In this document: positions 1 to 64,000 of the stretch, piece by piece
How positions within the stretch are numbered: the stretch's first letter is position 1
Layout of the letters: each line of letters opens with the position of its first letter
Origin: Rhizophagus irregularis
Lineage: Eukaryota; Glomeromycota; Glomeromycetes; Glomerales; Glomeraceae
Assembly: GCF_026210795.1 (NCBI RefSeq)
Contig: NC_089455.1
Coordinates: 682,001-746,000 of the forward strand
Reading direction: 5' to 3'
Length of the DNA stretch: 64,000 nucleotides
Notes under the pieces: model-generated
What the model was told of the DNA's origin: nothing
Databases searched by the model: none
What the model saw: only the letters and a program-made list of their open reading frames with translations
Program-made: the position numbers and the translations under genes

Positions 1-136
1 CATTTGGTGATACTTCTATCTTAGTAATAGGTTTATTCTTATGTGGTTTTATATCATTATCGATATCAATTTTATTGTTATCAACATTATTAATATCAAT
101 ATTGATACCATCGATTTTTACGAAAGTTTCACTCAT
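1..136 (-). CDS. 5' end of an unknown protein, cut by window start
   Basis: An ATG on the minus strand at 136 opens a frame with no stop to the window edge (45 codons). The visible peptide begins MSETFVKIDGINIDIN and is rich in Ile, Asn, Asp and Lys, with no recognisable domain, signal peptide or membrane segment. The upstream side is a long AT-rich non-coding stretch, as expected for a gene start. The frame is compositionally simple and might be chance, but its clean ATG and lack of stops in AT-rich DNA favour a real gene. Function unknown. Confidence 0.5.
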   Translation of the reverse strand, partial: MSETFVKIDGINIDINNVDNNKIDIDNDIKPHKNKPITKIEVSPN

Positions 137-3100
137 TTGGTAATTTGGAACTAGGGTTTAATAAAAAATTTTTTTTTTAAAAAAAACATTTTTGTAATTA
201 AATGCAAGTTTGCGTTAAAAAAAAAATATGTACACATCTGTATTACAAAAAAAAAATTTATTGTGAAAATCGGGTTTATCGATTTCAATAAAAAAAATTA
301 CTCAAAAACAGAATTGGCGTTTGGCATGATACTAATTAATAATAATGAATTACCACGTGACGGGCGGGGTGATCATGTACTTTGATAATAAAATTTTTCT
401 AGCAAACAACTATTCAAAGGGTGGTGATTTAAAATTGTACATAAGACTTATTAATTTTTATTATCTTCTTTAATAGAAAACCATGGAATTAGTAATAACT
501 ATAATTCTAAAAGGTATGGTAGGTATTAAAAAATACTTTTAACAGCTTGCATCTATAATGGATATTAATATAATCTTTTCAAATAGGAGCAAGAAGAAAA
601 GTTCAGCCAGTATTATATAAAAAGGTTCTTATAAACTTGCATAAAAATCTAATTACAGTCAAACTTTTTTATAATGATATGTTAGGACATATATGAAATT
701 TTTAGAAAATATCATTATATTAAAGTTATACCAATATTTATATATCTTCATATATAATGGAAAAATAAAATTTTTAACAGTATATCAGTATATCAAATAT
801 CGGTATATTGAGATTAGATTGTATATACAATTAGAAAATGTAGAACTAATAAATCATATTCTATTTAAAGTAAGTATCAATAAAATCACAAAAAGTTGGT
901 TCAGTTTTCTAAAATTTTATTAATGGCACAAAAAATGCATTAAGATATAAAAGAATATGGAAAAAAATACAAGATTTACCTATATTTATTATTAATATTA
1001 TAGGTAAATTATTATAATTTCATATTTTCTGTATTGTATTTTATATAAAACATCTAAATTGCCTATTGGAAACATTTTTTATTATTATTAATCAGATATA
1101 TAACTCCTTTTTTTGTGGCATAATTTTTTAAAAAGTAATATATAATTAATTTTTATAAATAACTAAATTATATGATTTTTGCATAATAGACAATGGAACA
1201 CTGGATAAAAATGAATTTTTGCGCAAATTTATAACATGCTGCAGGAACTATATCCATTCACTTATATATAACAAATGGTTTTTCACAACTATAGAAAATA
1301 TAGTCACAGTATAGTAAGTCCCATAATCATCCTTGCATTGACTACAGAGCCCTTGGCTAAGAAAATATATTTCATATATGTTTACCTATATAGCATAATA
1401 AATCATTTAACAGTTGCATACGTAGGGTAGGGTATTTTAATAATATGACGAACGGTTTATAAATTAATAATACTAATTTAATTAGGTAATTTAGTAATTT
1501 TATTAAGTATTACTTTAATTATTTTAATAAATTTATAAATGTACTGCAATTAAAAAAAAAATTATATGATTTTTATAAAAATTTTTTTTATATGATAAAA
1601 CTTTTAGTTTGATTTGTAATTTTGAATCATTTATCTGTTTCACTATTCTTATCAATTTAAAGGTAAAAGTATTATTAATATTTATTACTAAAAAATTGGC
1701 ATACATATTATAAAAGAAATATAATACTTATAATTATACTTTATTAGGCCTAAGATAAAAATCATATATAAAATTCTTTGCAGATCTTACTATAAAAGGA
1801 AATTTTATATTGCATATTATTATTTTATTTATTTCAAAAGATTTTTTTGAATTGTGATATTATTTGCATTAAAAAATTCTATGTTATTATGCTTTTTAAA
1901 TATACTTATAATGATATTTACTATAAAATTTAAGTCTATTATCTTTACCTATAATTCTATATGCATTTAATTATAATACTTAAAACTATTTCATAATCTG
2001 AATTGTATTAATTTATATTAGTTTTCAGTATTTATTATTACTATGATTGCAGACATTTCTTATATTAATTAGTTACATTATATATAGTATAAATTTTGAG
2101 TAACTACTTAATTACATTTTGACTTATGTTGATCTCTGCTTCATATTTTTGCATTTTGCATTCAAATATAAATATAAAATAAATTTGAAGACTGCTTTTT
2201 TAAATTTAATTAAACTGATCTAACAACTTACTTATATTATACACTTCTTACTTGATGTAATTTTTTATAATACTTTTTAGCTTATATATTACTACAGTAA
2301 TTGGTTTTTTTTTTATTATATTTTTTTTCAATTATATATATTTTTTTAAAGGTGAAAGATTTTTTTAGTTATCTTGTTTTTTTGACTCTAATATTATAAA
2401 GTTGTTCTTCTATATTTCTTTTGGTTGGTTATACTGGTAGGATTTTTACAAATTATAAACTAATTATTACTTTTTTTTATTTTTTTTGGCTCTACTAATT
2501 GGTAAGAAGAATTTTTTTTCTTTATCTATTTGATTTTTATAAGGAGTTTTAGATTTTTGGTACATGAGATTTTAAATATATTTATTCAAGCAGTTTGGTT
2601 TCTGGGTTTGATTTAATTTTAATATATAAAATTAGATAGCTATTTTTACTTTTATATAGATTCTAAAGTATTTTCTGAAGATTAGTTTTTTGCTATTAAA
2701 AGGTGTCTTTAAAAAATCTATGGGGTTTATTTTTGCTATCATTTTTATCATCTTCATGCAAAGTTTGAAGGGTTTTCTGAATAGGAAAAAATTAGGATTT
2801 TTCTTTGTAATTGGTCCTTTTTTTTCCAGTTCCAAGAGGGGTAGTTCCAAGAGGGGTGCATTTATAGAGAACTGACTGTATAACAATTAAATGAAATAGG
2901 AGGAGAAAAATACAAACTAGATAAAATTACTATAAAATGAAAGGGCAAACAAAATTTCAAACTACCAGCTAAGGTAAATTGAGTAATTTATAATAACCTT
3001 GATCAATGAGTAAAACTATTATTATAGGGTAGCACCATAATTTTGAAAACTTTCAACTAAAAATTAATTTGTATTGAAACTAACTAATTATTAAATTTTC

Positions 3101-3489
3101 ATATTAAAGTTTAGAAATTGGTTTTGAAGTTTAGAAAGTTTCGAAATTTAAAATAATTTTCTAAACTATTAATTATTCTAAACTGATTTATAAACTTATT
3201 AGTTTGAATGTGAACATGGATGGAATTTGACTTTACTAGGCATAGAATAGGTTGCATGAATTTGTTTTTTCAAATTTAAGCTCTAGTCCTGTCGCGTCAC
3301 GTTAACATCATATTAGTGTCATATTCACATTCATATTAGCCTTATGAGATTAATATCATATTCATATCATTCATATTATAATTACAGTAATTTTCATTCT
3401 CTCCACAATTAGTTACGCGAAGATTATACGGATTATACGGATAAACTTTTCCGGTCATGTGCATTTCATTCAGTTTCACACATGGCTTG
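137..3489. other. Long AT-rich non-coding stretch
   Basis: No convincing gene is seen. Short frames at 693-923 and 2632-2886 have AT-driven composition and no supporting splice structure. A 15-bp direct duplication (AGTTCCAAGAGGGGT) occurs near 2829-2858. Near 355 there is a CACGTG-like site followed by a GC-rich CGGGCGGGGTGA patch that stands out and may belong to the promoter of the minus-strand gene ending at 136. Confidence 0.5.
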
Positions 3490-3643
3490 ATTGCGTCAGC
3501 CAATAATTTTTTATATAAATGTCAATGAATTTACAAAATTGGTTCACAATCATTAAATCCAAAGTCTGTTCGCGTAAAAAGCAAAAAAACTATCAAATTT
3601 TCGCGTTTTATTTTTTTAATATACTTATTCATACTTCTTAACG
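3490..3643 (+). promoter_or_regulatory. Probable SMC5 promoter and 5' leader
   Basis: A CCAAT motif at about 3500-3504 is followed about 10 bp later by a TATATAAAT element (about 3512-3520), roughly 125 bp before the SMC5 start codon. Two tandem copies of GATTATACG lie upstream near 3423-3440. The arrangement fits a fungal RNA polymerase II promoter, but the exact transcription start cannot be read from sequence. Confidence 0.45.
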
Positions 3644-8974
<5,331 letters not shown>

Positions 8975-9226
8975 TAATAATTAACATGTTTTTTTTTCTT
9001 ATTGTACCTGCCTCTCTTTATATAAATATCACATTCATAATATTCATAATATTCATTCATTGTTCATTCAAAGACTTTAGTAATACCAGCTCCTCTTAGT
9101 GAATCTCTTACCGTAATTATTTTAAATTCAGGTAACGGACTATAAGCAATGTAATTTTACATCTTCACTTATATTATTTTAAACTATGCCGAATAAAACT
9201 TTAAATTTAATTAAAATTATTAATTA

Positions 9227-9981
9227 TCCCTTAAACTGTTTTGCGGGCAAATTTGCCCGCAATTTCTAAATTAGAATAAATGACGCTATAAAAAATTCTT
9301 TAATTTTGGCCAGATCGTCACATAATTTTGCAGCCAAATTGATCTACATTCTGGCCATAAATTGTATGAGTTAGATATACAGTTGATCATTAAAATTGGA
9401 TTAGAAATTAACCCGCAAAAATAGTATCGGAATTTTTATATAATAAAATTTAAACTTTTCTTACCATATTTTTTCTCTATTTGAATATTTATTATAACTT
9501 TTTATTTTTATTATAAAAATTTTGCATTATAATAAACAAAATAGAGATAAAAAAAATCAATTGTTATGAATATATAATTAAAATGCATAATAAAATTTTC
9601 ATTAAGGTTCTATATAAAGTCAAAATCCTACTTTTAAATATCAAAAATCATATTAACAAAATCGTTTCTCATACCAAATTCTACATATTCTATTAAGCTT
9701 TTATATAGCTACAATTAATTATCAATGAAATCGTCGAAGTTAAGTGCAAAGTTTTTTAAAATTTTGTGATTATCTTAAAATACAACTTTTGACCAATGGG
9801 TAATTTTCGATTTTCTAATATATAATTAATAAATAATAATAATTGCTGCACAATATATAATTTAAACTATCTTGGAAAAAAATTTTATTGAAATTGCTTT
9901 ATTTTTCATAAAATTAGATGAGAGCTGAAATTTGGTAAAATTGCGGGCAAATTTGCCCGCAATTGCTTACAGTTTAAGGGA
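9227..9981. mobile_element. Tc1/mariner-type MITE (755 bp)
   Basis: The ends are inverted repeats beginning TCCCTTAAACTG, flanked on both sides by TA (9225-9226 and 9982-9983), the target duplication of Tc1/mariner elements. Next to each end is the same 22-bp perfect palindrome built from TTGCGGGCAAA and its complement (about 9241-9262 and 9941-9962). The interior is AT-rich with no long frame, so the element is non-autonomous. It lies about 250 bp downstream of the SMC5 stop codon. The superfamily call rests on ends and TA alone. Confidence 0.75.
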
Positions 9982-10439
9982 TAATAAAATTTTTAAATAT
10001 TAATTATATATAGCTTCGTTCTTTATTTTTTTAGTCGTGGAGTTTGCCATTTATATATTACTAATACTGGTAATTTATGACATTACAAATTAAACCAACT
10101 GTAACAAATCCCATATTATTTATATTATAAAGAATATTAGTTTAATCAATTTTAAAATTTAAAGATCTTTTAAGGAATAAAAAAAATATTACAAAACTGC
10201 TTATTTCTAATAAAAGTTATCATAAAAATTTAATAAACTTACCTTATTCTAATGTTTCTTTTATTTCAGTTATCTTTTCAATTTATACAGTGTATTAACT
10301 TAAATAATTCATTATTTAGTAATCAGAATTTAATTAAATAAACAAAATTGTGCTATATTCATTAAAAAGAATTATAAAAAAAGAGTTTCAATTTATAGTA
10401 ACAAATTCCAAAACCAGCAGAATTCTTCAAAACATAATG

Positions 10440-10925
10440 AATTATATCCAAATTTTCTAAATAATTGAGTTTTTACAGCATCCAATTCCAAGTCTTTTAA
10501 AATCAAAGCAAAATTTACCAGTATTTTGAAAAATCTCATCAAAATATTTTTGGATAAGATTTTTTCTTGAATAAATTTGACATTAGTTAAACTCTTAGTA
10601 GCAAGTTTAATGGCCTGATTAAACCTATTTTTATCTTTATAAAAAATATCAGTTTCTCAAACCACTCCAAGCCTATTTTTTTATTAGTGTAAAGAACTCA
10701 GTTTTTCTTATTTTTTAATCATATGAATAATAACTTTAGAACTATCAAAATATAGTAAATAATATCCAAATTTTTCCAAATGACTAGAGTTTCTACAGAA
10801 CCTAATTCCAAGTCTTTTAAAGTATCATTAATACCAATTTGAAATTAGCTAAACTTTCAGTAACAAGTTTAATAGTCTAATTAAAACCATTTTTATCTTT
10901 ATAAGAAATATCAGTTTTTTAAATC
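10440..10925. repeat. Imperfect direct duplication, two copies about 310 bp apart
   Basis: The block at about 10440-10665 recurs at about 10750-10925: both contain AATTCCAAGTCTTTTAAA, then AGTAACAAGTTTAAT-like sequence, then TTTTTATCTTTATAA and ATATCAGTTT in the same order. The rest of 9984-11040 is AT-rich and shows no gene. Confidence 0.6.
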
Positions 10926-11211
10926 AAAAAATTACCTACTCTATTTTATTTGTGATTTCATTAGTATATCCCATATTATTACCACAATATTTATCTTTTT
11001 CTAGCAATTTCTTAATTAGTCTTTGCTGAAACTTGGAGTTTACAATCGATATTGATTAGATATCGCAATGATATCATTACGATATCATTACGATATTTTG
11101 ATAAAAAATAGATTCGACATCGTTAAGTTAGTCGTAACTGTATTTATTCGATATTGATTAGTTCGATATCTCTGCGATATCGCTGCGATCATTATGCGAT
11201 GTAAATATTAT

Positions 11212-12066
11212 CACGTAACCACATCGTAGTGATGTCGTATTAACATTGAATTAATATTACAAAATATTTGACATTTTATTTGATATCGTAACCATGTCGT
11301 AGTGATATTATATTAACATTGAATTAATATTACAAAATATTTGACATTTTATTTGATATCGTAACCACATCGTAGTGATATCATATTAACATCGAATTAA
11401 TATTGCAAAAATATTTTACATCTATTTGATATTGTAACCACATCGTAGTGATGTCGTATTAACATTGAATTAATATTACAAAATATTTGACATTTTATTT
11501 GATATCGTAACCACATCGTAGTGATATCATATTAACATCAAATTAATATTGCAAAAATATTTTACATCTATTTGATATCGTAACCACATCGTAGATATGT
11601 CGTATTAACATTGAATTAATATTACAAAATATTTGACATTTTATTTGATATCGTAACCACATCGTAGTGATATCATATTAACATCAAATTAATATTGCAA
11701 AAATATTTACATCTATTTGATATCGTAACCACATCGTAGTGATGTCGTATTAACATTGAATTAATATTACAAAATATTTGACATTTTATTTGATATTGTA
11801 ACCACATCGTAGTGATATCATATTAACATCAAATTAATATTGCAAAAATATTTTACATCTGTTTGATATCGTAGCCACATCGTAGTGATGTCGTATTAAC
11901 ATTGAATTAATATTACAATTTTATTTGATATCGTAACTACATCATAATAATATCATATTAATATCGAATTAATATTACAAAAAATGTTTTACATTTATTT
12001 AATATCGTAACTACATCGTAATGATATTATATCAACACTGAATTAACATCACAAAAATATTTTTAT
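11212..12066. repeat. 73-bp satellite with A/B dimer organisation
   Basis: About 12 tandem monomers of about 73 bp share the core ACCACATCGTAGTGATRTC...ATTAATATT. Two variants alternate. Variant A ends ACAAAATATTTGACATTTTA; variant B ends GCAAAAATATTTTACATCTA. The order reads A-A-B-A-B-A-B-A-B-A and then decays. A degenerate GATATC-rich zone precedes the array (11041-11200) and a related one occurs at 58780-59215. No coding potential. Confidence 0.9.
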
Positions 12067-12157
12067 TGTAATATATGTTTATTATTTATTATACATTAAT
12101 AATAATAATTTTTTATTAGTGGATTATTATGGGTGAGTGGAGTACGTTTCTTTTCTT

Positions 12158-12345
12158 CCTTTTTTTTTATTCTTTTCTTCTCTTTTTTATTCTTTTCTTC
12201 TCTTTTTTATTCTTTTCTTCTCTTTTTTATTCTTTTCTTCTCTTTTTTATTCTTTTCTTCTCTTTTTTATTCTTTTCTTCTCTTTTTTATTCTTTTCTTC
12301 TCTTTTTTATTCTTTTCTTCTCTTTTTTATTCTTTTCTTTTCGTA
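12158..12345. repeat. 20-bp pyrimidine tandem repeat
   Basis: About nine copies of TCTTTTTTATTCTTTTCTTC in tandem. All three forward frames stay open across it, which is a consequence of T/C composition and a period not divisible by three, not of coding. The same pyrimidine motif followed by a TATGTGAGTGG-like sequence recurs at about 13065-13130, so the array probably grew from a piece of the neighbouring dispersed repeat. Confidence 0.9.
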
Positions 12346-12497
12346 TGTGAGTGGATGGATACGTCATTTTCAATTTTAAAATATATATATATATATATAT
12401 ATAAAACAATCATGATTAATAAAATGTATTCTTTGTAAAATATATTTAAAATTTAATACATAACCTTGGGATAACAGTTAGAGCAGGTAATTCCAGG

Positions 12498-13385
12498 ATT
12501 TTGTAAAGAATAATAAAAATGATAATATTTTTAAGTTAGTTCTTTCTTTAAATTTTTTTGAGAGTGTTTTGTTTCTTAAAATCATAATATTGTAAAAAAA
12601 TGCTGGTTGCTACGACTGACGGACAACGACAAATTGTCAGGCTACCCCCGGACAAAGTAATTGAAAGGCGGAAAATGCCATAAATATCCACCCCTATTTT
12701 ACAACATTTTCTTCCAGGCTAAAGCAAATATTACAAAAGAAATTGCAAATATATTTAACAAGCAATAGATACATGGCCATTGAAAAATATATTCACACTT
12801 CATATTGTAATACCACAGTCTAACAAAGAAATTGCAAATATATTTAACAAGCAATAGATACATGGCCGTTGAAAAATATATTCACATTTATACCACAGTC
12901 TAACAAAAAAATACTCAAACCACAACATATTGTAAAAAAAATATGAAAAATACGCGTATATCCTATTTTCATACCTTGCTTAACAGCTCCACTATTTATT
13001 TAAAAAACGGCTTTTTTCTCTTTTGTATGTGGTTAAGTGGGTACATTTTTCCTTTCTTTTATTCTTTTCTTTCATATGTGAGTGGTGGGTACATTTTCTT
13101 TTCTTTATTCTTTTTTTATTCTTGCTTTTCGTATGTGGGTGTTTTACTATGTTGAATATATAAACTAAAGTATCCCAAAGTATTGTTAATATTGTAAAAA
13201 GATAATTAAAGTATACTTTAAAAAGAGAAAAGAAAAGACGAACAAAATACCATAAAGTGTTAATATAAAAGACAAGAGAAAAGTGTATTTTTGAAAATAA
13301 ACAAAAAAAATCTCATTAATAAACGCGAATTTTAGCTATTTTTAGATATCACATGCATGTAATTAAAGTGATTTTAATTGGTTAA
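12498..13385 (+). repeat. Dispersed repeat, copy A (about 890 bp)
   Basis: Starts TTTTGTAAAGAATAATA and ends near GATTTTAATTGGTTA. It matches 46767-47564 in the same orientation over nearly its whole length, with indels. Shared landmarks are a GACGGACAACGACAAATTG block, AGCAATAGATACATGGCC, AATACGCGTATATCC and GATATCACATG. An internal unit of about 90 bp (AATTGCAAATATATTTAACA...) is tandemly duplicated in both copies. No protein domain or clear terminal inverted repeat was found, so the class is unknown. Confidence 0.8.
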
Positions 13386-16300
13386 TTTTAATTTATTATT
13401 ACATCATGCATATGATTTTATTGGTTAATTTTAACCAAAATTTTATACGATACAAATTAAATAATTATTTTATTATATTTATATAATTAATATAATTATA
13501 TGGCTGTAAAATAAAAATTATTTTTTATCCAAATTCTATTTGTAGTATCATGATTTGGTAGTTGGCACCTTTCTGAATTACAATTATGAATAAAGTGTAC
13601 TTTTTGAACATTATCTATTACAGTAATTGGAAAAATACGTCTCCATTTATCTCCTGTTGCTTGAAAACGGTAAAGTGGACATTTTAATACTGAATGTTCA
13701 ACCATAGTATCTTCAAACCAATCTACAACAATAAATGCATAATATTTGTTATTATTACCCTTATGTTGAAAGATACCTTTGATTATTGCATAAGATTCTT
13801 CATGATCTTCTTCATAAATTGCGATAAAATCACCGAGATGTAAAAGGAACTTTTGAAAGAATACCATTTTTTTCTTCAATTGTATATGATGCTAATTTGT
13901 ACCAACTAATTGAAGAATTTATAAGTGCCACCTCAAACTTCATATCCACATAAGATAAAAACAATTCAATTTTAAAATTATGAAAAGTCAAGAGAAGTTT
14001 ATCATGTTCCTGCTTTGACATTCTTTTTTTTAAGGAAATATTGGAAATAAAATTTACTGGTGAAGTAACTAAATTAAAAGATTAGTAAATATTAAGCATA
14101 TGTGAAAAAATAAATATGAAGTACTATAATATTTTGCTATTTTACCTTTTATGTCATCATTTTGAATTTGTTCCTCAATTAAATATTTATCTTCTGTAAC
14201 ATACCAATTCGAAAATAATTGATTAAAATTTGAACTTGTGAACCCAGTACAAGATCTATTTAATTTTGGATCTATACCTCCATCTGCTAAATGTTGAATT
14301 GCAAATAAAGTATTGTAACGTTTTAATAAATCCAGGTCTATAGTTTTGCAATTAGTTTTTGGTACCATTCCTTTAAAGATACGATGAACCATCTCTTTTA
14401 TACCAACCTGAGAGTTGACAAGTGTACCAAAAGTTTTAGCATGCATCAAAAGATGCATATTAATATATATATTTGGTAAGTTAACAAAACTTGCAAAAAC
14501 TTATAAAAAAACAAAATATTGTTAATTATTGAATTATTCCATGCTTCTGAATTTCAAATTTATAATTATACCTTTGGTAAGAATTAAAAACTCTTCTTTA
14601 AGACATAGCTGTAATTCCTCATAGCTATCTAACGTAAATTCCTCATTAAAAATTGCTTTCATAGTCTTTGCAACTTGTACCCAACAAAATATAATAGCTT
14701 TTAGCACTAAGCTAATTCGAGCCACATCAATCCTTTGTCAAATAGTGGCTGCTTCATTATTTTTGAGGCTTGATTCCTTTAAAAATCTATTTAATAAAAA
14801 TGGCATAATCATAGCTAGTCTAAGAAGATCAGACATCATAAAGCTATTGTAATGACTAATTGGATTTGGTAGATGAGACCACTTTTTTGGAATTTCAAAA
14901 TTTTTCCAAATTTTAACAAAATCATCCTCTCCTTCTTGTGAAAATAATTCACAGGTTAGTTTTAGTAGCCGCCCAATCTTTCCTGCGGTGGCATGATAAA
15001 TATCCTGTCTGTAAATGTCTCTCACATTTTAATTTATCCAAAATACTAGGTAATGATCTTAAACCATATTCTGTACAAAGTTGTCCTCTTTTTGAACTTA
15101 CAGATTCTTGAGAAATTTTTGAAATTTCTTCATCTGTGATATGATGATAACGTAATGTTGTCACACTATCCTGATTATAGGTACTCAATGATTCCTTTTT
15201 AGTTGTACAAGTACGGCAACCTTTATTTGCATTATGTCTAAATTGATTTTTAAATTTAAATCATTTTAATAGTTGTTACGAAAATATATTATTAAGATTA
15301 ATAATTAAATTGAAAAATACCTCAGTACTCCTGCCATATCATTACCTTGAGGTAGATCTGCTGTAACAAGGCCCAACCCAGCAATTATCCATGCATCTTG
15401 TCCTTGAACGGTCATAATCTTTCCTTTCTCAAATTTTTTTATTTCTGAAACAAATGGTACCATAAACTCGTTAAAATTTCCACCAAAAGGAATAAATCCA
15501 AAAACAAAATGGTTCTTGATTAGCTTTCTCTGATGCGTTGGCATGTTACCAAACTGTATATAGCCGCCACCTAAGGAATGGTATACATTTCTAAATGTAT
15601 CAAAATCATCATAGTAAAGATCTAAAAACAGCTTATAAACTGGCATAGACGACGGTGGATTTCTGACAGAAATGTAATCTGAAGGATGTTGGTATGAAAG
15701 CTTTGCATCACGAATGTGCCAACGGTCATTACATTTATAAATTATTTCAGTAATTCGTAATGAACCTTCTGGAATAATTTGGTGTTTATACGTCATCATT
15801 ATAGTTACTTTCTCTAAAATTTGAGAGGTAATTATGGTTATAAATGGTTCATCCTGAAACCATACTTCTCCAGTTAGAGAACGACGTCATCTTGATAGCC
15901 CTTTTATATTTCCAAGTAAATCATCATAATTTAAAATTAGTTGAACTCGTAACTCATAGTTTCCATTTTCATCTTTTAAAATTGCTCTCAACCTTCCAAG
16001 TTTTTTAAGACCATTATCATGATAGTAGACAAAATCACCAGATTGATATATTACTATTTTATTAAAATAAACATTTTAATGTTAACAAATCATAATTATA
16101 CCAAAGTATATTGTCCTATTACCTTCTGATATTATTATTTCATGTTGTCCAAAAAGTGGTGATTCTCCCCATAAAGTTCCATGCCAATATTCTGACTTTG
16201 TTTCAGAATTAATACTGGGTCCGAAATACATATGTTTCATCAGCATTAGATTGTTGAGAACACGCCATATAATATCACTAATTGAGAGTTGATATGAAAG

Positions 16301-16501
16301 CTTCGAATCTCGTGAAGTTGACAGAGTTTTTTTTAGTAAAATTTGAATAGGCTTTGTTATTATTGGTAGGAGAGGAAGACGTTTTCTCCATAATTGGAAT
16401 CTACGGATATTTTTTACTACATGAGTAGGTTCGAATTGAGGATTGTGAATGATATCAACAAGGTCTTCATATGCTTTTGTAGAAACATTATGCTTCTGAA
16501 G

Positions 16502-16790
16502 TAGTGTTTGGAATCATGTAACAGTTATTCGAATAACTCGAGTATATTCGAGTATTCGAATAAGCATAGTGGTTATTCGAGTATTCATTTAGCCATATAT
16601 AGTATAGTTAAAATTCTAATTGGGCATTAAATCCTTAAATTTAACTGAGTTAAAATCATAATTCAAGCTAAAAATTATGTAAATCATTACTATAAAAGGA
16701 AATTTAACTTATTCGAATATTATTCGAATACACTTTATAAATTTAAATGAATACTCGAGTATATTCGAATATATTCGATTTCAAACACTA
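16502..16790. mobile_element. hAT-type MITE 1 (289 bp)
   Basis: Perfect 8-bp target duplication TTCTGAAG at 16494-16501 and 16791-16798. Inverted ends are TAGTGTTTGGAATC and GATTTCAAACACTA. Both arms are rich in TATTCGAATA and ACTCGAGTAT motifs. The interior has no frame. The 8-bp duplication and TAGTG-type ends are the hAT hallmark. It lies inside the transposase pseudogene. Confidence 0.9.
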
Positions 16791-16819
16791 TTCTGAAGCC
16801 AACAAAATAGTGCCGTAGT

Positions 16820-17063
16820 TAAGGTTGCTTGTCTAAACCTCTTCAAAATCCTACGATTAGTTTCGTCAAAATTTTACTATAGATTTATTATAGTTTCGGC
16901 AGAGTTTCGGCAGTTTCAGCATTTATAATAAGTTTCGGCAGTTTCGTCTTTCTCCAAAGTTTCGCCAGTTTTTTAATATAACTTTAATATAGTTTTGGCA
17001 GAATTTCGCTTTTCGGCGAAACGCCATCTTGCCTAAACCCCTAAGTTTCGGCAAGCAACCTTA
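16820..17063. mobile_element. hAT-type MITE 2 (244 bp)
   Basis: Perfect 8-bp target duplication GCCGTAGT at 16812-16819 and 17064-17071. Inverted ends are TAAGGTTGCTTG and CAAGCAACCTTA. The interior repeats the motif AGTTTCGGCAG and its variants. It differs in sequence from MITE 1, so it is a second family that hit the same exon. Confidence 0.9.
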
Positions 17064-17626
17064 GCCGTAGTTGTATAATTATCAAAGTACGGTGCAAATT
17101 CACCATTACAGGACGGTATCTTGTCTTTATCCAAAGCTTCAACAATTTGATGTATTTCTTCCTCTTCGTTGTCATTATGTTCCTCTTCGTCATTGTTACG
17201 TTCCTCTTCCTCTTCATTATTACCTTCCTCTTCCTCCTCTTCATTATTGTCTCCATTATCATCATCTTCCTCCTCATCCCTATTGTATTCATTGTCATTT
17301 TTCTCTTCCTCTTTACTATTGTATTCATTGTCAGTTTTTTCTTCCTCTTCATTATCAAATGATTGATCATCATCTTCCATCTCATCATTGTAATACTGAG
17401 GACCAATTAATCCATATTCATTATCATCATCATTAATGTCCTGAAAACTTAAATCATTATCTTCGTGATTATACTGAAAGTCCATGTTATCGTTATCATT
17501 ATCAGGTGAACGTACAGGTGAACGTCTCTCACCGGAAGTAGTTGTCTTACCAAGATTGCTGTAAGAAAACTGATTTCGAATTCGAATTGGTTTTATTAGT
17601 TTGGCATGACTATATCGTCTCCTCAT

Positions 17627-17870
17627 CTTTATAACAATTACAATTTAAATTAATTTAAATTTAACTAAAATTTTATTAATTCAATTAGAACTTTAAATTT
17701 ATTAAGCGTGTCGGCAAAAAAAAAAAAAAAATGCAATTGCCAATTAAGTAATCACTTCGGTTAAATTAATGCCGATTTGGCTATTAATGGATACACAAAA
17801 TTTAGGGTCAATTATACTGTATATGGTTAATGACAATTGGTATGACAAATAATATTATCGAATAATGTCA
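17627..17870. other. AT-rich non-coding stretch
   Basis: This is the upstream region of the transposase pseudogene. It contains an A-run at about 17717-17731. No gene, inverted end or tRNA was recognised. Confidence 0.4.
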
Positions 17871-17884
17871 TTTATTGAATAAAA

Positions 17885-18080
17885 TAATAAGTATATAATA
17901 AAATAAAATAAAACATAATAATAAAATAAAATATAACATAATAATAAAATAAAATAAAACATAATAATAAAATAAAATAAAACATAATAATAAAATAAAA
18001 TAAAACATAATAATAAAATAAAATAAAACATAATAATAAAATAAAATAAAACATAATAATAAAATAAAATAAAAAATAAA
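17885..18080. repeat. 23-bp AT tandem repeat
   Basis: About eight copies of an AATAATAAAATAAAATAAAAC-type unit with 23-bp period. It lies directly downstream of the stop codon of the RS-tailed gene. The minus-strand frame across it (Phe/Leu/Tyr rich) is a repeat artefact. Confidence 0.85.
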
Positions 18081-20729
18081 ATGAAATAAAAATATTAATG
18101 ACGTCGGTGACGATGAGATCGAGAATAAGAGCGCCCGCGCTCTCGGTAGTAGGGAGATCGAGAACGAGAGCGTCCGCGCTCTCAGTGGTGGTAAGGGGAT
18201 CGGGAGCGAGAGCGCCTAAAGCAGTGTTGTCATGGGACACAGACAGGGATATGGGACGGGACGGGACGGGACTGTTCGTATCCGTGTCCTACACTTTTTA
18301 TGTCCCGGACAATTGCGGACATTATATAGGTCACGTGTTCATTTTAATTTTTTTATGAAATTACGTTTAAAAGTGAAAAATGATCATATTTATGTTTATT
18401 ATTTTGCATGATACAACTTCGGAGATGCTGTAAATTATTTAACATTCAAAAATCAAACAATTCAAAAGTAAAAAATTCAATTAGAACGGTAAGCCTATAC
18501 TTATATCATTATTAAAGAGAATTGCTAATGGCCATTTAGCATTCGTATCATTGGCAGGATGAGTAACATCATCTAATGATATGTCATTTTCTTCACTAGA
18601 TTCCTCATCAAATCCAACATTTTCCTCCTCCTCTAACATCTCTGCCCAACCTTGAAGATATTCGCCAAAATCATTCTCTAATGGGAGTTTGGTAGTTTCT
18701 TCATCTGAATCTTCTCCTATTGGTTCAGAACTATCTTCTAAAATACCAACTGGATCATTATCTTTGGAATTTTCTAAGCTGCTAGGATTTTGATTAACAT
18801 CAGTTTTATTTGTATCATCAATATCTAATGTAGGTTCAATAGATGTTAGGTTGTTATGAAGACGATGACTATATGTAATATCAGCTCTTAACTTACTCAT
18901 CTGAAGAGCTTTAGATGACTATATAAAGATTAGAGTGTTAAAAACGCGCACAATTCAATAATTAAATAAAATATAAATATATATATTATACCATTAATCT
19001 ATTACGCCGCTTTGTTTGTAAAAATCCCATGCAACTCCAGAGCCTTTCAACAGAAGCTGCATTTACACATATACCGAAAATTCTACAAGCTACAAGGCCC
19101 AATTCATTGGTAGAAACACTTACATAACACCAATAACGAAAAATATCATTATCAAATTGTTTATAGGATTCAAGATCAAATGGATATTTGGCCAGCCAAA
19201 AATCATCAAACTCGCGAAGTATACACTTTGGCTCTTTTCCGAACCATGCATGATAATAGTACATCAACCACTTTCCAAATTCCGAATAATTAACATTAGG
19301 AATTGAATTGTTAAACTGATTCATTCAGTATTCAGGATGCAGCAGGTAAGATAATAAAAGGATGAGCTGTTCCCAATCTTTCCAGCGTTTTTCTAGTCTA
19401 TTAATCATCTGTGTAGCAAGTATATCATCTGGATATTCTAACCAAAATTGTATTAAATAGTTCATGCTATGTACTACTTGAAATAAACGTGCCTTGTCGC
19501 ATTGTAGTACATTAAGTATTTTGCAGTATGGTTCAAGAATTTCGTTAATAAGTATAAGTTGATCCCAGAATGTGGATGAATCAATTATTTCAAAGATTTC
19601 ACGTGGTAAAGTTAGTGCTCCTCCTTGCCGATGCGTTTCAACAATTGGTGGTTTGTAATTAATAGCTAGTATCTAAAAATAAAATTAATATTAATTAACT
19701 GAATATATATTTATAATTAAATTTACGTACTTGTAACGCTTGTTGTGTTTTTAAAAGGCTAATACACATATAATAAACACTATTCCAGCGTGTTTCCCCT
19801 GGAACAGCTATTGCAATATATTTTTTATATGTTTCATATTGCTGTTCCTTTAAATGTGCAATGAAGAATTTATGATTTGAATTTTTAAAATAAGTAGCAA
19901 GACGAATAGCACGGTCAATTGTAGTCTTAAATTCTGTAGACTCCTTGAATATTTCACCCACGCAAAGATTAATCTGATGAGCAAAACATGGTAAAAATAT
20001 TATTGATCTCTTTAAAATTCTCATCCGGCGCCTGTATAAAAATCAAGTGTTTAAAATATTAATAAATTAAATATTATTTATTTTTATGATAATCACGCAA
20101 TAAATACTAACTGTCCTTACCGAGCTGCTGCGTATACTGATGCACTATCTGTAACTATAGCACAAACAGTGATTCCTTTTTTTTTAAATTCGGTAAGCAT
20201 TGCTTCAGTTTTATTTATTACTGCAGTGAAATTTTCACGTTCGGCACTAATATCTACTGCTTTCCAAACATAGGGTCTTCCTTCGGAAGATATTAAAACT
20301 GTTCTTAATAATTGCTCATTTTTTACGTTAGTCATCCATCAAAAGTCATTGTTATACCAACTGGATCTTCTTTAAGCGTAGTTTCCATAACTTTATCTGC
20401 TTCTGATACAACTTGTTTTAAAATATCACCTCCAAGAACACGACGATCAGGTAGTTTGATGAAAGGATTCAAAAAATCAAATAATTCCTTTGCTTCGGGA
20501 TTATTTACCCACGATAATGCCCATCCACAAGAGACTGTAAGTCAGAGCAGTAACATATGGAATTTTTGTACATCTTCCTTAGACAAGAATCGGACAATAA
20601 AGTTATCCATAGGCCCATAATATAATGAACGTTTAACTACTTTGCTAGATGAACTTGATGCCAAAGAGGCTTGAGAGGATATAGAATTTGAAACTAAAAA
20701 AAAAAATAAATATAAATATTTTATTTTAA

Positions 20730-23700
20730 GGGACCGATCACGACTCAATAGGTGAAATTTATTAATTACGATTTACGCAAATCTTTACCGAAAATGGCTA
20801 AAACTCCTATTTTACCGGATCGTCGTCTCATCATGTGATATAATATGCAAATTTTAAATACAGTAATTAATAATGTCGATCCTAACTAAGCCACTTGAAG
20901 AGTTTGAAGTCGCCAGAGTTCCACGTCTTTGATTTTACTATAGAAAAACATAAGATTCCGACCATATATTTTCGGCTATTTCAAGCTTTAAATAAATTAT
21001 TTTTGAGCAATTTTAACCAAAATCGGTTAGTTTTAGATTTTTTTTTTGGGTTTAACCCTATATATAGTTTATTTAGGCATCGTCCTTTATTTTATTTTTT
21101 TTTAAAACATACTGAGCGGTGTTTAATCATAAACATTTACTTTCTACCAGTTTATTTATTATATTATAGTGCGTTATTTACCATATTTTCTGTAGCTTGT
21201 TCTGAACGTTCGTGCATAAGCTGAGATCCAATTTTGTATTGTTGTTATCTTGGGGACGTCTTCAGCTTTCAATTCACCAGATTCAACAAATGTCAGCAGT
21301 TCATTATACATATCCTTTGCTGACATCTTATCCTTTTGATTAAGATTTCCATTCAAAAAAAAACTTTTCAACAACTCCTTTACCTGCTTTGTCATTCTTT
21401 TTCCTTTTCCTTTTCCCCCTACTTTTTGATTGCTTTTTAGCGCCCATCCCATAGGAAATTGAAAATTTATGTCAACAGAACTAATTCAATACAAATCATG
21501 TAGGTTTATAATTTGAATTATGTTTGTTTAAGTTTCACATCTATTTACCTTACATCTTCTAATTCACCATCACCATTATTATTATTATCCATGAATTCTG
21601 GTATGCTAGGTGTATCTATATATAAAAAATTATTAGTCAAATGTTATGATGAAAAAATTTTATTTCAATCAATCACCTAACAGAGGAATTGTCCAAGTTA
21701 ATTCAGGTTCAGTTTGTTCAGAAATTTTTGGATGGGGACGAATAATTGGTTTGGTGCATAGTTTGGCAATTGCAGCAGGAGAAAAATTATTCCATAGACC
21801 AAAATGTGGAAGTGATCGGGCACATACATAACCTGTCATTTCGCCAGAAATTGGCCATTTCCAGTAAAACAAATTTGAAATACCTTTTATAGTTTTGATA
21901 TTGGGCTTTGAATTTTGTTCTTTTTTGCTAATATTATATATTTTTTCATCTTCAGGTTCAAATTGACTTCAATTTGGTTCTAAATTTGCCAGTGATGTAC
22001 CAGCTAAATGTTTAGCTGCTTCCACTATATCCTCTCCATCACGAATATCATATCCAATCCGAATATATCGTTTGATTGAATGGGAAATCTAAAAAGAAAA
22101 GGTAATTTTAATATGAAATTTATTGCAATGACTATAACAATAATACTTACTGCAGCATGATGTGAATCAATAGTTGTTTTAGCTTCGCCTGGTTCAAGAA
22201 ATTGCCAATCACGAACCTCAATTTGATACCACTCATTCCAATGTGAAACTATAGCCATAAGTTCTGATGAATGGTAATGTGCCCCATTATCTGAAATTAC
22301 TCTAATCCACTTTGGTTTATGTTTTATTGTTTCAAAAACAGCTTCAAATGAGGAGGCTGTAAACCAAGCATCCTGTTTGGTATCAGTTGACCAGTGATCG
22401 TAGGCCCTTACATCTAACTCTTTGCAATCTTTTTTTTTTGTAAAAACCAGAATTGTATGAAGAGTCCATCCACGTTTTCCAAAAAATTCTGCTTTAGTTT
22501 CCCGAGCAGATCTTGGCAAAATTCTCATCTTATAATCAACAATAAATAATGCACCATTCTCATCAAGACTGGCCAACGTAGCTTTAAATTGAGCATTCAA
22601 GTATATCTTTCGTGTTGTATGGGCTAAAAAATATTGCAAGTGTTCCTTTATTTCGTCTAAAGAAGCAACTTGATCCTCCATTATATGTAGGTGCATAAAT
22701 TCAAAAAATTCAAAAAATTTATCACATTCTGAGCACTGTGAAGTATGTTTTTCAGAACACTTTGCAAAAGCATATGGCAAACAATGGGAAATACAGGGAT
22801 TATGTATTGTTGTACCATCAGCATTAACCACTAATTCTCTTTCATAATCACGACGCAGATGACGCTTTAAATCATCAATTTTTCGCAATACATTATCCTA
22901 AAGATATTTAGAAAAGGTAAATTATAATATAATCAAACTAAATAATTTATTTATCAAAATAGATTCCACTTACTAATTGCTCCTTTTGCAAAAATGTATT
23001 GTGTGCAATAGCTGTTAAAGATTCAAATGGAGTATAGCCATATTCATTACAAGTAAGACAAAGTCCACCCATATCATCCCGATATTTAATGTTACTACAG
23101 TTTGCTAATCGGCCCATAAATGATGTCTTTTTCATACCGTTAGGAAAGGTTTCTTCAAATTTTTTCCACAATTTGATTTTTTGATCACGCATATATAATA
23201 TTGGAGATCTATTTTTATCCACCTGGTAGGAACTTTGTGCAACTACACTTCGATCCTGAAAAAAAATTAGAAATTGTCTTTCTTTAATTTTAGACATCTG
23301 TTTAACAATTCTTTTTGGCTTTATTAGGCTTGGTGCACCTGGTCCATTAAGTCTTGCATGTTTTCGTGCAGAATTAATTATATCACTTCCTATCTGTAAT
23401 AATTTAGATTTTTTAAGATTTATTTTATAATGAATTCAATATGAATTTTATCTTTACCTTAAACTTTTCTTTGAGTTTTTTGTATGTAAAATTTTCGGCA
23501 ATTATTGAAAGAATCCTAACATTTCCATCAATTCCTCTTTTATTTGTTTCTAAAGCTTTTTGTAAACTTTTCCAAAATGTTTCACTTTCATTATCAGGTT
23601 GAGAAAAAGATTTATTTTCTATTACTAATAACATTCCCTGATTCAAAGAGTTTTGCTAGATTTTCCCTATCAGATGAAGGATCTGGTGCTTTTGTCCAAA

Positions 23701-24855
23701 ATTCAATCAAATGCCGTTTTTTCATAAATGGTGTAATATTTGTACAACCAGAAGCGCAAAACATTGCTCGCCATGCACCTAATTCTTTTTCTTGAAATTG
23801 ATAATTTTTTGGATAAATCTGATATAAAATTGTAGGAAATTGAATTATTGTATTAGTTTGATCGTACCAGTTTGTGAATAATTTTGACCAACTTGAAAAT
23901 GTGTTGGCAATTTTACGTTTTTTTATATTTTGTTCGAATATAAGATTCAATATATCAATGTTTTTCCAATTATCACTCGTACAAGTAATTAAATTTTTAC
24001 TCTTTTCTAATTTATTCAATTCTGTCAATATTTGTTGAATGTTATAATCAGTAATTCCAAATAAAGTCGCACCATCATATTTTTTAAGAATACCGATAGT
24101 TTCCCAAATTTTATTAGGTGTAGTATCCTTATTATGATATAATTTTATACCTTCGTTATAAATATTTAAACTGCATTCATCTTCTATAGATTGTACAAAA
24201 AGTGAACGTTTGTCTGCATATTTTGTTATAAGTGTAGAAAGATATCCAGGACCAGCACCATAACATCCTTCACGAGATGAAACACCAATTTTACTAACTA
24301 CAATTAATATCTAATCTAAGCGAATAAATATTGGAATAAATGAAATATCAGCTACTAACTCATGAACAATTGCTTCATTATCAAATCCCATTACAGCTAA
24401 TCCTGAATACTTTGTTTTATTACTAAAAATTTGGCTATACGTGTTATTAATAGCTGCAGTAGCTGTTAGTTGAGTTCTGGAATCTTTACCATCACAAATA
24501 CAACGAAAACATGGGTTATGTGTTTGCTCATCATTAAGAACTGTTATTGCAAAGTTCTTACCGTTAAGACAACAATTAACACATATAAATAGTCGATAAG
24601 GTATTGGATTTATGCAGTTTTCGTTAAATTTGCACGGTTTCCACCAATTTCGTGCATATATTCCATAATGCAAGTCTTCTGAAATAATTCCTTTAGCTAA
24701 AAGAGTTACTATGTACTGCTTTTTTTTGCTCATTGTAAAAGTTTTTATAACAAAGAAACCGAAATTCCAAAAAAAGTTTTTTTATTAATAACGAAACCCG
24801 TAAAATTAATTATAGATTGTCGATCATTTTATCCTATCGAGTTCCGATCTGTCAC
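20730..24855 (-). mobile_element. DNA transposon with TTAA target duplication (4126 bp)
   Basis: Flanked by TTAA at 20726-20729 and 24856-24859. The ends are imperfect inverted repeats: GGGACCGATC...ACTCAATAGG on the left against GTGACAGATC...ACTCGATAGG on the right (read inward). It is inserted inside an intron of the hAT transposase gene. It carries one multi-exon DDE-type gene on the minus strand. TTAA duplication is shared by piggyBac, Kolobok and Sola3; the protein does not obviously match any of them by eye. Confidence 0.8.
21174..24733 (-). pseudogene. Putative DDE transposase of the TTAA element, broken
   Basis: Minus strand, starting MSKKKQYIVTLLAKG at 24733. Segments in order: a Cys-rich N-terminus with FICVNCC and FRCICDG; a middle with GYTPFESLTAIAHNTFLQ; a C/H-rich segment CISHCLPYAFAKC...CSECDKFFEF; then a likely catalytic core with FIVDYKMRI, VISDNGAHYHSSELM and FLEPGEAKTTIDSHHA continuing after an intron as ISHSIKRYIRIGYD. 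These fit a D-D-E/D RNase H fold, though the triad assignment is inference. The C-terminus is lysine-rich with SAKDMYNELLTFVESGEL. Breaks: TAG at 24311-24313, a frameshift near 23650 and TGA at 21969-21971. Family not recognised. Confidence 0.65.
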
Positions 24856-25936
24856 TTAATTGCAAATAACAAATTTTAAATATTTATATGGTCGCTTTTG
24901 AGGAATTACTGAGTTTTGAGTATTATTGTTAGGTTGTAAACAGGCAAAGATATTCTCTCGCTTTTCTTCATTTGTTCTGGCAAAAAAATTAGGGCATTTC
25001 TTAAAATGCTGTATTATCCGATTTTTTTTATTTGGAAACCACACTTTATGCCCTTCTTCTTCTCCCAACTTGTCAATACATGGTTTACAAAAAGTTTTGA
25101 GATTGCTTTTGTTAACTTTAACATCAGTTTTAACAATATATTGAGTTAATATAGGTGGAAGCGGTGGCATGGCGATAATGAAAAATTTTTTGTGGCTTAT
25201 ATTACACAATGTCCCGAACATATAAAAATTGTCCCGGACAATTTAAAAAATACCCGGACATGTCCGTATGACAATGCGCTGATCGGGACATTTTTGGGAC
25301 TTGGACAATGGACACAGGACACAGACATTGTTGTCCAAGCAAAATGCTGCGGACAGCGTCCGCTGACAACACTGGCCTAGAGCGCCTGCGCTCTCTATAC
25401 TCATATGTCCTACAATCCACCCTATTTCTCCAGGAGGACCGGACTAATGCTTAAAACAAAGCAATTATTAATATAAATGCAATGAATTAATGAAAAAATC
25501 AGTTAAATAATAAATACTTACGCTCAACTCTCCAGAACTCGTCTGAGAGTTCTTGGTGGAACCTCTCGTCATGCAAAGATGGGGTACGAGTAGGGTAATC
25601 ATCAGGATTTCTATTGATTAGCCTTTCTAGATTCACGTACCCCGCCTTTAGTGCATTCCACTTGACTCTGCATTGTTTTCTAGTTAGCCTGAATGTGTGA
25701 TTGTTTCGTATATCACGAGCAATTCCACGCCATAATTGTTTTTGGTTATGTAACCTCGTTGTGGTGAATAAGGGCTGATAGGCCCGACGACGCTAAATTA
25801 AGGTCAAAGCAGCATCATCGGGCCATTGAATGTATACTGGAAGATTTGCGTTTAAGTTTAATGCTGCCATTATTAAATATTATTAGTTTGATGGGGAAAA
25901 TGTCAAGAAAAGGCTCTATATTTATAATAAATTTAT

Positions 25937-27110
25937 TATGATTTCTTTGAGTTTATTTTTACGATCTTGTCTAAATTTTTTAGTTCTAATGCAATCCTTA
26001 ATTAATTTATTTAACATTGAATAGGGCCCCTGAATATACTATTAAGAACCCTGTCGTACACTTTTAAAATTTTTTGGAAAGTTATATCGTACTGTGGTAT
26101 AAATTTCCTTTTTGAGTGCTCATGTGAAGTGACTTTTGTCGTACACTTAATAGTCAACAATAAAAAAAATTTGTCGTACACTCAATTAGTGGTAAAAAGA
26201 CTTTGTTGTACACCTAATTTATAATATAGAAAGTTTTGGTGTACACTTTTAACCAAATTGATAATTTTTATTATTAGTTATAAGATTTATATTAAGACAA
26301 AACTTAAAATAATTGCACATTAATATAAAAATTAATAGTTGCGAAGTTACGATAACTGGTTAATCATTTTATATTATTAATTTATTAATATTTAATGAAT
26401 TATTTTTCACCATTTTTTCGCAATGTTATATAAATATATTTAAAAAAGTATTTACCCAAGATATATAAAAAACTAATAAATATTATTAAATAAATTAATG
26501 AAATTTATTTTAATTGACTTATTATTAAAAAACTTTTATTAATAAATAACAAAAATGTTTCTTATTTAATCTAATTAGCATAGTCGTACATTTTGCAATT
26601 TTATTTAATTGCTTTGAATGTACATTTTGGCTAAATTTGGAGCAAATATTAAACATTCATTGTACAATATAAAAAAATTTTTGCTGATGTCGTACATTTG
26701 AGCAAAATTTTGCTGTACACTTTGACACTTTCTCAGACAAAGTTCACTATATAACAAACGTTCGTATTCAGGGGCCCTCATTGAATACACACATAATTTT
26801 TTTTTGATTTCTTTGAGTTTATTTTTACGATCTTGTCTAAATTTTTTAGTTCTAATGCAATCATCCTTAATTAATTTATTTAACATTGAATACACACATA
26901 ATTTTTTTTTGATTTCTTTGAGTTTATTTTTACAATCTTGTCTAGTTAATGCAATCATCTTTAATTAATTTATTTAACATTGAATACACCCATATTTTTT
27001 TGATTTCTTTGAGTTTATTTTTATGATCTTGTCTAAATTTTTTTAGTTCTAATGCAATCATCTTTAATTAATTTATTTAACATTGAATACACACATAATT
27101 TTTTGATTTA
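25937..27110. repeat. Tandem repeat of about 105 bp, interrupted by a MITE
   Basis: Units read TGATTTCTTTGAGTTTATTT...TTTAACATTGAATACACACA. One unit begins at about 25937 and is split by the hAT MITE 26023-26778. Three further units follow at about 26800, 26908 and 27000, ending near 27105. Small frames on the minus strand here (Lys-rich, KKLCVYSM) are repeat artefacts. Confidence 0.8.
26023..26778. mobile_element. hAT-type MITE (756 bp) with subterminal motif clusters
   Basis: Inverted ends AGGGCCCCTGAATA and TATTCAGGGGCCCT; perfect 8-bp target duplication CATTGAAT at 26015-26022 and 26779-26786. Near both ends the motif GTCGTACAC(T) or its variants recurs about nine times, as expected for transposase-binding sites. 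The interior has no long frame. It is inserted in the tandem array 25937-27110. Confidence 0.9.
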
Positions 27111-27200
27111 TTAATTTATTTTAAAAATATAGTTACAGTAATACTGCATCACAGCGTTAATTAATATATATAAATAAAAATAAATAAACAAATTCTATTA

Positions 27201-27496
27201 GGCCAAAGAAATAAAATTATTCGTTTCTCATGAAAAAAAATTGCTAAATTTGACCCGGCCGCCTGGAAAAAAAATTTATTTTCAAAAAAATTTAGCCTGA
27301 GGTTCACAGATGATGATTGGTTGATTTAATAAATTTTTTGCCCGGGTCACTGGATGGAAAAAAAAATTATTTTTTTATGATTATGATTGGTCAAAACCAA
27401 AATCACATGACCAAATAAAATAAATTTTTTTATTTTTTCGTAACATTTACATGACCCGTCCGGTCATGAGAAACGAATAAATTTATTTACTTGGCC
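27201..27496. mobile_element. PIF/Harbinger-like MITE (296 bp)
   Basis: Flanked by TTA (27198-27200 and 27497-27499). Inverted ends start GGCCAAAGAAATAAA on the left and GGCCAAGTAAATAAA on the right read inward; both continue into ATTCGTTTCTCATGA. TTA duplication with GG-starting ends suits PIF/Harbinger. No frame inside. The class is inferred from ends only. Confidence 0.7.
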
Positions 27497-27499
27497 TTA

Positions 27500-28925
27500 A
27501 TAAAAAGTGAGTTAAAAATGTTATTTATAATTATACATTAAAAAAAGCAATAAAGAAGATGAAAGTAATCTGCAAATTATATTTAAGGTAAAAGAAAATG
27601 TAATATTTTAAATCACGCATGTCCTTCCTTGATTATATTTCATATTACACTGCGATGATATATTACAATTATACTGAATTTTAAGCTAACCTTAATCTAC
27701 ACCGTAAGGAACTTAATTCGATCTTAATTTACTCCATTTTAGAATATTACCAAACAATTAGACAAATGATTAGTTGCACATGACTTGCATTATTTGTATA
27801 GTTGATACTTTATATAGTACCGATATTTGATTACACCAATATGTATTAAAACTCTTTCCTACAGTATAAAATATCAATATATCAGTATTTTTCAAATATC
27901 GTTGTAAGTTGACTACTGTAGATCCCATCTATCTATTTAAAAAATTCTTTTATGTAATCAATCCAGGGGCTTACACTAAATAAGGCTTAGATATGGCTTA
28001 GTTAGATAGGATCATCACATGGTTCAGTTTAAAAATAATCGATCTTTTTTATTGATTGGTTTTTTTCCGATCATATTTTATATTTTATCGTCAAGAGTAT
28101 AATTATTTAAAAATTTAATTTTTCTTGCATGTCATCGTATCACACATAAAAATGGAAATTCAAAACGTAATATTCCATTAATTTCTTCTCACTCCTTTTT
28201 CTTCTACCGATCATTTTTCTTCTCACCCCTTTCCATTATTTTTCTTCTCATTCCACGTATAGCCTGAAAATATAATAAAATTTGGAACCGTAAAATCGAT
28301 TTGAGGTAATCTTCCATATAAAAAAAAATGTCACTGAATGAAATTCGATATTGTAATAATTTATTTATATAAATTAAATTTAATTTCCGATCCTCTAAAA
28401 ATCATAGTTTTTTTCCATCTTTCAACATTTTCAACTGATCCCGCATTCCCTCAATTTATACAGTACACAACGATATTGAGATCCTGCATACTTTCCAATT
28501 ACGTTCTATAATTAAAATTACAGTAACCAAGATCTCATTTATATCGTGATAACCTCGTTTTATATCCCATATTTGATCAAGGGGTTATATTGACAATCTC
28601 GCTCTTTTGATCAAAGAGATCTCATTTATATCATGACAATCTTACGAGAAGTTTACTTCACTTTTTTTCTCGTTCTCTCATTTTCTCTTGTTCTCTTATT
28701 ACGATATTATGACTAAACGTAATAATAAAGAAATAGAAATCGAAACAGGTATATATGTAACTCTTCCGTAAAAGTTTTGCTTATATGTAAGAATAATAAC
28801 CGAAATATGTATAATAGGATCGAAAAAAAATCAAAGGACCTTACCAAGAAAAAGGAAAGAAATAAATATTGAAGAAACTAATCAATTATTATTAGGTAAA
28901 TATTAATTTATATAGGCTTTAGCAC
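27500..28925. other. Non-coding AT-rich stretch
   Basis: No gene is supported. There are pyrimidine-rich runs with CTTCTCAC motifs (28180-28250), and GATCAAAGAGATCTCATTTAT-like sequence recurs around 28530-28640. Otherwise nothing specific was seen. Confidence 0.4.
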
Positions 28926-29300
28926 AGGTCGAAATATAATATACTGGTCATCAATCGGTCATATAACTGATTGGTACCTGATTGGTAGCTGATCTGTTAC
29001 TGATTCATTCATTCAGATACCAACCAGTCATCAATCAGGCATTTATTTCAATCGGCTACACATCAGTTGTATGACCGATTGGTGCCGATTGGTGACTGAT
29101 TGGTGCCAGTTTAACAATCGGTAAACAATCAGCCATCTGTCATCTATATTGGAAGTTGACCGATTGGTTGCCGATTGGATATTGTTTGACCATCAGTCAT
29201 CAATCGGCTATCAGCAGGTCGAATTATTGTCAATCGGGTACCAATCAGGCATATGTCCGATTGATACAGATTACAGCTATTTGCGAAATAACGGACCACT
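28926..29300 (+). repeat. CACAGGTC-family repeat with ACCAATCGG-type motif array
   Basis: Begins CACAGGTCGAAATATAA, then carries a dense array of short degenerate motifs (GATTGGTAGC, TCATCAATCGG, CCGATTGGTGCC and their complements). The related segment 42422-42792 reads toward the same terminus in reverse. Segments 45428-45765 and 58290-58600 have the same terminus but ATATCGGGTACC-type motifs. The opposite end is not defined; a MITE sits at 29303-29559. Confidence 0.6.
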
Positions 29301-29302
29301 TA

Positions 29303-29559
29303 CAGCTATTTGCAAAAATAATGGACCACCTAATTCATTTTCGACTGCGTATGAAATTTTCATACGCAGTCATACGCATGGTAATATCTGCCCAGACCGT
29401 CAAACTCATTTTTTGAGTTTTTCATATGTAATCATTCGCAGTTATATCACAATAATTCTAGCAGTTAACTATGCGTATATGACTGCGTATGGCTGCGTAT
29501 GAAATATTCATACGCAATCGAAAATCGAATTAGCTGGTCCATTATTTTGCAAATAGTTG
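29303..29559. mobile_element. Tc1/mariner-type MITE (257 bp)
   Basis: Flanked by TA (29301-29302 and 29560-29561). Long inverted arms start CAGCTATTTGCAAAAATAAT on the left and CAACTATTTGCAAAATAATG on the right read inward, and run through CTGCGTATGAAATTTTCATA-like palindromes. A partial extra copy of the left end lies just before it (about 29270-29300). The forward frame 29149-29502 overlaps it and is not a gene. Confidence 0.75.
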
Positions 29560-29599
29560 TAATAGATGATTTGTATGTAGCCGATTGATGCTCATTCAA

Positions 29600-30182
29600 T
29601 AAATGTGCTTTATGATTTTATCTGATCTAAGACTTTTGAAGAATAAAAATTCGATACTACTGGCCGACTTATTTTAACTGTTACTAGTAAACCGAACAAT
29701 GATGGAAATCATAATAAAAATGTATATACCCACATTCTTTTATATTGCATAAGCTAGTAAATGATTTATTCTAAATAATAAACAATTTTGTCACCAATTG
29801 TATTAAAAGATTTAATAATTCTCCTAATTACCCACTGAAAATTTATCATTTGACTATACATGATGAAATAATGTGTACAAAATGAACAAGGGAATATACA
29901 AGGAATGATATTTAATAAAGAAAAAATAGGCAGAAAGTCGAAGATTTTTATAAAAAAGAATATCGTTGGATGATTAAAGAAATAATTGAAAAAAGAAATA
30001 TTACAATAATATTATTTGAAGGAAGTATTTTTAGAAAAAAAAAATTAACTGTATGTACTAATTAATATACATAAAATTCGCAAAAGCAGGGGAGGGGGGA
30101 TCGGTTATTAGTGAAAAATAGGTAAATAGAATACAAAATATAGGAAATCACCACCATCACAACACCACCACCATCACTACCA
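29600..30182. other. Non-coding stretch
   Basis: AT-rich. A CCACCATCAC-type run lies at 30150-30185, immediately downstream of the stop of the minus-strand gene. No gene, RNA or element end was seen. Confidence 0.4.
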
Positions 30183-32221
30183 TCAATCGTCCATTTCAAG
30201 ATAATCATCGTCAGAAAGTTGGTCAAAAGGTTGGCCAGAAGGTTGGTTGGAAGATTGGCCGGAAGGTTGTTGGTTGGAGGATTGATCGGAAGGTTGTTGG
30301 TTGGAGGATTAATCGGAAGGTTGTTGGTTGGAGGATTGATCAAAAGGTTGTTGGTTAGAGGATTGGTTGGAAGATTGGTTAGAAGGTTGGTTGGAAGATT
30401 GGTTGAAAGGTTGGTCAGTACTTGTTAATAAAACAGTCTCTTCCATTTCTTCCTCCCCTTCTCCAACGTCAGCATCATATCCATCATTAAAGGACTTTTC
30501 ACTTTCCGCAAATTTCATCAAGTCATACTGCTGGTCTTGACGCTGGTCCAGCTGCTGGGTGACTGCGATCTTTAACTTTCCTTTATATCTGGAACGAGTC
30601 CAATGCGGCGCCAACAAAGGCGCCGCCAGTTCATTATTACAAAAACAATTGCCCGTAACTTGCTCACGTAATTTTCTATTATTTGGTTGTTCAGTTCTTA
30701 ATCGGTCAATATATTCACGCAAAAATAATCGTAACTTAAAAAAATTAAAATAGTTGGTAAAATTAAAAATAGTTAGAAATAGTTAGAAATAGTTAGAAAT
30801 AGTTAGTAAATAAATTAAAAATAGGTAGAAATAGTTAGTAAAATTAAAAATAGTCAGAAATGGTAAAATTAAAAATAATAAAAGCAGGAAGAAATACTCA
30901 CTGTGTCAGATCTCCACTTAAGATCTTTGACAATAATATTGCTTCTCCCGTTTTCGCAATCAGTCTCGGATTCCTCGGGTGAATGGTAAGCGTTATTGTC
31001 AATTATTAATTGTAAGTCTTCGTCCTTAAATTTCTTGACTAATGAATTTTTCACCATCTGTAAATGTTTTATTAGTCTTCCCCTTTTTAATCTTTTCTGT
31101 ATTAGATAAGAAGTTAGTATTAAGCAAATATATACACTGTACAAAACTTTATTTACTCACGTCATGGCGTCTGGAATTGGAATGTTTTCTTTTTTCTTGC
31201 AGTTTTTTTCTTGACGATGACCGATTCTTTTTAAGGTGCTCTTCACGTTGATGACGATGAAGGGAGTGAATTATATCATATAAAATTTCGTTAGAAATAG
31301 GAAATATATTATTATTAATATTTTCCATTATACTAGGTATAATATCGTTAATAACGCGATTTCGCTGATTAGTGAATGTTTGACCCAAATCAATCCTTCT
31401 CCCTTCTGGTAATGCATCATACTTCCAAATAACTTCCTTCTATATAAAATCAACAATATCAGTTAATAAATATATATAAAATTAATTTGAGATATCCTTA
31501 TTTACCCTTAAAGCTTCTCTTAGATCTTTTGGCATATCACTTTTCGTCAAATAGAAGGGAGTATTTGAACTATTTGAGCTATAGGAGCTGTCCGAATCAC
31601 TTGAATCGTCTGAACTTGATTGGACTGGGGCTTTTCCCTTTGCTTTATCGCTGATGGCTTTTCTGGAATTTTTGTCGCCATCGTTAGTATTTTTTTTTGA
31701 CGGCCTTTTTAGTACCCCTGTATTTTTCATTAGTAGCGCTGGTTACAGCGCTTACATCTTCTTTTTCATTAGTGGCGCTGGTTACAGCGCTAGCGCTTTC
31801 ATCTTCTTTTTCATTAGTGGCGCTGGTTACAGCGCTTTCTTCACCTTTTTCACTAATACCGCTAGTTACAGCGGTGTCACTTTTTTCCATTTTAATTGTT
31901 ATATCCTCATCTGACGATATAAGAATTGGTTCTTGTTGAGAACCAGCCTGTGAAGAACCCCGTGAAGAAACAGCCTGTGAAGAAACAGCCTGTGAAGAAA
32001 CAGCCCGTGAAGAACCTGGCACCCCGTAGGGTTCATTATTTTGCTGTTCTTGTTGTCCTTGTATAATATTCGCAATTTTTTCAAAAAAATATTTGGCTTG
32101 TTGGGTAAAAGCTATTAATTTAGATAATCATTAGTTTTTAGTAATATCCTGATATCTGCTGTCCGCCGATCAACTTACCCAATAGCTCGTCTACTTTCTC
32201 TAAATCTTTCTTATTGGACAT
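30183..32221 (-). pseudogene. Member A of the YHSPE/WRS family, slightly broken
   Basis: Five exons on the minus strand: 32221-32179, 32111-31506, 31439-31161, 31096-30902 and 30734-30183. It starts MSNKKDLEKVDELL. Then come Ser/Ala repeats, a block repeating SAVTSATNEKED, and a Ser/Asp tract. The conserved core has MPKDLREALRVNK, KEVIWKYDALPEG, YHSPEESETD, DLKWRSDT, LRLFL and LAPHWT. A C-terminal Asn/Gln-rich repeat (SSNQQPSDQ units) ends LSDDDYLEMDD. Exon 3 is exactly 279 nt, the same as exon 4 of the intact member at 37794-39035. Breaks: a one-base shift in exon 2 near 31700 and TAA at 30309-30311, where neighbouring repeat units have CAA. The gene could still be made by a different splice, but a lesion is simpler. 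Function unknown; probably nuclear given basic and acidic low-complexity stretches (inference). Confidence 0.7.
30765..30862. repeat. Short tandem repeat in an intron
   Basis: Units of about 10 bp, AAATAGTTAG with variants, within the last intron of the minus-strand family gene. Confidence 0.75.
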
Positions 32222-32419
32222 ATTTAATTCAAATTTTTTAAATTTTTTTAAAAAACATAAAAATATCCACAGTATAGAAAGAAATCAGTATTTTTTTTCA
32301 GATCGATTATTTTCATTATTTTTAACAATTTTAACAATTTTCAATTGTTCTAACAATTAGCAATTAAATGATTAATAAATTTAATAAATTAAAATCTGAC
32401 AATTAATCATTAGACTAAT

Positions 32420-32675
32420 GATGTAATGATGTAATATTATACGCGAAATTTGCAGAAATTAAGCAACACCGGTATATGTTATATGTTATTTAAATAAGAT
32501 ATATCATTGACTTAACAACTTTTCTATAATTTATTATTTGACTGTAACGATGTAATGATGTAATATGATACGCAAAATTTGCAGAAATTAAGCAACACCG
32601 GTATATGTTATATGTTATTTAATAAGATATATCATTGACTTACAAACTTTTCTATTATTTATTATTTGACTTTAT
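32420..32675. repeat. Two-copy tandem duplication of about 128 bp
   Basis: Both copies contain GATGTAATGATGTAAT, GCAGAAATTAAGCAACACCG, GTATATGTTATATGTTATTT and AAGATATATCATTGACTTA in the same order with few differences. It lies upstream of the YHSPE/WRS member A start. Confidence 0.85.
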
Positions 32676-32705
32676 TATTTGACAAATATTATATCGAAAT
32701 AAGAC

Positions 32706-33125
32706 TTACTCGTATATTTCATGTATTTTAATTTTACCGTCTTCATCCTCCTCACCCTCCTCACTTCTGATATTATTTATTTTGACAGAGGATGCTAACA
32801 TCAGAGCACTGCTGAACGAATTCACTTCTTGATTATTTAATAAAGTTCCCATTTCTGAATTATTAAGTAGGGATAGTTGAGTTTCTAATATATCGATCTT
32901 TTGTTGTAGAAAATCATTTGCTTCTTTCTGCATACTCATGATTTCCGTTAACGCACGATTACAGTTTTCTAATTCTACAACCTTTTTCCGAGATTCTATA
33001 TCCCTGATCGTTGCATGATTCGACATTATTTGTAAAGAGTCATTTACTCGCGTTAAATTCTCATTCTTTCGTATCAGGTTTTGCCTAATGTATTTAAGGC
33101 TACTATGTTTATGCTTTCGGCCCAT
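32706..33125 (-). CDS. Small coiled-coil protein, unknown
   Basis: The frame starts MGRKHKHSSLKYI at 33125 and runs 139 residues to IHEIYE. An earlier in-frame ATG at 33155 exists but adds only a hydrophobic leader, so the basic start is preferred. Heptad-like spacing of Leu, Ile and Val from residue about 15 to 100 suggests a coiled coil; the C-terminus is acidic (EEGEEDEDG). The stop overlaps a good donor (GA|GTAAGTC), so a further exon is possible. It lies between two other minus-strand genes: family member A downstream and a Tnp2-like pseudogene upstream. No family recognised. Confidence 0.5.
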   Translation of the reverse strand: MGRKHKHSSLKYIRQNLIRKNENLTRVNDSLQIMSNHATIRDIESRKKVVELENCNRALTEIMSMQKEANDFLQQKIDILETQLSLLNNSEMGTLLNNQEVNSFSSALMLASSVKINNIRSEEGEEDEDGKIKIHEIYE

Positions 33126-33159
33126 TATAACCCCTAGAATTAAAATAAAAATCAATTTA

Positions 33160-34048
33160 TAACCTTTGACTATTTACAAAAAAATGAGATAAAAAAAAAA
33201 ATGCAGATATAAAAACCGAATATTGTGATATTCGTACGAAAGACCAATAACTATAAGAAAAAACCGGTATGAATATATAAGATAATTGTTAAGAATGTTT
33301 ATTATTATATTAAAGCAGAATCGGTTTATATAAAAGAAAATCGATAACCGTAAAAAAGAAACTGACTTGAATGTAATCTTTGTTTTCACCGACCTATTAA
33401 AATTGAAGGATATGCATTAAATTTTCAAGTAAATTTGTTCCATTTGATCATTATCGGTATACCTGTAATAAATTTTTGAAATTACAATCCACTTTCAAAA
33501 AAACTTTCAAACGTAAGAGATGAACGGCAGAAAGCTGATGAACTTATTTATCATGAGTTTTTTTATAATCGGCACGATTTTTATTGCTGCTTACAGACTA
33601 ATTACTCATGCATGATTACCTTATAAGAAAATCAATCAAATAAATTATATTGGAACTTTTTTATTGTAACTTTAATGCTGCAGTGGCGTATTGGTTAGGG
33701 AATGTAATACCTGGATTATATTTCTGAGTTCAGTACCTGCTGTATGCATTACTTTCCAGAATATTTGACCATGACCGTGAGTTCTCTGGACCGGTTGGCT
33801 TGGATGCCGTGAGTCCTTTGAACTGGCCCGAGTCTTGATATTCTGATCTTTTTTGTATATTAACAACAGTCGAAGGGTTATTTAACTATCATTTTAGTTA
33901 CTTGAATTGAAATAGTCGTGTAACTAATTAATTACTCAAAATAAAAATATAATACATCGTACACTTCCATTAAATGTTAAGTAAATCTGCATATTTAAAA
34001 TTTATATTTTCACCAAACAATAGAATTCTATTATACCAGTAAAAATTC
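33160..34048. other. Non-coding stretch with a possible tRNA-derived SINE head
   Basis: Mostly AT-rich. At about 33682-33745 the motifs TGGCGTATTGGTTAGG and GAGTTCAGTACC resemble polymerase III A and B boxes about 40 bp apart, and a weak anticodon-like stem can be drawn. The T-stem does not pair, so it is not an intact tRNA. A SINE fragment is possible but weak. Confidence 0.25.
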
Positions 34049-37000
34049 TCACAAATGAAACTGCCTATTTATTGGGATTACAGCATTATATGTGATAGGA
34101 TTCTTTTTGCCAATTACAAATTCACCAGATACAAAGCGACTATATAGGTAATGAATTGGAATTAAACAATCTCGCTCTATCTCATAAAATTCATTTTGCC
34201 AAAGTTCAATATTTGAGCTTTTTTCATCACCATCAATACTTGTATAAAATCGGGTTTTCTGGTTTGGCGCTAGTTTATACCATTTAACAAATACTAATCG
34301 ATGTGTTTTAAGTTCACCCGAAATTCTCACAGTATGTTCAAAATAATACTGTACCTGACCTGGAAATAAGTCGGTCGTTTCATTGTTTTGGATAAATTTT
34401 GCCAAAACATTCGCGTTTTTCAGGTATCGGGGTGCCATTGCCGATCCAAACACTTCTGCTGAGATCCTAACCCGCCCAAATTGATCAACCATATTTGGCA
34501 CAACTATTGCATCTCTTGAACTGGTTGATGTTGACTCAGCAATTGTTACAAATTGCAAGTCGTAAGCAATATTATAATATTCGGTTAGGATTTGATAAAT
34601 ATCATCAGGCAAGGCAACCCAATTTTTACATGGCGTAAGCATTTCTCCAGGAAATGGTTCGCTACCGACAATCGTTTCATCAACTTCTTGGAAGAATACC
34701 TTTCTAAATTGATACAGCTCAGTGTAATTAAAATTATCGTAAGCTGCCAAACTTCCGGAAGTTAATCGTGGTTGAATTAATTTTAAAGCTTCAACAAGCT
34801 TAACATTATTTGATTGAACGGATACAAGGTTATCAAGTCTCCAATTCCGCATTATAATTCGTAAAAGTTCAATTTCAATTTGACGATTACTATTGGGAAA
34901 AGAGCCTATTGATATATTATTTAATAAATTATTAGCAAGCTTAAACGATTAAACAGTTCACAAAATACCTACTGAGGATACCGTTCATTCTTTCAAAGGA
35001 AAAACACCAGAAAGAATATAATGGACCATAATCCTGGCAACAATCGGCAATATGAAGACACAAATGGAGGTTTGGGGTTATTCTTTCTGGACCATAATTT
35101 TCTTCAATTAACGTTGCAACTTTGAGCAAACGTTCGTGAGCTTCGTTCAATATGTCACAGTCAATAATTCGATAAACTAGCAGAGAACAAGCTCTAACGA
35201 AATTCCCTAAAATTTGTCGATCTGGTTCAGCGAGCAAATCCCACATCAACGGGATAGCATAAATTAGAACAAACGTTTTCTATTGGTCAGCCGTAAATCC
35301 GGAAAATCCTTCTCCAGTTGCGATTTTATTTGGAATACGCCCCAAATCCGCGGGTATTTGTATGTATTTTGCTCGCTTTTCCATTTTTCTAGATCTTGTT
35401 TCGTGATCTTGTTGCCATCGATCCATAATTTTTTAATTATCCAATGGGCTATTCCGAGGAACAAACAGTGCATTGAATCTATGACAAGGTACCTTATCGG
35501 ATTAAAATACGGCAATCGAAGCAGTTCAGACCATCTAACATGAATTGAACTCACATGACGTTTTCTTTCCTCCTCAGATTTACACAGTCTCCAAAGCTCA
35601 GCATTCCGTCGATGTTCATCCAAATCTCTTTCTACAAACCAGTCAACCATATCATCAAAGCCGCCAAAATTTGACTTATTTCCATTTCCATTTGAATTTG
35701 CAGTTTTATAACACCTATGGCAGCTCACTGATGCTGATATGTGACCGCAGAGCTTCCTCGCCGCAGGAATGTTATTCGAACAGCATATTAATGCCAATCG
35801 GATATTTTTTTCAGCGGCGGGAATCTCAATCCCATCCCAGAACTCTAATAACTCATCAACAATCGGAGCGAGATAATGGTTAATTTTGTGTAACTTAACC
35901 TCGCTTGGTCCTGGTAGACCAAGCGTCAACATATTTTCTTTTTTAAATCTAATTTCACGCGGTAGGTTACAAATAACCCCATAAATAGCCCCACAGCTGT
36001 ATACGGATGACTCGAAAGGCTGAAACCAATCGAGATTAATCATAATTCCCAAGTGGGAATCTGCAGTCTCCGGTGTAAAAAATGGGACGTCTGAAGTGTC
36101 TGGAAAAGTTTTCCAGATTTTACCGTCATAAATATCTGCTAACATACCATTATTTACATCCCGATTGGTCCATTTTCGTAGTTGTTGCTTGAATTCTGGT
36201 CTCTGGTACAAATTGTTTATCTGTATTTTCAAATTCGGCAATGGAAATAACAATTTGGAGCGTCTTTTATTTCCATTACCATGCGGTACTTGCACAGTTA
36301 ATTCCATTCCGCAAAATTTTTCCTTCGGTTTCATTGGAAATTCTATATGCGTACATTTAAATCCTTCATCCGCAACAACATCAGTTATATTATATAATGT
36401 ATTACAGCTCGGATATACTGCGTAAGTCATAGATTGGTTGTCGATTCATAATAACTTAGTCGCAGTGTATAAAGAAGACGGGAAATCTTTGAATCTCGTC
36501 TGATTAGCATCTATTAATACTTGATGAAAAAACTTTATTAAAGAATCTAGTGCAACATCCGGCAAGCAAAATCTTGCTTGATATTTGAATATCCATGTTA
36601 ATATCCAAGAATCCGCAATATTAACATTTGTATCGGGATATGCAAATTCTGAATCATTTTCGGGCGCAGCAAATTGTTCAACAGGATCGTCATCCAAATC
36701 CATATTGTCTTCTGGAGAAATGTCACCTTCATATTCATACTCATTAATCGGTTCATTGCTTTCCTTATTGGTTTCCGGTTCCTGAAACTGGTCTTGTCTA
36801 CGCCTTTTTTGAGGGACAAAACCGGCAAAATCTGATTCATAATTATTATTAAATGATGTTGACTCTTCTTGTCCGGTCATTTCTTTTGATCTTGATGATC
36901 TTTCTACGATCGGACTATGATAGACGGTATGTGCTGGCTTAATCCGATTGTTTCCGGGTAAAAAAGGGACAAATCCGGAAACGCTAGACGCTAAATGACG

Positions 37001-37099
37001 CTCTAAATCTAGATGTCTTTTTCTGGTTCTTTCATCAACATATTTGCCATTGCATTCCTTGCAATCACATGATACTTTATATCTAAGTTTTGTAGACAT
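34049..37099 (-). pseudogene. Tnp2/CACTA-like transposase, copy 1, broken
   Basis: Minus strand from MSTKLRYKVSCDCKECNGKY (37099), whose CDCKEC...H ligands suggest an N-terminal zinc finger. An acidic linker follows, then the Tnp2-type core: LDWFQPF, GVICNLPREIRF, LTLGLPGPSEVKLHKINHYL, PIVDELLEFWDG, CHRCYK, then RYLVIDSMHCLFLGIAHWI. The C-terminal part has WDLLAEPDRQILGNFVRACS, LHLCLHIADC and SFERMNG, as in the DUF4218-like region of plant CACTA transposases. After one intron (about 34968-34893) it continues NSNRQIEIELLRIIMRNW to ITYNAVIPINRQFHL. Breaks: TGA at 36446-36448, a frameshift in an A-run near 35400, and TAG at 35280-35282 where copy 2 has TGG. It lies head-to-head with the intact family gene at 37794. 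Confidence 0.82.
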
Positions 37100-37793
37100 G
37101 ATTATGTTTAGTAAGATCGAAGCGTTCAATGAAAAATTTGAGAATTTCTACGTATGTATCTTATAGCCTATTTATGAATGTCAAAATCGACGAATAAAGA
37201 GCTTTTAATATGTACAATTTCATATATTAGTCCGGTCTGAATAGACTATTATTGCTTAATGGCATGTGAAGATAGGAAATTGTACGGGGTATTAATGAAA
37301 AATTAATATTAATCGGGTTTTACTATAGCGAAACCAGAAAATTATCACGCGGTCCGTCCGTTTTGGTAATTCGCTCAAATGATTTAGTTGCAAAAATATC
37401 GGACTTGACCCTTCTGGTGACATCATCTTGACCCTTATTAAAATATATTATGCGGGTCAGCACCGCGTGGTGGGTTAAGAACGATACATTCGCGAATTAA
37501 TTATATTGCAGAGCGAAACGTTGTTCTTTTTTACCATATTATAAGTCTTTTTTTTTTGGTCTAAAATTTTCAGTTCTTTCAGTCCTTTATAGTAAGTAAA
37601 GTTATAAAATCTTGTCGTTGGATTTCTGCAATGACCGAAGTCAAAAGCCCGAAGGCTTCAGAGCCTCTACCAATGAAGGACTTCCATAATAGATAAAGAA
37701 CTGGACCTTTTTTATCTCCAGAGAACCTCGGAGGCTAACCGATACATAACTTTCTCTTATTTTTTCAACATAACTTTCAATAGAGTTTACAAA
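37100..37793. promoter_or_regulatory. Divergent intergenic region of the first Tnp2/partner pair
   Basis: These 694 bp separate the starts of the Tnp2-like pseudogene (minus) and the YHSPE/WRS family gene (plus), so they must hold both promoters. An imperfect inverted pair, TGTACAATTTC and GAAATTGTAC, lies at about 37211-37288. No clear TATA element was assigned. Confidence 0.4.
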
Positions 37794-39035
37794 ATGGGAA
37801 ACAAAAAGCTTCGTAAGGAAGAGTAAGTAACCCTTCGTGTCAGTTAACTTATCAAAAATTGAGATATATTTATAAATTTATACAAAAAGCAGCCCAGAAT
37901 CAGAAATCTTATACGAATCTAGTTCGGAATCAGAATCAAAATCAGAATCAGAACTAGGTACATTTAGTATGTCGTATAATTCTGCTTATTGTGTTCTAAA
38001 CATTCTGATTCACTGCTTAATGGTCAATATACAATTGATAGAATTAAACCCGGAAGGCACTCAAATTCTTGATTCTGATTCTAGACCAAGAGATGACAAG
38101 AAAAGAAAAAGGTCAAAAGAACGACGATACCAACATGTATCTGAAATGCCCAAAGATTTGAGAGAAGCATTAAGGGTAAACAAAACTTTCGCTGTATTTT
38201 TTATTTTTTATAAATTTACTGATAATAATATATTTTTAGAGAGATCTATTCTGGAATCAGGCAAGAATGCCTCAGGAAACTCAATTAGATATCGAAAAAA
38301 CGTTCGAGCTTCAAAAGGATCTTGTAGTTAAAACGATTGTGCCAAATTTAATGAAAACATTGGATCTTGACACCTACCCCATAGGGGAAGGTGTCATATA
38401 CGAGATGATCCATCAGCGGCACCGCCACAAAAGGGACAATCTTCAGGTCAAAAATAAATCAGAAAATGATATAAAGAAAGAAACAGGACAGAAACACCAA
38501 AATTTACGACGATCGGAGGTAAATATAAATGTTATATTTTACTAATCATCCTAATCATCATTATTTATTTACGAGTTTTTTATAAAATAGAAAAGAAAAA
38601 AAAGATCAAAGACGATCAACAATTTAAAAAAAATTAATGATCCGTTGATTGAAAAGTTCAGTAACGAAGAATTGCGGCCAATAATCACAGAAAACGGCTA
38701 TCATAGCCCAGAAATTTCAGAAAGCGAGGACGAGCGAAATATAATCATCGTGCGTAACCTGCGATGGCGCTCCAGTACTGTAAGTGAATTTATTGAAATG
38801 GGTTACATATAACTGGCATATGCTAATTCATTTTAAAACAAAGCTGCGCAGATTTTTGTACTATGTTGACAGTAATATAACAAAAGGCGACAAAAAGCGT
38901 GAACAGGTGTACAAGCCTAGTGAGTACGTTGAAGAAACGGCACCGAATAGCGCACCTAGTTGGACGAAATCAGGCTACGATGGGCCATTAAAAAATCCAA
39001 TTGCCAAGGCGATTAGTAAATTACAAAATAAATGA
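37794..39035 (+). CDS. Member B of the YHSPE/WRS family, intact
   Basis: Six exons splice in phase to 296 residues: 37794-37822, 37890-37957, 38042-38175, 38240-38518, 38591-38779 and 38844-39035. N-terminus MGNKKLRKEE, then a Ser/Glu tract, then MPKDLREALR closing exon 3. Exon 4 begins RDLFWNQARMP and holds IVPNLMKTLDLDTYPIGEGV and a His/Arg-rich patch. Exon 5 is basic, then NGYHSPEISESED and NLRWRSST. Exon 6 begins LRRFLYYVD and ends with APNSAPSWTKSGYDGPLK. No transmembrane or signal sequence. Basic plus acidic low-complexity parts suggest a nuclear DNA- or chromatin-associated protein (inference). Close relatives are the gene at 55164-56252 and the broken one at 30183-32221. No known domain recognised. 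Confidence 0.75.
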
Positions 39036-39957
39036 AATATGTCAGTAAATTTAATAAATATAAATAAATATATCAGTAAATTTAATAAATATATCAGTAA
39101 ATTTAATAAATATCAGTAAATTTAATAAATATATCAGTAAATATAATGCTTGAGTCAAACAGATTGAAAAGAAATTAAAGACTGAGACAACCTTTTTGGT
39201 TCAATTTTCACAATACCTAATTTTTTTATTTTATTTCATCAACTGACAATCATACCGATATACCGATATATCAAGCTAATCTAGCTGCGGATTACCAGCC
39301 AGATTATTTTTGACATTAATTTAGAAATCGACATATATACGCAAAGTTGTAAATTTCACGAGTTGGGCTAACTAATAAATCGGTATCCGTATTTTGCAAA
39401 TATATTGTTATAATACACAAATAGTCCAATTTGATTAGTGATCTGGATCATCGAAATTTAATCTGATTAGCCAGATCTCTGTTTGATTACGATAAATATG
39501 GAAATAAGCACATTTTGTTTACAACAAAACCTTTTTACCTATTTGTGAATTTTTCTTCTTTTTGCCGTTTGCCTATTTGCGAATTTTTCTTCTTTTGCCG
39601 TTTTGCCTATTTGCGAATTTTTCTTATACCATCTTACGAATGCGTTGCCTATTTTTTGTTTATTTTTGCTTATTATATCACCGTTTACTTTCTACGCCCA
39701 TAATATATGGTGTGAAATTATTGGACTCGTTCACTGACAATGGTTGACATACTGGTATGTCAGTTACTCAGCTGTACGAGTTTATAACAAATTAATAATA
39801 ACAAGCACTTTCACATTCAACAATTGTGAACGGGAATATTCCAATTTTATTCTGGAGACAGATACGGAAACTGTTATTTATCGCTAACCTTCACTATTTC
39901 CTTTTTGTAAAACAGGTTTCATTGAGTTGTGTTTCAAATATCCTCCTGTTTTTATAG
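39036..39957. other. Non-coding stretch with short tandem repeats
   Basis: Just after the stop codon, about five copies of ATATCAGTAAATTTAATAA occur (39040-39140). At 39540-39625 a unit CTATTTGCGAATTTTTCTTC is repeated three times. No gene is supported. Confidence 0.5.
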
Positions 39958-40593
39958 GTGCGAGAACATGCCGATTTTTTGATAAATTTAATACTTCTTT
40001 GCTCACACTCAATCGAAGTGAAATATAGAACGACAATGCATATTTCTTTCGATTTTCATTTTACTGAGTGTAACTTTAAAAATGGTAAGCGAATATTTGT
40101 ACTGATCTTCACTTCTAACGAAATAAACTTTATTCGTTTTCAGCGATCAGAAATGAAATGTATATATACCAATTTTGATAAACTTCATTTAAAAGCAAGC
40201 CTGACTGATACGTCTAATGGTATTATGGTAAGTAATAATAGGTATACTTTTTTTTTGATATAACATTCTAGTTATGTATTTTTTTTCATGCATATTTTTA
40301 CATATAGTACGCTGTGGTCTGGAACCACCCGAGATTTTTGACTACCTAGGGATGAAGTTGTAAGGTGCTTGTACCTGATAGGCTAGCCTCCTCTGATCTA
40401 GGGTCTCATTAATCGGGAGACGAGGTGGTTCCTAAGTACCTTCCACATCAAGGGCGGACTTTTTTGTAAAATCACACGTTGGGAATACTATCTCGTAACG
40501 GATACTTCAAAGACAAAAGGAGCGAAAAGCCTTCAGTTTGTTGTTAGCGGTGAAGATGTAGTGGTCGTGCCATTTAATGGTTGCGTTGATTGA
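39958..40593 (+). CDS. Possible small gene, 3' exons only
   Basis: Three exon-like segments can be joined on the plus strand. The first is 39958-40084, opening after a TTTTATAG acceptor and reading FDFHFTECNFKN. The second is 40151-40227, reading EMKCIYTNFDKLHLKASL and ending at a GTAAGT donor. The last is about 40468-40593, reading KITRWEYYLVTDTS then GAKSLQFVVSGEDVVVVP and ending at TGA. The 5' exon is not identified, and a 150-bp GC-richer unit (40308-40465) lies between the second and last segments, so splicing there is uncertain. The last exon recurs downstream in the tandem array. Function unknown. Confidence 0.35.
40308..40465 (+). repeat. 150-bp GC-richer unit, copy 1 (candidate SINE or ncRNA)
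   Basis: Starts TACGCTGTGGTCTGGAACCA and ends GGGCGGAC followed by a T-run. It is highly similar over its whole length to the reverse complement of 46540-46699. Shared blocks are TTTTTGACTACCTAGGGATG, GATAGGCTAGCCTCCTC, TCTCATTAATCGGGAGA and CTAAGTACCTTCCACATCAA. Its base composition is far from the AT-rich surroundings, and the terminal T-run suits polymerase III termination. No coding frame. Confidence 0.6.
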
Positions 40594-42030
40594 TTGATAT
40601 ACTCATATTTTGTAGGATTAGCTAATACATGAGATTTCTCGAAAATTGGAAATGAACACTGCCAATTTTCACCCTACCGACATATATTTTTAAATTCGTT
40701 TTCTGCAATCAGAAACGAAGTGTATCTACCGGTGTTGAAAAACTTTAAAGGTGAGTTCATTCCTAGCACAATTCGTTTAGATAATTAACGTGACGGTATC
40801 TTTAAATTGTTCCTACTTTCAGCAATCGGCAAACTCAATCTCTGATATCAGTAACTATGACCAGTTTTATGGTAGGCTAATGGAGTAAAATAGGTATGCT
40901 TTTTTTTGATATATAACATAGTTATGTGTATTTTTTCATGTATATCAAAAGGAGCGAAAAGCCTTCAGTTTGCTAGCGGTGAAGATGTAATAATGATTGT
41001 GCCATTTAATGGTTGCGTTGATTGATTGATTAACGTATGCCTTACTCATATTTTGTAGGATTAGCTAATACATGAGATTTCTCGAAAATCGGAAATGAAC
41101 ACTGCCAATTTTCACCCTACCGACATATATTTTTAAATTCATTTTCTTCAATCAGAAGCGAAGTGTAACTACCGGTTTTGACGAACTTTAAAGGTGAGTT
41201 CATTCCTAGCACAATTCGTTTAGATAATTAACGTGACAGTATCTTTAAATTGCTCCTACTTTCAGCAATTGGCAAACTCGATTTCTGATATCAGTAACTA
41301 TGACCAGTTTTATGGTGGGCTAATGGTACAAATAGGTATGCTTTTTTTTTTTATATATAACATAGTTATGTGTATTTTTTCATGTATATCAAAAGGAGCG
41401 AAAAGTCTACAGTTTGTTAGCGGTGAAGATGTAGTGGTCGTGCCATTTGATGGTTGCGTTGATTGATTGATTAACGTACACCTTACTACTCATATTTTGT
41501 AAGATTAGCTAATACGCGAGATTTCTTGAAAAATCAAAACCACTGCCGATTCTCACCCTACCGACATATTTTCTGCGATCAATAGCGAATTGTGTATTTA
41601 CTGATTTTGACGAACTTTATTAAAGGTGAGTTCATTCTTAGCACAATTCGTTTGAGATATTTAACGTGTCAATAATTAACGTTTCGGTCAGATCTAAATT
41701 GCTCCTACTTTCAGCAATTGGATAACTCGATTTCTGACGAAATGTAGAAGTACTGTGCCGAGGAGCGAAAATTAATTATTGCATTTGTCAGCGGTTCTTT
41801 ATTAAATAGTTGCTCATGTTGATTGATCGATTAATGTACGCCCTTATTCATATTCTAATTCGCAAGATTTCTCAAAAAATCAGAAATGAACCGTATTTTA
41901 TTTCATTTTTAGAAACGAATTTGTATATCTATCAATTTTGACGAATTTCATTCATTCGATGATTAACATGATGGTCTTTAAGCTGTTCCTACTTTCAGTA
42001 ATCGGAAAACTCGATTTCTGACGGACATTC
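40516..42030 (+). repeat. Tandem reiteration of a terminal exon and its flank (about 430-bp units)
   Basis: Units begin at about 40516, 40948, 41391 and 41760, each with AGGAGCGAAAA. The first three keep the GGTGAAGATGTA...GTGCCATTT exon core, whose frame SGEDVVVVPF ends in TGA. Between them recur GAGATTTCTCGAAAATC, CACCCTACCGACATAT, GGTGAGTTCATTCCTAGCAC and CTACTTTCAGCAAT. The fourth unit is degenerate. This looks like serial unequal duplication of the 3' end of the small gene at 39958-40593. Confidence 0.75.
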
Positions 42031-42421
42031 GTTAGGAGTTTGGTAAGCAAGATTTCATCACCATTTATTTCTAATAACTTGTTTGTTCGTTTAATGTATA
42101 ACATTTATTAATTCTTTATTTTTAAATTCGTTCCTGTTAGCAATCAGAACAATCAGAAACAAAAATGTACCGATTTTCGCTTAATCATATTACTTTTATT
42201 ATGATTGTATACATTGATATAAGTTCCCATTTGAAATAAATTATATTTACAACTATGATTGTACAATCAAATTTTTGAATATATTGTAAATTGTAATTAA
42301 TAAAGCGCATGTAGGCTGGAATTAAAACCATTGTTTTTAATAATTTGTAATTAATAATGCGTAAATAAATATATAATAAATAAAATAGGTGCATCATAAA
42401 CATTTTATAAAACTGATTTTA

Positions 42422-42792
42422 CCAATCGGCTATTACAAATCAGCTATTAATCAGTCATCAATACATTATCAATCGGTCATTAATACGCTACCAATCGGTC
42501 ATTAATCAGATACTGCCCGATTGCTGTCGGATTAAGCAAATCCAATAAGTCATCAATCGGTTATCAATTGACCATTAATTGACCATCGTTCGGCCATCAA
42601 TTGACTCTCAATTTGTCACCAATCGGGCAGCCCGGATGATAGCCGGTTGTTGTCGGATTTTAGCAGAAATCAACTATAGATCGGGCAGCCCGATTGGTAT
42701 CAAATTGAAAATATCAGTTACCAACCAGGCATCAATCGGATACCCGATTGATGCCTGGTTGGTGACTGATTTGGCATCTTTCGACCTGTGTA
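42422..42792 (-). repeat. CACAGGTC-family repeat with a strong hairpin
   Basis: Read on the minus strand it starts CACAGGTCGAAAGATGCC and contains many AATCGG/CCGATT motifs, as at 28926. At 42721-42762 there is a perfect hairpin with 19-bp arms (CCAACCAGGCATCAATCGG and its complement) and a 4-nt loop. Pairing continues outward with one mismatch for seven or eight more bases. Confidence 0.65.
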
Positions 42793-42856
42793 GCTCTTTA
42801 ATATTATTCTATTAATTTTTAATTGAAATAATTGAAATAATATATTACATACAGAT

Positions 42857-43874
42857 ATGAATACCAGGCAAAAACATAACGAAAGTGAAAAGGAAGTAAT
42901 AGTAGAAGAGGATGTAAGGGATAAAAGTGAAGAAGAAGAGAAGGAAGAAGAAGAAGATGATGATGATGATAATGACAAGTTAGGCGCAGCTAAAACAATT
43001 TCGGATCCGTTTCAGTTTTGTACCAAATTAGACATATGTAACTGGCTTGTAAAAAATCCAGAAATCTTACGATTAGCGAATGAGATGAACAAATCATCTT
43101 ATGTTGTTAGTTCAAAGAATACTGAAGTTAGTGTTAATACAATATGATAATATTTATTATGTCTAAATCTCAAATAACGTATCTCAATATTTTAGGATAA
43201 AATACGACTATGGGATGAGTCGGTAAAGTGCTTATTTTTACGAGTGAGGAATCTGAGTAGTGAAGCACTCGACAATTTGGTTGTGAAAATTTTTCGGTTT
43301 AAAATTTACACTAGCGAAGCTAGAGGATATCTAGATAAAACTCGTAAGTCTTTAACAGACTTCAGGAATAAATTCAACCAAAATATTCTAAATTTAGTGA
43401 GGGAATACAAAGAAATCAGAAAGAGCAGGTATTTGTTTATTTTATTGTTTTATAGTCAACAAAATAGTGCTATTTGTATAATTATTAATTAATTAATTAT
43501 AGGAGTACGGCTGGAAATCTTTTCCAAAAAGAAATTAAAAATTACGTTGACGAAAACGTGGTGCAGAAACTTCTAAACTGTCAACTCGCAGCTGTCAATA
43601 TTTTGGAATTGACAAATAATGGAGGCATGGATACGTTAGTTGAGTTTGTTAAGGAAGCCGTCCGCATTTCTTGGGACAGTAAAAACTTACCTGGTATAAA
43701 GGAGTTGGATACCATGACTAAAAATATAATTATCCCTTCCCGAAGTGGAAGTGATATAGTAAATACCCTAAAACAAGTAAGTTATTTTATTTATTTCGCA
43801 CATCACGTCTTTGATAATAATATATTAATAAAATTAAATTATAGATTTAGGTGCGTTCTTATAAAATTATATGA
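42857..43874 (+). CDS. Acidic protein of unknown function, intact
   Basis: Four exons in phase (42857-43126, 43196-43428, 43503-43776, 43851-43874) give 266 residues. The N-terminal 45 residues are highly charged (Glu/Asp run after MNTRQKHNESEKE). The rest looks folded and mostly helical: FCTKLDICNWLVKNPEIL, LFLRVRNLSSEALDNLVVKI, then NIIIPSRSGSDIVNTLKQ, ending VRSYKII. The ATG follows the repeat 42422-42792 by 65 bp. No signal, membrane segment or recognised domain. All splice sites are GT-AG and all joints keep phase, which supports a real gene. It could be specific to this lineage or part of a mobile element. Confidence 0.65.
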
Positions 43875-44703
43875 CGAAGAAGAATCATTAATAAATGATT
43901 TTATAAAATTTTAATAAAAAAATAAAATTGAGTTTTATTGAGTATTTCTTTTTAGTTTATTTAATTATATTCTTTTAATGGTATAGACTTTAATAATAAT
44001 TAGCTTCAATCGAAAAATCACAAAAAGTTTTAAAAGTTTTGAATATCTGTTGAGATTCAATCATATTTGAATTTCTTTAACTTGTTGTGTTATTACCATT
44101 AAATAATCAATTATTTATATAAACTGTGTAAAGTTAATTTGGCTCTATTTTGATAATATCCACCTATAAAGAACTCATCCGTGCATTACCTAAACAATTA
44201 TTGGTTGATCAAGTTCGTATAATACCAAATTTATAAAATTGTCTGATTAAATGATCGCGTAATTAAATGATCGCGTATATTAAATGATCACATATAAGAC
44301 CTATTAATTCCTAAAAAGTCAATTCAACCACCATTTTATTTAACCGCTATTTATTTGTACGTTTTTTTTTTGAAAAAAAAAACTTTCTTTCTGAAAAGTA
44401 GAGTCTTCCTCCTATACCGTTTGCCGTCGTGCATAGTGTGTTATAGGAAAAGGCGAACTTGTTTGATTGATTATATGGGCATAAGCTTATGTTATATAGG
44501 CATAAAACTTATATAATCAGTTTGATAACGCAATAAAAATCCTTTAATCAAGGGTTAAAATAGGCATGATGGGATATTCTCATATATCATGAGCTCTGTC
44601 TGTTCGAAGTGTCGTTTTATATATAATTAAGTAGGCTTAAGTCATAAGTAACTTTTTTATAACATTGATTATTGGAGAATTAAGTGGCAAAAATAATTTT
44701 TAG
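43875..44703. other. Non-coding stretch
   Basis: AT-rich, with small imperfect repeats such as TTAAATGATCGCGTA (44258-44285) and GGCATAA...CTTATAT near 44480-44515. No gene or element end was assigned. Confidence 0.4.
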
Positions 44704-45350
44704 TTTGTAAGACTTTAACTCTATACCAACTTGTGTGTGTTTGGGCGTTAATTTATTCCCTAACCCTTAGACCCACTCGTGGGTTAGGTAGGTTGCTTTG
44801 CACTTCTTGCAGCCTATCTTCAATGGGTTTTGGGTTTTAGGTCGCGTTTGCCCAGTTTGTTTAAAATTTATTAAACAGGATGTCATCCGTCCAAACACAT
44901 TGCAACGTTTGTTGATGAAGCTATAGTTGTCTAATAAAAGTTCGCTTTGCCTGGCAATTTATAGTGGATTCAATGGATCAAATTACAAACAACAATAATT
45001 TAGTCATATGAGAATTCCAGGCCAAAGAATAAGGGTGCATTGTCAAAGTTGAGAATATATTTGTATTTTTTTTTTTAAAGCCGTCATTCTCATGAACTTT
45101 TTCATTGTATCCCTAAGTTCAATGATTTTGATAATGATGAAACTGCAGTTGTTTATAGGGGTTTCGCCAAACTTCTGAGGTGAATTTATGTCTGGTGTTT
45201 TCGAATATACTTATCCTTTTTGCAATAGAGTCGTAGCGAGTCTTCTTAAAGCGTACCTGTGACACCCCATCCAACTTGGGCAGTGTCGCTGAATCTAAAG
45301 CAAGGTACCCGGTTAATCCTCAACTTTGGGTTGATGAGTTATGATTCTGG
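44704..45350 (+). repeat. Dispersed repeat, left copy of an inverted pair
   Basis: Contains TATTCCCTAACCC, a TAGGTAGGTTGC motif, GATGAAGCTATAGTTGTCTA, TGGATCAAATTACAAACAA, GAGAATTCCAGG, and ends with AAGGTACCCGGTTAATCCTC. The same series occurs in reverse orientation at 56755-57345. Similarity is moderate, with indels. No intact frame. Confidence 0.75.
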
Positions 45351-45427
45351 AGTATTAAGGCATAATGTTTTGACTTACATCACCAATTTAACTCATAATT
45401 CTAATTTATTGAATTAGTTTATTATAG

Positions 45428-45765
45428 ACACAGGTCAAAATCGAGGCTATCGGTTGCATATCGGGTACCAGATATATGTAGGATATGTATATGATATGTA
45501 TACGATATGCAACAATTACACACATATCGGGTACCTGATATCTGTAATGTTTATGCAGAAGTTCGGTGATATATATTATAGATATCGTGCACATATTACA
45601 CATATATCGGGTAGTATAATATCGGGCACATATCTTATACATGTCGTATAAATATCATATAGATATTGGTCAGTATAATATCGGACACATGTTATATAGA
45701 TATCGGGTAAATATAGGATACATATCGTACATTTATCTGACAATACGATAGATAATTTTTTCATA
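45428..45765 (+). repeat. CACAGGTC-family repeat with ATATCGGGTACC motifs
   Basis: Begins CACAGGTCAAAATCGAGG, then carries a degenerate array of ACATATCGGGTACC, GATATGTA and TATAGATATCG motifs. Frames on both strands (Tyr/Ile/Cys rich) are products of the array. The right end is undefined. Confidence 0.6.
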
Positions 45766-46539
45766 TAATATTATAATTTAATCTGGGCAAAATTATAATT
45801 TCAGATTAATTTTTAATTTTAATTCGGGCTAAAGTAAAATTTTATTACACAAATTTTATTCTTATTTTCAATTAAATTAAAAGTTTTATTGTTTTTTAAT
45901 TAATAATAAAAAAGATTACAAAAAAATATATTATTCTATATAGCTATATAAATAATTAGATATCTGTTATCTACAAATGGCGCTTATTTTTATCTGTTTA
46001 ATATTTAAAAGAAAGAAATAGTATTTTAGTAATAAAGATATTAGTATGAATAATGTATTCGTAAAAGAAAAAGAATAGTATTAAAAAAATGTTAGTAAAA
46101 AATGGTTAGTAATAGAAAATGTTATTAGTATATTTAGTAGTAAAATATATTAGTAAAAACAAACGTTAGTAGGTTAGAAAAAAAGAAAATATAAATAAAA
46201 ATTAGTAAAAAAATATACCTTTGTATTTATTTCACCTCTTTTTTTGAAGTTTGCTGTTTAAAGAGAAAATAGATTTTGTTAATTATTTTTCTTTAATAAA
46301 TAAAAAAAATAAATATTTAAATTACCTTGATGTGCGTTACTCTCATATTCTTCTGAAGATATATGATTAGATCTTCTTTTTCTTGAGTTTACTATATATA
46401 AACCAAATTAATTTTTGATTAAATTTTTTTAAAAAGAATGCTTAGATTACCTTGATATGTGTTGCTTCCAAATTCTTTTGATTTAGAGTTTTTTTCTTGA
46501 ATTCGCAGATATAGGATTACCACCTTGACGCGCGGTATC
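45766..46539. other. AT-rich stretch with minor exon-like remnants
   Basis: On the minus strand two similar short exon-like segments with GTAAT donors occur near 46325-46395 and 46450-46500 (one reads RKRRSNHISSEEYESNAHQ). They look like duplicated micro-exons of an unknown, probably dead gene. TTAGTAAAAA-like AT repeats fill 46010-46220. Confidence 0.3.
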
Positions 46540-46699
46540 AAAAAATGTCCGCCCTTGATGTGGAAGGTACTTAGGAACCACCTCATCTCCCGATTAATGA
46601 GACCTAAGTCGGAGGAGGCTAGCCTATCGGGTACAATGCTACCCTAGAACTTCATCCCTAGGTAGTCAAAAATCTCAGGTGGTTCCAGACCACAGCGTA
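46540..46699 (-). repeat. 150-bp GC-richer unit, copy 2 (candidate SINE or ncRNA)
   Basis: Inverted relative to copy 1 at 40308-40465 and highly similar to it, except for a variable middle (about 20 bp) and a few substitutions. It also ends (minus strand) with GGGCGGACA and a T-run. Its left neighbour on the plus strand is exon-like remnant DNA and its right neighbour is unrelated to that of copy 1, so the 150-bp block itself is the repeated unit. Confidence 0.6.
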
Positions 46700-46766
46700 C
46701 TACGTGATTAGTCTTTGGACATGTTGGGATTTGATAAGTGAGAGAAAAAATACTCCAGCGCCAGCG

Positions 46767-47564
46767 TTTTGTAAAGAATAATAAAATAATATTTTTAAGT
46801 TAGTTCTTTCTTTATTAAATTTTTGAAAAAGTTTTGTTTCTTAAAATCGTAAAAAAATGCTGGTTGCTACAACTGACGGACAACGACAAATTGTCAGGCT
46901 ACCCCCGGACAAAGTAATTGGAAGGCAGAAAATGTCATAAAATATCCAGCCCTATTTCATAACATTTTCCTCCAGGCTAAAGCAAATATTACAAAAGAAA
47001 TTGCAAATATATTTAACAAGCAATAGATACATGGCCGTTGAAAAATATATTCGCACTTCATATTGTAATACCACAGTCTAACAAAGAAAGACAAGAAATT
47101 GCAAATATATTTAACAAGCAATAGATACATGGCCGTTGAAAAATATATTCACACTTATACCACAAAGAAAAGCTCAAACCACTATTGTAAAGAAAAATAT
47201 GAAAAATACGCGTATATCCTATTTTCATACCTTGCTTAACAGTTCCACTATTTATTTAAAAGAGAATTTTCTCTTTTTTGTATGTGGGTAGGGGTACATT
47301 TTTTCCTTTTTTTATTCTTTTCTTTTGTATATAGTAGATGAGTATGTCTTACTATATTAAATATATAAACTAAAGTGCCAAAGTATTGTTAATATTGTAA
47401 AAGATAAGTAAAGTATACTTGGATAAAAGAGAAAAGAAGAGACGAACCGTAAAGCGTTAATAAAAGATAAGTAAGAAGAGAAAAGTGTATTTTTGAAAAT
47501 AAACAAAAAAAATCGCGCATTAATTTTAGATATCACATGTAATCAAAGCGATTTTAATTGGTTA
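46767..47564 (+). repeat. Dispersed repeat, copy B (about 800 bp)
   Basis: Same order of blocks as copy A (12498-13385): TTTTGTAAAGAATAATA, GACGGACAACGACAAATTG, the duplicated AGCAATAGATACATGGCC unit, ACGCGTATATCC and GATATCACATG. It is shorter in the pyrimidine-rich part, where copy A has expanded. Confidence 0.8.
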
Positions 47565-48960
47565 TTAATATACGTGCATAAATGTCATGTGATTTTAGTG
47601 ACGAAACTGTAAACCTGCGTAATATTACGGTTAAAATATTTTGAAAATTTACGAGACTGTAAACCTGCGTAATATTATTACTATTTGATCGTTAAAGCTG
47701 CGTATGCAGTAGAACGTATACAAGGGCATGTGATACTTATTGAATAATCAAAAATAATATTAACACCTTTTCTTTTAAGTTTGGGAAAGCAGATTTTTTT
47801 ATTATTTACAATTTTTATGTTAAAAATTAAAGTAAATTCTAATTTTTATTATAACTTAATAAAAAATACACATTTGATACTTGTTCGCTACTATTTTACT
47901 ATAAAATAGTATCCAGGCTGTACGGCATGAACGTCAGTATCAGTTACAGCCCAAAAAAACGTAAGTCTCCAGCCGATATTTGGTACGGACTGGGCCTAGC
48001 TATTCACTTAATAAATAAAAAAATAAAAATAATTATCTTCTTCACGATACGTAGGTAAGTTTCTCCTTCTCCTACGATTGTCACGCGTAACTAAAATTGA
48101 TCAAATTTATCAAATTTAAAATGTGAACGTAAAATAGAATGTAATATTAATTATAAAATTTTATTATAATATAATTACCTGGCCTCTTCCAAAATCTTGT
48201 TCTAAATTCATAATAATATTTTTGGCCATCTTTCATTCATAGCTACTGCCAAATGTGGCAAAAAACTGGCTTTCTGTACAAGTTACAGCAACAGCTTTTG
48301 ATCTGGTTTTGGTGAAGTGATGAATTTGAAAAAAAACCAATATTTTTTTGAATTCATTTATAAACATTTTTGGGAGTTTATACAAATCTTTACAAAAAAT
48401 ATTATATATACGTATTATTGTATTACGCTAATTTAAACCTTTACATGTAAAACATTGGAAGATATCAAGACTACTTAGATTTGTTGGTAAAATTGGAGTA
48501 GACAGTAAAATAATAGATATTATATGAGAAAAATTTCAAATAATAAAAAAAACCAAATAAGAAATATACACAAAATATTAAAGATAATTTCTTTTTTTTT
48601 AAATATAATTAAAAAAAAACTTACTAAATACTCGGCTTAATATTTAACCAAATGGTTTGTTTCTCTATAGGAGAAATAGGTTTTTTATAAGAAATTTTTA
48701 TATCTTAATAATATATATATATTTATACAATAATATCATTTTGATATTTTTTTGTAAAAATATTATCAATAATACCGGTTGAAGAATATTGTTAATATTG
48801 GTCTGAATCGTCGCACTATTGACCAACGGTAACGAAGAATCGGCTGATCGGACTAGTCAATTATGGTTTGTGTGCCAAATGATAATCTTTTTTAACTTTT
48901 TTCTTTTTTACTTCTTTTTTTTTGTAGATATCGGCTTTTTGGATTGGTAATTTGAACGAC
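47565..48960. other. Non-coding stretch
   Basis: The sequence ACTGTAAACCTGCGTAATATTA occurs twice about 54 bp apart (near 47605 and 47660). Otherwise AT-rich with no supported gene. Short frames near 47930 lack splice or length support. Confidence 0.4.
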
Positions 48961-48973
48961 CAGGCTCTTAAAC

Positions 48974-49159
48974 GAACGAACCAAAATAAAGTTCGTTCTT
49001 TTTTCTTTGTTTTTACTTCCAGGGAACGTAATTAACGTTCCCTTTTCTTTTTTAGTGACCTGGACGAACGAACAAGCCGAACACCCAGGAACTTGAACGA
49101 AACAAAGGTATGTTTCGTTCTTTTTAGTTTTTACTTGAGGGAACGTAATTAACGTTCCC
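48974..49159. repeat. Hairpin-rich tandem duplication
   Basis: Four hairpins in a row: GAACGAAC/GTTCGTTC (48974-48998), GGGAACGT/ACGTTCCC (49022-49042), GAACGAAAC/GTTTCGTTC (49095-49120), and GGGAACGT/ACGTTCCC again (49139-49159). The second pair is a tandem copy of the first with about 118-bp period. Each hairpin is followed by a T-rich run, and the units are separated by CTGGACGAACGAACAA-type sequence. Confidence 0.75.
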
Positions 49160-49419
49160 TTTTCTTTTTTTAGCGATCTGGACGAACGAACAAAAAAATT
49201 GGTGTATGGCAGTCTGCCAGATGATCAGTAATTGAAAGGGACCAATAAATTAATTAGCATAACGAAAACAATTTTTAAGAGCATTGGATATCATTTAAGG
49301 ATCTTATAGAAAAGGCTTTAATTTTTAGCGGCGCTGAAAATTTTGATGATAGTCATGTATCAATTATTAAGTATTATTTGATTCTTGCATCAAATCATAC
49401 TAATTTTATATAATTACAG

Positions 49420-49496
49420 AGATTTGTTGGGAAGATTTTGAAGCTCCGGAATGGTGCGTACCTATTAAAGCTAATGTATTAACATTTGAATGGGAC
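49420..49496 (+). pseudogene. Isolated exon of an unknown gene
   Basis: Between an ATTACAG acceptor and a GTAAGT donor, the frame reads ICWEDFEAPEWCVPIK followed by ANVLTFEWD. The Trp/Pro/Glu-rich composition is unlike random AT-rich frames, so this is probably a real exon or a captured gene fragment. No adjoining exons were recognised. Confidence 0.4.
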
Positions 49497-49902
49497 GTAA
49501 GTACCAAAATACAAGATATTCAAAATTTTAGAATTACCACAAATATTTTTTGCTTGTAATTCTTATCAAAGTTACAGTTGCTAATAGAGCTCAAATTATT
49601 AATAATTATACATTTTAAAAATATTCCGCATTAAGTTTAGCATTATTTGAAGACTTTTTTATTTGGTAATACCCTCCCTTAACTTTTCCTCGCCACTTTC
49701 ATAAACGATAATAAACGATTGTGAACAATAATAAGTGATATGATAGATTGAGGGTTGATCGGGTGGTGTGTGTATTAGTGATATTATAATCAATGGTGTA
49801 TAACAAAAAGCTAACAAATGATAATAAAATGATAATGATAATAAATGATAATAAACAATTGTGAAAAAATGATAGAAAATAAAAACTCATTCATTATTAT
49901 CA

Positions 49903-50751
49903 TCATCGACTAAAAAAGGAAAAGAAATTAATAAATTTTGTATTTACGACTAAAAAAGAAAAAAAAATTAATAAATTTTGTACTTACCATTTCGATCTTC
50001 TGTATTTTGAGTATTCGTATTCGTATTTTGAGTATTCCGGCCCACGTGCTATAAAATATTAAGAAAATCAATAAAAATTTATAATTTGATTAAACTTTTA
50101 TACTTTACATACCATTCCTTCTATTGTTTCGTCTGTGTTGAGTTTTATTAACACCAATTGAAGCCTGTACAAACTGATCGTCTAGAAACATATTAAATCA
50201 TATTAAATAAAACAATTTACCTCTTTAATATAATCATTTTGTTGATTATGTAATGTTGTTAGATTTAAAAGTTCTTACCTGGTTTTTCCCAAAACCGTGT
50301 ATTCATGACTTCAAAATAAATGGCACCAGCACGGCTTCTTGCCCCTCTCGGATCGTTTGCAATCACTAATAATTGATCCTAAAGTATTAAGTGTTAAATA
50401 AGTATTAAAATTACTATTACAACAAATTTTTATTAATATTTAACTCACGTGATAACTGGTCACTAATCCATTGAATTTTGTTTGGCACTGTTTGCCCGAA
50501 TAATTGCTTCCACACCTCTCATTTACTTTATTCGCAACGGAATTCCAGAATCTTTTTCTACTTCTTCCTGCAATTTGATAATGGTACTCGAAGTTTCTTG
50601 ATCTCCGCTGCTCAATCAAAACTGCGATTTGGTCATCCGACCACTCCACCCGGCCGGAAGAATAAGTTATAGTGTCGAAAATGGAGGTAGTATTGACATT
50701 GATGGTATTGGTATCATTGACGGTGGTTGAATCAGTTGAAGATGAGGACAT
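49903..50751 (-). CDS. Trihelix / Myb-SANT-like DNA-binding protein
   Basis: Minus-strand exons 50751-50449, 50378-50279, 50181-50113 and 50048-49988, plus a tiny last exon near 49909-49903, give about 179 residues. After a Ser/Thr/Asn-rich leader comes a Myb/SANT-like domain: WSDDQIAVLIEQRR, RKRFWNSVANKVNERCG, SGKQCQTKFNGLVTSYH. It continues DQLLVIANDPRG and FEVMNTRFWEKP, a typical trihelix tail. All main joints keep phase. The last exon is uncertain because a tandem duplication of about 45-50 bp (49908-49985) supplies two possible acceptors. It lies downstream of, and on the same strand as, Tnp2-like copy 2, so it may be an element gene or a host transcription factor. Confidence 0.65.
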
Positions 50752-50796
50752 TGTTTGAAATTTTGTTAAAAAATTGTTTAGAATATTTGGAAACAT

Positions 50797-51464
50797 ATTT
50801 GATAAAAAAAAATATGTATTGATTATAAAAAAAAATATGTATTGATTATTAATTAGTATTGATTATCAAAAAAATGCGAGAAAGTTCTTGTAACAATTCT
50901 AATTATGCCATTCAATTATCATGATATTACATCATTTCATTTTTTAATTATTAGTACAATTTTTAATGTAACACCATTTCAAAATGATTTTGTTGATTCA
51001 TGATATTATATCATAAAATTCACAAAACAGAGAATTCGTAAAACTCCGTCTCTTGTCCATTAAAAGTGATTAAAATGTCGATCTTCCATTGTTTTCCATC
51101 GTACAAAAAAAAAAATTAGCCATTAAAAGTGATTAAAAATTTTGTAAATTAGGTCCGGTATTATTCTTACGTAAAAATTAACATTTATTTATTACGACTT
51201 ACTAATGCGAAAAAAAATTAATTAATTTTATTAATTTTACATCTTGGATTGATTTAATGTTAATTTTCAAAAGTTGAATTAATGTTGAGCGCGTTAAACG
51301 AATTCGTTGAGCAAAAATTATGCTTATGTAATACGCGATTAATAATTTTTCATTTGATGAAAGTCACGAGACATACTATCTTCTTGCTTATATTATACAC
51401 GATTATCACTAAGCTTGAAATGGAAATCAAATGTGTCATCATTTTCTTTATTTGGTGTGGCATA
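50797..51464. other. Non-coding stretch
   Basis: The sequence AAAAAAATATGTATTGATTAT is duplicated at about 50805-50855. The rest is AT-rich. The plus-strand frame at 51282-51554 runs into the antisense of the Tnp2-like pseudogene and has no coding support. Confidence 0.4.
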
Positions 51465-54400
51465 CTACAAGTTAAATCTTCTATTCAAAGGTATAATCGA
51501 CAAATATTTTTGTTTTCCTACCGTAATATTTCTAAATTTTGTAGCTCGACATAATATCCTATGAACCGCTAACAGGGAATCACAACCTTCTTGAAAGTAT
51601 TCAGCTTTCCATAATTCGGTATTTGATATTTCTGGCTCCATAAAACTATGTTTAAACCGAATACTAAAAGAAGGTGCAGGTTTATACCACTTGACATATG
51701 CTAGGAGGTGAGTTTTCGTTCCTTCTGGAAATCTAAGGGCATGCTCGAAATAATATTGGACTTCACCCGGATAAGTGTCAACTGAATCATCATTAGCTGC
51801 TTTCCATTTTGCAAATATATTCGCATTTTTTTCTTGGCGACCAGAAATCATAGATCCAAATATTTCGGCGCCAATTTGTAGTCTTGCATTGGCGTTTGAT
51901 TCTATATGCAAATCCATAAATCCTAACACATCTTCTTTTTCCTTTTCATATAATATTGCATACCATTCACATAGAAATCCTCGCAACTCCAAAGACATAA
52001 CGACATTGATATATGATGGGTTAAGCATTTGGCCAGGTAATGGTTCGGTGCCATATATTTTGGAAACCATAGACGTATTATGTCATGAATAGAAAATGCT
52101 GCAGTTCCTCCCTTTCTGCTGTGATTGCTAAACTTCCTACAGCTTTTTTTGGTACAAGAAGATGGAGAGATTCGTCTAGAAGGCCAGATGTCCATTTACA
52201 TGATAAGTGATAATCCACCAAAGTGTTTTTTAAGAACAATTTTCATTAATTCGGGTTCTATTTGTCGGTTACTATTAGGATATGATCCTAAATAACAGGA
52301 ATTTTTTTTAATAAAGGATACTTAAAGACAATTGAAGAGCATGAAGTAAATTTACCTATATATCCATTAAGTCTTTCAAACGGGAAAAGCCAAAAACTAT
52401 ATATAGGACCATGTCACGACAGGCAATCGGGGATATGAAGTGCGAGATGTATATTGCTTGTTATAAATTCTGGTCCATATGTATATTCTATAAGGTAGGC
52501 CATATCTTTTAACCTCTCGCGCCTCCTTCAAATCATCATCTGTAATAAATCTTGCTACTAAAAGATTACAAGCTCGAACAAAATGCCCTAAGATCTTTCT
52601 ATCATTATCATCTAGCATATCCCATAATATAGATGTAGAATAAATCATAATAAAGGTCTTCCATTGATCAGGCAGTTAAGTTAGAAAACCCATCATTTCC
52701 GATTGCAATGCTTTGGAGGAATTCTACCGTGTCAGAAGGTAAATCAATATTATCCATTCTGTTTTGTGCTTACCATGAAGTTGTTCATAGTTAATTTTTT
52801 TTGGTTTACAAAATGGATTTGATTATCCATTTTGCAACGCCGAGAAAAAGACAATGCATAGGATCCACTACAGCAAATCGTATAGGATCCATGTATGGTA
52901 GGCGAACGCTTCAGTCCATCTTATACCATGTACTTTAAAATGTGCTTCTACTGGAGGAACTTTGAGTTACATTGCAACCGATTCATGAGCATATTGTCTA
53001 TGTAATAAAAGATCGCAGGACTTTGTTACCCATTCATTATAGTCTTGCATTCCTCCGTAATGAGTTTTTCTAAATTCCTCGCTATAAGTGGTACGTTTAT
53101 CGCACCTATAGCATTTCATTACTGCAGATCCATCGACCAAATAACTTTCGTGTAGCTGGAGTATCAGATGATCCAACAATTAACGCAACTTTTATTTCTA
53201 AACCATTGGAAAATTGGTGAGTTTTTGGTACTTTCCACCCCTTCCAAAGTTCTAATAACTCATCTACAATAGGAGCTAGATAATGATTAATGCGTTCCAA
53301 CCCGCCCTCTTTGGTCCTGGTAAGAAACCCAAATATATAATATTTTCGGGTTATTCCTTTCTGACCTTGGAAGATTGCAAATAGACGCATAAATAGCGCC
53401 AGTACTTATGCTGCGTGTAGGAGAATGGTTGGAACCAATCAAGATTAAGGAGAAGACTAGATGGGTTGTGGCAGTCTCGTTGTAAAAAAGTACTTACCAT
53501 CAAATGGAAAATTTTTCCATACCTTACCATCGTAAATATCTGAATAGATATTATTTTCGTTTCTTTGAGTCCTGATAATTTTAACATGTTCTCAAAATCT
53601 GGTCGTTGATATAAAATGCTCGAATTGCTGACGAATGTTTGGCTTAGGATAAACCATGCGAGGTACCACAATTGTTGCATCTTTATTTTTTTTGAGAATG
53701 GAAAGTGGATTATTGCATTGGTGATTACGACTTGATATTGGATTATTTGGATACTCTTTATACGGGCAATTCATTATAGCAACTTTTCCTTCTTCCTTAT
53801 ATGCAATAATATCTTTAACATTATGCAATTTATGGCAATCGGTACATGCAGCTAATTGCATTTTCGGTTGAAAAATGTTTAACCATATTTTTGCCATATA
53901 TAATGAGGTAGGAAAATTTTCAAATTGCAACTTATCAAAGCGCATAAGAATTATATGAAAAAATTTTATTAAGGATTCAAGTGCAATATCAGGCAATCGA
54001 AATCTTTGTTGAAATTTAAATAGCCGTATTATAATCTCAGTATTAATAGAATCACTTAAGCTTTCCACTATAAATGCTTCTTCATTGTCATTGTCAATCT
54101 TAGGAGATGCGAAAAAATCTTCTACATCATCATTCTCCTCTCCTTCATCCACATCATCATTCTCTTCCTCATCCATATTATCTACATCATCATTCTCCTC
54201 TCCTTCATTCGCATCATCATTCTCTTCCTCATCCATATTATTTACATCATCATTCTCCTCTCCCATCATCCACATCATCATTCTCTTCCTCATCCATATT
54301 ATTTACATCATCATTCTCTTCCCCCTCATTTATATTATCTACATTATAATTCTCACCAAAATAATTGATTTCATCATTATTTTCATCAATTGTAGGTGCT

Positions 54401-54849
54401 GGAATACGAAAACATGAAGGTTTTGATGAAAATAATGTTATATTTTCTTCAATATATTGGAAAGAAGGACCAGGATGGGAAGAGTCCTGATCTGGACTAG
54501 ATGTACCGGAGTAATTATTTCTTTCTCGCTTTTTTGATATATTCAATTTTATTTCTGTATTTATATATGTATTATTAACAGATGATGTTTTTTTCTTTCT
54601 TATCGTGATGGTATTTTCCTGATTTTTTCTAGAATCTTTTGATCTCGATTCCCACAAACTATCATCATACGTATGTTTCTCTTGAGTGCGAGAATCAACT
54701 TCTGCACCTGCAACTGAAGCACAATTGCAAATATACAAATACTTTTTTTGGGCTTTATTAAATCAGCCAAAGGTTTCAGAGGTTTCAACTTTACGTTTTT
54801 TATTACTCTTTATTAATCCAGATACAGAGTTACATTTTTTATTATTCAT
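51465..54849 (-). pseudogene. Tnp2/CACTA-like transposase, copy 2, heavily broken
   Basis: Same domain order as copy 1 but more decayed. Starts MNNKKCNSVSGLIKSNKKRK at 54849. An acidic repeat region follows (ENDDVDNMDEE units), then LNLDWFQPF, INHYLAPIVDELLELWKG, CYRCDKRT, DQWKTFIMIYSTSILWDMLD, KILGHFVRACNLLVARF and, after an intron, NSNRQIE...; it ends LSIIPLNRRFNL. Breaks include TGA at 54763-54765 and frameshifts near 54270, 53640, 53350, 53150, 52680 and 52500. The pattern is that of a long-dead gene. It lies head-to-head with the intact family gene at 55164, 314 bp away. Confidence 0.8.
54118..54345. repeat. 60-bp tandem repeat in the transposase acidic region
   Basis: About four units of TCTACATCATCATTCTCCTC plus TCCTCATCCATATTA-type sequence, encoding ENDDVDNMDEE-like peptides on the minus strand. 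The plus-strand Ser/His frames across it are shadows. Confidence 0.85.
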
Positions 54850-55163
54850 TTTTATTAAAATGTATAAAATATATTTTTTATTCTATCACTTTTAATAGTT
54901 AGTAATCAAGACGTTCAGAAACGAGCTTTTAATAATTCTTATCATACATAAGAATTGCACAAGAATTTTATGAGCGCGTTACTTTTACCTGGTGAGAATT
55001 GCGCAAACGCGTTGCTACCTCTGAGCCCTTGATCTGCATCCTGAAATCTCTGAAATCATTATAAATTTGCACACAAACAACTTTTCTCGCGTTCTGAAAT
55101 CTCTACTTTATACGGGATTTTTTTATTTTACAAAATAACAAAAAGATTTTATACTTCGTAACA
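54850..55163. promoter_or_regulatory. Divergent intergenic region of the second Tnp2/partner pair
   Basis: 314 bp between the start codons of the Tnp2-like pseudogene (minus) and the family gene (plus). TTATACGGGATTTTTTTATTT-like sequence near 55105-55130 could serve as a TATA region for the plus gene. CGCGTT and GCGCGTT motifs recur (54975, 55005). It must hold both promoters. Confidence 0.4.
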
Positions 55164-56252
55164 ATGAATAGTGATAATGTATCATCTAGTGATGAATCAT
55201 CCTCCTCCTCCTCCTCCTCCTCCTCCTCTTCTTCTTCTTCTTCCTTTTCTAAAAGTTCTTATAACACGATAAAAGCAAGTATTTGATTATTTTATATATT
55301 ATTTCTGCTTTTATCCTATTTACATTTATCTATTATTTTACAGAAAGAAGTGTTTATTTGGAGCGACTCCGAGCTAAAAGACGTATACAGTATTAACTAT
55401 GAGCTCACATGGGCTGAGCAAAAAGATAACATAGTCACCAAGTTGCTTCCACCACTTTACAAACTCGTAAATAAAAAATATAAAGTCTCGAAATAGTGAT
55501 TTATTAAAGATGTTATATGGACGTTGGCGATCTCGCCATCGCGTTAGTAATATTAGAAAGCAAGGGGAAGCCCAAATAAAACGTAACAAAAGAAGAGCAA
55601 TGAAGAATTCAAGGATGCAGGATGTAAATTATTTAATTAACAGAAGCTATTAAATTTAGTTTTTTTTTTAAATTAATTATATTGTGCTTTATAATTAACA
55701 TTGTTAGAAAAAAAAAGAAGAAACAAACGCGGCCAATTACCTAATACAAAACAAAGATAAGTACATTTGCCGATATCCTGAAAAGGATCTAGTTCAAATT
55801 TTAAAAGATTCAGGCTACCATTCCGAAGAATGGGAGGAAACCGACGAAGATGATGAAGATGATGAAAATGATGAAGAAGAAGTAGTCGCAAAAAAAAATT
55901 CGATATATATTTATGAAAGATGGTGGAGATCTCCTGCTGTATGTATATTTTATTATTTTTTATCAAAGTATAAACACTAATTTATAGTTTAATTTCTTTA
56001 TTTAAGCTTCAACGTTTATTACATAATCGTATTGATCCAACGGTAGAGTTATTAAGGAAAAAACCACCAAACTTAAAATGTAAAAGAGTTCTAGACAAAA
56101 CAGAAACAGTTAGTGTGCCACCTGCCGGCGCACCAAGCTGGTGTTTGAATAGAGAAGCACTTGAAAAATTCAACCGTTTAACCAAAAATATCCCGGTTTA
56201 TGATTATGATACTGATGAAAGCATCATTCGAAGACAACAATGGTGCCGATGA
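55164..56252 (+). CDS. Member C of the YHSPE/WRS family, intact
   Basis: Five exons in phase (55164-55278, 55348-55466, 55510-55623, 55708-55938, 56007-56252) give 274 residues. N-terminus MNSDNVSSSDE then a long Ser run. Exon 2 has VFIWSDSELKD and a TWAEQKDNIVTKLLPPL segment matching the IVPNLMKT part of member B. Exon 3 is basic. Exon 4 has YPEKDLVQILKDSGYHSEEW, a run of Asp/Glu, and ERWWRSPA. Exon 5 begins LQRLLHNRIDP and has PPAGAPSWCLN near its end. The motif order (YHS-E, W-R-S, L-x-R-x-L, AP-x-W) is that of the other two members, at lower identity. No known domain. Its neighbour is Tnp2-like copy 2, divergently arranged. Confidence 0.72.
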
Positions 56253-56254
56253 TG

Positions 56255-56754
56255 ATGTTGATAATAACGTCGTAAATAACAAAAATAACAACAAAAGGAA
56301 AAAAAGAAAAATAAATCTAAATCAAAAAATAAAAAATCAAAAAAATAAATTTTACAATTATTACACTTTTGCCTAAATAGGTTTATCGTCAAAAATACTA
56401 ATCAGACTTTAATAAAAATCAGAATTCAAACATTTTCATTTAATTTTTTTAAAAATTGATTGATTAAATTAAAAATATCATGGTTTGATAAAGCTATAGA
56501 TTACAGTTTATTTTTATTAATAAACAAGTTACGGTATTGATTACTTTATTACAGTAACAATTTAATTACGGATAAGGTATTTAATAAGATATCAAAAACT
56601 GATTAATAAAATTTTCTATATTAACATACGATAAATTAGATTAATAAGCTAAATACGATAATATTATTTTTTCAAAAAAATTAAAATGAAAATATACACA
56701 AATTTTTGTTTTTGGTATGTAAGTCAAATTAAATTACTATATGCTTAAATCATA
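56255..56754. other. Non-coding stretch
   Basis: A-rich just after the stop of the family gene, then AT-rich. No gene, RNA or element end was recognised. Confidence 0.4.
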
Positions 56755-57345
56755 ACTCATAACCCAAAGTTGAGGATTAACCGGGTACCTTTGCTTTAGA
56801 TTCAGCGACACTTCCCAAGTCAGATGATGCCACAGGTACGCTTTAAGAAAACTCGCTATGATAATAAGGATAAGTATATTCGAAAATACCAGATATGAAT
56901 AAACATAGGATACGATGAATAATCTCAAATAGAAAAATAAAAAATAAAAAAATAAAATAAAATAAAATAAAAATATAAAAAATAAAATAAAATAAAAAAA
57001 ATATTTTCAATTAGACAAAGCATCCTCGTTCCTTCCTGGAATTCTCATTTGACTAAATTATTATTGTTTGTAATTTGATCCATTTGAATCCACCATAAAT
57101 TGCCAGACAGGGGCGAACCCTTATTAGACAATTATAGCTTCATCACCCAAATGGCTGCGATGTGTTTAATGATATGGCAACCTGTTTAATTCATTTTTAA
57201 ATGAGCAAACGTGGCCATAAAACTCATTAAAAAGGTAGGCTACAGAGTGCAATGCAACCTACCGTAACCTAACAAGTAGGTCCAGGGTTAGGGAATAAAA
57301 TACACCCTAAACCACGTGCAGTTGGTATGGAAATAAAAGTTTACA
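56755..57345 (-). repeat. Dispersed repeat, right copy of an inverted pair
   Basis: Reverse-oriented relative of 44704-45350. Read on the minus strand it has TTATTCCCTAACCC, GATGAAGCTATAATTGTCTA, TGGATCAAATTACAAACAA, GAGAATTCCAGG and, last, CGGTTAATCCTCAACTTTGG. An A-rich low-complexity tract (56936-57000) replaces the middle. The pair encloses 45.4-56.7 kb, including Tnp2-like copy 2 and its partner gene. Confidence 0.75.
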
Positions 57346-57602
57346 AACGGAAGTTTCAGACTGTGCCTGACGACAAAATGGGTGAGGTGCAATCAGGACT
57401 TTTTCCTCTAATCCAGCCCGGAATTATAGAGGCAACATTGTTATCGTACAAAGCACATCGACGAAAACGTCTCTCAAAGAAATTAATCAATAAAGAGTAT
57501 ACTTGGGCAATAGCCGATCTTCATCGTCACCCTATAAACTCCAAAAGGACAGGGATCAGGCGCAGGCATTTTGGCTTACGTATCTCTTTAAAGATTAATT
57601 AA
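57327..57602 (+). CDS. Possible coding fragment, unknown
   Basis: A 91-codon frame from MEIKVYKRKFQTVPDDKMGE, through GLFPLIQPGIIEATLLSYKA, to a basic C-terminus. Its composition is less AT-biased than nearby chance frames. It begins inside the end of the dispersed repeat, so it may be repeat-derived. No splice partner or family recognised. Confidence 0.25.
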   Translation: MEIKVYKRKFQTVPDDKMGEVQSGLFPLIQPGIIEATLLSYKAHRRKRLSKKLINKEYTWAIADLHRHPINSKRTGIRRRHFGLRISLKIN

Positions 57603-58289
57603 ATTGAAAGATAGGATCCAAATTCAATATGACTGAATCGATCGCCTCCGGTTATCAAACTTCCATCAGAAGTGATCGCTAGAATCAAAGATACCAATAA
57701 TCACCCTTATCAGGTAACGATCGAACTAAAGATGTTAGAGAAATAAAATCCGTCATTTATATGGAATTAGTTTGTATTACAATTTTATTACGATTTGGGT
57801 AAAAAAAATATCTCCTTAAAATTTATTTTTTTTCAGGTATCCTGGCTATATGGAAAGATTCCTAATATGGTAATAGTACAATACACCTTATACGCCATTT
57901 TGCAAATTCAGTGTAATAGTTTACAAAGAAAAAAAGGGGAACGTATTTATTTTTTTGCCATGAGAAATTTAATTACAATAAGTGGATTTCAGAAAATCGC
58001 GGTAATTTGAATAATTTGTATATGCTTTTGATAACGGGTTTGAAGTTTAGGTATTCTCTGGCCGCACTCTTGTATTACTATGATCACTGAGAGTTGGCTT
58101 ATATAATAATCTTATCATTCAATATTTCCTAAAAAAGTAAATAAACATCATCTATTTATAAGTATTCATGATTTGGAAAAACTCCGTATGAAGTTGTGAA
58201 GATAAATGATACTTGGATCAAGCACTCCATAGCAATTATCTTTTTTCGTACACTGTATTACATTTTTACAAAGTACAAAGCGTACAAAG
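57603..58289. other. Non-coding stretch
   Basis: A frame at 57795-58010 follows a TTTTTTTCAG acceptor-like sequence at about 57836, but no partner exon was found. Otherwise nothing specific. Confidence 0.35.
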
Positions 58290-58600
58290 CCAATACCAAA
58301 TAGACAGAAATCAGTAGCTGTTTTCTATACTACGATAATATTAAATAAACACACAAATTTTTTTAAAGATCGTACAAATATCGGTGACCGATATATATTA
58401 GATAACGGATCGGTGACTAATAGTTTGGATATCGGACACTTGGTAATTTACATTTTTTTAACCATATTTGAAATTTGCGCATTATGCGACAAATCGGCAC
58501 TCCGATATGTTGTTAATATGTAAAAATGCCCGATATGTACTAATTAGTCGCGATATATAGGTACCGATATGTGTGAGATAGATCGTTTTTTGACCTGTGA
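58290..58600 (-). repeat. CACAGGTC-family repeat with ATATCGG motifs
   Basis: Read on the minus strand it starts CACAGGTCAAAAAACGATC and continues with ATATCGGTACC, ATATCGGGC and similar motifs, resembling 45428-45765. The far end is not defined. Confidence 0.55.
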
Positions 58601-58779
58601 GATTTATTGATATTTTTTTTATCTGTTATATAATATTTAAACTAATGTATACTTTATCTGTAATTAAAATTGTTATTGTAATAAATAACTGGTAACTTAA
58701 ATCTATTGAAATTAACTTTTAAATTAGATTACAAATTATTAAAATATTATAAAATTGAATTTAACGATATTTGATTGAT

Positions 58780-59215
58780 TTGATATTTTTATAGATAATA
58801 TCATTTTGATATTATTTTGATACTGAATTAATATTAAAATAATATTATATTGATATTGCATTTATTAAAAAAAAATCATTATTGTTATAACAATATCAAA
58901 ATGATATCGTTTCGTTATTTGTCAATATCGATTAGATAATTATAAAGTGATATCTTTACGATATCATATTAATATTGAATTAATATTAGAACGATATCAT
59001 ATTAATATTCCCATTTTTCAAAAAATTCATTGTTGTTATAACAATATCGAAATGATATCGATCTGATATTTTTTCAAAACAAATATCTTTACGACATCAT
59101 GTCGATATATTGAATTAATATTGAAATGATATCATTGCGATATCATAATGATATCATTTGCAAATCGATATCATTACGATATATATTTAACATTATTACT
59201 ATATCAATTCGGTAT
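58780..59215. repeat. Degenerate GATATC-type repeat zone
   Basis: Dense short motifs GATATCATTACGATATC, ATTGAATTAATATT and AACAATATCAAAATGATATC, related in style to the 11.0-12.1 kb satellite but without clean 73-bp periodicity. Probably an ancient satellite or its seed. Confidence 0.55.
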
Positions 59216-59219
59216 TGTT

Positions 59220-62200
59220 CAAAAATTTAAGGTTTCTGTAAAGTAGTCTTTTATTATATTATTGAGCTTTTATATTATTTTTGAAAATGATTATTTTTAT
59301 ATAACATAAAAATTTATCATACTTACTACTGTATTATACTTGAATTATCATATTGCACAGATATTACACAGGAATTTTAAGACCACCATTCAAATTATAT
59401 AGTTAAGAGGAATCCAATGGTAGTAATTTTATATTATTTCAATTTAATTTTTGGATAGCAAGAAAGTTAAGAAAATATTAAAATATTATAATAATAAAAG
59501 AACACTAATTAAGAATTGTATCTAATTGGTGTATAATATTTTTGCTATTTTGTAGAAAAAAATAACTGCAAAAAAAAATGAAAAATAAATTTCTGTATAA
59601 AGCAAAAATTCTAATACAACTTTTATTAAAATTTAAAAGAGTAATAATAAAAAATATAACACAAAAGTAATAAAATTTAAACCGATTTAATAAATTTATA
59701 AAAACTTCTAGATAATATAATAAAATTAAATAAATAAAAAAAATATATATTTGATTTACAATTTTTTTTATTAAAAGATAAAAAAAAAAAGATATTATAT
59801 TTAAGGATTATTTAACACTAAAATTGATACTTTTACTTTTAGTTTTTTGTGATTATTTTTAATCTAATAATAATCAGATTTGAATAAATTTTTTTTTTTA
59901 TTTTATAAAATTCATTAATAACTAAAATCATTTAAATTGAATCTGAATGAATAATGATAAAATAATTGCAAAAGACTGATTTTTATTTAACTTTTTTTAT
60001 TAATAAAGTCAAATTATAACTTAATTTCATATATATTTAGATCCTTTTTAATTAATATATTAAAAAAAAAAATTAAGCTTCTTTATTTATTTATTTATTT
60101 TTACAAATTTATTTATTTATTTATTTTATTTTTATTTATTTATTTTTTATTTTATTATTTAATCAATTTTTAAGATTAATGAAATAATAAAAACTTTTTA
60201 GTTTACATTTTAAAATAATTATCTGTCATTTATTTTATAAAAAATTTCTTTAAAAACTAATTTAATACCTTAAAATTGCTTTAAGGTGACACTTTAAATT
60301 TACTTTTGAAAAAGAGTTTAAACATTTCAAATTGCTAATTATCTTTACAGTTTATTATACTGTATTAACACTAAGTAAAATAGTAACTTGAGTTTTATTT
60401 TTCTTTTGACCAAAAACTGGTTTTATTGAAAGTATTTCACTTGAAGATATTTTGTAAAGAAATATTTTATATCAAAGTTATTTATTTATTGTTTAAATTG
60501 GAATTTTTGAATTATAAATCCAATTAGATTATTTTTAAAAGATTAATGATAGAGATGAAAATCATAGAAATAATTACTTGTATAGTGTTCATACTTTAAC
60601 TATAATTATTGCTTTTTCATTTTACAAATGTATAATGTTTATCTATATAGTGAAACATTAAAAAGTTATATATTTTTTTTAAAAAAAAAAATTTGACGCG
60701 CTCTTACAAATGAAAAATAAATAATACTATACTAAAATAATACAAAAGTTGAATCAACATTGGACTGATTGGTCGCAGTAAAATGTATTAAAATATTCTG
60801 GAAAAAGGGGCATTTTAATATTCTAGACTTTAACTTAATATCTTTCAATTATAATAAGCGGTTTGAATGCAGTTTTAAATGCAAAAGAAGAACCAATACG
60901 AGGACTGGTTTAGATGAAGAAAAAGAAAAAAAATATTCATTGTTTAAAAAAGAGCACAGCAGATGATAATATATCACGTGACATTAGAACATTTCGGCTA
61001 TGCGGAGTTAAAAAAGTTATTGAAATAACTGTAAAAAGCAATCCGATATCATATGATTTTCATAAAAGATATCATAACACAACATAATCCTGTTTCAATA
61101 TCAATTCCCAGGCTAAAGTTAATATAGGAAGCCAATAGCGTTTAAAATTAAATTTTCAAGTTTCAAGTTAGGTCACACTTTAATATATGAATTCATATAA
61201 AATTTGGGGATATAAAACTCCGTGCGTTATTATTATTTTCCGAATTAATATATCAGATAAATAATTTTATTTAGTATTTATTTATTTATATGTGTATATA
61301 GTAAATCGATAAAATCGATATGCAAACGTAAAAAAAATTTAGAAATTGGAAAGTATATTTATTGTAACATAGCCTTGGCATCTTTCTTAAAAAAGAAAAT
61401 TCGGAAACCACCGAAATATGTAACAGAGGAAAAACTCACGCCACTTTATGTATATGTATTATTCGTCATACATCTCGTGTCATTTTCTTAAAAATAAATT
61501 ATTGGTCAAATCATCTTGTTTATGTTTATTCCCCATTCTTTATTTTTTTTTTTTTTTTTTTTTTTTTCTTCTGTAGAGCAAAAAAAAATAATAAGCATTG
61601 AAAATCTAATTTACATCGTTCTTAATTCATTAATTTAATTCAATTTTCACTTTTTCTTGCTTATTTTCGCAAAATACATAAAAAAAAAAATCTTTGATAA
61701 TTCAGGGAATATTTTATGTAACTCCCACGCTATATTTTAATATCATGTACTTAAAATGCAAAAGTTAATAAGGTGGAATGGCCCTTGCCAAGAAAATCAT
61801 GAATTTACCATCTTGGGAAAAATTAAAAATAATGTTAACGAATCATTTCTTGTAAAAATAAAAATAAATAAATGTAACATAAGACCAAACCATAAATAGT
61901 ATCCATTATATAATGCGCTTAGATGTTGTCCTGCTGTCCTGCTGGGAATGCTTGAGAAAACAAACATTTTTATACAATATAATAAGATTAAAATATTTAT
62001 TCCCGATCTCTTGGCAATTGAATTTATTACTTTTGTTACTTTTGAGTTACCTTATACTGAAAATTAAGGTCTGTGGTTTATTCCCTACCCCTCTCCTTAC
62101 ATTACACTACTTTAAATGGAACAACCACTAAAATCATTTTAATTTATTTTTTTTTTCTTTGATCGTTTATGCATAGAACAATCAATTGTATCTACTATGA

Positions 62201-62640
62201 TCATTATCAAAAAAATAATTCATTTGCTCAAAAAAAGGTTTGAACTAAACTTTTTTAATACACAAGCTTTTAATAAACTAACCCATGTTTGCAGCAAAGT
62301 TGCACATTGTGTTTATTAAAAAAACCCCCCCTTTTTTAAAACTCGAATTTTTTCTCTTTTTATACAAAAAAAAAAGCCACTCCCATTTTTTTATTTAAAA
62401 AAAAAAAAAAAAATTTTTATTTTTTTAAAAAAAATTTCTTCCGTTATTTTAAAAATATTACTTTTTTTTCATTTGAATATTCAAATAAAAATAAAATAAA
62501 TCCTCAAAATTTTTTCTTTAAACCTTATTATTTATTATATATATATTTATTCATTTTTATTCCATTTTTTTATTGTTTTATTTATTCATTTCACCCTATT
62601 ATTTTTTTACAACTACATTTTTTTCCCTCTTATTTTAGAC
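59220..62640. other. Very AT-rich stretch, upstream of the transcription factor
   Basis: No supported gene. TTTAT tandem motifs lie at 60080-60150, a poly-T run of over 30 bases at about 61542-61568, and further A/T homopolymers at 62400-62440. A CACGTG site is at about 60976. The last part (about 62000-62656) is probably the 5' leader and promoter of the gene at 62657; a TTATTTTAG acceptor at 62637 hints at a 5' untranslated exon. Confidence 0.5.
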
Positions 62641-62656
62641 TTAGAAATTTAAATTA

Positions 62657-64000
62657 ATGATATCTTCAACTGTTCCAAGTAAGCGAACGCGCTTATCTGA
62701 ATTAGAACCAAAACCAAATCAACAAAATCAACAATCACAACAAAATCTTCCTAATCTTCAACAATCACAATTCACAAATCAACATACACCATTACGACAA
62801 ATGTTTCATCAAAATCAGCATCAGCATCAACAACATCAACAACATCAGCATCAATTAATCCCTGGTGATTTCATTCCATCTTCACAAGTTCAACAACAAC
62901 AACAACAGCAGCAGCAGCAACAACAACAACAACAACAAAAAATTACATCTCCTCAACAAGAATCTGAATTAATTTTAACAAATCAAGAGATTCAACGTCT
63001 TAAAAAGGGATTCGAATTCTTAGTTGAAACTGTAGTCCCAAATAAAAGTCAATATGCAAAAGATGTATTTGCAGATATTATTAAATCTACAATTTCCGCT
63101 ATTTCAACTTCTGATTCTTCCAATATTTCTAATGATACACTCTCACAAAAAGATGATTCAACTAATAAATCAAATTCGATTGTATTAGATATTCCGATTC
63201 TTACCGAGTCAACTCGTAATGAATCAAATCAAGTTACATCTCCTTTGAGTCTAATATTAAACCATACTTTTCCAAGTAGTGTGGTTGAATTAGTCGATAA
63301 ACTTTCAAAAATATCTATTAATCCCTTCGATTTATCTGCCAATTCTTCCCCTACTAATATTAATTCAACAACAAGTAATGTTTCTTCAACACCTGATGTT
63401 ACTCCTTCACCTAAAGCTTCTATTCCTCCTCCATCTAAAGAATTATGTCAGCATTTGATACATGAATATTTTACTCAATTTAACGTTACGATTCCAATAT
63501 TGGATCGTCGAAAGTTTATTGATCATTGGCGTAATGAGAATACAAAACATTCTCAATTGTTAGTAACCGCTACTTTAGCTTTGGCTGCTGCAAGATATTC
63601 TGATGATCCTTCCATTCAGAAAACTCCTGATAAACCTGGTGGCGTTTTCTTTGATAGTGCAAAGGTAAAAAAAATTTTTTTTTTTTTAGGATGTAACTCA
63701 TAATTTATCATGTTTCATTTATATTAAATACACGCTTCTTCTTTTTTTTAGAAATTATTGGATACATTGTATGATACACCTCGATTGGAAACAGTACAAG
63801 CATTATTACTACTTACTCATGCGGAAAATACTGTATCACGTTTAGATAGTACATATATGTTTTTAGGCATGGCTGGTAAGAGTTAAACTATTTATATATA
63901 TCTTGACAACACGTTACGATTAAACGTATGCTAATAATGTATGTAATTCTTTTTTTTTTTAAAAAAAAAGTTCAAATGGCACATGCGTTGCATCTTGAAC
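62657..64000 (+). CDS. Fungal-specific transcription factor (MHR domain), 5' part
   Basis: Exon 1 62657-63664, exon 2 63752-63875 and exon 3 from 63971 to the window end join in phase. The first 95 residues are Gln/His-rich with a 16-residue polyglutamine run (about 79-94). A helical segment follows (LTNQEIQRLKKGFEFLVETV), then a Ser/Asn-rich linker. From about residue 265 comes the fungal transcription factor middle homology region: LCQHLIHEYFTQFNVTIPIL, LVTATLALAAARYSDDP, FFDSAKKLLDTLYDTPRLET, VQALLLLTHAENTVSRL and GMAVQMAHALHLE. This matches the regulatory domain of Zn2Cys6 regulators, which act in the nucleus. No Zn2Cys6 cluster is visible in the 336 residues of exon 1, which is unusual. 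The rest lies beyond the window. Confidence 0.85.

Follow-up and report, generated by a model that had tools for sequence, protein, structure and literature searches.

A head-to-head partner of Tnp2 in CACTA-type transposons of Rhizophagus irregularis, probably a TnpA-like accessory gene

Two head-to-head gene pairs, each consisting of a Tnp2-like transposase gene and a partner gene, were analysed in a 64,000-nucleotide stretch of the Rhizophagus irregularis genome (contig NC_089455.1, positions 682,001 to 746,000; hereafter the window). Both pairs sit in CACTA (En/Spm)-type cut-and-paste DNA transposons. The pairs are probably the core of autonomous-type CACTA/EnSpm elements, with the partner as a TnpA-like accessory whose most likely role is end binding. 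The partner is a helper gene long inherited with the transposase, and its family is best read as new, fast-evolving and TnpA-like, an accessory of fungal CACTA elements.

Borders and gene content of the two transposons

The first pair lies in element 1, which has the following features.

28923..42790: element 1, complete CACTA/EnSpm-type transposon, 13,868 bp, target site duplication (TSD) TAG/TAG
28923..28934, plus strand: left terminal inverted repeat, CACAGGTCGAAA
28952..29264: subterminal CAATCGG array of the left end, copies in both orientations
30309..32127, minus strand: partner A1, a paralogue of B1 by shared motifs and a conserved exon; likely exons, drawn by eye with approximate ends, near 31684-32127, 31506-31742, 31161-31439, 30890-31117 and 30309-30722
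32706..33125, minus strand: gene for a 139-aa protein, coiled-coil-like by eye
34049..37099, minus strand: Tnp2 (Transposase_21) gene with two long exons, disrupted in the window copy (PF02992 above cut-off, E = 1.2e-12)
37100..37793: region between the start codons of Tnp2 and B1, 694 bp
37794..39035, plus strand: partner B1, open, 296 aa, six predicted exons (37794-37822, 37890-37957, 38042-38175, 38240-38518, 38591-38779, 38844-39035)
40514..41737: 443-bp tandem repeats of the right arm
42423..42750: subterminal CAATCGG array of the right end, copies in both orientations
42779..42790, minus strand: right terminal inverted repeat

Tnp2 and the open six-exon gene of the first pair are placed exactly as in the first-pass annotation, which had also given the 694 bp between their start codons and had called the transposase broken; the damage consists of one in-frame stop, private to the window copy among 10 copies, and one frameshift. 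The predicted B1 model has GT/AG junctions and consistent phase. A1, absent from that annotation, has in common with B1 the motif MPKDLREALR, a conserved exon (30% identical) and the YHSPE/WRS region. The 139-aa protein reached no Pfam family cut-off; its 21 matches fall at 16 places, of which element-1 copies account for 12. The left border of element 1 is common to 9 of the 10 copies compared, and the right border was reached in 5. Both ends occur at ≥95% at 11 places genome-wide, each with a single listed Tnp2 and two or more partners. A Pfam scan of five other open reading frames of the window returned nothing at 0.01, and Rfam gave no match at gathering scores. The host genome is AT-rich and intron-bearing.

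The second pair, a diverged version in the same arrangement, had been located at 51465-56252 and extends slightly beyond. It belongs to element 2.

45429..58599: element 2, complete CACTA/EnSpm-type transposon, 13,171 bp, TSD AGA/AGA, subterminal ATATCGG repeats
50440..50862, minus strand: gene for a Myb/SANT-like DNA-binding protein (PF13837)
51465..54850, minus strand: Tnp2 gene, many indels in the window copy, upper limit approximate
55164..56348, plus strand: partner B2, two one-base insertions in the window copy

Two sibling copies of element 2 (98.6-98.9% identity) have the same ends, and the PF02992 search lists their transposases, homologous to that of element 2, at C27:1488961 and C8:2288850. 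The end of B2 (56348) was set from the sibling frame, the earlier 56252 being the stop of a shifted frame; both one-base insertions of the window B2 are absent from the siblings. The claim that both pairs combine a dead transposase with an open partner thus holds for the first pair but not for the second, where B2 is itself interrupted. The Tnp2 region of element 2 contains 28 indels of length not divisible by three that are absent from both siblings; since most are single bases, part of the damage may be assembly error. However, only 11 of 46 one-base indels in element 2 of the window are next to homopolymers, and substitutions are concentrated there as well (46 of 78 fall in the Tnp2 region), which leaves room for readings other than assembly error. 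The partner is the only accessory gene recognised in both elements; element 1 has the second partner gene A1, and element 2 the Myb/SANT gene instead.

Both elements have 12-bp inverted ends of the form CACAGGTC(G/A)AAA, giving CACAGGTC..GACCTGTG, i.e. the CAC..GTG type. The terminal inverted repeats are identical at 12 of 12 bases in all nine complete copies checked, and the 3-bp target duplication matches at every base in eight of them, the ninth differing at one base. In element 1, CAATCGG occurs 19 times in the 730 bp of both ends (shuffle maximum 5) versus 7 times in the 13,138-bp interior; in element 2, ATATCGG occurs 12 times in 730 bp of ends (shuffle maximum 10) versus 3 times inside. 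The elements therefore show the EnSpm/CACTA traits of a PF02992 transposase, CAC..GTG ends, a 3-bp TSD and family-specific clustered subterminal repeats. The likeness to plant CACTA elements encoding a transposase and a second protein, proposed at first pass, agrees with what the ends, the target duplications and the subterminal repeats show.

An identity with Plavaka, a group of fungal CACTA relatives whose prevalence in R. irregularis has been reported (available text of PMC11075540), was considered and rejected. The elements here share with Plavaka a Tnp2-like fungal transposase, probably of the CMCT clade, but the accessible part of PMC12730594 gives Plavaka two kinds of ends, TGT..ACA (2-bp TSDs) and CATCA..TGATG (2-3-bp TSDs); the ends here, with their 3-bp TSDs, are instead like those of the CAC..GTG fungal EnSpm families in the same source. 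The trait expected of the clade is a C(2)C and an H(3-4)H motif lying between the second D and the last E; candidate residues picked by eye are CHRC, HLCLH and FERMNG in element 1 and CYRC, HLALH and FERLNG in an element 2 sibling.

Association of the partner with Tnp2 across the genome

A head-to-head Tnp2 lies within 6 kb of 83 of the 152 partner loci, as compared to a mean of 0.87 and a maximum of 4 in 200 shuffles, bearing out the proposed linkage of the two families and ruling out chance neighbours. The broader possibility that two unrelated host gene families became adjacent by chance or segmental duplication could draw on the repeat-rich genome and on counts inflated by close copies of one element, but is extremely improbable: among linked pairs with a partner <90% identical to the query, 38 of 39 are divergent, and both genes lie inside borders set by terminal repeats and target duplications. 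Identity in linked divergent pairs falls to ~30% for the partner and ~52% for the transposase. The divergent pair is a conserved unit of a CACTA-type element, as the term 'two-gene element' had implied, but it forms the middle of a ~13-14 kb transposon with further genes.

The association is partial in both directions: 44 of the 152 partners lack a listed Tnp2 within 10 kb, and of the 255 listed Tnp2 loci 165 are never the nearest one to a listed partner within that distance. Partner and transposase identities are correlated over all 29 element-2-type pairs (rho 0.80) and all 30 element-1-type pairs (rho 0.48, P = 0.007), whereas the 22 diverged pairs of element-1 type show no correlation (rho -0.26, P = 0.25), which counts against the helper-gene reading.

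Relatives that share the ends without a detected transposase are common. All 13 diverged places with both element 1 ends are without a listed Tnp2 or partner. The first 100 of 818 ends include 28 cases of two copies of the same terminal repeat facing inward <700 bp apart; neither the C1 nor the C2 short pair was among the left-end matches listed (40 candidates scored). Trans-mobilisation, one of the options raised at first pass, is plausible.

Selection on the partner and its proposed role

Between families, partner dN/dS was 0.07-0.16 in four of eight pairs, at near-saturated dS; of the others, two were saturated, one was intermediate (0.40) and one, a sibling pair, was protein-identical. Private changes in B1 copies gave a dN/dS of ~0.94, with 50 nonsynonymous changes observed versus 51.0 ± 4.1 expected, and the selection on individual partner copies suggested earlier was not borne out. 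Private ratios lean below 1 for A1 (0.69, P = 0.078) and Tnp2 (0.75, P = 0.054). Since selection is visible only between families, the selected unit appears to be the transposon lineage. Domestication of the window partner copies by the host, with selection continuing while the transposase is dead, would explain the open B1 frame beside a broken Tnp2; it is highly unlikely, and was rejected on the neutral B1 private changes, together with frame-breaking indels in 6 of 10 B1 copies, private stops in 2 of 10 and the broken B2 frame in the window. Constraint between families, combined with neutral drift of the inserted copies, agrees with selection acting through the transposon and speaks against domestication.

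The partner has an acidic N-terminus, a helical domain and a basic segment, followed by the YHSPE/WRS region. Searches of Pfam, NCBIfam and PDB (sequence and fold) recognised no DNA-binding fold. Pfam gave only matches below cut-off, the best being PADR1_N in the B1 YHSPE exon (E = 0.0027, 18.5 bits versus 25.7), and no catalytic domain; NCBIfam and PDB sequence searches gave nothing convincing. The helical-domain model (pLDDT 73) had no PDB fold match (best E = 6), and the YHSPE-exon model was poor (pLDDT 54.5). Pfam models for TNP1/En-Spm second proteins exist. Membership of a known TnpA/TNP1 family was rejected, as no TNP1/En-Spm Pfam family was among the B1 and B2 hits up to E = 1, a range in which HMMER filters drop most hits above ~0.1.

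We hypothesize that Tnp2 acts as a DDE transposase that would cut and join the 12-bp ends, while the partner most likely binds the subterminal repeats of its own element. It would thereby help to build the transposition complex and would be needed for transposition, and it may also act as a transcriptional regulator at the intergenic region of the pair. The subterminal repeat arrays imply some end-binding factor. The partner could instead be element-encoded but not an end-binder, protecting or derepressing the element (e.g. against silencing) or controlling the shared promoter region. Such a role, possible though rather unlikely, would suit its conservation together with the element, the Myb/SANT DNA-binding protein already in element 2, and the presumed anti-silencing genes, e.g. 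TET/JBP, of fungal CACTA-like elements (PMC12730594, in the text available). However, Pfam gives no catalytic domain for the partner, a protein with a helical domain and both acidic and basic stretches, and it is the sole accessory recognised in both elements, whose arrays call for an end-binder.

A compatible reading, in which the Myb/SANT protein is the end-binder of element 2 and the partner is secondary, is unlikely. The PF13837 match is above cut-off (E = 6e-10, 39.8 bits versus 27), 21 of 29 close SANT copies sit within 6 kb of Tnp2, on its 3' side and in the same orientation, and Nuwa (Harbinger) elements too have a gene for a Myb/SANT DNA-binding protein (accessible part of PMC12730594), but element 1 has a subterminal array of the same kind without a recognised SANT gene. 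Returning to the partner as end-binder, it is quite doubtful that element 1 is a mosaic with A1 matched to the left array and B1 to the right, in which the complex would need both proteins and both ends, and transposase lineages would exchange partner genes, together with the ends that match them, as cassettes.

Comparison with known two-protein elements

The repeats of the host genome are largely unclassified, and a conserved partner would supply real borders and gene content for elements otherwise split as 'broken transposase plus unknown gene'. No such partner gene was described for fungal CACTA elements in the literature searched, from which most subscription papers were missing. A conserved, separately transcribed partner with target-like repeats would bring the two-protein question within reach of tests outside plants.

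According to the available text of PMC2613891, TNPA of maize Spm recognises the subterminal repeats, transposition depends on both proteins, and TNPA has no sequence similarity to TNP1 of Tam1. Like the elements here, maize En/Spm (TnpD and TnpA) and Antirrhinum Tam1 (Tnp2 and TNP1) combine a Tnp2-type transposase, short conserved inverted ends, a target duplication of 3 bp (a described trait of CACTA elements), subterminal repeats particular to each family and a second protein without sequence shared between families. The available text of PMC2613891 describes alternatively spliced overlapping transcripts for the Spm proteins and a parallel organisation in Tam1, whereas the partner here is a separate divergent gene; further accessory genes and a partner above no Pfam cut-off also set these elements apart. 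SmTRC1 of Schistosoma mansoni is likewise a CACTA element with a Transposase_21 protein and a rapidly evolving second protein proposed to be TNPA-like, but one made by alternative splicing, for which its authors found no similarity in other animal or fungal elements (accessible portion of PMC1636069). Nuwa resembles element 2 in pairing a transposase with a Myb/SANT protein, but differs in its transposase superfamily and in encoding two proteins (PMC12730594, available sections).

Pairing of Tnp2 with its partner across the genome

The window (29.1% G+C) lies in a genome of 146.7 Mb in 32 contigs. A first-pass annotation had described a Tnp2 (Transposase_21) gene head-to-head with a gene of another family, here termed the partner, and for this pair 1 the coordinates, strands, 694-bp spacing between starts and six predicted exons were borne out exactly.

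Genes of element 1 (pair 1) and element 2 (pair 2), the transposons described below
34049-37099, minus strand: Tnp2 gene of pair 1, placed as first annotated
37794-39035, plus strand: partner B1 of pair 1, six predicted exons, consistent in phase
About 30309-32127, minus strand: A1, second partner gene of element 1, with MPKDLREALR, conserved-exon and YHSPE/WRS segments in common with B1
32706-33125: 139-aa coiled-coil-like gene of element 1
50440-50862: Myb/SANT gene of element 2 (PF13837, E = 6e-10)

Conserved-exon matches from three listings were merged into at least 152 partner loci, while the Tnp2 loci (at least 255) comprised one listing as it stood, 103 of 109 matches from a second (fragments omitted) and 58 of 135 from a third, whose other 77 were fragments or already present. 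Since distances run from the conserved exon to the transposase core, limits of 3 and 6 kb were used instead of the 1 kb originally proposed for this check. The predicted linkage was recovered far above chance: the nearest Tnp2 was divergent within 6 kb for at least 83 of the 152 listed partners (within 3 kb for at least 71), and when position and strand were shuffled 200 times the 6-kb count averaged 0.87 and never exceeded 4. These counts are inflated by close copies, and among listed linked pairs with a partner less than 90% identical to the query, 38 of 39 were divergent. The window's own pair 2 is absent from the counts because its broken Tnp2 was not among the matches listed. Thirteen further listed partners followed a Tnp2 in the same orientation at no more than 6 kb, and 12 of these correspond to A1 in copies of element 1. 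Another four listed partners were convergent. No listed Tnp2 lay within 10 kb of 44 of the 152 partners, and 165 of the 255 listed Tnp2 loci were not the nearest Tnp2 of any listed partner; other Tnp2 families may therefore be without a partner, or have one too diverged for detection.

Borders and gene content of the two elements

Ten places with B1 relatives were compared against the window. Similarity starts at 28918-28923 in nine of the ten copies and reaches 42790-42793 in five; the others are incomplete or rearranged, or stop where the retrieved sequence ends. At these points element 1 (28923-42790) has 12-bp inverted repeats, CACAGGTCGAAA, with short duplications on both flanks. Element 2 (45429-58599, ends CACAGGTCAAAA) was defined likewise by two siblings elsewhere in the genome, 98.6% and 98.9% identical to it. 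The 3-bp target duplications were identical in eight of nine complete copies checked and differed by one base in the ninth. Terminal repeats with at most one mismatch number 4 in the window (0.49 expected), and the 12-base end CACAGGTCRAAA has 818 matches genome-wide versus 16 for the pattern read backwards. Both elements are of the EnSpm/CACTA type, showing every feature of that type that could be decided here. Membership of Plavaka, fungal CACTA relatives, is ruled out by the ends.

A1 and B1 are 30% identical in the conserved exon. Matches to the coiled-coil-like gene number 21 rows and fall at 16 places, of which 12 are copies of element 1. Element 2 has the Myb/SANT gene in place of the extra genes of element 1. 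Of its 29 closest matches, 21 follow a listed Tnp2 on its 3' side, in the same orientation and no more than 6 kb away, and 27 have a partner within 12 kb. Ten of the 37 rows that come next are near a Tnp2; nine of these, convergent with it, form a diverged SANT group beside another Tnp2 family elsewhere in the genome. Element 1 also contains a 443-bp tandem repeat array (40514-41737), and 165 bp towards the left of element 2 (46539-46702) match, in inverted orientation and at 90-94%, element-1 copies beside that array.

Two other window features drew attention by eye: a minus-strand ORF run at 22025-24781 resembling another mobile-element gene set, and a 352-aa ORF with poly-Q at 62645-63703 (plus strand) resembling a fungal transcription-factor N-terminus. 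Pfam at 0.01 gave no match for three ORFs scanned in the former or for the latter.

Decay and selection

The transposase had been considered dead in both pairs, which stands for pair 1, where Tnp2 carries one private stop and one frameshift, but is unsafe for pair 2. The long first exon of the pair 1 Tnp2 is open in a sibling copy; no whole Tnp2 gene was open in the ORF listing of the ten element-1 copies. A six-copy comparison assigned 90 substitutions and 15 indels privately to the window's element 1, and their spread over its full length looks like real decay. The window's element 2 carries 78 substitutions and 55 indels (46 of one base) absent from its siblings, a count that includes changes on the siblings' common branch; the siblings showed 4 and 8, and 5 and 4. 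The Tnp2 region holds 29 of these indels and 46 of the substitutions, with single-base indels clustered at 51400-54000 in the window copy and not in the siblings. The indel excess suggests a possible local assembly error, against which only 11 of the 46 one-base indels lie by homopolymers. Sibling copies of element 2 with long open frames exist. Elsewhere, one Tnp2 family (C2:884889, C6:2492542, C11:1464665, C12:4671413, C23:3340287, C26:2594127) has long open frames whose scores are identical at several places, and has perhaps been recently active.

Selection on the partner, as first proposed, is seen between families and not among B1 copies. Single private changes in ten element-1 copies (nine for A1) were compared with relocation of the same base changes, skipping multi-change codons. 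B1 had 50 nonsynonymous and 23 synonymous changes (51.0 ± 4.1 nonsynonymous expected), a ratio of about 0.94, and the coiled-coil-like gene about 0.96; A1 gave 0.69 (P = 0.078) and Tnp2 0.75 (P = 0.054), and any assembly errors among the private differences would shift these ratios toward neutrality. Six of the ten B1 copies have frame-breaking indels and two have private stops. Between families, partner dN/dS was 0.07, 0.16, 0.08 and 0.14 in four pairs, of which only the direction is firm because dS is 1.8-2.8; of other pairs, two were saturated, one was intermediate (0.40) and one sibling pair was protein-identical. Neutral drift in copies with strong constraint between families is the pattern expected of a transposon-required gene.

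Ends, relatives and the putative role of the partner

Searches with the left and right ends of element 1, scoring 40 candidates per end, found both ends correctly oriented at 24 places. Eleven of these are copies of element 1, and every one has a single listed Tnp2 and two or more partners; the other 13 are diverged (left end 71-78%, length 3.8-9.3 kb), and none of these 13 has a listed Tnp2 or partner. The first 100 of the 818 terminal repeats include 30 adjacent inward pairs, 28 of which span less than 700 bp; pairs in the wrong orientation never come that close. Many inward pairs span 75-661 bp, a MITE-like group with the same ends as elements 1 and 2. The non-autonomous relatives of elements 1 and 2 are thus likely to be mobilised in trans, the short ones being known from their terminal repeats.

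Identity to element 1 showed no correlation between partner and transposase across the 22 diverged pairs (rho -0.26, P = 0.25). For element 2 the corresponding value was weakly positive (rho 0.36, n = 17, P = 0.16), and with all pairs included both correlations were positive (0.48, n = 30, and 0.80, n = 29, respectively). Four elements (C5, C16, C17, C29) match element 1's left end in part (78-80%) and have a head-to-head partner closer to A1 (43-45%) than to B1 (36-38%), despite a Tnp2 identity of just 54-64%. On C4, an element that matches the right end in part (83%) has a partner closer to B1 (52%) than to A1 (38%). These cases, about two independent families, hint that ends follow partner type.

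No Pfam family passed the cut-off for the partner (nearest PADR1_N, E = 0.0027, below it), and no description of the gene was found in the portions of literature searched on the subject. On our best reading, Tnp2 would act on the common ends, the partner would be a putative counterpart of TnpA, the second protein of maize En/Spm, for the subterminal arrays, and the accessory genes would vary between elements. CAATCGG, in both orientations, occurs 19 times in the 730 bp of element 1's two ends and 7 times in the other 13,138 bp, and no 7-mer exceeded 5 in 300 shuffles; ATATCGG occurs 12 times at the ends of element 2 and 3 times inside (shuffle maximum 10). With these different motifs beside like termini, the extreme ends are common while the subterminal arrays differ. 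In this combination of shared extreme ends and element-specific subterminal arrays, elements 1 and 2 resemble plant CACTA elements, for which the same arrangement is described (PMC2613891).
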